Positions 1 to 64,000 of a stretch of DNA of 64,000 nucleotides are shown here, piece after piece. The DNA comes from an uncultured Bacteroidales bacterium. Lineage in GTDB: Bacteria; Bacteroidota; Bacteroidia; Bacteroidales; UBA932. Below the pieces are notes generated by a model. That model saw only the letters and a program-made list of their open reading frames with translations. It did no database searches and was not told where the DNA came from. Both the position numbers and the translations under genes were made by a program. Every line of letters begins with the position of its first letter. Position 1 is the first letter of the stretch. The stretch spans positions 24,677-88,676 of the forward strand of contig ONSU01000006.1 of the NCBI GenBank assembly GCA_900320545.1, given 5' to 3'.

Positions 1-79
1 CTGCGGAAAATCCCCCGGATTGACAAGGTCACTACCCCGGGATTGAAGAAAAGAGAAACAAAAAAAGAAATTAAACAAA
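1..79 (+). promoter_or_regulatory. leader upstream of rpsB
   Basis: This is non-coding sequence with a purine-rich run just before the rpsB start. Two C/G-rich blocks at about 12-19 and 35-42 could pair with each other. In Bacteroidota rpsB usually follows rpsI, so this may be an intercistronic leader, but the upstream gene lies outside the window. I see no clear -7 box. Confidence 0.3.
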
Positions 80-943
80 ATGTCTAGAACAACATTCCAG
101 GAACTGCTTGATGCAGGTGCACACTTCGGACATCTCGCCCGCAAGTGGAACCCTAAGATGGCTCCGTACATCTTCGACCAGAAGAACGGCATCCATATCA
201 TCGACCTGCACAAGACCGTCGTCAAAATCGACGAGGCCGCCGAAATGATGAAGGAACTTGCCCGCAGCGGACGCAAGATCCTCTTCGTGGCCACCAAGAA
301 ACAGGCTAAAGAAGTCGTGGCAGAGAAAGCGCTGTCCGTCAATATGCCTTCCGTGACGGAAAGATGGCCGGGCGGTATGCTCACCAATTTCCCCACCATC
401 CGCAAAGCCGTCAAGAAGATGAACACCATCGACAAGATGAAAGAAGATGGTACCTTCGACAAACTCGCCAAGAGAGAGCGTCTCCAGATCGACCGCCAGC
501 GGGCCAAGCTTGAGAAGAACCTCGGTTCCATCAAGGATATGAGCCGTCTGCCGTCCGCCCTCTTCATCGTTGACATCCAGAAAGAGGCCAACGCCGTCAA
601 AGAGGCGGCCCGCCTGAACATCCCGGTAATCGCAATGGTTGACACTTGCTGCGATCCCACACAGATTGATTATGTGATTCCGGCGAATGACGATGCCACG
701 CGGAGCGTTGAGGTGATCCTCGACGCCCTCTGCAAGGCCATTCAGGAAGGTCTCGAGGAGCGCAAGCTCGAGAAGGAGAAAACCGACGCCGAAGAAGCGC
801 AGGCTTCCGACGCTCCGGCCGCTCCCGCCCGCAAGCTGCGCGCCCGCAAGGGTGCCGCCGTCAAGGTGGAGGCTGAGGCCGAGGCCGCCGAGGTCCCTGC
901 CGCCGAGCCCGCCGAGGCTGCTGCCGAGCCCGTCGAAGCATAA
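80..943 (+). CDS. rpsB: 30S ribosomal protein S2
   Basis: Component of the small ribosomal subunit, required for S1 docking and initiation. The 287-residue product carries the family signature near its N-terminus (FGHLARKWNPKMAPYIF, residues about 16-32) and the conserved RWPGGMLTNF block. After about residue 230 the protein continues into a low-complexity Ala/Glu/Pro-rich tail, so it is longer than the usual 240-260 residues. That tail is seen in the sequence and its role is unknown. It is followed after 27 bases by tsf, the classical rpsB-tsf arrangement, and the two are almost certainly co-transcribed up to the hairpin at 1984. Confidence 0.98.
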   Translation: MSRTTFQELLDAGAHFGHLARKWNPKMAPYIFDQKNGIHIIDLHKTVVKIDEAAEMMKELARSGRKILFVATKKQAKEVVAEKALSVNMPSVTERWPGGMLTNFPTIRKAVKKMNTIDKMKEDGTFDKLAKRERLQIDRQRAKLEKNLGSIKDMSRLPSALFIVDIQKEANAVKEAARLNIPVIAMVDTCCDPTQIDYVIPANDDATRSVEVILDALCKAIQEGLEERKLEKEKTDAEEAQASDAPAAPARKLRARKGAAVKVEAEAEAAEVPAAEPAEAAAEPVEA

Positions 944-970
944 GTTAAACAAAGTAAAACACAAAGAGTT

Positions 971-1963
971 ATGGCTATTTCCTTAGCTGACATCAAGAAG
1001 CTCCGCGAGATGACCTCTGCGGGTATGATGGATTGCAAGAACGCCCTTACCGAAGCGGAAGGCGATTTCAAGCGCGCCATCGAGATCCTTCGCGAGAAGG
1101 GTAAGTCCACCCTGGCCAAACGGGGTGACAACGAAACCACCCAGGGTGCCGTCCTCAGCCGTGTCGACGGTGGCAAGGCAGTCCTTGTCTGCCTCGGATG
1201 CGAGACCGATTTCGTGGCGGCGACGCCCGACTTCAAGAAACTCGCCGGCGAGATCGCGGATGCCGCCATCGCTGCTTTCCCCGCTGACCTCGAGGCCCTC
1301 AAGGCCGTGAAACTCGCCGCCGGTTACACCATCGACGAGGACATCACCAACCAGGCCGGCAAGACCGGAGAGAAGCACGTTCTCGCTTTCTACGGTGCCC
1401 TCGAGGCTCCGTTCGTGGCTGAGTACGTACATTTCAACGGCAAACTCGGCGCCATCGTCTCCTTCAACAAGGAGGTTCCCGCCGAGATCGCCCGCGGTAT
1501 TGCGATGCAGGTCGCTTCGATGAATCCCGTTGCTGTGGATGCCGCCTCCGTTCCCGCCGAGGTGCTCGAATCCGAGCGCAACGTCGCCGTCCAGAAGACC
1601 CGCGACGAACTCGTACAGAAGGCCGTTGACGCCGCTCTCAAGAAGGCCGGCATCAACCCCGCCCATGTCGACAGCGAGGACCACATCGAGTCCAACACCG
1701 CCAAGGGTTGGCTCACTCCCGAGCAGGCGCAGCAGGCTCGCGAGATTATCAAGACCGTCGGCGCCGAGAAGGCCGCAAGCCTCCCCGAGCAGATGATCCA
1801 GAACATCGCGAACGGCCGTGTCCAGAAGTTCCTCAAGGAAAGCACCCTCGTCGAGCAGGAGTATCAGCTCTCCGACGACAAGATCTCCGTCGGCGCCGCC
1901 CTCGCGGCCGCGGACAAGGAGGCCAAGGTGCTCGCCTTCCGTCGCTTCTCCCTCGCGGACTAA
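971..1963 (+). CDS. tsf: Elongation factor Ts
   Basis: Nucleotide-exchange factor that regenerates EF-Tu-GTP from EF-Tu-GDP in the cytoplasm. The N-terminal UBA-like domain (residues about 3-45, with LREMTSAGMMDCKNAL) and the CETDFVA motif near residue 80 are both present. The product has 330 residues, longer than the 280-residue enterobacterial form, mainly within the core/dimerisation region, which is common in Bacteroidota. The ATG at 971 is preceded by AAAGAG about six bases upstream. It is the last gene of the rpsB operon and ends 20 bases before a strong hairpin terminator. Confidence 0.98.
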   Translation: MAISLADIKKLREMTSAGMMDCKNALTEAEGDFKRAIEILREKGKSTLAKRGDNETTQGAVLSRVDGGKAVLVCLGCETDFVAATPDFKKLAGEIADAAIAAFPADLEALKAVKLAAGYTIDEDITNQAGKTGEKHVLAFYGALEAPFVAEYVHFNGKLGAIVSFNKEVPAEIARGIAMQVASMNPVAVDAASVPAEVLESERNVAVQKTRDELVQKAVDAALKKAGINPAHVDSEDHIESNTAKGWLTPEQAQQAREIIKTVGAEKAASLPEQMIQNIANGRVQKFLKESTLVEQEYQLSDDKISVGAALAAADKEAKVLAFRRFSLAD

Positions 1964-1983
1964 GCGCGTCTTACTTTGTATGC

Positions 1984-2022
1984 AAAAGAGACTGGCCCTC
2001 CGGGTCAGTCTCTTCTTGTTTT
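1984..2022. terminator. bidirectional rho-independent terminator between tsf and hsp20
   Basis: A stem of AAGAGACTG (1986-1994) pairs with CAGTCTCTT (2006-2014), extended inward by CCC/GGG. It is followed by a T-rich stretch on the plus side and preceded by AAAA on the other, so it can serve both convergent genes. Confidence 0.85.
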
Positions 2023-2036
2023 ATGCCGCTTGCGGC

Positions 2037-2468
2037 TTATTGCACTGCAATCTGTTTCACCGCTTCGGCCTTGTTGACCGGCTCCTTCTTGGGGAGATGG
2101 ACGTTCAGCACGCCTTTCTCGACTTTTGCCTCGATCCTGGCGGCGTCCACGTCGTCCGGCAGCAGCAGGGTCTGCTGGAATTTCTCGTAGGAGAATTCGC
2201 GGCGCAGGTAGCGGCCGTGCTTCCCGCTTTCCTTGGTCTCGGCCTTCTTCTCCATCTCGATGTGGAGGTTGCCATCCGCGTCTACGTGGACTTTGAAGTC
2301 ATCCTTGTCGAGACCCGGCGCGGCGAGTTCCACGTCGTACTCTTTCTCGTTTTCAATGACATTGATGGCAGGGGCGGTATAAGTGGGTCTCTCCATCCAG
2401 CGGTTGTCGAAGAAATCGTTGAAGATTTCGGGCAGCCAGCTATCGGTATTTCTTCTGACAGGTACCAT
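2037..2468 (-). CDS. Hsp20/alpha-crystallin small heat-shock protein
   Basis: ATP-independent chaperone that holds unfolded proteins in the cytoplasm. The 143-residue product has a short N-terminal arm (about residues 1-35), an alpha-crystallin domain with the characteristic ELAAPGLDKDDFKV and GVLNVHLPK blocks, and a C-terminal I-x-V-like tail (KQIAV). Size and domain order are typical of bacterial Hsp20. It is monocistronic, convergent with tsf and shares its terminator. The 160-base stretch upstream (2469-2628) separates it from miaA on the same strand. I could not find a clear TAnnTTTG box there, so its promoter may be atypical. Confidence 0.93.
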   Translation of the reverse strand: MVPVRRNTDSWLPEIFNDFFDNRWMERPTYTAPAINVIENEKEYDVELAAPGLDKDDFKVHVDADGNLHIEMEKKAETKESGKHGRYLRREFSYEKFQQTLLLPDDVDAARIEAKVEKGVLNVHLPKKEPVNKAEAVKQIAVQ

Positions 2469-2628
2469 AATGCAAATGTTTTAAGCATTCCGGTTTCGGG
2501 CTGTACTCCAGGACCTTATTTCCGGGAATCCTTCCGGATTCGCCATAGGGAAAGGCAAAACCGGGGCCGTCGCGCCTTCCCGGCCAAAATGGCGCATTTT
2601 TCCGCCAATTTGACCGATTTTTCTGCCA

Positions 2629-3480
2629 TCAGACCCAGCGGACGTCGGGGTCGCGGCGCCACCATGTGAGCTGCTTTTTGGCGTAGTGGCGGGTGTTGCG
2701 GGCGATGAGGCGGCGGGCTTCGGGAAGATCGATGTCGCCGTCCAGGTATCGGAAGATTTCCTGGTAGCCGACGGTCTGGAGGGCGGGGAGGTCGCGGTAC
2801 CGCGCGAGCGAACGAACCTCCTCGACGAGCCCTTCGGAGAGCATCCGGTCGGTACGGGCGTCAATGCGGGCGTAGAGTTCCTCCCGGGGAAGGTCCAGTC
2901 CGATCTTCTCGATGGTGAAACTGCGCGGCTTAGCGACCCCGGTCTTGAAGGAGGAAAAGGGTTTGCCCGTCATCAGGCAGACCTCCAGGGCGCGGATGAC
3001 CCGCTGGCCGTTGCGCAGGTCGATGACCTCGCAGGTGGCGGGGTCCAGGGAACGCAGCCGTTCCACCAGCGGCTCCACCCCTTCGGTCTTCCAGGTATGC
3101 ATCAGTTCGCCGCGCAGCTGCGGGTCCGCATCCGGAAACTGGTCCAGCCCCCGGCAGACGGCGTCGATGTAGAACATCGATCCGCCGCACATCACAAGCT
3201 GCTCGTGCCCCTCGTCGAAGAGCCGCTCCAGCAGCGCGATCGCGTCGGTTTCGTAGTCGCCGGCCGTGTACATCCGCGTGACGGATTCGGTCTGGATAAA
3301 GTAATGCTTTACCTCGGCGAGCAGTTCCGGGGAAGGGACGGCCGTGCCGATGCGCATTTCGCGGTAAATCTGCCGGGAGTCGCAGGAGATGACAGGGGAG
3401 CCCAGGTTACGGGCCAGGGCGGCGGCGTAGTCCGTCTTGCCGGACGCCGTGGGGCCGAGGACGATGCGGAGGTGCCTCAC
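2629..3480 (-). CDS. miaA: tRNA dimethylallyltransferase
   Basis: Transfers a dimethylallyl group to N6 of A37 in tRNAs reading UNN codons. Visible motifs are the P-loop GPTASGKT (residues 9-16), the CDSRQIY block that contacts the anticodon loop, and the GGSMFYIDA segment. At 283 residues it is slightly short compared with the usual 300-315. The start overlaps the end of the upstream gene by 4 bases, so the two are translationally coupled. The end abuts a 160-base non-coding stretch. Confidence 0.96.
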   Translation of the reverse strand: MRHLRIVLGPTASGKTDYAAALARNLGSPVISCDSRQIYREMRIGTAVPSPELLAEVKHYFIQTESVTRMYTAGDYETDAIALLERLFDEGHEQLVMCGGSMFYIDAVCRGLDQFPDADPQLRGELMHTWKTEGVEPLVERLRSLDPATCEVIDLRNGQRVIRALEVCLMTGKPFSSFKTGVAKPRSFTIEKIGLDLPREELYARIDARTDRMLSEGLVEEVRSLARYRDLPALQTVGYQEIFRYLDGDIDLPEARRLIARNTRHYAKKQLTWWRRDPDVRWV

Positions 3481-4028
3481 TCGTTCTCGTCGTAGATTTC
3501 CTTGCCGTCCTCGTCGGAATCCTCTTCCTCTTCTTCCTCATCGAGGTCGAGATCGTCGTCATCCTCGTCCCAGCCTTCCTCGCCCGGGAGATGCTTCTCC
3601 TCCGGCGGAAGGTCTTCGAAGGCGACGTATCCGTTTTCGAATTCGAGGGGAACGGGACCCTTGGTGTCGGTCAGAAGGGGGAAGAGCGGGGGAATTTTCT
3701 TCCCGGGCACTTCTTCCTCGAAGGTGACGTTGACGCTCTTGCGGGAGGTGACGTCGTAGAAATAGACGAAGGACTCTACGCCCGCGGCCCGGGTCTGCCT
3801 GAGCGTGATGTTGTCGACCGTGCCGCTGCCGAGGTCGAACAGGCCGTAGCGGGCCACCACGCCGCCCTTGGCGTCCAGCGCCTTGAAGAGGATCAGCTGG
3901 TCCTGGGGGAATTCGAGGTCGGAACGGAGCTGCTTGTGGAAGGTATAGAGGGTGGTTTCAGCGTCCAGCTCGTAGACGCGGAAGAAACCTTTGATTCCGG
4001 TAAGCGTTACCCTGTATTTGAGCGTCAT
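3477..4028 (-). CDS. pRiA4b ORF-3-like protein with an acidic C-terminal tail
   Basis: The N-terminal 130 or so residues (starting LKYRVTLTGIKGFFRVYELDAETTLYTFH) resemble the plasmid pRiA4b ORF-3 / IS1096 passenger fold found as a stand-alone protein in many Bacteroidota. The last 50 residues are overwhelmingly Asp and Glu. The function of the family is not established, and an acidic tail suggests a protein or RNA partner (inference). The gene lies directly upstream of miaA with a 4-base overlap, which points to co-expression with a tRNA-modification gene. A TACCTTTG -7 box lies 27 bases upstream on the minus strand. Confidence 0.7.
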   Translation of the reverse strand: MTLKYRVTLTGIKGFFRVYELDAETTLYTFHKQLRSDLEFPQDQLILFKALDAKGGVVARYGLFDLGSGTVDNITLRQTRAAGVESFVYFYDVTSRKSVNVTFEEEVPGKKIPPLFPLLTDTKGPVPLEFENGYVAFEDLPPEEKHLPGEEGWDEDDDDLDLDEEEEEEDSDEDGKEIYDENE

Positions 4029-4054
4029 AGTATCCGAAAATTGAAACGGTATTC

Positions 4055-4062
4055 CAAAGGTA
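4055..4062 (-). promoter_or_regulatory. -7 box of the pRiA4b-like/miaA operon
   Basis: On the minus strand this reads TACCTTTG, a perfect match to the Bacteroidota -7 consensus TAnnTTTG. It lies 27 bases upstream of the ATG at 4028. A -33 TTG at the expected spacing is not clear. Confidence 0.6.
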
Positions 4063-4083
4063 ATAAATAATTGTGAAAGGAAG

Positions 4084-4114
4084 TTGCGGCGGAGTGAAAA
4101 AAATCGTAAATTAG
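4084..4114 (+). promoter_or_regulatory. promoter of yigZ
   Basis: TTG at 4084-4086, 20 bases, then TAAATTAG at 4107-4114. The box ends only 7 bases before the GTG start, so the transcript should be leaderless or nearly so. Confidence 0.6.
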
Positions 4115-4121
4115 CGGAAAA

Positions 4122-4724
4122 GTGGAGATACAGGATTCATACCGGAGCGTGGCCGCAAGGGCCGAGGGGCTGTTCAAGGACAACGGGTCCCGTTTCATCG
4201 CCTTCATCCATCCCGTCGAGACGGAGGAGGAGGTCCGTGAAATCGTCGCTTCCTACAGGAAGGAATACCACGATGCGCGCCACCACTGCTACGCTTACCG
4301 GCTGGGCTATAAGGGAGATGTCTTCCGCGCCAGCGACGACGGAGAACCTTCCGGCAGCGCCGGGCGGCCCATTCTCGGCCAGATCGATTCGGCGGGGCTG
4401 AGCGACGTCCTCGTCGTGGTGGTCCGCTATTTCGGCGGCATCAAGCTGGGCATCCCCGGGCTGATCCGTGCCTACAAGACGTCCACGGCCGACGCCGTCG
4501 CCCATGCGGAGGTCGTCGAAAAGGTGGCCGGCCGCTTCTGGCGGCTCGATTTCGGCTACCTCGCGATGAACGCCGTCCAGAAGGTGCTCAAGGATCTGGA
4601 CCTCCCGCAGCGCGACCAGGATTTCGGGGAGCGGTGCTCGCTCGTCACCCGGGTGCGGCTCTCGCTGGAAGATACTTTCCGGGAAAGGATTTCCCAGATC
4701 CCGGATTGCAATTTGTCGGAATAA
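4122..4724 (+). CDS. yigZ: YigZ/IMPACT family protein
   Basis: Member of the UPF0029/IMPACT family, which binds nucleic acid or ribosomal components. Its exact bacterial role is unsettled. The 200-residue product shows the family signature DDGEPSGSAGRPIL followed by VVVVRYFGGIKLG and PGLIRAYK (roughly residues 65-130), then a C-terminal ferredoxin-like domain. A GTG start at 4122 is chosen because it gives the expected N-terminus and lies just after a good promoter. No ATG fits. It is a single gene, divergent from the miaA operon, and its 3' end overlaps the promoter of serC. Confidence 0.9.
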   Translation: MEIQDSYRSVAARAEGLFKDNGSRFIAFIHPVETEEEVREIVASYRKEYHDARHHCYAYRLGYKGDVFRASDDGEPSGSAGRPILGQIDSAGLSDVLVVVVRYFGGIKLGIPGLIRAYKTSTADAVAHAEVVEKVAGRFWRLDFGYLAMNAVQKVLKDLDLPQRDQDFGERCSLVTRVRLSLEDTFRERISQIPDCNLSE

Positions 4725-4736
4725 TTGTTAATTTTG
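4706..4736 (+). promoter_or_regulatory. promoter of the serC-serA-DUF1015 operon
   Basis: TTG at 4706-4708, 20 bases, then TAATTTTG at 4729-4736. The -33 element lies inside the last codons of yigZ. Predicted transcription start is about 4741, giving a leader of about 25 bases. Confidence 0.65.
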
Positions 4737-4766
4737 CTTAAACTTTGAAAGGATAATCATTAAATT

Positions 4767-5837
4767 ATGAAAAAACACGTATTCAATGCCGGACCTTGCC
4801 TGCTGCCGCAGGAGGTTTACGAGAAAGCGATCGATGCGATCCGGGATTTCAAGGGAACGGGCGTCAGTGTCCTCTCTATTTCCCACCGCACCAAAGAATG
4901 GGAGGAGACGATGAACGAGTGCCGCGCCCTCTGGCGGGAGCTCCTTCATATTCCGGACACCCACGAGGTCATCTTCCTCGGCGGCGGCGCATCCCTGCAG
5001 TTCCTCTATGTGGCGTTGAACCTCCTGGAGCACAAGGCCGTCTACCTCGAGACGGGCGTCTGGGCCAAGAAAGCCCTCAAGGAGGCCAAGGGCATCGGCG
5101 AGGCGTACGCCATCGCTTCCAGCGCCGACAAGAACTACACCTATATTCCCAAGGGATACGAAATCCCCGCTGACGCGGACTATTTCCATATCACCACCAA
5201 CAACACCATCTACGGCACCGAGATCAAGGAGGATTATGACAGCCCGGTCCCTCTCGTGGCGGATATGTCCTCCGACATCATGAGCCGTCCGGTCGACGTG
5301 TCGAAATACGCCCTCATCTACGGCGGCGCCCAGAAGAACGTCGGCCCTGCGGGTGTCATCTTCGCCATCATCCGGAAGGATATCCTCGGCAAGGTCAGCC
5401 GCTACATCCCGACGATGCTCGACTACCGTACGCATCTCGACAAGGAGAGCATGTTCAACACGCCGCCGGTGTTCTCCATCTTCGTGATGAACGAGACGCT
5501 CAAGTGGATCAAGGCTCAGGGCGGCGTCGAGGCCATTCACCGTCGCGACGTCGAGAAGGCCGAACTGCTCTACGGCGAGATCGACCGCAACAGGCTATTC
5601 GTCGGGACCGCCGAGAAGGAGGACCGTTCCATTATGAACGTCTGCTTCGTGATGGCCCCCGGCTATGAGTCGTTGCAGGATGAATTCATGGCTTTCGCCA
5701 AGGAGCGGGGAATGGTCGGCATCAAGGGCCACCGCAGCGTCGGCGGCTTCCGTGCCTCCATTTACAACGCCTGCACGCTAGAGGATGTTCAGGCGCTGGT
5801 GGACTGTATGCAGGAATTTGAAAAATTGCACGCATAA
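4767..5837 (+). CDS. serC: Phosphoserine aminotransferase
   Basis: PLP enzyme converting 3-phosphohydroxypyruvate and glutamate to 3-phosphoserine, the second step of serine synthesis. It probably also acts on the corresponding pyridoxal-pathway substrate. The N-terminus [12 protein letters not shown] and the PLP-lysine segment [12 protein letters not shown] (around residue 190) are diagnostic of SerC. The C-terminal [18 protein letters not shown] is the conserved substrate-binding region. The length of 356 residues is normal. An AGGA ribosome-binding site precedes the ATG by about 13 bases. It is the first gene of an operon whose next gene starts within its stop codon (TAATG). Confidence 0.98.
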
Positions 5838-6757
5838 TGAAAGTATTGATCGCAACCCAGAAACCCTTTGCGGCGGTGGCCGTCGAAGGAATCAAAAAGA
5901 TTTTGACCGGGGCGGGCCACGAGGTGGCCCTGCTGGAGAAATACGAGGCCCAGGCGGATCTGGTGGCCGCCGTGGCGGATGCCGAGGCGATGATCATCCG
6001 CTCCGACAAGGTGACCGCCGAGGTGCTGGCGGCAGCCCCGAAACTCAAGATCGTCGTCCGCGCAGGCGCGGGATATGACAATGTCGACCTCGCCGCGGCC
6101 ACGGCCGCCGGTGTCGTCGTGATGAACACCCCGGGACAGAACTCCAACGCGGTGGCGGAGCTCGCCGTCGCGATGATGGTCTTCATGGCCCGTACGCAGT
6201 TCACGCCCGCCACGGGCAGCGAGGTGCAGGGCAAGCGGCTCGGCATCCAGGCCTTCGGCAACGTCGGCCGTCTCGTCGGCGCCAAGGCCAAGGCCCTCGG
6301 GATGGAAGTGCTGGCCCTGGATCCGTTCCTCACCGACGAGCAGATCGCCGCGGGCGGAGCCCGTCCGGTGCACTCCGTCGAAGAACTCTATGCTTCGTCC
6401 GACTATGTGTCGATCCATATTCCCGCTCTTCCCGCTACGATAAAGAGCATCGGGTACGACCTCATCAGCAGGATGCCGAAAGGCGCCGTGCTGGTGAATA
6501 CCGCCCGCAAGGAGGTAATCGACGAGGACGGCCTTCTCAAGGCGCTCGAGGAGCGTCCGGATCTCAAATACGTCACTGACGTGATGCCGGACAATTATGC
6601 CCTCCTGCAGGAGAAGTTCGGGCTCCGCGTCTTCGCGACGCCTAAGAAGATGGGTGCTCAGACCGCCGAGGCCAACATCAATGCCGGCCTCGCTGCCGCC
6701 CGCCAGATCGCCGATTTCTTCGCCACCGGCAACACCCGTTTCCAAGTCAACAAATAA
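5837..6757 (+). CDS. serA: D-3-phosphoglycerate dehydrogenase, short form
   Basis: NAD-dependent enzyme for the first step of serine synthesis from 3-phosphoglycerate. The 306-residue protein contains only the two core domains. There is no C-terminal ACT or intervening domain, so serine feedback of the E. coli type is not expected. A Rossmann segment lies near residues 136-150 (AFGNVGR) and the catalytic-type Arg is in NTARKEV (R224). Where the family has TPH with the catalytic His, this protein reads TPKK (K270), and the usual Glu partner is not apparent. The start overlaps the serC stop by one base, so the genes are translationally coupled. Confidence 0.93.
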   Translation: MKVLIATQKPFAAVAVEGIKKILTGAGHEVALLEKYEAQADLVAAVADAEAMIIRSDKVTAEVLAAAPKLKIVVRAGAGYDNVDLAAATAAGVVVMNTPGQNSNAVAELAVAMMVFMARTQFTPATGSEVQGKRLGIQAFGNVGRLVGAKAKALGMEVLALDPFLTDEQIAAGGARPVHSVEELYASSDYVSIHIPALPATIKSIGYDLISRMPKGAVLVNTARKEVIDEDGLLKALEERPDLKYVTDVMPDNYALLQEKFGLRVFATPKKMGAQTAEANINAGLAAARQIADFFATGNTRFQVNK

Positions 6758-6767
6758 TCTCATTTCC

Positions 6768-8012
6768 ATGATCCGTGTAAAACCGTTTGCGGCGATCAGG
6801 CCGCCCAAGGGCATCGTGACCGAGGTCGCGGCGCCGCCATATGATGTTCTCAATTCCGCCGAAGCGAAGGCGATGGCGGGGGAAAAATCCCTTCTGCACA
6901 TTACCAAGCCCGAGATCGACTTTGATCCGATTGCCGACGAGCATTCCAAGCCCGTCTACGACAAGGCCGTGGAGAATTTCAAACTCTGGAAGGAGCGCGG
7001 CTGGCTGGTCCGTGAAGACAGGGAGAAATACTATGTCTACGCCCAGACGATGGGCGGCCGGACCCAGTACGGCCTCGTGCTCTGCGCCCATACGGACGAC
7101 TATGCCGAGGGACGCATCAAGAAGCACGAACTCACCCGCAAGGACAAGGAGGACGACCGGATGATCCACGTCCGCATCCAGAACGCCAACATCGAGCCCG
7201 TCTTCTTCGCCTACAAGGACAACGCGGAGCTCGCCGGGATCATCGCGGCCGCGTCCGCCGGCGAGCCGGAATACGACTTCGTGGACGAAAACGGCTTCGG
7301 ACATCACTTCTGGGTGATCGAGGACGATGCGGTCAACGCCCGCATCACGGAGATCTTCACCACGCAGGTGGATGCGTTCTATGTGGCGGACGGACATCAC
7401 CGCACTGCGGCGGCTGCACGGGTCGGCGCGGAGAAGCGCGCGGCCAATCCGCACCATACGGGCGAAGAGGAGTACAACTGGTTTATGGCCGTGTGCTTCC
7501 CGGAGTCCCAACTGAAGATCATCGACTACAACCGCGTGGTCAAGGATCTGAACGGCCTCACCCCGGACGGGCTGCTGAAGGCCCTGGAGGAGGATTTTGT
7601 AGTGGAGGAGATTCCCGGGCAGGAGGTGGCGCCGACGCGCCTGCATCAGTTCTCGATGTACCTTGGCGGGAAGTGGTACCACCTGGACACGAAGCCGGGC
7701 CGCTATGACGACAGCGATCCGATCGGGGTGCTGGATGTGACCGTCCTGTCAAACCTCGTCCTCGACAAGATCCTGGGTATCAAGGATCTCCGTACGGACA
7801 AGCGTATCGACTTCGTCGGCGGCATCCGCGGCCTCGGAGAACTCTCCCGCCGCGTGGACAGCGGCGAGATGGCTGTCGCCTTCGCGCTCTATCCCGTCTC
7901 GATGCAGCAGCTCATCGATATCGCCGACACCGGCAACATCATGCCGCCCAAGACGACCTGGTTCGAGCCCAAACTCCGTTCCGGTCTCGCCATCCACTCA
8001 CTGGATGCGTAA
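6768..8012 (+). CDS. DUF1015 family protein of the serine operon
   Basis: Soluble 414-residue protein beginning IRVKPFAAIRPPKGIVTEVA, the typical start of DUF1015 (YbcC/HipA-unrelated) proteins. Conserved His-rich blocks such as YVADGHHRTAAA (middle of the protein) suggest a ParB/Srx-like nucleotide-binding site (family-level inference). The family has no firmly established reaction that I know of. The ATG at 6768 is preferred over an upstream start at 6597, which would lie inside serA. It sits 10 bases after serA and before a strong terminator. No serB (phosphoserine phosphatase) is present in the operon, which makes a role in serine metabolism plausible. Confidence 0.85.
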   Translation: MIRVKPFAAIRPPKGIVTEVAAPPYDVLNSAEAKAMAGEKSLLHITKPEIDFDPIADEHSKPVYDKAVENFKLWKERGWLVREDREKYYVYAQTMGGRTQYGLVLCAHTDDYAEGRIKKHELTRKDKEDDRMIHVRIQNANIEPVFFAYKDNAELAGIIAAASAGEPEYDFVDENGFGHHFWVIEDDAVNARITEIFTTQVDAFYVADGHHRTAAAARVGAEKRAANPHHTGEEEYNWFMAVCFPESQLKIIDYNRVVKDLNGLTPDGLLKALEEDFVVEEIPGQEVAPTRLHQFSMYLGGKWYHLDTKPGRYDDSDPIGVLDVTVLSNLVLDKILGIKDLRTDKRIDFVGGIRGLGELSRRVDSGEMAVAFALYPVSMQQLIDIADTGNIMPPKTTWFEPKLRSGLAIHSLDA

Positions 8013-8116
8013 AATGTAAACGACTGGAACACAGTTACTTACTTAAAAGGCCTTACTCGTTTTCGAGTAAGGCCTTTTGGTAATTCGTTGGTTTTCAGTG
8101 TTTTACACTTTGCACC
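8008..8116. repeat. dispersed palindromic element with terminator core, copy 1
   Basis: A terminator hairpin (8045-8078) is flanked by loosely inverted outer arms (GCGTAAAATGTAAAC on the left, GTTTTACACTTTGCACC on the right). The same core with similar outer arms occurs at 36841-36955. Confidence 0.55.
8045..8080. terminator. bidirectional terminator after DUF1015
   Basis: The perfect 15-bp stem AAAAGGCCTTACTCG pairs with CGAGTAAGGCCTTTT around a TTTT loop. The run of A on one side and T on the other lets it work for both the serine operon and the convergent DUF3127 gene. Confidence 0.9.
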
Positions 8117-8125
8117 ATCACTGTC

Positions 8126-8560
8126 TTAGAACGGCAGGTCGTCCTCGGACGGCTCGGCGGCGGGGATGTCGTCAAGACCGGGCATCGGGGCGACCGGGGC
8201 GGGTGCGACCGGGGCGGACGCCGCCTGCGGGGCGCTGCTGCGCGCCGGGCTTGCCGCGGCGCCTGCGGGAGCGGCCTGGCCTGCCGGGGTGATCCGCCAG
8301 ACGCGGAGGTCGTTGTACCACTTGCCGTTGTATTCACGGCCGCGGACATTGAACGCCACCTTCACGGCGTCGCCGACCTGGAACTGGGCGAGGTCTTTCA
8401 CCTTGTCGCTGCCCCAGGCGGTGAAGCAGACGGATACGGGGAAGTTTCCGTCCTGATATTCCAGGACGAAATCCTGTCTTTCCCAAAGTCCCCGCGCAGA
8501 CTGTCCACTCTGCACGGGGAGCTTCAGGGAGATCTTTCCTTCAATCTCCAGATTGGCCAT
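8126..8560 (-). CDS. DUF3127 protein with SSB-like acidic tail
   Basis: The 144-residue protein has an N-terminal beta-rich domain (residues 1-85, beginning ANLEIEGKISLKLPVQSGQS) of the DUF3127 type, which looks like an OB-fold. A Pro/Ala linker follows, and the tail ends EPSEDDLPF. The tail closely resembles the DDIPF terminus with which single-stranded-DNA-binding protein recruits repair partners. I therefore infer a DNA- or RNA-binding accessory protein, but no function is established for the family. It lies 5 bases upstream... that is, downstream in transcription of the FKBP gene, and probably shares its promoter. Confidence 0.8.
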   Translation of the reverse strand: MANLEIEGKISLKLPVQSGQSARGLWERQDFVLEYQDGNFPVSVCFTAWGSDKVKDLAQFQVGDAVKVAFNVRGREYNGKWYNDLRVWRITPAGQAAPAGAAASPARSSAPQAASAPVAPAPVAPMPGLDDIPAAEPSEDDLPF

Positions 8561-8565
8561 AGGAC

Positions 8566-9360
8566 TTATTTTTTCTTCTTGGTGTCCTTTGCGGGCTTTT
8601 CCTCCTTGGGGACGAAGGTGCCGACCTTGGTGACCTCGATTTCGAACACGAGAGTCTCGTTCGGGCCGATCGGGCTGCCGTAGCGGCGGTTGTCCTGCTC
8701 GCCGTAGCCGAGTTCCGCAGGGATGTAGAGGATGGCCTTGCCGCCTTCACCGAGGAGCTTGACGCCCTCGCCGAAGCCCTTCACCACTCTGCCGGGGGTG
8801 AACTGCGCGGGGGTGCCTTCGCGGCTCTCGTCGAAGACTTTGCCGTCGATGAGGGTGCCCTTGTAGTTGACCCATACGGTGTCCTCGTCGCTCACGGCCT
8901 TCTTGTCGTTACCGGGGGTGAGGATCTTGTACTGGAGACCGCTCTCGGAAACCTCGATGCTGTCCTTAGTCTTGTTGGCCTCGAGGAAAGCGTCACCTTT
9001 CTCCTTGTTGAGGGCCTTGGTGTACTCGCTGCGCTTGCCCATGAAGTTCTGCATCACCTCGTCGATCATTTCGGGAGCGATGCGGAACTGCTTGCTGAAG
9101 GTGGAGTCACGCTGGTCGCCCTCGGCCTTGATCATATCCTTGATGCCTTTGAGGAACTGGTTGAAGTTGAGGTCACCGAAGTCGTTGCCCTTGATCCACT
9201 GACCGATGTTGGTGCCGAGCAGATAGCTGGCGGAATCGACCTGGGATGCGGAGGGAAGGAGGTCACGGACTTCCTTGCTGCCCTCGATTTTCTGAGGGGT
9301 GGTGCAGGCGACTGCGAGGATGGCGGCCGCCACGCTTGCGATAATGGAATTGAGTTTCAT
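8566..9360 (-). CDS. FKBP-type peptidyl-prolyl isomerase lipoprotein
   Basis: The N-terminal signal ends in the lipobox AVAC (Cys about residue 19), so the protein should be anchored in the outer membrane facing the periplasm. Residues about 35-140 form an FkpA/Mip-like dimerisation domain. The C-terminal FKBP domain contains VWVNYKGTLIDGKVFDESREG and AILYIPAELGYG. A Lys-rich tail ends the 264-residue protein. The role is folding of periplasmic and outer-membrane proteins. It is the first gene of a two-gene unit with DUF3127, driven by the promoter at 9404-9433. Confidence 0.93.
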   Translation of the reverse strand: MKLNSIIASVAAAILAVACTTPQKIEGSKEVRDLLPSASQVDSASYLLGTNIGQWIKGNDFGDLNFNQFLKGIKDMIKAEGDQRDSTFSKQFRIAPEMIDEVMQNFMGKRSEYTKALNKEKGDAFLEANKTKDSIEVSESGLQYKILTPGNDKKAVSDEDTVWVNYKGTLIDGKVFDESREGTPAQFTPGRVVKGFGEGVKLLGEGGKAILYIPAELGYGEQDNRRYGSPIGPNETLVFEIEVTKVGTFVPKEEKPAKDTKKKK

Positions 9361-9403
9361 CTGTACTATAATTTAATATTGTTGTTTTCGGTCGTACAAT
9401 CCG

Positions 9404-9433
9404 CAAAGATACAAAATATTCTTGACATTTCAA
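9404..9433 (-). promoter_or_regulatory. promoter of the FKBP-DUF3127 unit
   Basis: On the minus strand: TTG (plus 9431-9433), 19 bases, then TATCTTTG (plus 9404-9411). The predicted leader is about 37 bases. Confidence 0.7.
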
Positions 9434-9458
9434 CTTTTGGCCGATTCCGTCAAATTTA

Positions 9459-9490
9459 TTTGGCGAAGCGGGATTTATTCCGTAAATTAG
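9459..9490 (+). promoter_or_regulatory. promoter of recQ
   Basis: TTTG at 9459-9462, 20 bases, TAAATTAG at 9483-9490. A GGAG ribosome-binding motif follows at about 9502, before the ATG at 9511. Confidence 0.6.
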
Positions 9491-9510
9491 TAAGGTAATT
9501 TGGAGAAATT

Positions 9511-11709
9511 ATGGTTCCGGACACCGACAAGTTGCATTCCTGCCTGAAGGAATTCTTCGGCTATGACGCTTTCAAGGGAGGCCAGGAGGAGATCATCAAG
9601 CATCTCGTCTCGGGCCGCAATGCCTTTGTCCTGATGCCGACGGGCGGCGGCAAGTCGCTTTGCTACCAGCTCCCGGCCCTTGTAATGGAGGGAACGGCCA
9701 TCGTGATTTCCCCGCTCATCGCACTGATGAAGAATCAGGTGGACGCTATCCGCGGCTTCGTCTCCGGCAACGACGGCATCGCGCATTTCCTGAATTCCTC
9801 CCTCAGCCGGCCGCAGATCGCCGAGGTCCGGGACGACCTCCTGAGCGGCGTCACCAAACTCCTCTATGTGGCGCCCGAGTCGCTCACCAAGGACGAGAAC
9901 ATCTCCCTGCTGAAAGAGATCAAAATCTCCTTCTACGCCGTGGACGAGGCGCACTGCATCTCGGAGTGGGGGCACGATTTCCGCCCGGAATACCGCCGGA
10001 TCCGCAACATCATCGAGGAGATCCAGCCCGCTCCCGTCATCGCCCTGACGGCGACGGCGACCCTCAAGGTCCAGAGCGACATCCTCAAGAATCTCCGTAT
10101 CCAGGACGCCCGCATCTTCAAGGATTCGTTCAACCGGCCCAACCTCTACTACGAGGTCCGCGACAAGGTGGAGCCGGAGAAGGACATCATCAAATTCATC
10201 CGGCAGAATCCCGGCAAGTCCGGCATCATCTACTGCCTCAGCCGCAAGAAGGTCGAGCAGCTCGCCCAGCTCCTCAATATCAACGGCATCAAGGCCCGTC
10301 CGTACCACGCCGGACTCGACGCCAAAACCCGCACCGAGAACCAGGACCTCTTCCTGATGGAGGAGATCGACGTGATCGTCGCGACCATCGCCTTCGGGAT
10401 GGGCATCGACAAGCCCGACGTCCGCTTCGTCATCCATTACGACATCCCCAAGAGTCTGGAGGGGTATTATCAGGAGACGGGGCGCGCCGGCCGCGACGGC
10501 CAGGAAGGCCTCTGCATCACGTACTACAGTTACAAGGATATCCTCAAGCTGGAGAAGTTCATGCAGGGCAAGCCCATCGCCGAGCAGGAGATCGGCCGTC
10601 AGCTGCTGGCCGAGACGGAGGCCTACGCGGAGTCGAACCAGTGCCGCAGGAAGCTGCTGCTGAATTATTTCGGCGAAGACTATCCCCAGGACAACTGCGG
10701 ATCCTGCGACAACTGCATCCATCCGAAGGCCCGCTTCGACGGCCGCGAGGAGATGGCGCTGGTCCTCCGCCTCATCGAGTCGCTCCCGGAGCACTTCAAG
10801 ATCGACCACCTCTCCTGCATCCTCGCCGGGGAGGAGACCGCCCTCATCAAATCGTACAAGCATGACGAGATCCCGTTCTTCGGCCAGGGCAAGCCCCATT
10901 CCGCCCGCTTCTGGGCGATGGTCATCCATCAGGGGCTGATCCTGCACCTGCTGGAGAAGGAGATCGAGACCTACGGCCTCATCTTCGTGACCCGCGCCGG
11001 CCGCAAGTTCCTCCTCGATCCCTTCGAGGTGATGCTGGTCGAGGACCGGGACTTCTCCGAGACCGACGACGACGATCCGATGAATTCGGCGGCGGCCGTC
11101 CGCGGCGGCGGTGGCGGCGACCCCGTCCTCCTCGCGATGCTCAAGGACCTCCGCAAGGATGTTTCCCGCAAGCTGGGCCTCCAGCCCTGGATCATCTTCT
11201 CGGATCCGTCCCTGGAGGACATGTCCATCCTCTACCCGATGACCCTCGAGGAGCTCCGCGGCTGCCAGGGCGTCGGCGAGGGAAAGGCGAAGAAATTCGG
11301 GCGGGAATTCGTCGAACTGATCGCCAAATACGTCGAGGAGAACGAGATCGAGCGGCCGGACGATTTCGTCGTCAAGTCCATCGCCTCGCCCTCCTCCAAC
11401 AAAGTCTTCATCATCCAGAGCATCGACCGCCGCCTTCCTCTGGAGGACATCGCGTCGGCCAAGGGGCTGGATATGAATGAACTGATGACGGATATCGAGG
11501 CCATCGTCTCTTCCGGCACCAAGCTCAATCTCAACTACTGCATCAAGGAAATGATGGACGAGGAGGTGATGCAGGAGATTTACGATTATTTCCGGGACGA
11601 AGCGGAGTCCGACTCGCTGGAAGAGGCGATGCGGGTGCTCGGACCGGATTACGAGGAAATGGAAATCCGCCTCGTGAGGCTCAAGTTCCTCTGCGAGGTG
11701 GCTAATTAA
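9511..11709 (+). CDS. recQ: ATP-dependent DNA helicase RecQ
   Basis: 3'-5' helicase acting in recombination and replication-fork repair. Motif I (PTGGGKSLCYQLPAL) lies near residue 42, the DEAH box near residue 145, and the motif VI region YYQETGRAGRDG near residue 320. The RecQ-Ct zinc site appears as CRRKLLL...CGSCDNC (about 375-400). An HRDC-like segment around residues 535-610 (LRKDVSRKLGLQPWIIFSDPSL) and a helical C-terminal domain complete the 732-residue protein. It is the first gene of a tightly packed run with the DUF308 membrane protein and dnaG. Confidence 0.97.
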   Translation: MVPDTDKLHSCLKEFFGYDAFKGGQEEIIKHLVSGRNAFVLMPTGGGKSLCYQLPALVMEGTAIVISPLIALMKNQVDAIRGFVSGNDGIAHFLNSSLSRPQIAEVRDDLLSGVTKLLYVAPESLTKDENISLLKEIKISFYAVDEAHCISEWGHDFRPEYRRIRNIIEEIQPAPVIALTATATLKVQSDILKNLRIQDARIFKDSFNRPNLYYEVRDKVEPEKDIIKFIRQNPGKSGIIYCLSRKKVEQLAQLLNINGIKARPYHAGLDAKTRTENQDLFLMEEIDVIVATIAFGMGIDKPDVRFVIHYDIPKSLEGYYQETGRAGRDGQEGLCITYYSYKDILKLEKFMQGKPIAEQEIGRQLLAETEAYAESNQCRRKLLLNYFGEDYPQDNCGSCDNCIHPKARFDGREEMALVLRLIESLPEHFKIDHLSCILAGEETALIKSYKHDEIPFFGQGKPHSARFWAMVIHQGLILHLLEKEIETYGLIFVTRAGRKFLLDPFEVMLVEDRDFSETDDDDPMNSAAAVRGGGGGDPVLLAMLKDLRKDVSRKLGLQPWIIFSDPSLEDMSILYPMTLEELRGCQGVGEGKAKKFGREFVELIAKYVEENEIERPDDFVVKSIASPSSNKVFIIQSIDRRLPLEDIASAKGLDMNELMTDIEAIVSSGTKLNLNYCIKEMMDEEVMQEIYDYFRDEAESDSLEEAMRVLGPDYEEMEIRLVRLKFLCEVAN

Positions 11710-11721
11710 TGTGTGTGTGAT

Positions 11722-12213
11722 ATGATTTTTTTCGGCTATAAAAGCAAAACGCACCGGATCGTCCGGGACGTGATATTCATCCTTCTCGGGGTATTGTTCC
11801 TGTTCTTCCCCGATACGTGGTTTTCCGCGGCGGCGCTGATGGTCGGCATCCGGATTCTCGGGGTCGTCCTGCTGCTGCTCGGTGCTCTGGAGGTCGTGGT
11901 CCTGCTCGGAGCGATGTCGCTGACCGGGGTGGGATTCGTGCCCTTCCTGCTGGCCGTCGGCACGGTGCTGTTCGGTTTCGCGCTGCTCTTCGCGGACGGC
12001 GACGGCAATTACTGGTGGATCAAGATCATCTCCGGCATCGCCCTGCTGTGGTACGGACTGTCGGATCTGCTGTCCGGCTGGAAGATCGGCCGGGCCGTGG
12101 ACGAATACGAGATCCATCGGACCAAGCCCCCCGTGCAGGAGCCGGAGGAAGAGGCGTTCACGCCGTCGGAGCTGGATTCCGCAAAGGAAGTCGAATACCG
12201 CAAGGAGGACTGA
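11722..12213 (+). CDS. DUF308/HdeD-like inner-membrane protein
   Basis: The 163-residue protein is dominated by four to five hydrophobic segments in residues 15-120, ending in an acidic, charged cytoplasmic tail (EEEAFTPSELDSAKEVEY). The length and pattern resemble the DUF308/HdeD family, whose E. coli member is linked to acid resistance. The function here is unknown. The ATG at 11722 is preferred over the GTG at 11713, since the reading frame opens with MIFFGYKSK. It lies 12 bases after recQ and 3 bases before dnaG, so it is part of the same transcription unit. Confidence 0.65.
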   Translation: MIFFGYKSKTHRIVRDVIFILLGVLFLFFPDTWFSAAALMVGIRILGVVLLLLGALEVVVLLGAMSLTGVGFVPFLLAVGTVLFGFALLFADGDGNYWWIKIISGIALLWYGLSDLLSGWKIGRAVDEYEIHRTKPPVQEPEEEAFTPSELDSAKEVEYRKED

Positions 12214-12216
12214 TCC

Positions 12217-14169
12217 GTGATCCCGCAGGAGACCGTCAATCAGATTACCGAAACCGCCCGCATCGAAGAGGTGGTCGGTGATTTCGTGTCCCTGAAGCGG
12301 CGGGGGAGCGACTTTGTCGCCTGTTGCCCGTTCCACAACGAGAAGACGCCCTCCTTCCACGTATCACCGAGCCGCGGCATCTACAAATGCTTCGGCTGCG
12401 GAAAGGCCGGCTCGTCGGTCAATTTCCTGATGGAATACGAGCACCTCACCTATGTCGAGGCGCTCCGGTATCTGGCCAAGAAATACCACATCGAGATCCA
12501 GGAGCGGGAGGAGACGGCGGAGGACATCGCCCGCCGCCAGCGCAGCGAAAGTCTCCACCTCGCGGCCGAATTCGCCCAGAAATTCTTCGTCGAAAGTCTG
12601 CAGAAAGACGAGGGACGGGCCATCGGCCTCCAGTATTTCCATTCCCGCGGGCTGGAGGATGCGACTATCCTCAAATACGGCCTCGGCTGGTCTCCCAGGG
12701 CCCGGAATTCCCTGCTGGACGCGGCCCGCGCGGCGGGATACAAGGACGAATATATGGTCGGCGCCGGGGTCGTCATCCAGCGCGAGGACGGCACCCTTTC
12801 CGACCGTTTCTGGGACCGGGTGATGTTCCCGTTCCATACGGTGAGCGGCCGCGTGGTCGGCTTCGGCGGCCGCACGCTCAAGAAGGACCACGGGGGGATG
12901 AAGTACGTCAATTCGCCCGAAAGCGAGCTCTACGTCAAGAACCAGATCCTCTACGGCCTCTATTTCGCCAAGAACGAAATTTCCCGCACCGGCAAGTGCT
13001 ACCTCGTCGAGGGCTACCTGGACGTGCTGTCGATGCATCAGCTCGGCATCACCAATGTGGTGGCTTCCAGCGGCACCTCCCTCACCGACGGCCAGGTTTC
13101 GCTCCTGAAGCGCTTCACCGAGAACGTCACCATCATGTACGACGGCGACAGCGCGGGCATCCACGCCGCCCTGCGCGGGATCAACATGATCCTCCGCGAG
13201 GGGATGAACGTCAAGATCGTGCTGCTCCCGGACGGGGACGATCCCGACTCTTTCGCCCAGAAACATACGCTGGAGGAAGTGCAGGACTTCATCGCGGAGC
13301 ATGAGCAGGATTTCATCGGCTTCAAGTGCGACCTCCTCCTGGAGGATGCGGCCGGGGATCCGCTCAAGAAGGCCGACCTGATCAATGACATCGCCGACAC
13401 GGTCGCGGAGATTCCCGATCCGATCAAGCGTTCCACCTATACCGAGGCGGTATCCGCCAAGTTCCGGGTCGATCCCGACCTGATCCTGGCCCGCATCGGC
13501 GCGACCCGCCGTTCCCGCCAGAAACCCTCCCCAGGCCAGAGCCGGACGGAAACGCCCGCCCCCGACCCGGAGACCGTCCCGCAGACGGAGCCGGACCAGC
13601 CCCGCGCCCTCCGCGACGAAAACGAGATCCTCGCCCCCGGCGAGCGCGAACTCCTCGCTTTCATCCTCCGCGAAGGGAGCGAGCCGCTCGTGTTCCCGAC
13701 CGATTCGGAGTTCTACAGCCCCGACGGCGTCCCGACCGTGGCGGAATTCATCGACGACGCCCTGGCCTCCGACGATGTCCGGTTCTCCAATTCCGCCTAT
13801 CGCGAGACCTACGAGGCCTATTTCACGCACTATGACGCGGGGGAGGACCAGAAGACCATCATCCTCCGCCTGCTCTCCGGCGAGAATCAGCAGGTCGCCC
13901 GGGTTACCGCCGACCTGTCCGTGGAAAAATTCCAGATCACCGTCCGGGATTTCGAGAAATCGCTGATGGCAAAGGGATCCTGGCTGGCGTCCTATGTCCC
14001 GAGGGCCATCCTGGCCTATCAGGACAAGCGGGTGGAGGCCCGGCTCAGCACCCTCCGGCGCGAACTCATGACCGCCACGGGAGAGGACCAGATCCGCATC
14101 CTGGACGAAATCGGCAAGGCCAATACCCTCAAACGCAGAATCAAAATCAAATTAGGAAGAGAAAAATAA
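12217..14169 (+). CDS. dnaG: DNA primase
   Basis: Synthesises RNA primers at the replication fork. The N-terminal CHC2 zinc finger is clear ([12 protein letters not shown]...YKCFGCG, about residues 36-68). The TOPRIM catalytic core shows [13 protein letters not shown] (near 265) and [12 protein letters not shown] (near 308). A poorly conserved C-terminal helicase-binding region follows after a Pro-rich linker at about 430-460. The length of 650 residues is normal. A GTG start at 12217 is supported by the AAGGAGG ribosome-binding site at 12201-12207. Its stop overlaps the metG start (TAATG). Confidence 0.97.
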
Positions 14170-16376
14170 TGGAGAAGAATTTCAAGAGAACCCTCGTGAC
14201 CTGCGCGCTTCCCTACGCGAACGGGCCTGTCCATATCGGCCATCTGGCCGGCGTATACGTGCCGGCCGACATCTATGTCAGGTACCTCAGGATGCGCGGG
14301 GAAGATGTCCTGTACGTCTGCGGCTCCGACGAGCACGGCGTGCCCATCACCATCAAGGCCAAGAAACGCGGCGTCACGCCCCAGGACGTGGTGGACGAAT
14401 ACCACAATATCATCAAGCAGTCCTTCACGGACCTCGGCATCAATTTCGACATCTATTCCCGCACCACCTCCGCGGTGCACGCGAAGACGGCCTCGGCCTT
14501 CTTCCGCAAGCTCTATGACGAAGGGAAATTCGTCACGAAGGAGTCCGAGCAGTATTATGACGAAGAGGCCAAGACCTTCCTCGCCGACCGCTACATCACC
14601 GGCACCTGCCCCAAGTGCGGCAACCCCAACGCCTATGGCGACCAGTGCGAGAAGTGCGGCAGCACCCTCAGCCCCGAGGAACTCATCGATCCGAAGTCGG
14701 CCCTGAGCGGAAGCGCGCCCGTCAAGAAGAAGACCAAACACTGGTACCTTCCGCTCGACCAGTACGAGCCCTGGCTCCGCGACTGGATCCTCGAGCGGCA
14801 CAAGGAGTGGCGGACCAACGTGTACGGCCAGTGCAAGTCCTGGCTGGACGGCGGCCTGCAGCCCCGTGCCGTCTCCCGCGACCTCGACTGGGGCATTCCG
14901 CTCCCGATCGACGACGCCGAAGGGAAGGTGCTCTACGTGTGGTTCGACGCCCCGATCGGCTACATTTCCAATACCCGCGAACTCCTTCCCGAGAGCTGGG
15001 AGAAATGGTGGAAAGATCCCGAGACGCGCCTCGTGCACTTCATCGGCAAGGACAACATCGTCTTCCACTGCATCGTCTTCCCGTCGATGTGCAAGGGGGA
15101 GGGTGAATATATCCTGACGGACAATGTCCCGGCGAATGAATTCCTCAATCTGGAGGGCGACAAGATCTCCACGTCCCGCAACTGGGCTGTCTGGCTCAAC
15201 GAATATGTGGACCGTTTCCCCGGCCAGGAGGACGTCCTCCGCTACGTGCTCTGCGCCAATGCGCCGGAGACCAAGGACAACGACTTCACCTGGAAGGACT
15301 TCCAGCAGCGCAACAACAGCGAGCTGGTGGCCATCTTCGGCAATTTCGTCAACCGGGCCGCGGTGCTGACCGGGAAGTATTTCGGCGGCAAGGTCCCCGG
15401 CAACCGCAAGCCGGAGCCGGTCGACGCCGAGACGCTCGCGCAGATCCTGCCCTGCCGGGAGCAGCTGGAGAAGAATCTGGAGACCTTCCACTTCCGCGAG
15501 GCGCTCAAAGCGGCGATGGAGATCGCCCGCATCGGCAACAAGTACATCTCCGACACCGAGCCCTGGAAGGTCGCCAAGACCGACATGGACCGGACGGCCT
15601 CCATCCTCTATACCTGCCTGCAGATCTGCGCGGACCTCGCGATCGCCTTCGAGCCGTTCACGCCTTTCAGCGCCGCGAAACTCCGCGGAATGCTCCGGAT
15701 CGGCCTCGAGGCCGGGCACGACTACCGCGCCGGCGAAGTGGATCCCGCCCTCGCGGGTGTCAAAGGCACTGCCGGCGAGAACCTCTACACCCCCGGTGAC
15801 GGCAAGGCCCTCCACACAGCCTCCGCTGCCATCCCCGGGGATCTCCCCCTCTCCTGGTCCGACCTCGGCCGCACCGACCTCCTTCCCGAAGGTCACACCC
15901 TCGGCGAAGTGAGCCTCCTCTTCCAGAAGATCGAGGACGACGTGGTCGCGCGCGAAGTCGGCATCCTGCAGGCCACGAAGGCTGCGAACGAAGCGGCCGC
16001 CAAGGCCGCGGAAGCCGCCGAGGCCGCCAAAAAGGTGGAGCCGCAGAAGGAGGAAGTGACCTTCGACGACTTCGGCCGGATGGACATCCGGACGGCGACC
16101 GTTCTCGCCGCCGAGCGAGTCCCCAAGACCGATAAACTCCTGAAACTCAGCATCGATACGGGCATCGATCAGCGAACCATCGTCTCCGGTATCGCCGAAT
16201 ATTATTCCCCCGAGGAAATGGTCGGCAAGCAGATCTGCATCCTCGCCAACCTCGCTCCCCGCGTCATCCGCGGCATCGAGTCCCGGGGCATGATCCTCAT
16301 GGCGAAGCAGGGCGATGGCAAGATGCGGATCGTCACCCCCGAAGAAACCCTCACCAACGGCGCCGTCATCGGATGA
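14169..16376 (+). CDS. metG: Methionyl-tRNA synthetase
   Basis: Charges tRNA-Met. The catalytic HIGH motif ([12 protein letters not shown]) lies near residue 20. A knuckle with CPKCG...CEKCG (about 143-165) binds zinc, and KISTS near residue 338 is the variant of KMSKS. An Ala/Glu-rich linker (about 600-625) leads to a C-terminal EMAP/Arc1p-type tRNA-binding domain ([20 protein letters not shown] onward). The 735 residues exceed the usual 680, partly through a poorly conserved insert around residues 517-560. It is translationally coupled to dnaG upstream and overlaps murB by 4 bases. Confidence 0.97.
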
Positions 16377-17389
16377 AAATAGAATTTCAGAAAGACCTGT
16401 CGGCCCTCAACACCTTCCGGATGCGGGTAAAAGCCGCTGCGTACGCGGAATACAATTCCGTGGACGAACTCAGGGCCATCCTCGACAATCCCGACCTCCC
16501 CGGTCCGAAATACCACATCGGCGGCGGCAGCAACCTCCTGTTCACCGGCGACTTTCCCGGCACCATCCTGCATTCCTGCCTCAAGGGCCTCATCCTGAAG
16601 CGAGACGAGAGCGGCATCACCGTGCAGGTCGGCGCGGGCGAGACCTGGGACGAATTCTGCGAATGGGCGGCGGCCGAAGGTTTGTGGGGCCCGGAGAACC
16701 TGTCGCTGATCCCCGGCGAAGTCGGGGCGGCGGCCGTGCAGAACATCGGCGCCTACGGGGTGGAGGTAAAGGATATCATCACCGGCGTCGAGGTCCTCGA
16801 CACGCACGACCACACCACCGGCACCATCGATGTGGAAGAATGCGGTTACGGCTACCGGGAATCCCATTTCAAGGGGGAGTGGAAGGGGCGCTTCATCGTC
16901 ACATCCGTTACCTTCCGCCTTACGGAAGACTATGCGCCGCGGCTGGATTACGGTCACGTGAAGGAATCGATGAAAGCGGCCTACGGCGACGAGACGCTCA
17001 CCCCCCGGATGGTGCGCGACGAGATCATCCGCATCCGCCGTACCAAGCTTCCCGATGTGAAGGAAATCGGCAGCGCCGGCAGCTTCTTCAAGAATCCGTA
17101 CGTGACGCAGGAGCAGTACGAGGACATCGCTGACATCTATCCGGAGGTGCCGCATTTCCCGCTCCCCGACGGCCGTGTCAAGATCCCCGCTGCCTGGCTG
17201 ATCGAAAAGGCCGGCCTCAAGGGTTATGTGAAAGGCAATGCCGCGGTCTACGCCAGGCAGCCGCTGGTGATCGTCAACCACACCGGCAAGGCCGCCCCGT
17301 GGGAAATCATCTCCCTGGAGCGCAAGATCATCCGCACGGTCAGATCCCGCTTCGGGGTAACTTTAAGTCCGGAAGTGGAACATATATAG
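16373..17389 (+). CDS. murB: UDP-N-acetylenolpyruvoylglucosamine reductase
   Basis: FAD enzyme reducing the enolpyruvyl group to give UDP-MurNAc. The FAD-binding GGGSNLLF (about residue 48) and the active-site region [10 protein letters not shown] (near 235) are present. The length of 338 residues is typical of the type I enzyme found in Bacteroidota and E. coli. The ATG overlaps the metG stop (ATGA). The next step back in the pathway, murA, lies only 2.3 kb downstream, and the two are separated by the AT-rich immunity island. Confidence 0.96.
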
Positions 17390-17440
17390 ATTATGAGAAA
17401 AGCACTGTCCAAAGTATTGGAATAAGTATTTAATGAATCC

Positions 17441-17944
17441 ATGACAGTACAATGTCGAAAAGGAGACATCTTTGAGGTGAAGCTCGATGATGGCCGGAAA
17501 AGATATTTTCAATTTGTTTGCCGGGATTTGGAAGACTTGAATTCCGATGTAATACGCGTTTTTAAAAAAGTTTTCTCTCCGGAAGAGGATCCCGGCGCGG
17601 GGATTATTAATGAAGAAATCGATTTTTATGTGCATACATCAGTGTATGCAGGGGTGCGCTTCTGTTTGTGGAGAAAGAGTGCTCATAGTAATGAAGTAGG
17701 ATCCTTAGAGATTATTTTTAGAGATTCATTGGATTATGGGTTTAGACACGATGAATCTAAGGTCCAAAAGGTCTCTAAGCGATGGAATGTATGGAAGGTG
17801 AATTGCGAGAGGGTTTTTTATGAAATTTTGCCTGCGGAGTATCATAATGCCTATATTGGACTTGTCTGCTCGCCATATACAATAGCAGAAATAATAAAAA
17901 ATCAACAAACAGTGATTCCCAAATACTACCCCCGATACCAATAA
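17441..17944 (+). CDS. Imm26-like putative immunity protein, copy 1
   Basis: The 167-residue soluble protein starts with the block KGDIFEVKLDDGRKRYFQF, like members of the Imm26-type immunity family associated with polymorphic toxins. This is a motif-level call. It has no signal peptide and no obvious catalytic residues. Its base composition is far more AT-rich than the surrounding 60 percent GC genes, which suggests acquisition by transfer. The first 90 or so bases are almost identical to those of the gene at 18701, while the rest differs strongly. No cognate toxin gene is visible nearby. Confidence 0.6.
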   Translation: MTVQCRKGDIFEVKLDDGRKRYFQFVCRDLEDLNSDVIRVFKKVFSPEEDPGAGIINEEIDFYVHTSVYAGVRFCLWRKSAHSNEVGSLEIIFRDSLDYGFRHDESKVQKVSKRWNVWKVNCERVFYEILPAEYHNAYIGLVCSPYTIAEIIKNQQTVIPKYYPRYQ

Positions 17945-18089
17945 GGCGACGATATTGTTCATACAAAAGGATATTGATAATATGGCAAATGGTGATGTGT
18001 CCATCTTCCTTCAATTATTTGAGACAAAAGTTAAACAGCCAGTATATGCAAACCCTTTAATGTTAAGAAAAATAGGATGGATAAAATAA
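17916..18089 (+). pseudogene. 3' remnant of an unidentified island gene
   Basis: An open frame without a usable start runs from a stop codon at 17913-17915 to the TAA at 18087-18089. Its second half reads like real protein (for example DNMANGDVSIFLQLFETK, then PVYANPLMLRKIGW). It overlaps the end of the copy 1 gene and the start of the next gene. I read it as the C-terminal stub of a gene lost by recombination. A short peptide starting at 17982 is the alternative. Confidence 0.45.
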
Positions 18090-18691
18090 AAAAATATTAT
18101 TGTGTAGATACCAAAACTTATAAGGATGAGCCTCTTGCTTATGCTCCAGAAGGAACTCCTATTGGATTTCAATTATACGATATGATAAAAGATTTGGATG
18201 AATTGCCATTTGAGTTTACATTATATGATGTAAGAAGATCAAATCAGATAAAAAAGATCGGCATATCGGATAAGAGGCCTAAAGATTATATGATTGCCAA
18301 AACGTTGCCGATATTGTCTGCGAAAATGAAGGATATAATTGAGTCTAAACTGAATGGGAACGAAGGCGTACGCTGGATGCCTGCCAAGAACCAGAATGCA
18401 ACAGATACTTTTCAGTATTTTGTTCCCGTTTTTACAAAGTTTCTGGATACTTTGGACATAGAGCATACTTTGTTTTCTATTTGCACGGAGGAGTCCTTCA
18501 TTAAACCATACCGTAATATTATTAAACCCTATTTTAAGGCTTCTGTTGTTCAGCAATATGGTATGTTTCATGATTGTGGTCCTTGTTGGCAGTTTACATT
18601 GGGAATCTATCTCCGGGCTGATATTATGAAAGCTTTGAAACAGGAGAAGATTACGGGCGTTTCGTTTTCTTCACCTGCTTTATTGGTATAA
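18077..18691 (+). CDS. Imm11/Imm43-like putative immunity protein
   Basis: The 204-residue soluble protein has a C-terminal pattern (GIYLRADIMKALKQEKITGVSF) that resembles immunity families such as Imm11 and Imm43. The N-terminal half begins YYCVDTKTYKDEPLAYAPEG. It has no signal peptide. AT-rich composition and AT-rich codons match its neighbours in the island, not the rest of the window. It lies 9 bases upstream of the second Imm26-like gene, so they may be co-transcribed. The assignment rests on overall resemblance and should be read as tentative. Confidence 0.5.
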   Translation: MDKIKKYYCVDTKTYKDEPLAYAPEGTPIGFQLYDMIKDLDELPFEFTLYDVRRSNQIKKIGISDKRPKDYMIAKTLPILSAKMKDIIESKLNGNEGVRWMPAKNQNATDTFQYFVPVFTKFLDTLDIEHTLFSICTEESFIKPYRNIIKPYFKASVVQQYGMFHDCGPCWQFTLGIYLRADIMKALKQEKITGVSFSSPALLV

Positions 18692-18700
18692 CTGTTTAAT

Positions 18701-19204
18701 ATGAAAGTACAATGTCGAAAAGGAGACATCTTTGAGGTGAAGCTCGATGATGGCCGGAAAAGATATTTTCAATTTGTTTGTCGGGATTTGGAGCAACTGA
18801 ATTCCGATGTGATACGTGTTTTTAAAAAAGTATACTTGTCAGACGAGAGCCCATTATCGGATATTATTATCTCAGATGAAGTTGATCAGTATGTGCATAC
18901 ATCTGTTTATGCTGGTGTTAAACTTGGATTTTGGGTTAAATATGGAAAAAGTTCAAATGTTGGAAATCTTGATGTGTATTTTAGGGATGCACGAGATTTT
19001 GGTCGAGAACCTGAAGAGCCTTTAAGAAAGAAGATTTCATATCAGTGGGATGTGTGGAAAATTAATGAGAGGCGTTTCTATGTAGGTAAGTTGCCAGAGA
19101 GGTATTACTGTGCTTATCAGGGTATGGTTGAGCCTCCGTTTTTAGTGGCAGAATGTATAAGAAATTGTCGACCGATAGAAGGACTGTATGACCCGGTTTT
19201 TTAA
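18701..19204 (+). CDS. Imm26-like putative immunity protein, copy 2
   Basis: Paralogue of the gene at 17441, with the same length (167 residues) and a start exactly 1260 bases downstream. Residues 1-44 are nearly identical to copy 1. After that the two diverge to moderate similarity while keeping landmarks such as YVHTSVYAGV and W(D/N)VWK. The pattern of a conserved 5' end with a divergent body suggests recombination or gene conversion between variants with different specificity. It lies 9 bases after the Imm11/43-like gene and 6 bases before the Imm40-like gene. Confidence 0.6.
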   Translation: MKVQCRKGDIFEVKLDDGRKRYFQFVCRDLEQLNSDVIRVFKKVYLSDESPLSDIIISDEVDQYVHTSVYAGVKLGFWVKYGKSSNVGNLDVYFRDARDFGREPEEPLRKKISYQWDVWKINERRFYVGKLPERYYCAYQGMVEPPFLVAECIRNCRPIEGLYDPVF

Positions 19205-19210
19205 TGCAAA

Positions 19211-19576
19211 ATGAGTAGTGTTGATTATTTGTATGATTTCGTCTCTAGTAAGGGGTGTAATATTACAGAGTTTCTTTGTCCGGATGGTCTTACTATGTCC
19301 TCTCGAGATGTCGGTTATTGGGCATTGCAAAAGGATGATGCGTTAACTTTTATAAGAATTTGCAGAAGCGAACTTGTTTTGATTCTTGGCATAGATGTAT
19401 TGACTAAATTGAAGTCAGGTATGTTAGAGTACAATATAGAGTCGTTCTGTTTCGAACGAAAAGGCCGTGAAAATTGGCTGGATAGCGTTCACAATGCGGC
19501 TGGCGGAGCAGAATCATTTATTCAATCTCGTTTAGATGCGACATATTTATTTGTTTTTACAGTCCGGTTTTCTTGA
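19211..19576 (+). CDS. Imm40-like putative immunity protein
   Basis: The 121-residue soluble protein has the segment VGYWALQKDDALTFIRICRS followed by LVLILGIDVL, which resembles the ALxxxDALxxI...ILGGDV pattern of Imm40. One of the two glycines of the ILGGDV motif is replaced by Ile. AT-rich like the rest of the island. It is the last gene before murA, and I see no terminator in the 81-base gap, so murA may receive readthrough from the island. Confidence 0.55.
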   Translation: MSSVDYLYDFVSSKGCNITEFLCPDGLTMSSRDVGYWALQKDDALTFIRICRSELVLILGIDVLTKLKSGMLEYNIESFCFERKGRENWLDSVHNAAGGAESFIQSRLDATYLFVFTVRFS

Positions 19577-19657
19577 AAAGAACGTAAAGAAATGAGAAAA
19601 TGCGATAAGTCCTAAGAAGATAGGGTGTATAAAATAAAATAGAAACAATTATAGACT

Positions 19658-20971
19658 ATGGCATCATTTTCAATTGAGGGTGGACACCCGCTGAGCGGCA
19701 GCATTATTCCGCAGGGCGCGAAGAACGAGGCGCTGGAGGTGATCAGCGCCGTTCTGCTGACCAAAGAGGAGGTCCGGATGTCCAATGTCCCCGAGATCCT
19801 CGACGTCAAAAACCTGATCGGCCTCCTCGAGGGGATCGGCGTCAAGGTCACCCGGCTCGACAGGGGTGAATACATTTTCAAGGCGGACGACCTTAACGAG
19901 GAATATCTCGACAGTCGCGACTTTGTGAAGCGCTGCTCGATGCTGCGGGGCTCCGTGATGCTGGCCGGGCCGCTGCTGGCTCGCTTCGGCCACGTCTATT
20001 TCCCCAAGCCGGGCGGCGACAAGATCGGCCGGCGGAGGGTGGATACCCACATTCTCGGCCTGATGAACCTCGGGGCGGAACTCTCCTACGACGAGACCCG
20101 CAAGGCCTATTTCCTTCAACTCAAGGACGGCCGTCCCCTCAAGGGTACCTATATGTTGCTGGACGAGGCCTCCGTTACCGGTACAGCCAACATCCTGATG
20201 GCGGCTACCCTTGCTGAGGGGCAGACGACCATCTACAATGCGGCCTGCGAACCGTATATCCAGCAATTGACCCGTCTGCTCCGCTCGATGGGTGCCGTGA
20301 TCGACGGGCTCGGGTCCAACCTGCTGACGGTCCACGGCGTGAAGGCGCTCCACGGGGCTTCGCATATCATCCTCCCCGACATGATCGAAGTGGGCTCCTT
20401 CATCGGAATGGCGGCGATGAACCAGAGCGCCATTACCATCCGCAACGTTTCCTACGACAACCTCGGCATCATCCCCCAGGCCTTCCGCCGTCTCGGCGTC
20501 AAACTCGAGCAGCGGGGCGACGACATCTATGTGCCCGCCCAGGAGACCTATCAGATCGAATCCTTCCTCGACGGCTCCATCATGACGATGGCCGACGCTC
20601 CCTGGCCGGGCCTCACCCCGGACCTCCTGAGCGTCATCCTCGTGGTGGCGACCCAGTGCAAGGGCTCCGTCCTCATCCACCAGAAAATGTTCGAAAGCCG
20701 CCTGTTCTTCGTCGACAAACTCATCGATATGGGCGCGCAGATCATCCTCTGCGACCCGCACCGGGCCGTCGTCATCGGACACGACCACCAGTTCCGACTC
20801 CGGGCCAACAACATGCTCTCGCCGGATATCCGTGCGGGTATCGCCCTGCTGATCGCGGCGATGTCCGCGAAGGGCACGAGCGTCATCGGCAACATCGACC
20901 AGATCGACCGCGGCTACGAGAACATCGACCAGCGTCTGAACGCGCTCGGCGCGTCGATTACGCGTGTTTAG
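19658..20971 (+). CDS. murA: UDP-N-acetylglucosamine 1-carboxyvinyltransferase
   Basis: Transfers enolpyruvate from PEP to UDP-GlcNAc, the first committed step of peptidoglycan synthesis. The N-terminal GAKNEAL block (about residues 20-26) is diagnostic. The active-site loop reads FPKPGGDKIGRRRVDTH, so Asp121 stands where most MurA enzymes have the Cys that fosfomycin alkylates. The product has 437 residues, a normal length. GC content returns abruptly to about 60 percent at its start. No Bacteroidota -7 box is visible in the 81 bases upstream. Confidence 0.97.
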   Translation: MASFSIEGGHPLSGSIIPQGAKNEALEVISAVLLTKEEVRMSNVPEILDVKNLIGLLEGIGVKVTRLDRGEYIFKADDLNEEYLDSRDFVKRCSMLRGSVMLAGPLLARFGHVYFPKPGGDKIGRRRVDTHILGLMNLGAELSYDETRKAYFLQLKDGRPLKGTYMLLDEASVTGTANILMAATLAEGQTTIYNAACEPYIQQLTRLLRSMGAVIDGLGSNLLTVHGVKALHGASHIILPDMIEVGSFIGMAAMNQSAITIRNVSYDNLGIIPQAFRRLGVKLEQRGDDIYVPAQETYQIESFLDGSIMTMADAPWPGLTPDLLSVILVVATQCKGSVLIHQKMFESRLFFVDKLIDMGAQIILCDPHRAVVIGHDHQFRLRANNMLSPDIRAGIALLIAAMSAKGTSVIGNIDQIDRGYENIDQRLNALGASITRV

Positions 20972-20982
20972 CGGGCTAACTA

Positions 20983-21012
20983 TTGATTATTAATGTTTTT
21001 TTCCTAATTTTG
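20983..21012 (+). promoter_or_regulatory. promoter of the 21018 gene pair
   Basis: TTG at 20983-20985, 19 bases, TAATTTTG at 21005-21012. The box ends 5 bases before the ATG at 21018, implying a leaderless or nearly leaderless mRNA. Confidence 0.6.
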
Positions 21013-21017
21013 CGACT

Positions 21018-21818
21018 ATGAAAAGAACAATTCTCCTTACTGCAGTGGCGGCGTTGCTTATGATGCTGCCCGTTCAGCGCGCCTCGGCGCAGTACTTCAA
21101 CCACCTTGCGCTCGGTATCACGGCGGGTATCGACGGCTTCGGCCTCGAGCTCGCGGCTCCGCTCGGCAACCAGTTCCAGATGCGTGTGGGCGGTTCGTTC
21201 TTCCCTCCGATGTTTCGTCCCCACCACGTTTTCCATTTCGAAGAGACCGCGGAACATGAGATGGCGGACGTCGACGTGGAGGCGCTCCCGTTGTTCGGCG
21301 GGGCCAACCTGATGTTCGACTGGCATCCGGCCGCCAACAAATGGTTCTTCATCACTGCGGGCGTGTATGCGGGCTCGAGCCAGGTGCTGACCATCCGCAA
21401 CAAGAGACCTTTCCTGAAGGAGGAAGACTGGGGGCATAAAGGCCTGATGATCGGTGACAATGTATTCGCTTCCACGGATGAAAAGGGTATCGCCCATGGC
21501 ACGCTCAACGTATGGCCCGTCCGTCCCTATGCCGGCATCGGCTTCGGCAATGCGATCGATCCGAACAAACGTGTCTGCTTCAATGTCGAACTCGGCGCCG
21601 CCTTCACCAACGGCTATCAGGTAAAGGTATCGGGAGAGAACTATGAGACGGGTGATGAGGGCGTTGTCCGGGTGACCAGCTCCGACTTCTACATCGGTGA
21701 GGATGACGGGGACAGGACCGACAAGAACAATTACGAAGACAAACTCCTCATCGACAAGATGGGCAAATTCCCCGTCGTGCCGATGATCAAATTCGGCCTT
21801 TATATCAGACTATTCTAA
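21018..21818 (+). CDS. Putative outer-membrane beta-barrel protein
   Basis: A signal peptide (about residues 1-25, ending SAQ) precedes 240 residues with alternating hydrophobic and polar strands, many aromatic residues and a terminal aromatic Phe (GLYIRLF), all typical of small outer-membrane barrels. I do not recognise a specific family. It is followed 12 bases later by a lipoprotein gene, and the two probably form one operon with linked surface functions. Confidence 0.7.
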   Translation: MKRTILLTAVAALLMMLPVQRASAQYFNHLALGITAGIDGFGLELAAPLGNQFQMRVGGSFFPPMFRPHHVFHFEETAEHEMADVDVEALPLFGGANLMFDWHPAANKWFFITAGVYAGSSQVLTIRNKRPFLKEEDWGHKGLMIGDNVFASTDEKGIAHGTLNVWPVRPYAGIGFGNAIDPNKRVCFNVELGAAFTNGYQVKVSGENYETGDEGVVRVTSSDFYIGEDDGDRTDKNNYEDKLLIDKMGKFPVVPMIKFGLYIRLF

Positions 21819-21830
21819 AACCCTTCGCTT

Positions 21831-22760
21831 ATGAAAAAGATTTTAGGTATTTTGGCGGTCGCGGCCTTGATGGCTGTCGCCTGCGATCAGGAGAACCACT
21901 CGGGCGGTGATTCCACCGATTCTACGTACACGACGCCCAAGATGCCCGCTCCGATGAACCTGGACAACAACTTCGGTTTTTCCGTGAATCAGTCCCAGGC
22001 GCAGGACGGGATGAAGAATCCCGCCGGTAATATCGACAAGGTCGAGGAAGGAACGCTTCCTCCGGGCGGTACGGGCGTGATTGTCTTCGAGGACGCCGGC
22101 CCGAAAGAGTTCAGTTTCACCGCGCTTGACGGCAAAGTGAAGGCCGGCGCTTCATTCCTGTGCTCCAGAGTGTTCGACCGGATCGATGTCATTTCCGTCT
22201 CCGACGGCAATGCACAGTTGAAATTCACCCAGAGCGGCAAGGCCATTACACTTTCCGCCCAGGTGCAGGGCCAGGTCCCTTCAACGGCTTATGTGCAGGA
22301 TGTCTGCCGCAACTGGGTGGTGGAGGAAACTAAAATTTCCATCAAGGTGCAGGGTGAAGCCAACAAACTCAGCCCCGGCGGGAAGTTCGACGGCTGCAAG
22401 CTGAGTGAGATCAGTCGGGAACTCGTCGATCAGAATGTCAATATCAAGGTCCTTTCTCCTGATTACGACATTACTAAAATTATGATCGCACCCAGCGGCG
22501 ATTTCGCGATCTTTTTTGCAGGGCGTGATCCGTACTTCGGCAAATTCACGCTTAACGGCACCGAATTCAGGTATAAGTTCACCTACTATGAGAAGGATGA
22601 TGACAATCCGGTCATCGCCGGCGAAGCGCAGGGTAAACTCTGGGTGGCGAACGGCAAAGGCCGCCTGAACCTCAAGTCCGACCTGAAGGATGACAGCGGC
22701 AAGGGTTATTCCCTGGATGTGACTCTGGTGATGACGCCCGAGAAGCCGTCCGGGAAGTAA
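21831..22760 (+). CDS. Hypothetical lipoprotein
   Basis: The signal peptide ends with the lipobox AVAC (Cys18), followed by DQENHSGGDSTDS, a surface-exposure-like linker rich in Asp, Ser and Thr. The remaining 270 residues look beta-rich and carry no motif I recognise. It is convergent with the M16 peptidase gene, with only 5 bases between the stop codons, and is co-directional with the outer-membrane barrel gene upstream. Confidence 0.7.
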   Translation: MKKILGILAVAALMAVACDQENHSGGDSTDSTYTTPKMPAPMNLDNNFGFSVNQSQAQDGMKNPAGNIDKVEEGTLPPGGTGVIVFEDAGPKEFSFTALDGKVKAGASFLCSRVFDRIDVISVSDGNAQLKFTQSGKAITLSAQVQGQVPSTAYVQDVCRNWVVEETKISIKVQGEANKLSPGGKFDGCKLSEISRELVDQNVNIKVLSPDYDITKIMIAPSGDFAIFFAGRDPYFGKFTLNGTEFRYKFTYYEKDDDNPVIAGEAQGKLWVANGKGRLNLKSDLKDDSGKGYSLDVTLVMTPEKPSGK

Positions 22761-22765
22761 CTTCG

Positions 22766-24019
22766 CTAGTAGAATATCAACGTGGAAAGTGTCCCTTCGC
22801 CCAGCAGGCGGAGGGACATTTTTTGGATATCCTCCGCCGTGACGGCCTCCACGGCGGCCTTGTTCTCCGCGAAGGAGAAAACGCGGCCGAAAGAAAGGAG
22901 GCTTTTGCCCATCGAAAGGCACTGCGCCTCGCCGTTGTCGGAGGAGATGGCGAGCTGGCCGAGGAGTTGTTTGCGGGCGGCCTTCATTTTCGCTTCCGAG
23001 AGCGGCTTTTCCCGGAGGCGGGCGAGCTCCCGGCCGATGCAGTCGAGGCAACGCTGGAGGTTGGGCTTGTCGCAGCCGAAGGCGATGGTGAAGAGGCCGG
23101 TGTCGCTGTACTGCGTGTAGTTGCATTCGACGTTGTAGACCCAGCCGTTCTTCTCCCGCAGGATGCTGCCGAGGATGGAATTGGAGGCCGGTCCGCCGAG
23201 CAGGTTCATCAGCATCGCGGTGATGATGCGGTCCTTCCCGTCATAGAGGGACGGCGCCGGTCCGCCGATGATGGCGTTGACCTCGTGGTTGCGCCGGTTG
23301 CGGCTCTCGCAGAACACCTGCGTCGGCACGGTCGCCCGTTCGTCCTTCCTGTTCGCATTTCCGTCATTTCCGGGCTTCCTTCCGTCATTCCGGAGCTTGT
23401 CCCTGGATTCCACCCTCCGTTTCACCTTCCTCTCCATCACCTTCTCCTCGATGTCCGCCACGACCGTGAGCGCCATATTCTCCGGCACGAAGAAAGTCCG
23501 GTAAAAACGGCGGAGCTCCTCCGGCGTGATCCGGGAGACGCTGGCCCTCGTGCCGAGAATGCGGCCGCCGAGGGGATGCCCCTTGAAGAGCATTTCGTCG
23601 AAGGTGTCGTAGATGTCCTCAGGCGGATTGTCCTTGTAGGAGATGATCTCGTCGATGACCACGCCGCGTTCGGTCTCGATCTCTGCGTCGGGGAAGGTCG
23701 CTTCCGTCGCAAGTTCGAGGATGAGGTCCAGCGCTTTGTCGATATCCTCTTTGAGGACGGTGGCGTGCAGGACGATTTCTTCCTTGGTGGTATAGGCGTT
23801 GAGTTCACCGCCGAGCCGGTCGAGGCGGGAGGAGATGGAGGCGGCGGTCCGCTTCCGGGTGCCTTTGAAGAGGGTGTGCTCGAGGAAATGGGCGATGCCC
23901 CCGTGGAATCCTTCTTCCGCGCGGGTGCCGCAGCGGATGTGCAGCGCGCAGTAGGCGGCCGCGTTGCCGGCCCTTTTTACGGCGTACCGAAGGCCGCTTT
24001 GAACTGTTCCGCCCGTCAT
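22766..24019 (-). CDS. M16 family zinc metallopeptidase
   Basis: Pitrilysin/processing-peptidase-like protease. The inverted zinc motif HFLEH lies at residues 44-48, and the third ligand is probably E124 in VIDEI. The 417-residue protein has the two M16 half-domains. Between them, at residues 200-230, lies a basic, Asn/Asp/Gly-rich stretch (RNDGRKPGNDGN) encoded by a REP-like palindromic sequence. The ATG at 24019 overlaps the stop of the upstream gene (ATGA), and open frame further upstream is antisense artefact. No signal peptide is apparent, so it is probably cytoplasmic. Confidence 0.92.
   Translation of the reverse strand: MTGGTVQSGLRYAVKRAGNAAAYCALHIRCGTRAEEGFHGGIAHFLEHTLFKGTRKRTAASISSRLDRLGGELNAYTTKEEIVLHATVLKEDIDKALDLILELATEATFPDAEIETERGVVIDEIISYKDNPPEDIYDTFDEMLFKGHPLGGRILGTRASVSRITPEELRRFYRTFFVPENMALTVVADIEEKVMERKVKRRVESRDKLRNDGRKPGNDGNANRKDERATVPTQVFCESRNRRNHEVNAIIGGPAPSLYDGKDRIITAMLMNLLGGPASNSILGSILREKNGWVYNVECNYTQYSDTGLFTIAFGCDKPNLQRCLDCIGRELARLREKPLSEAKMKAARKQLLGQLAISSDNGEAQCLSMGKSLLSFGRVFSFAENKAAVEAVTAEDIQKMSLRLLGEGTLSTLIFY
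23360..23412. repeat. REP-like repeat inside the M16 peptidase gene
   Basis: The plus strand contains TCCGTCATTTCCGG (23360-23373), CCGTCATTCC (23382-23391) and then GTCCCTGGATTCC. This is the layout of the dispersed GTCATTCC...GGATTC palindromes common in many bacteria. The 14-mer at 23360-23373 recurs, inverted, in aroC at 57920-57933. Confidence 0.6.
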
Positions 24020-24864
24020 TGCGCCTGTCTGGAGATGGATTTGAATTCTTTGGCGGTGAAGCCGCGGCCGGTCTTCCCGGTGATGCGGTGCCGTTTGAAG
24101 TAGTACAGGGTATGGTCGTCGGTGCCGATGAGCATCTTGTAGCAGCGCGAGGTGGCCGAAGGATCCTCCGACGCCACGGTGTAGCTGACGATCGTTCCGG
24201 CCGTCCCGTCGATCATCGCGTCGTCGGCGGCATCCTCTTCGACGATCCGCGTCCGGGAGCCCGATTTGTCGAGCGGAGAAACCCGGAAACTGAGGTCGCT
24301 TTCCGTGAAGAGGACATTCCGGTGACGGATTTTCGGGAGGTTGCGGTTGTAGAGACTGAGGCCCTGATAGCCCTCCAGATCCCTTTCCATCGCCTTCAGG
24401 GCGAAATCCTGGATAATGTCGAGAAAGGCCGGAATCATTGCGATCTCCCGTCCCGTCCCGCCGGGAACGCTGAACGGGATGGATACGACTTCCGTCATTT
24501 TCCCGATGCCTTCTTCCGCCTCGGGCCCTCCCTTGACGAGACTGATGAAATCGATTCCCGGCTCCATCTCTCCGCAGAACTGTCCGGTGACGATCAGGAG
24601 GAAGTAATAGTTCGCGTCTTTTTTGAGCGTCTCGAACTCCTGCAGGGTGCACAGTTCGAACGGGGAAATGTGCCAGTGCTCCACCACATCCTGCCGCAGG
24701 GCCCCGTCGATGAACACATTCTCCGTCATCACGACCTTGGTGATCTTCTCCTGCAGGTCGCGGATCTTATACTTCTTGGTCTCGATCTTCCCCTGCGCCC
24801 CGGCCGTCACCGCCCCGATGCACAGCAGAAGTCCCGCGACCATTATTTTGCAAAAATTTTTCAT
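24016..24864 (-). CDS. Hypothetical secreted protein
   Basis: The 282-residue protein begins with a clear signal peptide (NFCKIMVAGLLLCIGAVTAGAQ, cleavage near residue 22) and should be periplasmic or surface-located. I recognise no domain. The ATG at 24864 is chosen over the far upstream start at 25011, because only the former gives a signal peptide and it lies just downstream of a TATATTTG box. Its stop overlaps the start of the M16 peptidase gene, so the two are translationally coupled. Confidence 0.7.
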   Translation of the reverse strand: MKNFCKIMVAGLLLCIGAVTAGAQGKIETKKYKIRDLQEKITKVVMTENVFIDGALRQDVVEHWHISPFELCTLQEFETLKKDANYYFLLIVTGQFCGEMEPGIDFISLVKGGPEAEEGIGKMTEVVSIPFSVPGGTGREIAMIPAFLDIIQDFALKAMERDLEGYQGLSLYNRNLPKIRHRNVLFTESDLSFRVSPLDKSGSRTRIVEEDAADDAMIDGTAGTIVSYTVASEDPSATSRCYKMLIGTDDHTLYYFKRHRITGKTGRGFTAKEFKSISRQAQ

Positions 24865-24872
24865 AGTGGCTG

Positions 24873-24880
24873 CAAATATA
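24873..24880 (-). promoter_or_regulatory. -7 box of the 24864 gene
   Basis: On the minus strand TATATTTG ends 8 bases before the ATG at 24864. Its -33 position falls inside the adjoining MITE-like element, and no TTG is present at the expected spacing. Confidence 0.55.
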
Positions 24881-24882
24881 CA

Positions 24883-25020
24883 AAAAATAAGTTGTATCAG
24901 TGGAAGAAACCGTGGCCGCCCGTGGCCACGTGAACGGGAGGGGCCCGCAAGTCGCAGACTTGTGGGAGGGATGGAGGAGCGAAGCTCCGGAAGTTTCAGG
25001 AACTGATACAACTTATTTTT
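24883..25020. mobile_element. MITE-like 138-bp element with 19-bp inverted repeats
   Basis: Perfect 19-bp inverted repeats (AAAAATAAGTTGTATCAGT at 24883-24901, its complement at 25002-25020) flank 100 bp of GC-rich sequence. The interior holds smaller hairpins, for example CCCGCAAGTC pairing with GACTTGTGGG around 24944-24966. There is no coding capacity and no clear target-site duplication. It lies between two divergent genes. A large structured REP or an invertible segment are alternatives. Confidence 0.55.
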
Positions 25021-25086
25021 GAAGATGTTGTTTTGATATAACCATCAGGCAAAGGGTGAAAAAAGTGATGAGTTACCTGAGGTAGT

Positions 25087-25118
25087 TTTGTGGGAAAACG
25101 GTAAAATGGTTATATTTG
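25087..25118 (+). promoter_or_regulatory. promoter of dnaX
   Basis: TTTG at 25087-25090, 20 bases, TATATTTG at 25111-25118. The ATG lies only 7 bases further, so the transcript should be leaderless or nearly so. Confidence 0.7.
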
Positions 25119-25124
25119 TAAGTT

Positions 25125-26840
25125 ATGAGTAACTATATCGTTTCAGCCAGGAAATACCGGCCCGACTCGTTCGAATCGCTGATCGGCCAGGACAATATCG
25201 CCAGGACGCTGTCCAACTCCATCAAGCGGGGGCAGCTCGCGCACGCCTATCTTTTCTGCGGCCCGAGGGGCGTGGGAAAGACGACCACCGCGCGGATCTT
25301 CGCCAAGATGATCAACTGCGCCCATCCCGGCCCCAACATGGAGCCGTGCGGCGAATGCGAGTCCTGCGAATCCTTCCGTGAAGGGCGATCCTACTGCATC
25401 CACGAAATGGATGCCGCGTCCAACAACAGCGTCGACGACATCAAGGCCCTGCTCGACCAGGTGCAGGTGCCGCCGCCGGTAGGGAAGTACAGCGTGTACA
25501 TCATCGATGAGGTGCATATGCTCTCGCAGGCGGCTTTCAACGCCTTCCTCAAGACGCTGGAAGAACCTCCCGCACACGCCATCTTCATCCTGGCGACGAC
25601 CGAGAAGCACAAAGTGCTCCCGACCATCCTCTCCCGCTGCCAGACCTATGACTTCAGCCGGATTTCCGTGCCCGACATCGAGCGCAATCTCCGCGACGTG
25701 GCCGCGAAGGAGAAGGTGAAAATCGACGAAATGTCGCTGCACGTGATCGCCGTCAAGGCCGACGGCGCGATGCGGGACGCCCTGACCATCTTCGACCAGA
25801 CCGTGGCCTTCTGCGGTACCGACGTCAAATACGAGGATGTCATTCGCAACCTCAATGTGCTCGATTACGAATACGGGTTCTCGATGGTGGATTATTTCCT
25901 CGCCGGAGATTACCAGAAAGCCCTGCTGTCGTTCAACGACGTGCTTTCGAAGGGGTTCAACGCCCTCCATTTCATCGGCGAGATCAGCAGTCATCTCCGC
26001 AACCTCATCGTCAGCCGCAGCGGCGGGATGGACGCGCTCCTGGAACTGCCCGACTCGCTGAAGCAGAAGTATGCGGAGCAGGCGGCCCGGTGCTCGCTGA
26101 AGTTCCTCTACGACGCCCTCGGCATCTCCATCCAGTGTGAATCCGGCTACAAGGCCAGTTCCAATCCCCGTCTTCACATCGAGTTCGCCCTGATGCGGAT
26201 GAGCTTCCTGCTGAAGCAGCCGGAGGCCGCCCCGGCACCTCAGGCCGCTGCACCCGCTCCCGCATCTGCTGCCCCCGCAACTCCCGCCAAGCCGGCTGCC
26301 GCGCCTGCTGAACCGGTAGCCGCGCCCGCAACACCGGCCAGTGAGTCCGCCGAACCGGCGCGTCGCCGGCGCGTCGCCAAGAGCGGCGCGTCGCTGTCGC
26401 TCGGAGCTATTTTGGACGAGAAGGAAGAGAGTGCCGAGACGCCCCAGGTCGATGCGGCGGCCCAGGTAATCCCGTCCGACGACGCCGTGACCGCTGCCTT
26501 CGGGACGCTGGCCGAGCAGTATTCCGGTCAGACCCGGCTCTACAATATGCTCCGGACCCCGGTCCTTCGCTTTGCGGAGGCGGACGGATTCAAGGTCGTC
26601 ACCCTCGTCGTCATCAACGACGCCCAGCGGAAATGGATCGAAGAGCGGCTGCTCCGGGATATGGAGTCAAGTCTTCGCCGCATCTTGTCCACGACGCTGA
26701 TCAAGGTGCTGGTCGACGTGACGCCCGACAGCGAGGTGGAGAAGAAACCCTATATGCCCGGCGAGCAGGCCCTCGATCTGATCTCCAAGAACGAGGAGGT
26801 CCGCAAACTGGTCGAAATCATGAAACTCGATACGAAGTAA
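25125..26840 (+). CDS. dnaX: DNA polymerase III subunit gamma/tau
   Basis: Clamp-loader ATPase of the replicase. Walker [10 protein letters not shown] is at residues 46-54, a Cys-rich zinc module ([17 protein letters not shown]) follows at about 65-85, Walker B IDEVHML near 127, and the sensor segment SRCQTYDF near 170. After about residue 365 comes an Ala/Pro-rich linker and a tau-like C-terminal region. The total is 571 residues, a typical length. I saw no obvious slippery heptamer for a gamma frameshift. It is followed by lptB after one base. Confidence 0.97.
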
Positions 26841-26841
26841 T

Positions 26842-27612
26842 ATGAAATTGCACTGCAAAAATCTGGTCAAGAAATACGGCATCCGGACGGTCGTCAAGGG
26901 CGTTTCAATGGAGGTCACCCAGGGTGAGATCGTCGGATTCCTCGGTCCGAACGGCGCCGGCAAGACGACCAGCTTCTATATGATCACCGGACAGATCGTC
27001 CCCAACGACGGACGGATCTATCTGGATGACGAGGATATCACCGAACTTCCGATGTACAAACGCTCGCAGAAGGGCATCGGCTATCTGCCGCAGGAAGCCT
27101 CCGTCTTCCGCAAGATGTCCGTCGAGGACAACATCATGTCCGTAATGGAGATGACGAAAATGACCAGGGCGGAGCGGGAGGAACGGCTGGAGCGGCTCAT
27201 CGACGAGTTCAACCTCAGCAAGGTCCGCAAGAGTCTCGGAATCCAGCTCTCCGGCGGCGAGCGGCGCCGCTGCGAGATCGCCCGCGCCCTGGCCGTGGAT
27301 CCGAAATTCATCCTGCTCGACGAGCCCTTCGCCGGGGTCGACCCGATCGCCGTCGAGGACATCCAGTACATCATCGCCAAACTCAAATACCGCAACATCG
27401 GTGTCATCATCACCGACCACAACGTCGGCGAGACCCTCGCCATCACCGACCGGGCCTACCTGCTATACGAAGGAACGATTCTCCAGGAAGGCACGCCGGA
27501 GCAGCTGGCCGCCGACGAAGACGTCCGTACGAAGTATCTGGGTTCGGGATTTGTCCTCAAACGTTCCAAGAGCGTCGAGCGTGCCCGGGCCGAGGCCCAG
27601 GGGCAAGACTAG
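26842..27612 (+). CDS. lptB: Lipopolysaccharide export ABC transporter ATPase
   Basis: Cytoplasmic ATPase of the Lpt system that extracts LPS from the inner membrane. Walker [10 protein letters not shown] is near residues 35-43, the signature [15 protein letters not shown] near 135, and Walker [12 protein letters not shown] near 157. The switch segment includes [10 protein letters not shown]. At 256 residues it has a C-terminal extension of about 15 residues beyond the usual LptB length. The first codons overlap dnaX's end by almost nothing (1-base gap). Its stop codon overlaps the convergent ispH stop (CTAG). Confidence 0.93.
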
Positions 27613-28496
27613 ACGACGGCGCGGGCCACTTCCTCCAGCAGCCATTTCGGCGTGGACGTCGCGCCGCAGACTCCGACAGAGTCTCCTTCCGAGAACCATT
27701 CCGGCTTCAATTCCCCGGGACCGCCGATGAGGTGGGTCCGGGGATTTACTTTCCGGCACAGGTCCGAGAGCACCTGGCCATTGGAACTGGCCCTGCCGGA
27801 GACGAAGATGATGACGTCGTGCGCGGCGGCGAATTCCTGCATCCGCTCGTGCCTCATCGCGACCTGCGAGCAGATGGTCTCGTGGACCGTCAGCAGAGAG
27901 GGATCGGGCATTCTTTCCCGGAGGAGGTTGCAGATGGCGGCATATTCGGCGGGACTCTTGGTGGTCTGGGAGAAGATTTCCACGGCGGCATCCGTGCGGA
28001 TCTGCCCCGATTCCAGCGCGGCTTCCAGCATCAGGATATCCTCCACCACGATGGCCCTTCCCTCCACCTGCCCTTGCAGGCCGAGCACTTCCGCGTGACC
28101 GATCTTGCCGAAAATGATGAGGGTTCCGCTGTCCGCCTTCCCGGAATGCAGGCGGCTCCAGGCCTCGCGGATGCTTTTCTGCAGCTGCAGCACCACCGGA
28201 CACGTGCAGTCGATGACGTCAAAACCCTGCGCCTCAGCTCGCCTGTAGGTCTCCGGCGGCTCGCCGTGGGCGCGGATAAGGAGGGATTTGCCGGTCCCGT
28301 CGCCGTCCAGAAAAGACTTGTCGACCGTTACGAGCCCCTTTGCGGAGAGCCGTTCGAGTTCGATGTCGTTGTGGACGATGGCGCCGAGCGAATAGAGCGT
28401 CCGGCCGCCGGCGAGAAAATCCTCCGCCTTCCCGATGGCGCGGATCACGCCGCCGCAGAAGCCGGAGTGGGGGTCTATTTCAACGCTGCGGGGCAT
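27609..28496 (-). CDS. ispH: 4-hydroxy-3-methylbut-2-enyl diphosphate reductase
   Basis: Last enzyme of the MEP isoprenoid pathway, an iron-sulfur protein producing IPP and DMAPP. The three cluster cysteines are recognisable in SGFCGG (C14), CTCPVV (near residue 95) and TICSQV (near residue 196). The 295-residue length is normal. The ATG at 28496 is preferred, because it overlaps the cmk stop (TAATG) and gives the standard N-terminus [17 protein letters not shown]. It ends in convergent overlap with lptB, sharing CTAG. Confidence 0.96.
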
Positions 28497-29194
28497 TATT
28501 CGAGGATCCCGAACTTGCCCTGGACCAGGCCGCGGAGCCATACGGTCTCCTCGTGGAGCGTCATGTCGGAATTGTCCATCACGTAGGCGTCCTCGGCCCG
28601 CCGGAGCGGGGAGGTCTCACGGTGCGAATCGATGTAGTCACGCTCCTCGATATTCTTCAGAACATCCTCGAACACGGGCGTCTCGCCCCGGGCGACCATC
28701 TCGTCAAATCGGCGCTGCGCCCGGATCCGGGCGTCGGCCGTCATAAAGATCTTGAGTTCGGCATCGGGGAAGACCGTGGTGCCGATATCGCGTCCGTCCA
28801 TGATGACACGGCCGCCGCGGCTCATCGCGCGGAGCCGCTCGTCCACCCAGGCGCGCACGAAGGCGACGGCCGAAACGGGGCTGACCCGATTGGATACCTC
28901 CAGCGTGCGGATCTCGCCTTCGACGCATCGGTCGCCGATAAAGGTCTTGCTGCCCTCCGGCGTCGAGACGAATTTCAGGTCGAGGCCGGGAAGCGCTTCC
29001 CGGAGCCCCTCCTCGTCGATCGTCCCGTCGGGGGCGATCAGCCCCTGCTCCATCGCATAAAGCGTCACGCCGCGGTACATCGCGCCGGAATCCAGATACA
29101 ACAGATTGAACTCTTTGGCCGCCAGTTTGGCGAAGGTGCTTTTCCCGGTGGAGGAATGTCCGTCCACGGCGATGATGATATCAGGAACTGTCAT
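28496..29194 (-). CDS. cmk: Cytidylate kinase
   Basis: Phosphorylates CMP and dCMP. The P-loop DGHSSTGKSTFAK is near residues 10-22, followed by the SGAMYRGVTL substrate block and the GRDIGTTVFPDA segment. The length of 232 residues is normal. It is the first gene of the cmk-ispH pair, a linkage often seen in Bacteroidota. A TATATTTG box lies 19 bases upstream on the minus strand. Confidence 0.96.
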   Translation of the reverse strand: MTVPDIIIAVDGHSSTGKSTFAKLAAKEFNLLYLDSGAMYRGVTLYAMEQGLIAPDGTIDEEGLREALPGLDLKFVSTPEGSKTFIGDRCVEGEIRTLEVSNRVSPVSAVAFVRAWVDERLRAMSRGGRVIMDGRDIGTTVFPDAELKIFMTADARIRAQRRFDEMVARGETPVFEDVLKNIEERDYIDSHRETSPLRRAEDAYVMDNSDMTLHEETVWLRGLVQGKFGILE

Positions 29195-29212
29195 AATGCA
29201 ACGGATTTTCTA

Positions 29213-29220
29213 CAAATATA
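29213..29220 (-). promoter_or_regulatory. -7 box of the cmk-ispH operon
   Basis: On the minus strand TATATTTG, 18 bases before the ATG at 29194. It also lies 12 bases downstream of the stop codon of the epimerase gene, so readthrough from that operon is possible. No clear -33 TTG at standard spacing. Confidence 0.55.
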
Positions 29221-29231
29221 CAAAGAAATCT

Positions 29232-30368
29232 TTATATCGGCAGGACCCCGATGCCGGGGCGGTCGGGGAGGGTGAGGCGGCCTGCCGTGACCTTCACGCC
29301 GTCGAAGCGGTCGTTCGCGATGAGGAGGTTGCCGTCCAGGTCGGCGAAGTCGACGGCGGGGGAGAGCTGGGCCGCGGCGGAGATGCCGCAGGAGGTCTCG
29401 GTCATGCAGCCGAGCATCACCTTCATCCCGAGGGCGCGGCCGAGCGTCATCATCTTGTGCGCCTCGCGGAGCCCGGTGCACTTCATCAGCTTGATGTTGA
29501 TGCCGGAGAAGGCGCCCCTGAGGGCGGGAATGTCGCGGAGCCGCTGGATGGATTCGTCGGCGAAGACGGGAATCGGGCTGCGCTCGGTGATCCAGGCGAT
29601 GTCGTCGAGGCGGTCGACCGGCATCGGCTGCTCGGCCATCACGACGCCCTGTTCGTGCAGCCAGCAGATCATGTCGAGGGCCTGCTGCCGGTCTTTCCAG
29701 CCCTGGTTGGCGTCCACCGCGATGGGAAGGTCGGTGATTTCCCGGATGGTCCGGATCATCTCCCTGTCGTTGTCCAGGCCGACCTTGACTTTGAGAATGT
29801 TGAATTTGTCGGCGCATTCCCGCGTCTTTTCGCGGACCACCTCCGGCGTGTCGATGCCGATGGTGAACGTCGTGTCCGGCGCCTTGGCCGGGTCGAATCC
29901 CCAGATCCGGTACCACGGAAGTCCCCAGAGCTTGCCCACGAGGTCGTGCAGGGCGATGTCGACGGCGGCCTTGGCCGCGCTGTCCCCTTCGCTCAGACTG
30001 TCGACGTAGGTGAGGATTTCCTCCATCTGCGCGGGGTCGTTGAATCCGCTCAGGTCGACTTTCTGCAGGAATGCCGTGACGCTCTCGACGCTCTGCCCGA
30101 GGTAGGGCGGCATCGACGCTTCGCCGTATCCGGTATATCCTTCGAAATCGATGCGTACCTGTACGTCGGGCGTCGTCTTGCGGCTGTAGGACGCGACCGT
30201 GAAGGTGTGGCGGAGCTGCAGTTCGTAGGGCTCGAAGCTGAGCCGCATCTTCCCGGTGAGCCGGTTGACGTTCGGGGCCTTGCGGGCGCATCCCGTGAAA
30301 GGTCCCGCCAGGGCCGCTCCGGCCGCCAGCGCGCCGGCCGTCTTCAGGAAATCCCGCCTATTCTGCAT
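29232..30368 (-). CDS. Exported L-Ala-D/L-Glu (dipeptide) epimerase
   Basis: Enolase-superfamily member of the muconate cycloisomerase subgroup that epimerises L-Ala-D-Glu, a breakdown product of murein. The residues expected for catalysis and metal binding can be read: K-x-K in ILKVKVG, Asp in AVDANQGW, Glu in MAEQPM, Asp in FADESIQ and Lys in NIKLMKCTG. The N-terminus carries a twin-arginine motif (NRRDFLK) and a possible lipobox (GPFTGC). It would then be exported folded, and perhaps anchored, which is unlike the cytoplasmic E. coli enzyme. The ATG at 30368 overlaps the upstream NlpC/P60 gene by 11 bases. Confidence 0.88.
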   Translation of the reverse strand: MQNRRDFLKTAGALAAGAALAGPFTGCARKAPNVNRLTGKMRLSFEPYELQLRHTFTVASYSRKTTPDVQVRIDFEGYTGYGEASMPPYLGQSVESVTAFLQKVDLSGFNDPAQMEEILTYVDSLSEGDSAAKAAVDIALHDLVGKLWGLPWYRIWGFDPAKAPDTTFTIGIDTPEVVREKTRECADKFNILKVKVGLDNDREMIRTIREITDLPIAVDANQGWKDRQQALDMICWLHEQGVVMAEQPMPVDRLDDIAWITERSPIPVFADESIQRLRDIPALRGAFSGINIKLMKCTGLREAHKMMTLGRALGMKVMLGCMTETSCGISAAAQLSPAVDFADLDGNLLIANDRFDGVKVTAGRLTLPDRPGIGVLPI

Positions 30369-31338
30369 AATACGGATTGGTCTTCGTGGTGTTGAGGCCC
30401 TCTTCCTTGTCGATAAACGGAAGGATGCGGGAGGCGTAGAGCATCCTGCCGGTATTGAATTCGTCGTAGAGGGGACTTTCCGGGTCGAAACTGCCGACCT
30501 TGACAATGCCGGCGCAATGGATGAACTGCTTGTCGCCCAGATAGATGCCGACATGCGAGACGCGGTCCTTGACGCCGAGCGGGTCGCGTTTCCCGAAGAA
30601 GATCAGGTCGCCCGGGACGAAGTCGTCCGGATGCGCGATCCGCTTGCCGGTCCGCGACTGGGGGCCTGCATCCCGCGGAATGATGATGTCGTGCATGAAC
30701 AGCACGGCCCTGACATATCCGCTGCAGTCCATTCCTTTAGGGGACATGCCCGCCCAGATATAGGGGAATCCGGTCATTGACCGGGCCGTGGCGAGGATGG
30801 CTTCCGTATCGGTGCGGAGGTTCTCGCGCCATACGCTCTCCTTGGAGGCGATGTTGCGGGGGATGTAGCCGATGCGGCCGTCGGGGAATTCCACTTCATA
30901 GAACCAGTTGACCAGTCCCTTGAACTTGACCCTGTCGCCGCCCGTGAGGTCGCTCACCGGATCGGACGAGGTGGAGGGCTTGCTGTACGCGATGCCGAAG
31001 AGGGCTGTCACGACCACTTTCTCGGCGGCATTCCAGGCGTGGTATTCGTCCCGGGTCATCAGGTGGATCCCTTCCGGGTGCACCCATCCCTTATACGTGT
31101 CAGGCGACTGGATCTGATACCATTTGTCGAAGGCGAGCACGTGGACCGGCGTCCCCAGCAGGGCCTGTGAAATCATTTCCGCATCGAAGTCCGGGGTCCG
31201 GCGCATGTTGCAGACGCTCAGGTTTACCACCGCGAAGGACTGCTCGGGTGCATTTTCCGCCGGGGCCGGCTCGCCGGTCTGTCCGAAAGCGGACGTCCCG
31301 ACTGCGAGCAGGAGGCACAAAGCCCAGAATTTTTTCAT
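30358..31338 (-). CDS. SH3b-NlpC/P60 muropeptide endopeptidase (YkfC-like)
   Basis: A signal peptide (KKFWALCLLLAVGTSAFGQ) is followed by two SH3b-like regions (about residues 35-165) and a C-terminal NlpC/P60 domain. The catalytic Cys lies in MDCSGYVRA and the His in SHVGIYLG, with IHCAG completing the site. This architecture matches the gamma-D-Glu-diamino-acid endopeptidases that trim released muropeptides. The next gene, an Ala-Glu epimerase, uses the dipeptide product. An alternative ATG at 31347 adds three residues. No obvious Shine-Dalgarno decides between them. Confidence 0.9.
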   Translation of the reverse strand: MKKFWALCLLLAVGTSAFGQTGEPAPAENAPEQSFAVVNLSVCNMRRTPDFDAEMISQALLGTPVHVLAFDKWYQIQSPDTYKGWVHPEGIHLMTRDEYHAWNAAEKVVVTALFGIAYSKPSTSSDPVSDLTGGDRVKFKGLVNWFYEVEFPDGRIGYIPRNIASKESVWRENLRTDTEAILATARSMTGFPYIWAGMSPKGMDCSGYVRAVLFMHDIIIPRDAGPQSRTGKRIAHPDDFVPGDLIFFGKRDPLGVKDRVSHVGIYLGDKQFIHCAGIVKVGSFDPESPLYDEFNTGRMLYASRILPFIDKEEGLNTTKTNPYYAE

Positions 31339-31410
31339 AGCCGTCATGTTTTTGAATAATGATGCAAGATAACGATTTGTGGGGAAAATCCCAAGATTTT
31401 TTCGGAGGCG

Positions 31411-31448
31411 GAAAAAAGCGTACCCCCACAGGAATCTGCGGGGGTACG
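31411..31448 (-). terminator. terminator of pnp
   Basis: A 13-bp stem with one mismatch (31419-31431 with 31436-31448), loop GAAT, followed on the minus strand by CTTTTTT. It sits just downstream of the pnp stop at 31470. Confidence 0.85.
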
Positions 31449-31469
31449 GACAATCGGCTGCGGGATACC

Positions 31470-33815
31470 TTAGAAGATATCCGGCTCCTTGGTCTCTTCG
31501 GGCTCCTGGGCGGGCGCTTCGTGACGCTCGGGCCTCGGGCCGCGACGGTCACCGCGACGGTCGTCGCGACGTCCTTCCCGGCGCTCGCCGCGGTCGCGGC
31601 CGCCGTTCCGACGGTCGTCCTTACCGCCCTTGCGGTCGCCGCGGGGACGGCGCTCCGGCTCCACGTAGCCTTCCGGCTTCTCCTGGAGGGCGCGCATCGA
31701 CAGGCGCATCTTGCCGGTCTTGGCGTCGATCTCGAGGAGCTTGACATCGACCTCGTCACCGACCTTCAGCAGGTCTTCGACCTTCTCGGTCTTGGTCCAG
31801 GCCATCTCGCTGATGTGCAGGAGGCCTTCCTTGCCGGGCAGGATCTCGATGAAGGCGCCGAACTCGAGGATGCTCACGACCTTGCCGTGATAGACCGTCC
31901 CGACTTCGGGAACGGCGCAGATATCCTTGATGCGCTGCAGGGCGGCATCCATCGCGGCCTTGTCGATACCGAAGATATCGACGACGCCCTTGGTGGTACC
32001 GTCGCCCTTGCCGGCGTCCACTTCCTCGATGGTGATGGTGGTGCCGGTCTCTTTCTGCAGGCCCTGGATGGTCTCGCCGCCCTTGCCGATGACCGCGCCG
32101 ATGAACTCGGACGGGATCTCGATCTGGATGATGCGGGGAACGTGGGGCTTGTAGTCCTCGCGGGGCTCGCTGATGGTCTTGAGCATTTCGCCCATGATGT
32201 GCATGCGTCCCCGGCGGGCCTGCTCGAGGGCTTTCTCGAGGACCTCGTAGCTCAGGCCGTCGACCTTGATATCCATCTGGGTGGCGGTGATGCCGTCCCT
32301 GGTACCGGTGACCTTGAAGTCCATGTCGCCGAGGTGATCCTCGTCGCCGAGGATGTCGGTGAGGATGGCGTAGCGGTCATTGGGGCGCTCGGCGTCGGTG
32401 ATCAGGCCCATGGCCACGCCGGCGACGGGCTTGGAGATCTTGACGCCGGCATCCATCAGTGCGAGGCAGCCGCCGCAGACGGAAGCCATCGAAGAGGAGC
32501 CGTTGGACTCGAGGATATCGGAAACGACGCGCACGGCGTAAGGGAATTCCGGCTGCGTGGGGATGACGGGCTTGAGGGCGCGCATCGCCAGGTTGCCGTG
32601 GCCGATCTCGCGGCGTCCGACACTGCGCTGGGGCTTGGCCTCGCCGGTGGCGAACGGAGGGAAGTTGTAATGCAGGACGAACTGCTGGTCTTCCTGGATC
32701 AGGACCTCGTCCATTTCCTTCATGTCGAGCTTGGTGCCGAGGGTCACGGTCGCGAGGGACTGGGTCTCGCCGCGGGTGAAGATGGCGCTGCCGTGGGCGC
32801 CGGGCAGATAGTCGACTTCGCACCAGATCGGGCGGACCTCATCGGTCGCGCGACCGTCGAGGCGCTTGCCTTCGTCGAGGATGAGGTTGCGCATCGCTTC
32901 CTTCTCCACGTCGTGGTAGTAGCGGGCGACCATCGCGCCCTTGGCCTCCTGGTCCTCTTCGCTGAGCGTGGCGAGGAACTCGGCCTGGATGGCCTCGAAT
33001 CCTTCCTCACGCTCGTGCTTGGGCTTGGCGCTGCCGGCAAGGGCGTAGCACTTGTCGTAGCAGAATTCGCGGACCGCCTTGCGGAGGTCTTCGTCGTTCT
33101 CGTCGTGCGGATAGTCGCGCTTGACCTTGTCGGTGCCGAGCTCCGCCATCAGTTCCTTCTGGACGCGGCAGTGCTTCTTGATCTCCTCGTGGGCGACTTT
33201 GATGGCCTCGAGCATATCGTGCTCGGTGACTTCCTTCATTTCGCCTTCGACCATCATGATGTTCTCCTCGGTGGCGGCGACCATCAGGTCGAGGTCGGCC
33301 TTCTCGCCGTCGGCGAAACCGGGGTTGATGACCCACTGACCGTCGACGCGGGCGACGCGGACTTCGGAGATCGGGCCGCCGAACGGCAGGTCGCTCGTCG
33401 CGAGGGCGGCGGAGGCGGCCAGGCCGGCGAGGGCGTCGGGCTGGACGTCCTTCTCGGCGGAGATCAGCATTACGTTCACAAATACTTCGAGGTGGAAATC
33501 ATCCGGCCACAGGGGGCGGATCGGACGGTCCACCAGACGGGCGATCAGGACCTCGTAGTCGGAAGGCCTGGATTCCCGCTTGAGGAAACCGCCGGGGAAA
33601 CGTCCGGCAGCATAATATTTCTCTCTGTAATCTACGGTGAGGGGCATGAAGTCGGTACCCTCTTTCACTTCTTTGGCGCACGTCACGGTGGCGAGGAGCA
33701 TCGTGCCACCCATCTTTACGACTGCGCTGCCGGCGGCCTGCTTGGCCAGTTTGCCGGTCTCGATCTCAATCACCCGACCGTCGGGCAGATTGATTGTCTT
33801 TTTGATAATGTTCAT
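31470..33815 (-). CDS. pnp: Polyribonucleotide nucleotidyltransferase
   Basis: 3'-5' phosphorolytic exoribonuclease of the RNA degradosome. Two RNase PH-like halves are followed by KH ([19 protein letters not shown], around residue 575) and S1 domains ([23 protein letters not shown]). At the very end, residues about 705-781 form an Arg/Gly/Asp-rich tail that is not part of the core fold and probably adds RNA or protein contacts (inference). The total of 781 residues is longer than the usual 700-710. It follows rpsO on the same strand, the classical pairing, though a terminator lies between them. Confidence 0.97.
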
Positions 33816-33876
33816 ACTTTTACTCTATTACGTCTTTTACGTCTTTTCGTCTTTGCGGACCTATACCGGAATCTTA

Positions 33877-33920
33877 AAGAAAAAGGGGGAGAGATCCTGC
33901 CTTGCATGACCTCTGCCCCC
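33877..33920 (-). terminator. probable terminator of rpsO
   Basis: On the minus strand GGGGGCAGAG pairs with CTCTCCCCC across a long loop, followed by TTTTTCTTT. The loop is long for a terminator, but the U-tract and position after rpsO fit. The 60-base stretch from here to pnp contains TACGTCTTTT repeats and no clear promoter box. Confidence 0.55.
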
Positions 33921-33941
33921 GCTGTTTTCCTGTTCGAATGC

Positions 33942-34217
33942 TTATCGACGGAGACCCAGCTCCTTGATGATAGCCCGGTATCTCTCGATGTCGATCTTCT
34001 GGAGGTAGTTCAGAAGTTGACGCCTCTTGGAGACAAGACGAAGAAGGGAACGGCGGGTAGCGACGTCCTTTTTGTTCTTCTTCACGTGCTCGGTGAGGTG
34101 AGCGATACGGTAGGAAAATAAAGCAACTTGACTCTCAGGTGAGCCGGTGTCCTTATTAGACTTTCCGTACTTCGCGAAAATCTCTTGCTTTTTGTCTGCC
34201 TGTAAATATTCGGCCAT
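33942..34217 (-). CDS. rpsO: 30S ribosomal protein S15
   Basis: Small-subunit protein that binds 16S rRNA early in assembly. The 91 residues show the family pattern, with [26 protein letters not shown] and the basic [16 protein letters not shown]-like region (here [20 protein letters not shown]). The length is normal. The rpsO-pnp order is the widespread one. Its promoter is at 34278-34307, divergent from the LolD-like gene. Confidence 0.98.
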
Positions 34218-34277
34218 TTCGCAAAAAATTTTGATTAATAACTACATTCTGCCTACGCCTTTCGCGTAAAAAGCGTG

Positions 34278-34307
34278 CAAAGATAGCCAATATTTCCGAT
34301 AAAACAA
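34278..34307 (-). promoter_or_regulatory. promoter of rpsO
   Basis: On the minus strand: TTG (plus 34305-34307), 19 bases, TATCTTTG (plus 34278-34285). The predicted leader is about 55 bases, long enough for S15 autoregulation, which I cannot confirm. Confidence 0.65.
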
Positions 34308-34316
34308 AAAAATCGT

Positions 34317-34324
34317 TAAATTTG
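34317..34324 (+). promoter_or_regulatory. -7 box of the LolD-like gene
   Basis: TAAATTTG, 24 bases upstream of the ATG at 34349. The TTG at 34322 is part of this box and not a start codon. Confidence 0.55.
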
Positions 34325-34348
34325 CTTTCTCTAAGAATAGAAAATGAT

Positions 34349-35011
34349 ATGATTATCCAGGCAAAGGGCATCGAGAAGAACTTCGGACAGCTCAAAGTGC
34401 TGCGGGGCGTGGATTTCAGCGCCGACAAAGCGGAGGTCGTGGCCATCATGGGCGCTTCCGGCGCCGGAAAGTCCACGCTGCTCCAGATTCTGGGCACGCT
34501 CCTGACCCCGGACGCGGGCACGCTCGAGATCGACGGCGTCAATCCGCTCGCGCTCGGCTCGCGGGAACTTTCCGCCTTCCGCAACCGCAAGATCGGCTTC
34601 GTCTTCCAGGCCCACCACCTTCTGCCGGAATTCAGCGCGCTGGAAAACGTGATGATCCCCGCTTTCATCGGCGGCGCCTCCGACCGGGACGCGCGCCGGC
34701 GGGCCGAGTCCCTGCTCGGCGACATGGGGCTCTCCGAACGGATGACGCACCGCCCGTCGGAACTCTCCGGCGGCGAGCAGCAGCGGGTCGCCATCGCCCG
34801 GGCCCTGATGAACGAGCCGGCCATCCTGCTGGCCGACGAACCCTCCGGCAACCTCGACAGCGTCACCAAGACGGAGATCCACAAACTGTTCTTCACGCTG
34901 CGCGAACGCTACGGCCAGACGGTCGTCATCGTCACCCACGACGAGTCGCTCGCCCGCATGTGCGACCGTACGCTGTTTATCAAGGACGGTCAGTTTGAAG
35001 CAAAAATGTAA
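34349..35011 (+). CDS. LolD-like ABC transporter ATPase
   Basis: ATP-binding subunit of the MacB/LolD type. Walker [10 protein letters not shown] is near residues 36-44, the Q-loop in [19 protein letters not shown], signature [15 protein letters not shown], and Walker [13 protein letters not shown]. The 220-residue length and the [14 protein letters not shown] region fit LolD, which powers release of lipoproteins from the inner membrane. No partner permease is adjacent. The next gene is a barrel protein of unknown function. Start chosen at the ATG of [12 protein letters not shown]. Confidence 0.85.
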
Positions 35012-35031
35012 CAATACTCCGAAAAAATGAT

Positions 35032-35039
35032 TATATTTG
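35032..35039 (+). promoter_or_regulatory. -7 box of the 35071 gene
   Basis: TATATTTG, 31 bases upstream of the ATG at 35071. No TTG at standard -33 spacing. Confidence 0.5.
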
Positions 35040-35070
35040 TGGGCTGAAACTTATTTTAAAACATAAGAAA

Positions 35071-35778
35071 ATGAAAAAGTTTTTTGTTATCGCAGCTCTG
35101 CTGCTCGCAGGTTTCACTGCTTCCGCCCAGGCCAACATCGGCGCCGGCTATATGTGGAACTTCTGGTCTCACAAGAATGGCAACTCCAAGACCGGTACTG
35201 ACATGATGCACGGCATCTATGCGGGTGTTTCCTACAACATCGGTCTCGTCGAGGGTCTCGGCATCGCTCCGGGCGCCTATTTCCTCTGGGGAACGGGTGT
35301 CGGCCAGGATGCCAACGGCAAGCCGAGGAAGGATGTCGTTGCTGTTGGAGAGAACTCCTCGATCACTACGTATGGTACTACCTATATGGGTATGCAGGTT
35401 CCCGTTCATCTGACTTATTCGGCCGATCTCGGCGGCGGCAAGTTCTTCGCCTATCTCGGCCCCGCTTTCGAGTATGGCTTCTCCCTCAAGAGTTGGGTCA
35501 AGAACCAGACTGTGATCAACGGAAAGAAAGGTAAAGTTTCGTGGGGTGATGACTCCGATGCCAACCTTTACAAGATGAACGAAGCCAACGAGCGCTACAA
35601 CAACCCCTTCGACGTGAAACTTGGTGTCGGCTTCGGCTACAACTGGAAGTTCATCCAGGCCAATGTTGGCTTCGACTTCGGTTTCCTCAACAGGGACAAG
35701 ACCCGCTTCACCAATCCTGACAGCAACTTCAAGTGCAACGCCAACGACGTGCACGCGGGTATCGCCTTCGTTTTCTAG
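35071..35778 (+). CDS. Putative outer-membrane beta-barrel protein (porin-like)
   Basis: The 235-residue protein starts with a signal peptide (KKFFVIAALLLAGFTASAQA, cleavage near residue 20) and ends with an aromatic Phe (GIAFVF), as expected for outer-membrane barrels. It contains several Gly/aromatic strands (for example GVGFGYNWKFIQANVGFDFGF). The overall pattern resembles the small barrel superfamily of Bacteroidota. The substrate is unknown. Codon choice is that of a highly expressed gene (inference). It has its own promoter and a strong terminator downstream. Confidence 0.75.
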   Translation: MKKFFVIAALLLAGFTASAQANIGAGYMWNFWSHKNGNSKTGTDMMHGIYAGVSYNIGLVEGLGIAPGAYFLWGTGVGQDANGKPRKDVVAVGENSSITTYGTTYMGMQVPVHLTYSADLGGGKFFAYLGPAFEYGFSLKSWVKNQTVINGKKGKVSWGDDSDANLYKMNEANERYNNPFDVKLGVGFGYNWKFIQANVGFDFGFLNRDKTRFTNPDSNFKCNANDVHAGIAFVF

Positions 35779-35792
35779 AAAACTTTATTTCA

Positions 35793-35828
35793 CGAGACCG
35801 GCTTCCCCTTGCGAGGCCGGTCTTTTTT
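35793..35828 (+). terminator. terminator after the 35071 gene
   Basis: Stem AGACCGGC (35795-35802) with GCCGGTCT (35816-35823), followed by TTTTTT. Confidence 0.9.
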
Positions 35829-35850
35829 AACTCCTCTAAACCTTGGAAGA

Positions 35851-36837
35851 ATGCGTTTTTTGACGGAAGAAAAACTGACCATCGTCGGCGCCGGCGGAAT
35901 GATCGGCTCCAACATGGCCCAGTCGGTCCTTATGCTGGGACTGACCCCTAATGTGTGTTTGTACGATATCTATGAACCCGGAGTCAAGGGTGTGCTGGCC
36001 GAGATCGACCACTGCGCTTTCGAAGGCGTCAACGTGACGGCCACGATCGACCCGGAAGTGGCTTTCAAGGATGCCAAGTACATTATTTCCTCCGGCGGTG
36101 CACCGCGTAAGGAAGGAATGACCCGCGAAGACCTCCTGAAGGGCAACTGCCAGATTGCCGCCGAGTTCGGCGACAACATCCGCAAGTACTGCCCCGACGT
36201 GAAGCACGTGGTCGTCATCTTCAACCCGGCCGATGTGACCGCCCTCACGGCCCTCATCCACTCCGGCCTGAAGCCCTGCCAGCTCACCTCGCTCGCGGCG
36301 CTCGACAGCACCCGCCTGCAGGAGGCGCTCGCGCAGGAGTTCGGCGTCCCGCAGTGGAAAGTGACCGGCGCCCACACCTACGGCGGGCACGGTGAGGCGA
36401 TGGCCGTCTTCGCCTCGCAGGTCAAGATCGACGGCAAGCCCCTCTCGGAGATGGGCCTGAGCGCCGAGCGTTTCGCCGAGATCAAGCTCGCCACCGTCCA
36501 GGGCGGCAGCAACATCATCAAACTCCGCGGCCGCAGCTCGTTCCAGAGCCCTGCCTACCAGGCGGTGAAGATGATCGAAGCCGCGATGGGCGGCGCCCCC
36601 TTCACCTGGCCGGCCGGCACTTATGTCAACGAAGGCAAGTACAGCGGCGTGATGATGGCGATGCCTACCGTCATCGACGCGACGGGCGTCCACTTCACCG
36701 AGCCCGAGGGCACGGCGGAAGAGATGGCCGCGCTCGACGCCTCCTTCGCGCACCTCTGCAAGATGCGTGACGAGATCATCGGCCTCGGCATCGTCCCTCC
36801 GGTCGCTGACTGGAAGAAGGCAAATGCCAATCTTTGA
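35851..36837 (+). CDS. mdh: Malate dehydrogenase
   Basis: NAD-dependent interconversion of malate and oxaloacetate, part of the reductive branch of the TCA cycle in fermentative Bacteroidota. The N-terminal Rossmann motif GAGGMIGSNMAQ is near residues 12-23, and the catalytic region includes TGAHTYGGHGEAM. The 328 residues match the Bacteroidota form, which is somewhat more like lactate dehydrogenase than the E. coli enzyme. The ATG at 35851 is chosen for its standard N-terminus RFLTEEKLTIVGAGG, and upstream open frame runs through the terminator. Confidence 0.94.
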   Translation: MRFLTEEKLTIVGAGGMIGSNMAQSVLMLGLTPNVCLYDIYEPGVKGVLAEIDHCAFEGVNVTATIDPEVAFKDAKYIISSGGAPRKEGMTREDLLKGNCQIAAEFGDNIRKYCPDVKHVVVIFNPADVTALTALIHSGLKPCQLTSLAALDSTRLQEALAQEFGVPQWKVTGAHTYGGHGEAMAVFASQVKIDGKPLSEMGLSAERFAEIKLATVQGGSNIIKLRGRSSFQSPAYQAVKMIEAAMGGAPFTWPAGTYVNEGKYSGVMMAMPTVIDATGVHFTEPEGTAEEMAALDASFAHLCKMRDEIIGLGIVPPVADWKKANANL

Positions 36838-36840
36838 TCG

Positions 36841-36955
36841 GGCGTAAAGTGTAAGTTCTTTACACTCAGCGTGTTAAACAAAAGGCCTTACTCATTTTCG
36901 AGTAAGGCCTTTTGGGCATGTAGTTATCAGTCAAGTACTTACAGTTTACGCCTAA
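36841..36955. repeat. dispersed palindromic element with terminator core, copy 2
   Basis: Outer arms GGCGTAAAGTGTAAG (36841-36855) and CTTACAGTTTACGCC (near 36940-36955) match as inverted repeats with one mismatch. The central hairpin is nearly identical to that of copy 1 at 8008-8116. Confidence 0.6.
36880..36913. terminator. bidirectional terminator between mdh and apt
   Basis: Perfect 14-bp stem AAAAGGCCTTACTC/GAGTAAGGCCTTTT around ATTTTC-type loop, serving the two convergent genes. Confidence 0.9.
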
Positions 36956-37521
36956 AGGTGGATCAGGGATTTGACCGGCGCGATCTGTGAGAGCAGGTCG
37001 CGGCCGTGCAGGAAATCCAGCTCGACGAGGAATACGAAGTCCGTGACGCGGATCTTGTATTCCTTCCCGTTCAGGGTCACGGTATGCTGCTGCAGCCCCT
37101 CCGCGATGCCGAGGGCGGTGCCGCCGGTGGCGAGGACGTCGTCGAAGAAGGTGACGTTGAAGGTGTCGCCCTCCGGGATCCCCGCCGCGACGTCGGAGAG
37201 ACGGAAGTAAATGGTGTCCTTGCCATATTCTTTCTGGATGTCGACCCCGACGAGGTCGCCCTCGTTAAAGGGCAGTTTGCCTTTCTTGCGCATCGGGATG
37301 ACATTCATGACGTTGTCGCACTGCGTGAGCATCGGGGCCGCGAAAAGGAAGCCGCGCGCTTCTGGGGCGCCGATGTTGGGGGAGATGCAGAGGGCGCCGA
37401 GGTCCTTGATCAGGGATGCGAAGACCTGCTTGTCCTGCATCAGGGGGATGATGTCCACGAAATTGACTCCTTTGATGGGGAAGTCGGGATAGAATTTCAG
37501 GTAATCTTTGTATTCTTTCAT
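36952..37521 (-). CDS. apt: Adenine phosphoribosyltransferase
   Basis: Salvages adenine to AMP with PRPP. Diagnostic segments are PEARGFLFAAP, the flexible-loop region MRKKGKLP, and the PRPP motif VTFFDDVLATGGTALG. The product has 189 residues, slightly longer than the usual 170-180 through a few insertions near the C-terminus. The ATG at 37521 is chosen over one at 37551, as the former gives the normal N-terminus KEYKDYLKFYPDFP and fits the promoter at 37540. Confidence 0.93.
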   Translation of the reverse strand: MKEYKDYLKFYPDFPIKGVNFVDIIPLMQDKQVFASLIKDLGALCISPNIGAPEARGFLFAAPMLTQCDNVMNVIPMRKKGKLPFNEGDLVGVDIQKEYGKDTIYFRLSDVAAGIPEGDTFNVTFFDDVLATGGTALGIAEGLQQHTVTLNGKEYKIRVTDFVFLVELDFLHGRDLLSQIAPVKSLIHL

Positions 37522-37539
37522 TTCTGGCCTGTTAAAGCA

Positions 37540-37570
37540 CAAATATAACAAAAAATGATTATCTTCGCAA
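37540..37570 (-). promoter_or_regulatory. promoter of apt
   Basis: On the minus strand: TTG (plus 37568-37570), 20 bases, TATATTTG (plus 37540-37547). It overlaps a weak divergent TATCTTCG (37560-37567) that may drive the transketolase genes. Confidence 0.65.
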
Positions 37571-37585
37571 TGTCTGTACGGACAA

Positions 37586-38443
37586 ATGAATTTATTATCT
37601 ATGGCCCATTCTTATGAACTCAGAGATATTGCGACGCAGGTACGGCGCGATATCATCCGGATGGTGTCGATGGCCGGCTCGGGCCACCCGGGCGGATCGA
37701 TGTCCTCCACGGATTTCCTCACTTATCTCTTCTTCCGGGAAATGAAGCAGGATCCCGCCACCTGGCGCCGGGACGGCCGCGGACAGGACGTGTTCATCCT
37801 CTCCGCCGGGCATACGGCTCCGGTGTACTATTCGATCCTCTCCCGGGCCGGTTATTTCCCCGCCTCCGAACTCGGCACCCTGCGCAAGTTCGGCTCCGTC
37901 CTCCAGGGGCATCCCTCCATCCGGAAGGGGCTCCCGGGCGTTTTCCAGACCTCCGGCTCCCTCGGACAGGGACTTTCGGCCGCGGCGGGATTCGCCCTCG
38001 CGAAGAAACTCGACGGCGCGCCGGAATACACCTTCGTCATGTGCGGTGACGGCGAGAGCGAGGAAGGCCAGATCTGGGAGGCGGGCATGTTCGCCGCCCA
38101 TCACGGGCTCGACCACCTCATCGCGATGACCGACTGGAACCGCCAGCAGATCGACGGCGGCGTCGACGAAGTCGGCGGCATCGGAGACCTCGAGGCCAAA
38201 TGGAAGGCCTTCGGCTGGAATGTCATCGTCGCTCCGGCTCACGATTTCGAGGCTGTCGGCAAGGCCTTCGCGGCTGCCAAAAAGAATGTCGGCAAGCCCA
38301 CGATGATCCTCTTCGAGAGCGAAATGGGACACGGCGTCGACTTCATGGCCGGCACCCACAAGTGGCACGGCAAGGCCCCTTCGGCCGAGCAGTGCGCCGA
38401 GGCCCTCGCCCAGCTCGGCGAGACCCCGCTGGGAGACTTCTAA
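37586..38443 (+). CDS. Transketolase, N-terminal subunit
   Basis: Thiamine-diphosphate-binding half of a two-subunit transketolase of the pentose phosphate pathway. The ThDP motif appears as MCGDGESEEGQIWEAGMFAAHHGLDHL (near residue 152). Substrate contacts lie in SGHPGGSMSSTDFLTYLFFRE near residue 28. Its 285 residues match stand-alone N-terminal subunits. A later ATG at 37601 would remove five residues and is equally plausible. The C-terminal half follows after 10 bases. This is the normal split form in many anaerobes, not a frameshift. Confidence 0.93.
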   Translation: MNLLSMAHSYELRDIATQVRRDIIRMVSMAGSGHPGGSMSSTDFLTYLFFREMKQDPATWRRDGRGQDVFILSAGHTAPVYYSILSRAGYFPASELGTLRKFGSVLQGHPSIRKGLPGVFQTSGSLGQGLSAAAGFALAKKLDGAPEYTFVMCGDGESEEGQIWEAGMFAAHHGLDHLIAMTDWNRQQIDGGVDEVGGIGDLEAKWKAFGWNVIVAPAHDFEAVGKAFAAAKKNVGKPTMILFESEMGHGVDFMAGTHKWHGKAPSAEQCAEALAQLGETPLGDF

Positions 38444-38453
38444 AATTGAGATT

Positions 38454-39407
38454 ATGAAAAAATACATCGATACAGGTAAGAAGGACACCCGCAGCGGGTT
38501 CGGCGCGGGCCTTCTCGAAGCCGGGCGGCGCGACGCGCGCGTCCTGGCCCTCACGGCCGACCTCAAGGGCTCCCTCAAGATGGACGCCTTCGCGGCCGAG
38601 TTCCCCGACCGGTTCATCCAGTGCGGCATCGCCGAGGCCAACATGGTCGGCGTGGCGGCCGGTCTCGCCATCAGCGGCAAAATTCCGTTCATCGGCTCCT
38701 TCGCGGAGTTCGTGACGGGCCGTGTTTATGACCAGATCCGCCAGGAAGTCTCCTACGGCAAGGCCAACGTCAAGATCGCCTCTTCGCACGCGGGCATCAC
38801 CCTCGGCGAGGACGGCGCCACCCACCAGACGATGGAGGACATCGCCCTGATGCGGGCGCTCCCCGAGATGGTGGTCATCAACCCCTGCGACTTCAACCAG
38901 ACCAAGGCGGCCACCCTTGCCGCCGCGGCCTACGAAGGCCCCGTGTATCTGCGGTTCGGCCGTCCTTCCGTTCCGAATTTCACCCCGGAGGACGCTCCGT
39001 TCGAGATCGGAAAGGCCATTGTGATGAACGAAGGCTCCGACGTGACGCTTTTCGCCACCGGCCATCTCGTATGGGAATCCCTGCTGGCGGCCGAAGCGCT
39101 GGAGGCGGAAGGCATCAGCGCGGAAGTGATCGATATCGCGACCATCAAGCCGCTGGATGTCGAGGCCGTGCTTGCATCGGTGGGGAAGACCGGCTGCGCC
39201 GTCGTCGCGGAGGAACACAACAGCGCCGGCGGACTCGGTGAACTCATCGCCGGGGTCCTTGCGGCCGCGAAACCCGCCCCGCTCGCGTTCGTCAACGGCC
39301 GCGACGCCTTCGGTCAGAGCGGCACGCCCGCCGAGCTGATGAAGGCCTACGGACTGGATGCGGCCCACGTGGCCGAGGCGGCCCGGGAAGTGCTGAAACG
39401 GAAATAA
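38454..39407 (+). CDS. Transketolase, C-terminal subunit
   Basis: Pyrimidine-binding and C-terminal domains of the split transketolase. The glutamate that activates ThDP lies in IQCGIAEANMVGVAAGLA (near residue 60). The pyrimidine-binding aromatic region GSFAEFVTGRVYDQIRQ follows. The C-terminal transketolase domain starts near residue 190. The 317-residue length is standard. An ATG at 38454 with a short AT-rich spacer after the first subunit, and a strong terminator immediately after the stop, define a two-gene operon. Confidence 0.93.
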   Translation: MKKYIDTGKKDTRSGFGAGLLEAGRRDARVLALTADLKGSLKMDAFAAEFPDRFIQCGIAEANMVGVAAGLAISGKIPFIGSFAEFVTGRVYDQIRQEVSYGKANVKIASSHAGITLGEDGATHQTMEDIALMRALPEMVVINPCDFNQTKAATLAAAAYEGPVYLRFGRPSVPNFTPEDAPFEIGKAIVMNEGSDVTLFATGHLVWESLLAAEALEAEGISAEVIDIATIKPLDVEAVLASVGKTGCAVVAEEHNSAGGLGELIAGVLAAAKPAPLAFVNGRDAFGQSGTPAELMKAYGLDAAHVAEAAREVLKRK

Positions 39408-39436
39408 AAAACGGCCCGGGATTCCGGGCCGTTTCC
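39408..39436. terminator. terminator after transketolase
   Basis: Stem AACGGCCCGG (39410-39419) pairs with CCGGGCCGTT (39424-39433), preceded by AAAAA. It also lies just downstream of the tRNA gene on the opposite strand. Confidence 0.8.
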
Positions 39437-39440
39437 GTGG

Positions 39441-39515
39441 GGTGCGCAGTGGGACTCGAACCCACGACAACTGGAACCACAATCCAGTGCTCTAACCAAC
39501 TGAACTATGCGCACC
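39441..39515 (-). tRNA. tRNA-His (anticodon GTG)
   Basis: On the minus strand the sequence folds as a tRNA. Acceptor stem GTGCGCA/TGCGCAC, an encoded G at -1 facing C73 (a tRNA-His hallmark), anticodon arm CTGGA-TTGTGGT-TCCAG with anticodon GTG, and T arm GTGGG-TTCGAGT-CCCAC. No CCA is encoded. It is preceded by a promoter and lies in an otherwise gene-free gap between transketolase and the OadA-like gene. Confidence 0.97.
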
Positions 39516-39526
39516 ATAGTGGACTG

Positions 39527-39556
39527 CAAAGGTACAAAAAATTTTTGGACTCCCAA
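39527..39556 (-). promoter_or_regulatory. promoter of tRNA-His
   Basis: On the minus strand: TTG (plus 39554-39556), 19 bases, TACCTTTG (plus 39527-39534). The predicted start is about 6 bases before the mature tRNA. Confidence 0.7.
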
Positions 39557-39577
39557 ATTTTTTTGAAGAGATTCACA

Positions 39578-41359
39578 ATGAAACGAGAAATCAAGTTTGC
39601 CCTGGTCTATAGGGATATGTGGCAGTCCTCCGGGAAATATGTGCCCCGGGTGGACCAATTGGAAGAGGTGGCGCCGGCCATTGTCCGGATGGGATGCTTC
39701 GACCGGGTGGAGACCAACGGCGGCGCCTTCGAGCAGGTCAATCTCCTTTTCGGGGAAAATCCCAACGTCGCCGTCCGCCGCTGGACGGCTCCGCTGCGCA
39801 GGGCCGGTCTTCAGACGCAGATGCTGGAGCGGGGCCTCAACGGGCTTCGGATGAATCCGGTCCCCGCCGATGTCCGGGAGTTGATGTTCAAGGTCAAGAA
39901 AGCTCAGGGGACTGACATCGCGCGGTCCTTCTGCGGGCTCAACGATCCCCGCAACCTCCGCGGCAGCGTCGAATTTGCCAAAAAGGCCGGGATGATCTCC
40001 CAGGTGGCGCTTTCCATTACCCATTCACCCGTCCACACCGTTCCTTATTATATGGGTGTCGTCGACAAGGTCGTCGAATACGGCGCCGATGAGATCTGCC
40101 TCAAGGACATGGCCGGTGTCGGCCGCCCGACGGTCCTCGGCGAACTGGTCGCGGACATCAAGAAGAAATATCCCCATATCAAGGTGCAGTACCACGGGCA
40201 TACCGGCCCCGGCTTCTCCCCGGCCTCGATGCTGGAGGTGGCCCGCGCCGGCGCCGACTATCTCGACGTCGCCGTGGATCCGCTGTCCTGGGGCAAGGTG
40301 CATCCCGACGTCATCACCGTCCGCGAGATGATGCGCGCCGACGGCTTCCTCGTCAGGGACATCGACATGGACGCCTATATGGAAGTGCGTTCCCTGACGC
40401 AGAAATTCATCGACGACTTCCTCGGCTACTGGATCAATCCCGCCAATGCGCGGATGTCTTCGCTGCTGGTGGGCTGCGGCCTGCCCGGCGGAATGATGGG
40501 CTCGATGATGGCCGACCTGAAGGGATTCCAGGATGCGATCAACGCCGCCCAGCGCGGGCGCGGACAGGCCGAACTGTCTCTGGACACGCTGATGGTCAAG
40601 CTTTTCCAGGAAGTGGAATATGTCTGGCCGCGTCTCGGCTATCCACCGCTCGTGACCCCGTTCAGCCAGTACGTCAAGAATACGGCCCTGATGAATCTCT
40701 TCAACATGCTCAGCGGCAACCCGCGCTGGACCACCATCGACAAGGATACCTGGGGAATGATTCTCGGGGAGATGGGACAGCTTCCCGGACCGCTTGCGCC
40801 CGAGATCGTCGCCCTCGCCAAGGAGAAGGGCCTGGAATTCCACACCGGCAATCCGCAGGACAATTATCCCGACGAACTGCCGAAATTCCGCCAGATGATG
40901 AAAGACGAGGGATGGGACGTCGGCCAGGACGAAGAAGAACTCTTCGAGCTGGCGATGCACGAGCGCCAGTACCGCGACTATCGGAGCGGCGTCGCCAAGG
41001 AGCGTTTCAACAAGGAGCTCGCCGAGATGAAGGCCAAGGCCGGGGCGCCGGTCGTGGTGACGCGTCCCGTCGTGGAGATGCCCGCCTTTGACGCGGCGGA
41101 CTTCCTGGCCGCGCATCCGGGCGCGCTGCCGCTCCAGGCGCCCGTCGCGGGTCAGCTGCTCTGGCAGGTGGACGTGGAAGACGCCTCCGCGGCTCCGGTC
41201 AGCGGTACGGCCGTCAAGGCCGGTTCCCCGGCCGGCTATGTCCAGACCCGTTATGGGATGGAAGAGATCGTCGCCCCGTCGGACGGTCGCATCCTCGCCG
41301 TCTTCGGCCGCCAGGGCGCCCGCGTCGCAAAGGGCGAGATCGTCGCCTTCTACGTTTAA
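39578..41359 (+). CDS. Oxaloacetate decarboxylase alpha-like / pyruvate carboxylase subunit B-like protein
   Basis: Carboxyltransferase-type protein. The N-terminal HMGL-like barrel (YRDMWQSSGKYVP, and ADEICLKDMAG, then YHGHTGPGFSPASM) is followed by the conserved PYC/OADA domain (about residues 290-460). A C-terminal lipoyl/biotinyl-like domain covers residues about 515-593. In that domain the usual biotin-acceptor motif (A/V)MKM is replaced by RYGMEEI with no lysine. The protein may therefore act on a carrier supplied in trans, or its biotinyl domain may be only structural. The ATG at 39578 is chosen, because upstream open frame runs through the tRNA gene. Confidence 0.85.
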   Translation: MKREIKFALVYRDMWQSSGKYVPRVDQLEEVAPAIVRMGCFDRVETNGGAFEQVNLLFGENPNVAVRRWTAPLRRAGLQTQMLERGLNGLRMNPVPADVRELMFKVKKAQGTDIARSFCGLNDPRNLRGSVEFAKKAGMISQVALSITHSPVHTVPYYMGVVDKVVEYGADEICLKDMAGVGRPTVLGELVADIKKKYPHIKVQYHGHTGPGFSPASMLEVARAGADYLDVAVDPLSWGKVHPDVITVREMMRADGFLVRDIDMDAYMEVRSLTQKFIDDFLGYWINPANARMSSLLVGCGLPGGMMGSMMADLKGFQDAINAAQRGRGQAELSLDTLMVKLFQEVEYVWPRLGYPPLVTPFSQYVKNTALMNLFNMLSGNPRWTTIDKDTWGMILGEMGQLPGPLAPEIVALAKEKGLEFHTGNPQDNYPDELPKFRQMMKDEGWDVGQDEEELFELAMHERQYRDYRSGVAKERFNKELAEMKAKAGAPVVVTRPVVEMPAFDAADFLAAHPGALPLQAPVAGQLLWQVDVEDASAAPVSGTAVKAGSPAGYVQTRYGMEEIVAPSDGRILAVFGRQGARVAKGEIVAFYV

Positions 41360-41382
41360 AAAAACATATAAAAAAGTTGCCC

Positions 41383-41410
41383 TTCAAAAAATAAATTTCT
41401 GTTTTTTGAA
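41383..41410. other. AT-rich hairpin between the OadA-like gene and radC
   Basis: Perfect 9-bp stem TTCAAAAAA/TTTTTTGAA around a 10-base loop. It may act as a weak terminator for the upstream gene or be part of the radC promoter region. A TATCTTGC (41432-41439) resembles a -7 box but lacks one T. Confidence 0.4.
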
Positions 41411-41456
41411 CAAACATTTCCGCCACCTTAGTATCTTGCCCGAAAAAGGCTTGACA

Positions 41457-42143
41457 ATGAAGATGGCGGAATTGAATCTTGACGACCGGCCGCGGGAGAA
41501 GATGGCGGCGCGGGGAGCGGCGGCGCTCAGCACGGCGGAGCTTCTCGCCGTGATTATCCGGACCGGGACGGTGGACCTCAACGCGGTGGACGTGGCCCGG
41601 AATCTCCTCGCCGGGGCGGACGGGTCGCTCCTCCGCCTGTCGCGCCAGGGCCTGCGGGAATTCTGCGCGCGGAAAGGCATCGGCCGGGAGAAGGCCCTCT
41701 CGGTGCTGGCCGCCCTGGAACTGGGGCGGCGGATGCTCGCCGAAGCCCCGCAGCAGGAGGGGCTGCTGATCACATCGGCGGACGACGTTTTCAACCTGAT
41801 GTCCCCCTTGCTGAAAGGTCTCGACCACGAGCAGTGCTGGGCCCTGTACCTCAACCGGGGTGCCAGACTGACAGGGAAGGAATGCCTCTCCCGGGGGAAT
41901 GACATCAGCACCGTGCTCGATGCGGCCGAAGTGGCCCGGAAAGCCGTCGCGGCAAAGGCCCGCCGGATCATCCTCGTACACAACCATCCCTCCGGAGACC
42001 CCACGCCGAGCCCGCAGGACATTCGCCTGACGGGAGAGGTCAAGCGTGCGCTGGGCCTGTTCGGCATCGTGCTGGTCGACCATATCATCCTCTCGGACGG
42101 CGCATTCTTCAGTTTCTCGCGGGAAGTCGTGTCTGCCAGATAG
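41457..42143 (+). CDS. radC: RadC family JAB/MPN-domain protein
   Basis: Members of this family have an N-terminal helix-hairpin-helix-like region (STAELLAVIIRTG near residue 30) and a C-terminal JAMM metalloprotease-like domain. The metal motif HNHPSGDPTPSPQD is intact near residues 180-193. The name comes from an old E. coli assignment to DNA repair that was later withdrawn. The true function remains unclear. The ATG at 41457 gives 228 residues, the normal length. It is not linked to mobile genes here. Confidence 0.93.
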   Translation: MKMAELNLDDRPREKMAARGAAALSTAELLAVIIRTGTVDLNAVDVARNLLAGADGSLLRLSRQGLREFCARKGIGREKALSVLAALELGRRMLAEAPQQEGLLITSADDVFNLMSPLLKGLDHEQCWALYLNRGARLTGKECLSRGNDISTVLDAAEVARKAVAAKARRIILVHNHPSGDPTPSPQDIRLTGEVKRALGLFGIVLVDHIILSDGAFFSFSREVVSAR

Positions 42144-42198
42144 GTTTCGGCTCAATTTTTGCAAAGAATTCCGCCCGGTTTTATTAAATGATGACACT

Positions 42199-42594
42199 AT
42201 GAAAAAGATGATGACACTCCTTGTCGCCCTCGCCCTCGGCGCCGGGATGACATTCGCCCAGGATAAATGCTGCAAGCAGGAATGCGCCGGCGGAGACTGC
42301 GCCGTGAAACGCACCGAGAAGATCGCCCTGATCTGCAAACTGGACGACGCGCAGAAGGCCGAAGTGCTGGCCCTTACCCAGAACCGGATGGCCCAGTGCG
42401 GCAAAGACGCCTCCAAGAAAGAGATGAAAGCGGAGAAGAAGGCCTATGACAAATCCCTGAAAAAGGTCATCGGCAAGAAGAACTTCCGCATCCTCAAGGG
42501 TTGCGACAAAGTCGTATGCAAAGCGGTGGCGCTGAACGAAAAGATCGCCGAGAAACCCGCCAGGCCCGCCAAAGAAAAGAAATCAAAGAAATAA
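42199..42594 (+). CDS. Small secreted Cys- and Lys-rich protein
   Basis: A signal peptide (KKMMTLLVALALGAGMTFAQ) is followed by a Cys cluster (DKCCKQECAGGDCAVK) and a helical, Lys-rich remainder with three more Cys. The LDDAQKAEVLALTQNRMAQC and AYDKSLKKVIGKKNFRIL segments faintly recall Spy/CpxP or DUF4890-type periplasmic proteins. The Cys cluster could bind metal. Both points are inference. The ATG at 42199 is chosen because it starts the signal peptide. The gene stands alone, followed by a strong terminator. Confidence 0.65.
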   Translation: MKKMMTLLVALALGAGMTFAQDKCCKQECAGGDCAVKRTEKIALICKLDDAQKAEVLALTQNRMAQCGKDASKKEMKAEKKAYDKSLKKVIGKKNFRILKGCDKVVCKAVALNEKIAEKPARPAKEKKSKK

Positions 42595-42609
42595 AGTCAA
42601 CCCCAAATA

Positions 42610-42643
42610 AAATCGCCCCCGCAGCTACCTGCGGGGGCGATTT
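42610..42643. terminator. bidirectional terminator between the 42199 gene and eno
   Basis: Perfect 15-bp stem AAATCGCCCCCGCAG/CTGCGGGGGCGATTT around CTAC, with A-rich and T-rich flanks. It serves both convergent genes. Confidence 0.9.
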
Positions 42644-42663
42644 GCGTAAGGGAGTCCGTCTGC

Positions 42664-47054
<4,391 letters not shown>

Positions 47055-47058
47055 GACT

Positions 47059-47304
47059 ATGGCGGACATCAGGCTTCTCATCCTTTCTCCCGAAGAAACC
47101 CTGCTGGACACGGCGGTGGACGCGGTGACGCTGCCCGGGACGGCGAGCCCCTTCGAGGTGCTGCCGGGGCACGCCCCCATCATCTCCTCGCTGGAGAAGG
47201 GGCGGATCACCTGGCGCGCCGGGACGGAAGAGGGAAGTCTGGAGATCGCCTCCGGATTTGTGGAAGTAGTCGATAATCAGGTACTTGCCGCCGTCGAACA
47301 ATGA
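47059..47304 (+). CDS. atpC: ATP synthase subunit epsilon (short form)
   Basis: Only 81 residues, comprising the N-terminal beta-sandwich domain (LPGTASPFEVLPGHAPIISSLEKGRI). The C-terminal helical hairpin that inhibits ATP hydrolysis in the long forms is absent, as in other Bacteroidota. It lies second in the operon, 4 bases after atpD, and overlaps atpB by 4 bases (ATGA). Confidence 0.95.
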   Translation: MADIRLLILSPEETLLDTAVDAVTLPGTASPFEVLPGHAPIISSLEKGRITWRAGTEEGSLEIASGFVEVVDNQVLAAVEQ

Positions 47305-48317
47305 AACGCCTGCTCCTCATACTGCTCGGTCTCTTTGCCGGGGCGGCCCTCTTCGCGCAGGAAGAGGACGTTCCCATCGCCGACGTGATCTTCGAGCATG
47401 TCGGGGATGCGTATGAGTGGCATATCACCACCTGGAAGGATCATCCCGTCGCCATCCATCTTCCGGTCATCGTCCGGAGCCGCACTTCGGGCTGGCACGC
47501 CTTCTCGTCGAAGCGGCTGGAGCACGGGGCCGTCCATGAGGGTTTCCTCATCGCGCCGGACGATCCGTACGAAGGCAAGGTCGTCGAGATCGTGGACGGT
47601 GAAAGAGTCCGTCCGCTGGACATCTCCATCACCAAGAACGTGCTGTCGCTGATGATGTCGGCCGTGCTGCTGGCGGTCATCGTGTTGCTGACGGCCCGGT
47701 GGTATCGCCGGCACGACGCCCTGGAAGAGGCCCCGAAAGGCCTCGCCGCCGCCGTGGAGCCGCTGGTGATGATGGTCCACAATATGGCGAAGGAGAACAT
47801 CGGGGAGGACTACAGGCGCTATTCCCCCTTCCTCTGCACGGCCTTCTTCTTCATCCTGCTGAACAATTTCATGGGGATCATCCCCTTCTTCCCCGGCGGG
47901 GCCAACCTCACCGGCAATATCGCCGTCACGATGGTGCTGGCGCTCTGCACCTTCTTCACGGTCAACCTGTTCGGTACGAAACATTATTACAAAGACATCT
48001 TCTGGCCCGACGTGCCGGGCTTCCTCAAGCCCATCATGCCCGTCATAGAGGTGTTCAGCGCCCTGGTGAAGCCCATTTCGCTGACGATCCGTCTGTTCGC
48101 CAACATGCTGGCCGGGCACATCATGATCCTCTGCATCGTCTGCATCATCTTCGCGATGGCGAAGTACGGTCCCGCGATGACCGGCTCGATGACTTTCGTC
48201 TCGGTGCTGTTCGGCCTCTTCCTCGACCTGCTGGAGTGCCTGGTGGCCTTCATCCAGGCCTATGTATTCACGATGCTCTCATCCATTTATATCGGACTTT
48301 CACGCGCAAAGGAATAA
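47301..48317 (+). CDS. atpB: ATP synthase subunit a
   Basis: Membrane proton channel. At 338 residues it exceeds the E. coli protein through an N-terminal extension with its own signal-like hydrophobic stretch (LLLILLGLFAGAALFAQ) and an approximately 100-residue periplasmic domain, a Bacteroidota feature. The functional Arg lies in SLTIRLFANMLAGH (near residue 265). The core also shows GIIPFFPGGANLTGNIAVT and the VEVFSALVKP helix. It is coupled to atpC by overlap. Confidence 0.96.
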   Translation: MKRLLLILLGLFAGAALFAQEEDVPIADVIFEHVGDAYEWHITTWKDHPVAIHLPVIVRSRTSGWHAFSSKRLEHGAVHEGFLIAPDDPYEGKVVEIVDGERVRPLDISITKNVLSLMMSAVLLAVIVLLTARWYRRHDALEEAPKGLAAAVEPLVMMVHNMAKENIGEDYRRYSPFLCTAFFFILLNNFMGIIPFFPGGANLTGNIAVTMVLALCTFFTVNLFGTKHYYKDIFWPDVPGFLKPIMPVIEVFSALVKPISLTIRLFANMLAGHIMILCIVCIIFAMAKYGPAMTGSMTFVSVLFGLFLDLLECLVAFIQAYVFTMLSSIYIGLSRAKE

Positions 48318-48338
48318 ACAATCAAACTTTTTATAATT

Positions 48339-48593
48339 ATGGTATTAGCAGTCATTCTTCAAGCAGTCGCAGGCGCCGCCTTCGGTAAGGTCGGAGCCGC
48401 GCTCGGAGCCGCCGTCGCAGCCATCGCGGCCGCCATCGGCATTGGCAAAATTGGTAGTTCCACGATGGAGGGAATCGCCCGTCAGCCCGAATCCGCCGGC
48501 AACATGCGGACCAGCATGATCATCGCCGCCGGTATGATCGAGGGTGCGGCCCTGTTCGCCATCATCGTCTGTTTCCTGACGCTCATCCTGTAG
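48339..48593 (+). CDS. atpE: ATP synthase subunit c
   Basis: Hairpin subunit of the rotor ring, 84 residues. The polar loop reads GIARQPE, and the ion-binding Glu in the second helix is in AGMIEGAALFAI (near residue 67). The residues around it lack the Gln/Ser/Thr set expected for sodium coordination, so protons are the likely coupling ion (inference). Two hydrophobic helices are evident, rich in Gly and Ala in the first. Confidence 0.97.
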   Translation: MVLAVILQAVAGAAFGKVGAALGAAVAAIAAAIGIGKIGSSTMEGIARQPESAGNMRTSMIIAAGMIEGAALFAIIVCFLTLIL

Positions 48594-48596
48594 GCC

Positions 48597-49106
48597 ATGT
48601 CCCTCTTTACCCCCGATGCGGGCCTTCTGTTCTGGATGGTCATCATTTTCGGGCTCCTCTTCTTCATCCTGGCGAAGTGGGGCTTCCCGCTGATCACCTC
48701 GATGGTGGACAAGCGGAGCGCCGCCATCGACAAGTCGCTCAAGGATGCGAAAGAGGTGGAGGAGCGTCTGGGCAAGATGACCGCCGAGCACGAGCGGATG
48801 CTCGCCGAGGCCCGGAAAGAGCAGAGCGTGATGCTGAAGGAGGCCTCCGACACCCGCAAGGCGATCATCGAGGAGGCCCGGACGGAGGCGCGCGCGGAAG
48901 CGGATAAAATCATTTCGGAGGCCCGTGTCCGGATCGAGGCCGAGAAGGAGAGCGCCCTGCGGGATATCCGCCGGGAGGTGGCCCTCCTTTCGGTCGGCGT
49001 GGCCGAGAAAATCCTCCGGCAGGACCTGTCGGACCCCGAGAAAGGGGAGGATTACCTCGCCGCCCTCGTCGATGAGGCGGCCCGCGAGCAGAAAACGTTG
49101 AACTGA
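48597..49106 (+). CDS. atpF: ATP synthase subunit b
   Basis: Peripheral stalk. One N-terminal transmembrane helix (LLFWMVIIFGLLFFILAKWGF, residues about 9-29, whose length I give by position) is followed by a long charged helix with abundant Ala, Glu and Arg. The 169-residue length is normal. It lies 3 bases after atpE and overlaps atpH by one base (TGATGG). Confidence 0.96.
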   Translation: MSLFTPDAGLLFWMVIIFGLLFFILAKWGFPLITSMVDKRSAAIDKSLKDAKEVEERLGKMTAEHERMLAEARKEQSVMLKEASDTRKAIIEEARTEARAEADKIISEARVRIEAEKESALRDIRREVALLSVGVAEKILRQDLSDPEKGEDYLAALVDEAAREQKTLN

Positions 49107-49659
49107 TGGACCTTGGCATCATAGCATCCCGGTACGCCGACGCCCTTTTCCGCTATGCCGCGGAGCAGGGGGCGACGGAGACCGTATACGGAGAAGCCGT
49201 CCGTCTCCGGGCGGCCCTCGACTCCGTGCCCGGCCTGAGGGATGTGATGGATGACGGGGTGATGGTCGGATCCGAAGAGAGGTCCGCCCTGGTGCGGACC
49301 GCGCTCGGCGGGGAGACGTCCCCGGTGATGGAGCGCTTCCTCCGCCTGGTGGAAATGCAGCGGAGGATGGACTGTCTCCGCCTGATCTTCCAGGACTATG
49401 AGCGGCTGTACTATCGGGCGAAGGGCATCGTGCCCGCCCGCCTCGTGACGGCCCGGGAGGCCTCGCCGGCCCTGCTTGCTTCGCTGAAGGAGCTGGTCAG
49501 GCGGCGCACCGGCAAGGAGGCGGAAATCCGCGCCGAGGTGGATCCCGCCCTCATCGGCGGCTTCATCTTCGACCTCGGCGACGAGATGCTGGACGCCTCG
49601 GTCGCCTCGGAACTCGAAAAGATCCGCCGCGCACTGATAGAAAAGAACAAGAGAATCGT

Positions 49660-49663
<4 letters not shown>
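49106..49663 (+). CDS. atpH: ATP synthase subunit delta
   Basis: Links the peripheral stalk to the alpha-beta crown. The N-terminal six-helix domain starts [19 protein letters not shown], and the C-terminal conserved segment is [27 protein letters not shown]. The length of 185 residues is normal. It overlaps atpA by 4 bases (ATGA). Confidence 0.95.
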
Positions 49664-51246
<1,583 letters not shown>

Positions 51247-51247
51247 A

Positions 51248-52132
51248 ATGCCGCTCAAGGAGATAAAGACCCGTATCGGCTCCGTCAAGGGGACGCTCAA
51301 GATCACTTCCGCGATGAAACTCGTCGCGGCGGCGAAGTTGCACAAGGCGCAGCAGGCCGTCGCGGCGATGCTCCCGTACAAGCAGTCCCTGTACAAGATG
51401 CTCGCCACGGTCTCCTCCGGCACGGCCGTGTTCACGGGTCCGTCCGGGGAAGCCGGTGAAGGGTTCCCGCGCATCGCCATCATCGCCGTCTCCTCCAATT
51501 CTTCGCTCTGCGGCGGCTTCAACGCCAACGCGGTCCGGAAGGTGCTTGAGACGCTCAGGCGGTACCGCGCGGACGGCATTCCCGAGGAAAACGTCACCGT
51601 CATTCCCGTCGGCCGCAAGATGGCCGATGCGATGCGCCGCGCCGGGGTCGCGACCCCGTTCGGCGATCCGGCCGACCTGGCCCGCCTCATCGAGCACCCC
51701 TCCTTCGCCCCTTCCGCCGCCCTCGCCGACCGGCTGATCGCGCTTTACAATGACGGCGGGTTCGACCGCGTGGAGCTCATCTACAACCACTTCGTCTCCA
51801 CCGCCTCCCAGGTCCCCGTCCACGAAACCTGGCTGCCCTTCACCGCCGACACCCCCGACGCCCCGCACCCTTCCGACCGCCTCTGGCTCCTGGAGCCCTC
51901 CCGCGAGGAACTCCTCGAAACCCTCCTTCCCAAGCTGATGCGGCTGGGCATCTACACGATGCTCCTCGACAGTGCCGCCGCTGAGCACGCCGCCCGCACC
52001 GTCGCGATGCAGACCGCCACCGACAACGGCGAAGACATCCTCGAGGAACTCACCCTCGAATACAACAAAGGCCGTCAGCAGAAGATCACTTCGGAACTCC
52101 TCGACATCATCGGCGGCTCGATGCAGGGATAA
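51248..52132 (+). CDS. atpG: ATP synthase subunit gamma
   Basis: Central shaft of F1. The N-terminal helix (KEIKTRIGSVKGTLKITSAMKLVAAAKL) and the C-terminal helix (SEHAARTVAMQTATDNGEDILEEL-like) are both evident, with the family segment LCGGFNANAV in between. The 294-residue length is normal. It is the final gene of the operon. No terminator hairpin is evident in the three bases before the convergent chromate-transporter stop. Confidence 0.95.
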   Translation: MPLKEIKTRIGSVKGTLKITSAMKLVAAAKLHKAQQAVAAMLPYKQSLYKMLATVSSGTAVFTGPSGEAGEGFPRIAIIAVSSNSSLCGGFNANAVRKVLETLRRYRADGIPEENVTVIPVGRKMADAMRRAGVATPFGDPADLARLIEHPSFAPSAALADRLIALYNDGGFDRVELIYNHFVSTASQVPVHETWLPFTADTPDAPHPSDRLWLLEPSREELLETLLPKLMRLGIYTMLLDSAAAEHAARTVAMQTATDNGEDILEELTLEYNKGRQQKITSELLDIIGGSMQG

Positions 52133-52135
52133 GGA

Positions 52136-52738
52136 TCAGTATAGCAGCAGCCCCAGCACGGCGCCTGCGAGAATGAGCAGGATGGGGTTGACCTTGCCCC
52201 AGAAAGAGGCGGCGAAGGCCCCGCCGAGCAGGATCCAGCTTTTCCAGTCGGTAAAATTCTCCCGGACCAGCGAGAATGCCGGGGTGCAGCCCGTCCAGGT
52301 CGTCCTGACGATGAGGATGACGGCCGCGGCGCCGATGAGGCCCGCGACGGTCGGACGGAGCCAGCCCATCGTGCCCTCGAAGAGGGAGTTGCCTTTGAAA
52401 CGGGTGTAGAATTTCACGATCAGGAGCACGATCACGAACGAGGGAAGCATCAGCGCGAGGGTGGCGACGCCCGAGCCGGCGACGCCCAGCAGGTGGCTGC
52501 CGGTGGCCTGGAACAGCACGTCGTAGCCGATGTAGGTCGCCGCATTGATGCCGATAGGGCCCGGGGTCATCTGCGAGACGGCGACAATGTCGGTGAAGGC
52601 GCTTTCGCTGATCCAGCCGTGGGCGGTGACGACCTGCGCCTGCAGCAGCGACAGCATCGCGTAGCCGCCGCCGAAAGTGAACGCCCCGATCAGGAAAAAG
52701 GTCCACGCCAGGGAGAGGATGAGCATCACCGTTTCCAT
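52136..52738 (-). CDS. Chromate transporter, short-chain subunit 2
   Basis: Half-size CHR family membrane protein. The 200 residues hold about six hydrophobic segments and the signature FGGGYAMLSLLQ, followed by VSQMTPGPIGINAATYIG. Two such short proteins are thought to form one exporter. The ATG at 52738 is selected for its N-terminus ETVMLILSLAWTFFLIG. It overlaps the partner gene by 13 bases. Whether chromate or sulfate is the physiological substrate cannot be told. Confidence 0.87.
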   Translation of the reverse strand: METVMLILSLAWTFFLIGAFTFGGGYAMLSLLQAQVVTAHGWISESAFTDIVAVSQMTPGPIGINAATYIGYDVLFQATGSHLLGVAGSGVATLALMLPSFVIVLLIVKFYTRFKGNSLFEGTMGWLRPTVAGLIGAAAVILIVRTTWTGCTPAFSLVRENFTDWKSWILLGGAFAASFWGKVNPILLILAGAVLGLLLY

Positions 52739-53277
52739 CTTTTCTGCGAATAATAAGTGACGCTGAACCCCAGGATGAGGACGACCAGCAGGATATAGAT
52801 GGGGGAAACTCCCAGGAATGCCACCAGCAGCAGGGCGGCGACGGCGAGGAGCCATTTCCACCAGGTGGTGCAGGATTTCCGGGCCATGTTGACCATCGGG
52901 ACGGCGATGAGCGAGATCACCACCGGCCGGATGCCCTTGAAGGCCTTCTCGACCCAGACGTTGTCGCGGAAGGCCGAGAAGAACATCGCGATGGCGAGGA
53001 TGATCAGGAAAGAGGGGGTGATGCTGCCGAGGGTGGCCGCGACGGCGCCCGGGAATCCCCGGAGCCGGTGCCCGGCGAAGATGGAGATGTTGACCGCCAT
53101 CACCCCGGGCGCGCTCTGCGAGAGCGCCACGATGTCCGGCAGTTCCTCATCCGGGATCCATCCCCTGGAGGAAAGCTCCCGCTGGATGATGGGAATCATC
53201 GCGTAGCCTCCGCCGATGGTGAAGGCGCCGATCTTTGCGAAGACGAAGAAGATCTCGAGCAGCGATACCTTTTTCAT
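52726..53277 (-). CDS. Chromate transporter, short-chain subunit 1
   Basis: Partner of the downstream gene. The 183-residue protein shows the signature IGGGYAMIPIIQRELSSRGW and SQSAPGVMAVNISIFAGHRL and about five to six hydrophobic segments. The ATG at 53277 is preferred to a TTG at 53286, because the former follows the TATCTTTG box by 7 bases. Both halves appear intact, so this is a regular two-gene CHR transporter. Confidence 0.87.
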   Translation of the reverse strand: MKKVSLLEIFFVFAKIGAFTIGGGYAMIPIIQRELSSRGWIPDEELPDIVALSQSAPGVMAVNISIFAGHRLRGFPGAVAATLGSITPSFLIILAIAMFFSAFRDNVWVEKAFKGIRPVVISLIAVPMVNMARKSCTTWWKWLLAVAALLLVAFLGVSPIYILLVVLILGFSVTYYSQKRWKR

Positions 53278-53283
53278 AGACTG

Positions 53284-53312
53284 CAAAGATACTCAAAAAA
53301 ACACTATATTTG
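53284..53312. promoter_or_regulatory. divergent promoter pair between the chromate transporter and the 53319 gene
   Basis: Minus strand TATCTTTG (plus 53284-53291) and plus strand TATATTTG (53305-53312) are 13 bases apart. Each ends 6-7 bases from its ATG. No clear -33 TTG on either side. Polymerase could hardly occupy both at once. Confidence 0.55.
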
Positions 53313-53318
53313 TAGTCT

Positions 53319-54233
53319 ATGAAAAGATGTAAGATGATTCTCGCGCTCCTTGCGGTCCTGCTCCTTCCGCGGGTCGCCGGAGCCCAAATTGTGGATATCA
53401 GTCTCGGCGCCGGTTATTCACTCAATAACGAAGCGCTCCATTTCAAGGGCGGATCCCCCGTCACCTGGACGGGATACCAGCACGGATTCTATGTCGGCCC
53501 CCGGTTCGACTTCAACCTCGGCAAGGGCTTTTCCATCCGCACGGGGCTGGATTTCCGCCGGGGCGGATCCCACCTTTTTCTCGACCTGGAAAAGATCAGC
53601 GTCAATGTCAACCAGTTCAGCGTGGACGTGGAAGACGGTACGGCCGTCCTGCTGGAATACCTGCAGGAGCGTCCCGACCTGGATCTCGGCGGCATCACGG
53701 CGAAGGATCTGACCCAGGGGATCGGATTCTACGACGAGCTCAGGACCAATATCGTCGACAATCTCAAGGGCTGCGATTTTACTTTCAACCTTGACCGCTA
53801 CAGTCTCGGAATGCCGGTCCTGCTGCGGTACAAGGCCGGGAATTTCTCGGTGAATGCGGGTGTCAATCTCCGCGTGATGCTCTTCTCGAAGCTCAAGATG
53901 CAGGCCAATCTTCCGGGCGGCACCACCTATTCCGACAAGGACGTGGCCAAGCTGCTGCCCTATGCGCACTGCATCCTGACGGAGGAGCTCCCGGAAGGGG
54001 AGAACCCCACGATGGACCCGGAAGTGTTCTACCGGAAGGACGTGGCGCAGTATTTCACCGTCGCCCTCCAGGCCGGGCTCGAATATGCCGTGACGCCCTG
54101 GATCTCGCTGCAGTTGAATTTCCTCTACGGCCTCCGGCCGGATATCAAGGCGCCCTGGACGGATGCCCTGGTGCTGCAGGACCGTGCCATCCAGGCCGGT
54201 GTGGCGTACCATTTCCAATATAAGAAGAAATGA
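53319..54233 (+). CDS. Putative outer-membrane beta-barrel protein
   Basis: Signal peptide (about residues 1-23, ending GAQ) followed by alternating strands typical of the PorT-like barrel superfamily (GFYVGPRFDFNLGKGFSIRTGLDFR and, near the end, ISLQLNFLYGL and AGVAYHFQ). The length of 304 residues is compatible with a 10-12-stranded barrel. The function is unknown. Its stop overlaps the aroB start, so it is at the head of the aro operon and probably co-transcribed. Confidence 0.65.
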   Translation: MKRCKMILALLAVLLLPRVAGAQIVDISLGAGYSLNNEALHFKGGSPVTWTGYQHGFYVGPRFDFNLGKGFSIRTGLDFRRGGSHLFLDLEKISVNVNQFSVDVEDGTAVLLEYLQERPDLDLGGITAKDLTQGIGFYDELRTNIVDNLKGCDFTFNLDRYSLGMPVLLRYKAGNFSVNAGVNLRVMLFSKLKMQANLPGGTTYSDKDVAKLLPYAHCILTEELPEGENPTMDPEVFYRKDVAQYFTVALQAGLEYAVTPWISLQLNFLYGLRPDIKAPWTDALVLQDRAIQAGVAYHFQYKKK

Positions 54234-55216
54234 TCCGGATGACAAATATCGCCGGCGCCCGCGAGGTGCTGGGAAGTTATCCGGACGTGTTCCTGGTGTA
54301 TGACCGCAATCTCGCGGATGTCGCGGCGAAGCTGGAGGGAATGTGCCTGGCGACCCGGGCGATTGACGCGACGGAGGCGGGGAAATCGATGGATACCGTG
54401 CTGGATATCTGCCGCTGGCTGCTGACCCTCGGCGCGGACCGGGGCGCCACGCTGGTCGCCCTCGGCGGCGGAATCGTGACGGACCTGTGCGGATTCGCGG
54501 CCTCCATTTACAGGAGGGGGATCCGGTTCGGCTTCATTCCGACCACGCTCCTCTCCCAGGTGGACGCGGCCATCGGCGGCAAGAACGGCGTCAATCTGGA
54601 CGCCTACAAAAATATGCTCGGCGTGATCCGGGAGCCGGAATTTACCCTCATTATCCCGGAACTTCTGCAGACACTCCCTGAGCGGGAATGGCGCGGCGGT
54701 GCGGCCGAACTCCTGAAGACCTTCCTGATCGACAACACCGGCAACCGCTACGAAGAGGCGGTTGCCGCCCTCCGTCAATCCCGGACCTGTCCCGGGGATC
54801 TCATCCTCGCCGCGGCCTCCGTCAAGGAGCGCATCGTGGCGGCGGACCTCTACGAGCGGGGCGAGCGCCGCAAACTCAACCTCGGACATACTTTCGCCCA
54901 CGCCATCGAGCGGCGCGCTCGGCTTTCGGGGCGGGATATCTCCCACGGCGAGGCCGTGGCGATGGGCATCATCCTTGCAGCGCGCCTCTCGGAGCGGCTC
55001 GGCTACGCCCCGGAAGGCCTGGAGGCCCGGCTGCGCCGCGACTGGGAGTCCGTCGGTCTGCCGGTCGACAGCCCCTTCCCGCCGGCGGAGCTCGCCGACG
55101 ATATGGCCAAGGACAAGAAAGCCGCCGGAGACAAGGTGCATTTCGTCCTGCTCCGCGGTATCGGCGATGTGTTCACCCTGCCGCTCGGCGTCGGGGAAGT
55201 AATTGACAGTCTATGA
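54230..55216 (+). CDS. aroB: 3-dehydroquinate synthase
   Basis: Second step of the shikimate pathway, converting DAHP to 3-dehydroquinate with NAD and a divalent metal. Signatures include GGGIVTDLCGFAASIYRRGI (near residue 80) and TTLLSQVDAAIGGKNGVN (near 103), plus metal ligands in NLGHTFAHAIE and the His region of ISHGEAVAMG. The 328 residues are slightly short. The start overlaps the stop of the barrel gene by 4 bases, and its own stop overlaps the aroDA start by 4 bases. Confidence 0.96.
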   Translation: MIRMTNIAGAREVLGSYPDVFLVYDRNLADVAAKLEGMCLATRAIDATEAGKSMDTVLDICRWLLTLGADRGATLVALGGGIVTDLCGFAASIYRRGIRFGFIPTTLLSQVDAAIGGKNGVNLDAYKNMLGVIREPEFTLIIPELLQTLPEREWRGGAAELLKTFLIDNTGNRYEEAVAALRQSRTCPGDLILAAASVKERIVAADLYERGERRKLNLGHTFAHAIERRARLSGRDISHGEAVAMGIILAARLSERLGYAPEGLEARLRRDWESVGLPVDSPFPPAELADDMAKDKKAAGDKVHFVLLRGIGDVFTLPLGVGEVIDSL

Positions 55217-57207
55217 TTTGCGTATCCATACAGAACAAAACGCTTCCGGAGATCCTGGAGGTGCTGGATGCCGGCGTGATGATGGCGGAGATCCGGCTCG
55301 ACCGCTGCGACCTTTCGGATGAGGATATCGAAGAACTTTTCGGCAATACGGACGTCCCGCTCGTCGCGACCTGCCGGGGGAACGCCCGTCCGCTCCTGAA
55401 GGCCATCGAGGCCGGAGCGGCCTATGCCGATCTGGAAGTCGAGGCGCCCCCGCAGGACGGAAAGGCCGTCCGCCGCGCCTGCAACGAGACCGGCACCCTG
55501 CTGATCCGTTCCTGGCACGATTTCCACGGAACCCCTTCTCCAGAGCGGCTGGCCGATGTCGCGGACCGCTGCAAGCGGTTCGGCGCCGACATCGTCAAGA
55601 TCGTGACGACGGCCCATTCGGCCGAAAACGCCGACCGGGTCCTCTCCCTTTATGAACACTTCAACGCCCCGCTCATCGCCTTCGCGATGGGGGAGGAGGG
55701 GCGCGAATCCCGCCTGGAATGCCTCCGCCGCGGCGCTCCGTTCACGTATGCGGCGCTGACGCCGGACGATGCCGCCGCACCCGGCCAGATCCCCTATGCG
55801 GAGATGGTGAAGGCGGTGTACGGCGATTTCCGTTTCCTGGATACGGGCGAGGTGAAGATGCCCTCCTCGAAGAGTTTCGCGCAGCGGGCGATCATCGCCG
55901 CGGCGCTCGCGGAAGGCGAATCGCACCTGGGCGGATATTCTCCCTGCGGAGACAACGAGGCGGCGCTCGCGGTGGCCCGTTCTCTGGGGGCGTCCGTACT
56001 GGTGGACGGCCGCACGGTGACGGTCCGGGGTATCGGAGCCGCGCCGGGCAAGTTGCACTGTGACACGGTCCATACGGGCGAATCCGGTTTCCTTACGCGG
56101 ATGATGATCCCGCTTCTGGCGGCCCTGAGCGCCGATCCCGTCAAGGTGACCGGCGAGAAGACCCTGCTCCGCCGGCCGCTCGCCGGGGCGCACGACATGA
56201 TGGCCTCCTTCGGCGTTTCGCTCCGGGAAGAGCCTTGCGGCGAGCCGCGTCCCAAGGCGCGCAAGATCGACTGTTTCGTCCCCCTTACAGTAACGGGACC
56301 CCTGATTCCGGGACGCGCCGACGTGAGCGGACGGGACGGCTCCCAGCTCATCTCCGGCCTGCTTTCGGCCCTGCCGCTGACGGGCTCCCGTTCGACCGTC
56401 TTCGTACACGACCCGCGGAGCATTCCCTATATGTTCATCACGATGGATGTCCTCCGTAAATTCGGCATTCAGATCGACAGCGAGATGGAAGGCGACGAGG
56501 AATTCCTCGATACGCAGGATTTTTCCCGCTGCACGGGCGTTACGTTCCGCATTCCCGGAGGTCAGCGCTACCACGCGGCCGATTTCGACATCGAAGGCGA
56601 CTGGAGCGGGGCGGCCGGATGGATGGTGGCGGGGGCTATATTCGGCCGTGTGCAACTCTCCGGGCTGGATACGCGGTCGCTGCAGGCGGACCTTTCCATC
56701 ATGGATATCCTGTCGGACGCCGGCGCTTCGATCTCCCAGCTGGACGATCCGGACGGCGGCTCCTGCGGCGTGGTCAACGTACAGATGGCGCCGCTGCAGG
56801 CCTTCTTCACCGACGCCACCCACTGTCCGGACCTCTTCCCGGTCCTGTCGGTGCTGGCGGCCTTCTGCGAAGGGGAGAGCCATATCCTCGGCCTGGGACG
56901 GCTGGCCCACAAGGAGACCGACCGGGCGAAGGCCATCCTGGACATGCTCGCCTCCTTCGGCGTCGAGGCCTCCGCTTCGGATGACGAACTGATCGTGAAG
57001 GGCATGTCGCTCGCGCGGCGGATCCTGACCGGCCGGCTTCTGAAAGGCGGCCGCTATGCCTCCCACGGCGACCACCGGATGGTGATGGCCCTGTCGATCG
57101 CCTCGCTCGGCGCTTCATCTCCGGTCGAGATCGACGACACGGCCTGCGTCGCCAAATCGTATCCCGGTTTCATGGAATTGTTTAAGCAATATGAATCGAT
57201 TCGGTAA
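55213..57207 (+). CDS. Fused type I 3-dehydroquinate dehydratase - EPSP synthase
   Basis: One 664-residue protein joins two shikimate-pathway enzymes. Residues 1-205 are AroD type I: E26 (AEIRLD), H102 (SWHDF), the Schiff-base K129 (DIVKI), R167 (ESRLE) and the APGQ loop. Residues about 210-664 are AroA: K220, S221 and R225 in PSSKSFAQR, and further substrate-binding blocks such as ESGFLTRMMIPLL and GDHRMVMA. All key residues can be seen, so both halves look active. No frameshift or internal start is needed. It would catalyse the third and sixth steps. It overlaps both aroB and aroC. Confidence 0.92.
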   Translation: MICVSIQNKTLPEILEVLDAGVMMAEIRLDRCDLSDEDIEELFGNTDVPLVATCRGNARPLLKAIEAGAAYADLEVEAPPQDGKAVRRACNETGTLLIRSWHDFHGTPSPERLADVADRCKRFGADIVKIVTTAHSAENADRVLSLYEHFNAPLIAFAMGEEGRESRLECLRRGAPFTYAALTPDDAAAPGQIPYAEMVKAVYGDFRFLDTGEVKMPSSKSFAQRAIIAAALAEGESHLGGYSPCGDNEAALAVARSLGASVLVDGRTVTVRGIGAAPGKLHCDTVHTGESGFLTRMMIPLLAALSADPVKVTGEKTLLRRPLAGAHDMMASFGVSLREEPCGEPRPKARKIDCFVPLTVTGPLIPGRADVSGRDGSQLISGLLSALPLTGSRSTVFVHDPRSIPYMFITMDVLRKFGIQIDSEMEGDEEFLDTQDFSRCTGVTFRIPGGQRYHAADFDIEGDWSGAAGWMVAGAIFGRVQLSGLDTRSLQADLSIMDILSDAGASISQLDDPDGGSCGVVNVQMAPLQAFFTDATHCPDLFPVLSVLAAFCEGESHILGLGRLAHKETDRAKAILDMLASFGVEASASDDELIVKGMSLARRILTGRLLKGGRYASHGDHRMVMALSIASLGASSPVEIDDTACVAKSYPGFMELFKQYESIR

Positions 57208-58195
57208 TACATTCAGCATCTCCCTGTTCGGGGAGTCCCACGGCCCGGCGGTCGGCGTCGTGATCGACGGCGTGAAGCCCGGCATTCCGCTCTCGGAGGC
57301 CGATTTCGAGGCGGACATCGCCCGTCGCCGCAGCGGGGCGGCCGGAACGACCCCCCGGCGGGAACCCGACCTTCCGGAAATCCTTTCGGGCGTGTACGAA
57401 GGGCACACGACCGGTGCGCCGCTGGCCCTGCTTTTCCGCAATACGAATACCCACAGCGAGGATTACGAGCTGTTCAGGAAGATGCCGCGTCCCGGGCACG
57501 TCGACTATGTGGCCGGCGTCAAGTTCGGCGGTTTCGAGGATCCGCGGGGCGGCGGACACTTCTCCGGCCGGATGACGCTGCCGCTCGTGGCGGCGGGTGT
57601 CGTTGCGAAGAAGATGCTGCCCTATGCGTTCGCGGCTTCGGTTGTGGAGCTGGGCGGGTCGCCCGATCCGGCCGCCTGGCCGGGGCTGCTGGAAGCGGCC
57701 TCGGAGGAGGGTGACAGTCTGGGCGGCATCGTGGAATGCCGGGTAAGCGGCGTCCCCGCCGGGCTCGGAGAGCCGTTCTTCGACAGTGTCGAGTCGCTCG
57801 TCAGCCACCTCGTATTCGCCATCCCCGGCGTCCGCGGCGTCGAATTCGGCGACGGCTTCGCGGCGGCCCGGATGAAGGGTTCGGAGCACAATGATCCGCT
57901 GGAAAGATTCCCGGTCAGGCCGGAAATGACGGAGGGTGCGGGAATGACGGTGCTGCGCCCTGCCGGCTCCCACGCGGGGGGCGTCAACGGCGGCCTCACC
58001 AACGGCGGCGAAGTCGTCTTCCGTGTCGCCTTCAAGCCCGCCTCCTCGATCCGCAAGCCCCAGCAGACCTGGAATGTCGCCAAGGACGCGACGGACACCC
58101 TCGTCTGCCCCGGCCGGCACGACGCCTGCATCGCCCTCCGGGGCGCCGTCGTCGTCGAAGCCGCCGCCGCCATCGTCTTCGCCGGTTTGCTGTAG
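57191..58195 (+). CDS. aroC: Chorismate synthase
   Basis: Final shikimate-pathway enzyme, FMN-dependent. Family signatures are FGESHGPAVGVVIDGVKPGIPL and RPGHVDYVAGVKFG, GGGHFSGRMT, and the GSEHND segment. Between GSEHND and SHAGGVNGG (residues about 238-259) the loop is longer than usual and is encoded by a REP-like repeat. The length is 334 residues. It starts 17 bases inside the end of aroDA in another frame. The pathway genes aroE and aroK are not in the window. Confidence 0.95.
   Translation: MNRFGNTFSISLFGESHGPAVGVVIDGVKPGIPLSEADFEADIARRRSGAAGTTPRREPDLPEILSGVYEGHTTGAPLALLFRNTNTHSEDYELFRKMPRPGHVDYVAGVKFGGFEDPRGGGHFSGRMTLPLVAAGVVAKKMLPYAFAASVVELGGSPDPAAWPGLLEAASEEGDSLGGIVECRVSGVPAGLGEPFFDSVESLVSHLVFAIPGVRGVEFGDGFAAARMKGSEHNDPLERFPVRPEMTEGAGMTVLRPAGSHAGGVNGGLTNGGEVVFRVAFKPASSIRKPQQTWNVAKDATDTLVCPGRHDACIALRGAVVVEAAAAIVFAGLL
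57905..57950. repeat. REP-like repeat inside aroC
   Basis: Contains AGATTCCCGGTCAGGCCGG, then AATGACGG, and a second GGAATGACGG at 57941-57950. The layout matches the common GATTC...GAATGACG palindrome. CCGGAAATGACGGA (57920-57933) is identical to a part of the element in the M16 peptidase gene (23360-23373, inverted). Confidence 0.6.
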
Positions 58196-58215
58196 CTCAT
58201 CATTGTCCTCATCTT

Positions 58216-58239
58216 CAGCCCGGGGAAAATGCCGGGCTG
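58216..58239 (+). terminator. hairpin after aroC
   Basis: Stem CAGCCCGG with CCGGGCTG around a GGAAAATG loop. There is no T-run after it, so if it ends transcription it would be weak or factor-dependent. Confidence 0.4.
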
Positions 58240-58258
58240 CACCCCAGTTTCCCCCCGG

Positions 58259-58348
58259 GTGCGTATGGTGTCCCCAAATATAGCACACCATACACACTTT
58301 GGGCCTATATCGCGTACGGTGTCCCCAAAATTTTCACACCATACGCAC
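58259..58348. repeat. two tandem palindromes between aroC and sufB
   Basis: First unit: GTGCGTATGGTGT (58259-58271) with ACACCATACACAC (58285-58297). Second unit: GCGTACGGTGT (58312-58322) with ACACCATACGCAC (58336-58348). Both arms enclose CCCCAAA-type loops of 13 bases, and the units repeat with a period of about 51 bases. Confidence 0.6.
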
Positions 58349-58393
58349 TTGAGAGGGAAAAAACCGGCGAGTGTGACAGACAGGCGGGGAATG

Positions 58394-58424
58394 TTGCAGA
58401 AATGCGTGGGTTTTGCTAAATTTG
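58394..58424 (+). promoter_or_regulatory. promoter of sufB
   Basis: TTG at 58394-58396, 20 bases, TAAATTTG at 58417-58424. The ATG lies 10 bases further. Confidence 0.7.
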
Positions 58425-58433
58425 CAGTCCGCT

Positions 58434-59879
58434 ATGGACAGGAAGGACGAGAATATCATCGAACAGTTTACCTCCTCGCAGTACAAGGAGGGATTCGTCA
58501 CGGATGTGGAGCAGGAATTCATCCCGAAGGGGTTGAACGAAGACATCATCCGGACGATCTCGCGGATCAAGGGGGAGCCGGACTGGCTGCTGGAATTCCG
58601 CCTGGACGCGTTCCGCAAATGGGAGAAGATGCCGATGCCGACCTGGGGGCATATCGACATGCCGGAGATCGATTTCCAGGATATTATCTATTATGCGGCA
58701 CCGAAGAAGGATTCCGACCGGCCGAAGGAGATCGATCCGAAGCTCCAGGAGACCTTCGACAAACTCGGCATTCCCATCAACGAGCGGGCGGTCCTGGCCG
58801 GCGTGGTGGCCGTGGACGCCGTCTTCGATTCGGTCTCCGTCACCACGACGTTCCGCAAGACCCTCGCGGAGAAAGGCATCATTTTCTGCTCCTTCTCCGA
58901 GGCCGTCAAAGAGCATCCGGACCTCGTCCGGAAATACCTCGCGACCGTGGTTCCTTCCGGCGACAATTTCTTCGCGGCCCTCAACAGCGCGGTCTTCAGC
59001 GACGGCTCCTTCTGCTACATTCCCAAGGGGGTCCGCTGCCCGATGGAGCTGTCGAGCTACTTCCGGATCAACGCCCGCGGGACGGGCCAGTTCGAGCGGA
59101 CGCTCATCGTAGCCGACGAGGATTCGTACGTGAGTTATATGGAGGGCTGCACCGCCCCGATGCGGGACGAGCAACAGCTGCACGCCGCGGTGGTGGAGAT
59201 TATCGTGGAGAAGGGCGCGGACGTGAAATATTCCACTGTCCAGAACTGGTATCCCGGCGACGCCGAGGGCAAGGGCGGCATTCTCAACCTCGTCACCAAG
59301 CGCGGTCTCTGCCGCGGGGAGGGGAGCCACCTCAGCTGGACCCAGGTCGAGACCGGTTCGGCCGTCACCTGGAAATACCCCTCCACGATCCTCAAGGGCG
59401 ACCATTCTTCCTCGGAATTCTACTCCGTGGCCGTCACCAACAATTTCCAGCAGGCGGATACCGGCACCAAGATGATCCACCTCGGCCGCGGCACCACCAG
59501 CCGGATCGTGAGCAAGGGCATCTCGGCCGGCCACAGCCAGAACAGCTACCGGGGGCTCGTGCAGATGACGCCTTCCGCCCGTCGGGCGCGCAACCATTCC
59601 CAGTGCGACAGCCTCCTCATCGGCCCGCTCTGCGGGGCGCATACTTTCCCGGTGATCAAAAACGCCTGTCCCGACGCCGTCGTGGAGCACGAGGCGACGA
59701 CCTCCAAGATCAGCGAGGACCAGCTCTTCTACTGCAACCAGCGGGGCATCGCGCCCGAGGACGCCGTCGGCCTCATCGTCAACGGCTACGCAAGAGAAGT
59801 ACTTGCGCGCCTCCCGATGGAATTCGCCGTGGAAGCGCGCAAGTTGCTGTCTGTGTCGCTCGAAGGAGCGGTCGGGTAG
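58434..59879 (+). CDS. sufB: Fe-S cluster assembly scaffold SufB
   Basis: Scaffold component of the SUF iron-sulfur assembly machine. The 481-residue protein is full-length: it has the beta-helix core with [20 protein letters not shown] and [17 protein letters not shown], and the conserved Cys and Glu of the cluster-assembly site in [10 protein letters not shown] and EHEATTSKI. The ATG at 58434 is chosen because the TTG at 58413 overlaps the promoter. No sufC, sufD or sufS follows. The next gene is convergent, so the partner genes must be elsewhere. Confidence 0.95.
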
Positions 59880-59883
59880 GGGA

Positions 59884-60603
59884 TTACTTCGTCAGCGTGA
59901 AGATGTGCTGAACGTCACCGAGCGTGACGACGACCATCTGGGTGCTGGCGGGAGCCTCGGTGAGCGTAAACTCCTTGTACGTATCCTTGCTGTTGACGTG
60001 GCCGTCAGCGCCGACCAGTTTTCCGCTCCAGTCGATGTCGTGGGACTCCAGTTTCGCGAGCCGCTTGGGAATGCTGCCGATCTCTTTGTAGGAGCCGTCG
60101 GAGGTCAGGTATTCCATCTGGACCTTGTATGTGCCGTTGCTGATCTTGGCATAGCTGCTGACAGTCGTACTGACGCCTAAGGTTTCGGTCGTCGTCTGGT
60201 TGGCGATGCGCTCCCAGTTCTTGCCGTTCTTCTTGTAGAGAGCCAGTCTCCAGGGGGCGACGGTGATGTCTCCCTTGTACGGCTCGACACTGCTGTCGTC
60301 CAGATTGGTGGCCGTCAGGCTGACCTTGGTCACTTTCTTTGCCGTTACGGGAAGCTTGAAGGTGGCATAGCACTCTTTCCCGGTTTCTTCATTGTAGGAC
60401 AGATCTACGATTTCGGGATTGTGGTTGGTCCAGCCGATCTTGCAGGTGGCTGTCGTGCCGAGGAATGCGGTCTGGCCGTCATAGACGGTGGAGCCGGTAA
60501 ATTCGAAAACGGGGTTCTTGCTGAGGGAGTCGAGAAGTTCCTCGCAGGATGTGGTCAGCATTGTGATTGCTGCGACGATAAGGAATAGTCTGGTTGTTTT
60601 CAT
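59884..60603 (-). CDS. Hypothetical lipoprotein
   Basis: Signal peptide with lipobox TTSC (Cys20), then 219 residues without a recognisable motif, rich in Thr and Lys and with an apparent beta-sandwich rhythm. It may be surface-exposed. It is convergent with sufB (4-base gap) and divergent from pnuC. A TATATTTG box is at 60626-60633. Confidence 0.65.
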   Translation of the reverse strand: MKTTRLFLIVAAITMLTTSCEELLDSLSKNPVFEFTGSTVYDGQTAFLGTTATCKIGWTNHNPEIVDLSYNEETGKECYATFKLPVTAKKVTKVSLTATNLDDSSVEPYKGDITVAPWRLALYKKNGKNWERIANQTTTETLGVSTTVSSYAKISNGTYKVQMEYLTSDGSYKEIGSIPKRLAKLESHDIDWSGKLVGADGHVNSKDTYKEFTLTEAPASTQMVVVTLGDVQHIFTLTK

Positions 60604-60625
60604 TTGTAATAGTGTTTTATTTCCG

Positions 60626-60633
60626 CAAATATA
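60626..60633 (-). promoter_or_regulatory. -7 box of the 60603 lipoprotein gene
   Basis: On the minus strand TATATTTG, 22 bases before the ATG at 60603. No standard -33 TTG. Confidence 0.5.
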
Positions 60634-60655
60634 ACGATTTGTTTTGAAAAAGCCG

Positions 60656-60663
60656 TACCTTTG
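60656..60663 (+). promoter_or_regulatory. -7 box of pnuC
   Basis: TACCTTTG ends 5 bases before the ATG at 60669, giving a nearly leaderless mRNA. The nearest TTTG upstream (60638-60641) is only 14 bases away, shorter than standard spacing. Confidence 0.5.
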
Positions 60664-60668
60664 TCGGG

Positions 60669-61256
60669 ATGATCAGTTGGATAGACATAACCTGCGCCGT
60701 GCTGGGAATGACGACCGTCGTGCTGGCGGGCCGCAATTCCAAGTACAATTTCTGGGTCGGATATCTCTATACGGCGGCCCTGTTCGTGATGTTCTACGGC
60801 AAGAATCTCTACGCCTCGCTGCTGCTGCAGCCGGTGTCGCTTGCCATCAACATTCTCGGCCATTACCGCTGGACGCATCCGCACGAGGATGAGAAGAGCG
60901 CGGCCGACAATAAGTCGCTGAAGGTTTCGATGCTCTCCTGGACGGAGCGGGGCCTCGCGGTGCTGTCTATCCTCGTGGTGGCCTTCCTCTGGGGCTGGCT
61001 TCTGGACCGCCTTTTCCCGGCCGATCCGCACCCCTACCTCGACAGTTGCGTCACTGTGCTTATCCTGATGGCCCAGCTTCTGAGCGCTCTCAAGAAGTGG
61101 GACTGCTGGATCGCCTGGCTGCTGGTGAACATTACCCAAATCATTCTCCATATCAGCATCGGCAATATCTTTATGCCGATCGTCTGCGGCCTCTATCTCC
61201 TGAACGGCCTCTGGTCCCTCGCCACCTGGATAAGGCTTTATAGGAAAGACAGCTGA
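60669..61256 (+). CDS. pnuC: PnuC-family transporter
   Basis: Inner-membrane uptake protein of the PnuC group, which transports nicotinamide riboside and, for relatives, other vitamin precursors such as thiamine. The 195 residues contain seven hydrophobic stretches and the family patterns NFWVGYLYTAALFVMFYGKN and the C-terminal WIAWLLVNITQIILHIS. No riboswitch or vitamin gene is adjacent to fix the substrate. The stop is followed by a short run of GATA/GACA repeats. Confidence 0.88.
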   Translation: MISWIDITCAVLGMTTVVLAGRNSKYNFWVGYLYTAALFVMFYGKNLYASLLLQPVSLAINILGHYRWTHPHEDEKSAADNKSLKVSMLSWTERGLAVLSILVVAFLWGWLLDRLFPADPHPYLDSCVTVLILMAQLLSALKKWDCWIAWLLVNITQIILHISIGNIFMPIVCGLYLLNGLWSLATWIRLYRKDS

Positions 61257-61609
61257 CAGACAGATAGATAGATGGAGCGTTTGTTGTCAATATGCTCTTC
61301 TATGTCAAGGTACGATGCCGGAGAGCCTTGTAAAGCCGAACTGTTCAAGGTTGTCCGATAGTTTGAAAATGCCCGAACGTTGAAGAAAGACTATTTGCTT
61401 GGTTGACGGCATAGACAAAAGGTTAGAGCAGTGTCGTAACACCGTGCGGCAGCGCCCCGAAGTTACAGCTTCTGGATGTACTTTTCCTGGTAATCTATGA
61501 TGTACTTCCGGAGGGTATCTCCTTCCAGGATCTTCACGTCGGCCGCGAGGCCGATTACAAAGCGTCCTGCGCCATCGGCTTGAATCGGCCATCGTCACCG
61601 ATTTTTTCC
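61257..61609. other. gene-poor stretch between pnuC and the 61610 gene
   Basis: Starts with simple GACA/GATA tandem repeats (61257-61275) and holds a WYL-domain remnant at 61463-61594 (minus strand). The part between, 61276-61462, shows no recognisable coding sequence, only a short open frame on the minus strand ending at 61305 that I do not support. No clear promoter or terminator was found. Confidence 0.5.
61463..61594 (-). pseudogene. 3' remnant of a WYL-domain protein gene
   Basis: On the minus strand the frame ending with TAA at 61463-61465 encodes a tail with GRFVIGLAADVKILEGDTL and RKYIIDYQEKYIQKL. This is the pattern seen at the C-terminus of WYL-domain regulators (a Gly-Leu-x-x-Asp-Val/Ala segment, then Leu-Arg and a helix). 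Upstream of a TGA at 61595-61597 no further homologous sequence is evident. I therefore read it as the last 43 residues of a lost regulator gene. The family call is tentative. Confidence 0.5.
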
Positions 61610-62560
61610 CTATTTAATCGTGATTTCTGTAATATACCTTGAACTTGATACTACAACATCGGCAAATGGATATACGTATTTGGTGAATGACTTGAAGTTT
61701 ACATCAAATCGCCGTCGTTGTTGCGGTTCGCCCCATGTATCAAGAAGCATTTGTTGGGTCATCCCCACCTGAACAGCATCGATGAAAGGCGATGTCGCCA
61801 GTTGGCGTCCACGTTCTTCGCCATATTTCTTTATCATCCTCTGAGTAAACTCCTCCTGCGATTCAAACATAGCGTCTTCCGAGAGGACGGCATGACGTCC
61901 AAAAGGGCCACCGTCGCATTCATAATAACAATAAGCTTTGCCATACTCCTGGCTCTCCATAACAAGGACTACCGGACTACGATCATCCATCAGTAATCCG
62001 TCATCGGCGTGTCTTGGCTTTACCTGGACATCGACGCATTTCCAGATGCTACGATAAATAACATCCGTGAGCGGTTTATGATCTTTTGCCGAGATTAGTC
62101 CATCGACGTCCTGATTATTCTTAACGCCTTTGAAAAGAAACTCTTTTCCAACACATAACCGCTGGAGTTTGTCCAAATGGCCATTGACAACCCAGCACTT
62201 ATTCGCGACAGTACCAAGGTCTTCCTTGTAGATGGCCTTTGTCTTGGTGTGCTGAAGCACAAAAGTTCCGCTAAGTGACGGCTCCGTGTGGATTATGTCT
62301 TTGATATAAAAGGCGTCACCGACTTTAAAACGGCTCTTGGGATAGCCTCTGTAAGGAATGCCGCAGTAAATCATGGTTTGCCCCATTAGTTGGCAGTAGT
62401 CATAATGCTCTCCATGATACATGAGTTGAAAATTCGATAGACTGTCATAAGGAACTATGGTATCTTCTTTTTGTACCGGAGTATTATCCATGATTCTCAC
62501 CTGACCGTATGAAACGATCGATATGAGAGCACACAAAGCCAAAAGTAGTTGTTTCTTCAT
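61610..62560 (-). CDS. Hypothetical secreted protein with SmpA/OmlA-like C-terminal segment
   Basis: A signal peptide (KKQLLLALCALISIVSYGQ) precedes a 297-residue mature region. Its C-terminal part has DAVQVGMTQQMLLDTWGEPQ, similar to the VGM-x-x-x-V-x-x-x-x-G-x-P turn of the SmpA/OmlA-like fold of outer-membrane assembly lipoproteins. The remainder is unfamiliar. GC content is near 47 percent, well below the window average, suggesting transfer. It follows the next gene on the minus strand by 28 bases. Confidence 0.6.
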   Translation of the reverse strand: MKKQLLLALCALISIVSYGQVRIMDNTPVQKEDTIVPYDSLSNFQLMYHGEHYDYCQLMGQTMIYCGIPYRGYPKSRFKVGDAFYIKDIIHTEPSLSGTFVLQHTKTKAIYKEDLGTVANKCWVVNGHLDKLQRLCVGKEFLFKGVKNNQDVDGLISAKDHKPLTDVIYRSIWKCVDVQVKPRHADDGLLMDDRSPVVLVMESQEYGKAYCYYECDGGPFGRHAVLSEDAMFESQEEFTQRMIKKYGEERGRQLATSPFIDAVQVGMTQQMLLDTWGEPQQRRRFDVNFKSFTKYVYPFADVVVSSSRYITEITIK

Positions 62561-62588
62561 GGTTCTTAGGCAAATAAACGAACTGTAA

Positions 62589-63296
62589 TTATCTCAGACT
62601 ATACAGAAGGTCGTCGCGACGGTAAGCCCAGGGACGGTCGCACGGAACTTTCTTCTCTTTATCCAGAAAGACGTTTCGACGAGTCTTGACTGTTGGTTGG
62701 CCATACTCAGGTGACTTGAAGTCCTTCCAGATAACCCGATTCGTCGTGCCGTCGATGCTGAAGCCGTTCAAGAAGAACTGCAGGTATGTGGAACGGTCGT
62801 CGAATTTAGGTTCTGGTACCGTCTTGTAGCAGCCATCACCATAGTCCTCGCCAGTGAACCAATAGACCCAACTGCCGTGTTCTCCAGCATGGCGATCAAA
62901 AACTGCAAATTCTCTGATGAGTGCTGAAGCCCTGTATCGGCCGCATGAGTCTTCGAAAGTTATATCGTAGCCGGACCAGTGGGCATGGAGGCACATCATC
63001 GGGAATGGCGGAAGATCCCTGCCGGGGAATCTCCCATTGCGGTGATAAACGATGGGGTCTTGGATCTGGTTCTCAGACTCTTCCTCCTCATGGTAGTAGA
63101 ATTCCACTGTGCGGATATAAATCTCATAATCATCCCCAACTTGCAGAAAGCCGCCGTATAGCATCTTTTGGGCAAGGTGGAAGAACTCCGTCTTGAGAGT
63201 AAACATCTTGGCATCGATTGAGCCGTTTCCTGCCCCACAGAAGGCATACAGGCACTCTTTGAGTCCATGGCTGGCTATGTACTGTTCGTTGATCAT
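62589..63296 (-). CDS. Conserved hypothetical protein
   Basis: The 235-residue soluble protein shows the segments FFHLAQKMLYGG and YEIYIRTVEFYYHEEEE near the N-terminus, a pattern that recalls a Bacteroidota family loosely like the 3-methyladenine DNA glycosylase (MPG) fold. This resemblance is weak and I do not claim the activity. The ATG at 63296 is chosen over one at 63344 because the latter would overlap the end of the upstream gene by 38 bases. GC content is lower than the core genome. Function unknown. Confidence 0.55.
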   Translation of the reverse strand: MINEQYIASHGLKECLYAFCGAGNGSIDAKMFTLKTEFFHLAQKMLYGGFLQVGDDYEIYIRTVEFYYHEEEESENQIQDPIVYHRNGRFPGRDLPPFPMMCLHAHWSGYDITFEDSCGRYRASALIREFAVFDRHAGEHGSWVYWFTGEDYGDGCYKTVPEPKFDDRSTYLQFFLNGFSIDGTTNRVIWKDFKSPEYGQPTVKTRRNVFLDKEKKVPCDRPWAYRRDDLLYSLR

Positions 63297-63306
63297 ATCG
63301 TCATTT

Positions 63307-64000
63307 TTATGCTTCTTCTTTTGCCCACTCGTAAACATCGGCAAGGACGTTCCATGTTACACAATGTAGGGCGCCTCCATCACGGGCCAGATCTTCACAT
63401 CCTTGTACCTGGATGACCTTGCAGTCCGAGTAGAACTGCTGGATCTGCTGCAGGGCCAGCGGGTCTTCCTTCGTGTGTAGGCCAGGTACAAAGATACAAT
63501 TTTTTACGCGAAGGAAATTGAGGTACGCCCATGATAGTCTGTTGAGCCTCGGCGTGTTGAATTCCAATTCCTCGACAACAAAGTGCGGTGTAAGGGCTTC
63601 AAGTAGCTTTTTTCGAAAGGCCGGGTCTGTATTGATGTAATTGTTCATCAGAACCCGGTCTCCCTCTATCCACTGCACCATCCCGTCGGAATGGCCGAAG
63701 ATTTCATAGCGGTCCCAGGGAATGATGACAATCTGGACCTGCAGATAATCCTCCAGAGTGGCCAGCAGTTCTTTCCTCTCCATCCAGTCATTCTCCTGGA
63801 AGATCTTGTCGGTCATAATGACCTTGTCTCCGCATTTGACAAAGTTGCCGCCGTCCAGAATGAAGTCCACTGGAATTCGGCCGAGGTGCAAATGGTCAAT
63901 GATCTCCAGAACATTCGGGATGTAGCCATCATAGCCCAGCAGATAATCCGGCCAATACTCAAAGTAGAACACCATCGTCTTCTCGAGTTGGATTGGCATG
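63307..64000 (-). CDS. Agmatine deiminase / peptidylarginine deiminase-like protein, partial
   Basis: The C-terminal 230 residues of a guanidine-modifying enzyme. Recognisable motifs are LDGGNFVKCGDKVIMTD (near residue 48), GHSDGMVQW (H103, D105) and the catalytic-Cys region RDGGALHCVTWN (C213). This is the pattern of the agmatine deiminase family, which includes the Porphyromonas peptidylarginine deiminase. The N-terminal part normally holding the first catalytic residues is missing, so the gene should continue beyond the window. The ATG at 63999 is therefore probably internal. Substrate cannot be told from this fragment. Confidence 0.75.
   Translation of the reverse strand, partial: MPIQLEKTMVFYFEYWPDYLLGYDGYIPNVLEIIDHLHLGRIPVDFILDGGNFVKCGDKVIMTDKIFQENDWMERKELLATLEDYLQVQIVIIPWDRYEIFGHSDGMVQWIEGDRVLMNNYINTDPAFRKKLLEALTPHFVVEELEFNTPRLNRLSWAYLNFLRVKNCIFVPGLHTKEDPLALQQIQQFYSDCKVIQVQGCEDLARDGGALHCVTWNVLADVYEWAKEEA

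Follow-up and report, generated by a model that had tools for sequence, protein, structure and literature searches.

Four short open reading frames (ORFs), here called P1 to P4, fill the interval between murB and murA on the forward strand of a 64,000-nucleotide stretch of DNA that was analysed as a whole and is referred to below as the window (Table 1). The GC contents of these ORFs (0.39, 0.36, 0.38, and 0.38 for P1 to P4, respectively) stand against 0.61 in both murB and murA, and a scan of positions 10000-28000 found the deep GC dip to be limited to the murB-murA interval, in agreement with the initial annotation, which had described four AT-rich short genes between two core genes of about 60% GC. 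All four ORFs are intact, with lengths near those of their relatives (167 aa for the P1/P3 type; 196 and 198 aa for the P2 type; and 109, 113, and 125 aa for the P4 type). The annotation was also right that the cluster holds no toxin gene, and it overlooked two features that carry much of the argument below, namely what appear to be tails of toxin genes before the immunity genes and a mosaic formed by P1 and P3. With several unrelated immunity genes in one orientation, at short spacing, and with no toxin gene between them, the cluster is built like the heterogeneous polyimmunity loci described in the available text of Zhang et al. 2012 (PMC3482391), which are likewise co-oriented, closely spaced, of unrelated families, and free of toxin genes between them. 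Unlike the loci in that text, the murB-murA cluster has predicted toxin tails before at least three of its genes, and the site lies between two core genes. Articles given with a PMC number are cited throughout for the portions available.

Table 1 Features of the murB-murA interval (window positions)
Feature	Position	Strand	Remarks
murB	16373..17389	+	Upstream boundary; Pfam MurB_C 2.1e-23, FAD_binding_4 1.6e-18
Predicted tail of GIY-YIG-like (Tox-URI1) toxin gene, HCPKYWNKYLMNP and stop	17403..17444	+	Stop overlaps P1 start (ATGA)
P1, putative Imm26-family orphan immunity protein, 167 aa	17441..17944	+	Family HMM without window sequences, 2e-45
Direct repeat, similar 5' ends of P1 and P3	17441..17609 and 18701-18869	+	85% over 169 nt
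Predicted tail of AHH-type toxin gene, ...ANPLMLRKIGWIK and stop	17946..18089	+	27 aligned residues (GDVS to LRK), then GW; stop 10 bases inside P2
P2, Imm11 immunity protein, 204 aa	18077..18691	+	Pfam Imm11 22.6 bits, cut-off 22.1
Tail-like stretch before P3, YWYNCLI and stop	18681..18704	+	Overlaps P2 end; aligns with DNA before P1
P3, putative second Imm26-family protein, 167 aa	18701..19204	+	Family HMM without window sequences, 2.6e-48
Probable tail of Ntox19-like toxin gene, TRFFNAK and stop	19191..19214	+	Overlaps P3 end and P4 start (ATGA)
P4, Imm40-like immunity protein, 121 aa	19211..19576	+	HMM of three relatives, 1.6e-7
Second AHH-like tail (post hoc), ENAISPKKIGCIK and stop, no immunity gene behind	19596..19637	+	Before murA; 23-nt repeat with 18069-18091, 87%
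murA	19658..20971	+	Downstream boundary; Pfam EPSP_synthase 1.5e-60

Family assignment of the four proteins

Pfam profile scans placed P2 barely above the cut-off of Imm11 (PF07791; Table 1), and the other three proteins were assigned through relatives. P1 and P3, which are 55-56% identical to each other, have no Pfam Imm26 match themselves; across the 57 members of their family (P1, P3, and the 55 of 86 relatives that passed a length and score filter), 33 matched Imm26 (PF15428) at E 0.01 or better. P4 matched no Pfam family, Imm40 (PF15569) included, and two of the three P4 relatives scanned lie above the Imm40 cut-off (L096, 52.6 bits; L180, 41.1 bits), the third, L181, having no Pfam match. 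The GGD motif of Imm40 is altered in P4, which reads LGID versus LGGD in L096, L180, and L181, and because of this replacement we name P4 only “Imm40-like”. Family HMMs, built with window sequences left out from 72 (P1/P3), two (P2), and three (P4) sequences, each found only their own members among all window ORFs of at least 60 aa, i.e., P1 and P3, P2 (1e-22), and P4 (other values in Table 1). Every one of the four proteins is thereby joined to an immunity family, P2 directly and P1, P3, and P4 via relatives, and the families guessed initially (Imm26 twice, Imm11, and Imm40) hold.

The murB-murA junction and distribution of the genes

We searched 37 genomes of the genus with murA and murB and derived gaps from match coordinates. 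The two genes follow in order within about 100 bp in 22 genomes, carry an insert at the junction in four (2.3 kb in the own genome, 2.1 kb in G005, 1.1 kb in G026, and 6.4 kb in G021), lie in another arrangement or on separate contigs in five (G004, G009, G011, G023, and G027), and have one or both partners unmatched in six (G002, G010, G013, G015, G019, and G035). Of the other inserts, that of G005 encodes a C10 peptidase, those of G026 and G021 each include a Band 7/SPFH protein, and G021 adds a GH31 enzyme and two TIR proteins; no immunity family appeared among the matches of the seven proteins scanned from these three genomes. With inserts in three other genomes as well, the junction tolerates cargo.

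Relatives of P1 were found in one of 61 near genomes, this being the own genome; those of P3 in seven of 295 genomes of the order, those of P2 in three of 198, and those of P4 in two of 198, the own genome counted each time. Two-row models A2 and A3 matched three and four of 395 genomes of the phylum, again with the own genome included, and the whole cluster was not found in any other genome searched. Position and orientation alone would allow the four to be housekeeping genes of a murB-murA operon, a reading that is almost certainly wrong, as it is contradicted by a distribution in which nothing lies between murB and murA in 22 of the 37 genus genomes and P1 relatives occur, among the 61 near genomes, in the own genome only. 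The same figures bear out the initial view of an insertion in a core-gene context. Among the listed hits of the literature searches, in a collection with few subscription journals, no account of immunity genes between murB and murA was met. Two candidates were rejected on the way, namely G199 as a P2 relative (a weak match, 7.8e-4, inside a 588-aa ORF) and G552 as a relative for model A2 (a weak match with nine stops). Separately, G148 holds a weak match for P3 (9.8e-4) with two stops, and further weak matches lie in G114 (for P3) and G615 (for model A3).

Partner toxins next to relatives of the four genes

A single collection scan (best 80 of 118 matches) yielded 79 Imm26-family loci, two of which were dropped for too little upstream DNA. 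Among the 77 kept from these best 80 of 118 matches, a full toxin domain stands directly upstream in 23 and a partial or broken one in 21, and none was detected in 33; the partial class includes near-complete broken domains (L099, L114, L116, and L122), possibly the product of frameshifts or of errors in assembly. At L083, a place identical with L110, the P1-type gene, taken as its longest ORF, starts inside the end of a gene of 1333 codons that carries DUF6443 and RHS repeats. L083 and L084 come from genomes of the order searched, and the DNA of both turns up again in L110 (from a Bacteroidales bacterium) and in L143 (Paludibacteraceae), which places the own genome in Bacteroidales. The C-terminal domain of the L110 toxin aligns with 16 other such domains. 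GIY-YIG was the top Pfam family for nine of the ten partner domains scanned, all of them below the cut-off (14.8-21.7 versus 22.6 bits); the partner domain of L102 had no Pfam match, and NCBIfam gave no match for the five Imm26-partner domains scanned.

For the other two families, the Imm11 relative L179 comes after an AHH toxin (67.1 bits, 1.6e-18) and the Imm11 relative L095 after an 88-aa AHH fragment (20.7 bits, cut-off 22.3), and the Imm40-type relatives L096, L180, and L181 come after toxins with HRLF or HRFF ends. These toxins fit Ntox19 because their ends match the published HxxF motif, and the name is motif-based, no Pfam or NCBIfam model having matched their C-terminal parts. Scanning five larger partner genes whole returned RHS/DUF6443 (L083 and L096), MafB (L180), and AHH (L179), and no match for the partner gene of L181. 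The toxin types found here make up the same three pairs, Imm26/Tox-URI1, Imm11/Tox-AHH, and Imm40/Ntox19, that are given in the available text of Zhang et al. 2012 (PMC3482391): Tox-URI1 (GIY-YIG) as partner of Imm26 through the full upstream domain in 23 of 77 loci (from the best 80 of 118 matches) and the predicted P1 tail, and AHH as partner of Imm11 through the L179 toxin and a P2 tail resembling the L095 fragment.

Toxin-gene tails before the immunity genes

The +1 frame before each gene runs to a stop at the start codon of P1, P3, and P4, and to a stop 10 bases inside P2. The specificity of these putative tails was tested with tail models for URI, AHH, and Ntox19 at 20000 fresh control sites, the cluster being left out. 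Under the URI, AHH, and Ntox19 models, in that order, the numbers of the 20000 controls that reached the score of the tail were 0, 1129, and 7304 for P1; 10358, 0, and 9299 for P2; 1776, 5789, and 3120 for P3; and 18879, 16055, and 85 for P4. Read against the partner toxins above, the sequences point strongly to P1 and P2 being preceded by tails of the correct toxin type.

The P1 tail model spans nine residues and was made from 17 toxin ORFs of at least 150 aa. It was adopted after an 11-residue model had missed P1, because the P1 tail starts later, and the 20000-control specificity test came after this choice. In the first nine-residue test, the P1 score was reached at three of 6370 control sites, on a grid that takes in some sites near enough to reach the tail. 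A tail for comparison is APKYWNKYRVK in L107, and a whole-domain HMM gave the P1 tail 5.9 bits (E 0.97). The P2 tail scored 58 against the L095 fragment, a value reached by none of 2000 shuffles and none of 3864 window stretches, and has no likeness to the toxin end of L179 (1381 of 2000 shuffles were as good), which leaves L095 as the one reference behind the AHH call. Its left border is undefined because the frame stays open as far upstream as 17916, which lies in P1.

Before P4, the score was reached by eight of 8094 AT-rich sites of exact ATGA geometry; this short tail carries T at the position of H in the Ntox19 motif, and we hold with moderate confidence that it derives from an Ntox19-like toxin gene. 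The stretch before P3 is not significant alone (1776 of 20000 controls) and draws its support from a resemblance at the DNA level to the sequence upstream of P1, so that a toxin tail of P3's own is only weakly suggested. The AHH-like tail before murA was noticed from the repeat and then scored post hoc against one reference, the P2 tail; 16 of 86744 stop-anchored AT-rich windows reach its score, all of them copies of itself or of the P2 tail. No immunity gene follows it.

Trimmed tails, one of which (before murA) lacks an immunity gene, together with ends of P2 and P3 that overlap foreign tails, are what might be expected of a dying relic of a former toxin locus at murB-murA, retained by chance and with no present role. 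We regard such decay as unlikely, if deserving of some weight, given that none of the four frames is interrupted, that their lengths are close to those of their relatives, and that the predicted structure of P1 is confident (pLDDT 92.3).

The P1/P3 mosaic

Synonymous codon identity between P1 and P3 is 0.85 in codons 1-45 and 0.49 beyond, compared with a between-locus baseline of 0.46 (5' part) and 0.45 (rest) from 5001 pairs. At 0.49 versus 0.45, the 3' parts of the two genes are about as diverged at silent sites as members from separate loci, and at 0.85 versus 0.46, their 5' parts point to a more recent common source. The likeness extends into the DNA upstream of both genes. Of 27 pairs within a locus (P1/P3 included), 20 had the higher synonymous identity in the 5' part and seven did not, the pairs being non-independent. 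The longest repeats found consist of immunity-gene and toxin-tail sequence, and no repeat unit is shared by all intergenic gaps of the cluster.

Tandem esaG and tipC genes (Garrett et al. 2022, PMC9484751) are known to exchange sequence through blocks of homology; in the available text they resemble P1 and P3 in being paralogues that have such blocks in common and recombine through them. Those genes belong to Firmicute type VII families, whereas the genes here are of Imm26, with one 5' block that extends into the stretch before the gene.

Orphan status and relation to acquired interbacterial defence systems

A DUF6443 search of the own genome (2.55 Mb, 93% complete) gave no match, there or in the control genomes. 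RHS repeats were matched once, at 24.5 bits (cut-off 22), within an ORF of 132 aa. The initial annotation's claim that the immunity genes are orphans is likely to be correct, because DUF6443 went unmatched (with the control genomes also silent) and the RHS-repeat match is confined to a 132-aa ORF. The RHS-repeat match is also what speaks for the four being immunity genes cognate to toxins from another place in the own genome, which we consider quite improbable, since the ORF has 132 aa and the 93% complete assembly is silent for DUF6443, as are the control genomes.

AID-1, an acquired interbacterial defence (AID) system, reportedly has short, co-oriented, AT-rich orphan immunity genes resembling those here, as Ross et al. 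are said to have described in 2019. The initial annotation had gone further and read the cluster as an AID system directed at type VI effectors, which is not supported: the own genome had no VipB match (the E. coli control matched), and no recombinase was found among the neighbours scanned one by one (metG, murB, murA, 21018-21818, and the M16 peptidase) or among the 25 families listed of the 47 matched in 31 window proteins. Recombinase-associated AID (rAID) arrays are defined, in the available text, by a tyrosine recombinase, co-oriented short genes of <41% GC, and conserved intergenic motifs (PMC12247911); the genes upstream here are murB and metG, where an adjacent tyrosine recombinase would stand in such an array. 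Co-oriented short genes of <41% GC, as in that definition, and a host belonging to Bacteroidales would still fit an AID system, recombinase-associated or carried by an element, that counters type VI effectors of Bacteroidales and has lost its recombinase. This is improbable in our view: no recombinase was seen in the scanned neighbours or among the 25 listed of 47 window families, the longest repeats are immunity-gene and toxin-tail sequence, and a type VI link of the partners is unsupported. Overall, the cluster shares with rAID, as portrayed in the available text of PMC12247911, and reportedly with AID-1, its short co-oriented AT-rich orphan immunity genes and, unlike them, has no recombinase in the scanned neighbours and no supported type VI link; membership of the recombinase-linked AID systems and type VI specificity are both not supported. 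For TANFOR, another Bacteroidetes toxin class, type IX export has been proposed (PMC7073777, available part).

Origin and working of the cluster

We think it likely that the cluster is a heterogeneous polyimmunity locus that arose from displaced 3' ends of toxin-immunity modules, is probably expressed with murB and murA, and would protect against toxins of other strains. The unit would be the 3' end of a toxin-immunity module, i.e., a toxin-gene stub followed by its immunity gene. Incoming modules would have displaced older toxin ends with the immunity genes retained, so that the array grew, partly via recombination in the shared tail and 5' immunity sequence, and the toxin body would later have been lost or would never have arrived. 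The units share the strand of murB and stand downstream of it, and they are probably expressed from the murB transcript, such that the immunity proteins would be made from a murB-murA transcript; a promoter scan gave 12 versus 6.4 (sd 2.3) in shuffles, an excess that decides nothing in a region of mixed GC. Judged by family and partner, the proteins would bind nucleases of other strains, of the GIY-YIG-like, AHH, and Ntox19-like types, and block them. Such protection by P1 to P4 is plausible because an orphan Rhs immunity protein of Serratia protects against another strain's toxin (PMC10539506, available part).

Precedents for the displacement step come from two systems. In rhs tips, displacement of toxin ends has been proposed (Jackson et al. 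2009, PMC2935791), and the dissociated tips resemble the murB-murA cluster in being GC-poor strings of displaced toxin 3' ends; in the available text they retain core sequence and come after an intact rhs gene, unlike this cluster, which has 7 to about 30 recognisable toxin codons and no rhs gene. For Vibrio cholerae arrays, sequential effector displacement has been proposed (Kirchberger et al. 2017, PMC5361080), with immunity genes that, as here, outlast displaced effectors, and with one step that shifts the effector 3' end back. The Vibrio array, so far as the available part describes it, comes after an effector in a type VI cluster, whereas the murB-murA cluster has no adjacent toxin or secretion gene.

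Orphan immunity arrays are thus known as a kind, and what is new here is an unusually clear record of an array's making. For the rAID arrays of Bacteroidales, the available part of PMC12247911 describes the means by which immunity genes are gathered as unclear. In the murB-murA cluster, the toxin type of most units can apparently still be read from the remaining tails, and since the P1/P3 mosaic locates the recombination and the tails name the toxin types, the growth mechanism becomes testable.

A bolder reading, which we offer tentatively and think unlikely, takes the transferable immunity unit to be “last toxin codons + immunity gene”, with the tail as part of the cargo, because the toxin end would carry the translation-initiation region of the immunity gene as well as homology for allele recombination. 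If true, a cell could use such minimal cassettes to gather immunities with no toxin, recombinase, or secretion genes, and they would be parked in an essential operon for steady expression. On the likely account given above, of displaced module ends kept for protection, the predicted resistances of the strain are to GIY-YIG-like, AHH, and Ntox19-like nucleases.

Possible recombination between repeats in the cluster

The 5' ends of the two Imm26-family genes, P1 and P3, form a direct repeat (169 nt, 85%), and a crossover between its copies would fuse P1 with P3 and lose the Imm11 gene P2. An AHH-like tail (the last codons of a toxin gene), lacking an immunity gene, precedes murA; because it has a 23-nt repeat (87%) in common with the toxin tail of P2, recombination between these tails could likewise remove P2 to P4. 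The toxin tail of P1 shares PKYWNKY with that of an Imm26-type orphan at locus L107, where an unrelated 95-aa ORF ends inside the stretch preceding the orphan.

Inserts and related loci in other genomes

Three further genomes of the genus carry other inserts at the murB-murA junction. Elsewhere, four Imm26-family genes lie in tandem at L162, spaced by 7 bp, with 90-93% identity between neighbours over the first 45 codons. At L084, an Imm26-family orphan and a second small gene (35-36% GC; locus 51%) lie directly 3' of a gene that resembles, by eye, purine nucleoside phosphorylase, perhaps another parking place beside a core gene. At L086, an Imm26 relative is the last in a row of four small genes (24-35% GC); a Pfam scan gave no significant match for the other three, and the row is perhaps another orphan immunity array.

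Features of the window and of other loci
Sequence	Coordinates	Feature
Window	17441-17609 / 18701-18869	Direct repeat, P1 / P3
Window	19596-19637	AHH-like toxin tail
Window	63307-63999	Partial peptidyl-arginine deiminase family protein at window end (PAD_porph 1.9e-18)
L063		Junction insert: C10 peptidase
L064		Junction insert: Band 7 protein
L065		Junction insert: Band 7 protein, GH31 enzyme, two TIR proteins
L084	7433-8331	Gene pair
L086	7449-9428	Four-gene row
L107	3082-3448	Imm26-type orphan with toxin tail APKYWNKYRVK
L162	7000-8976	Tandem Imm26-family genes
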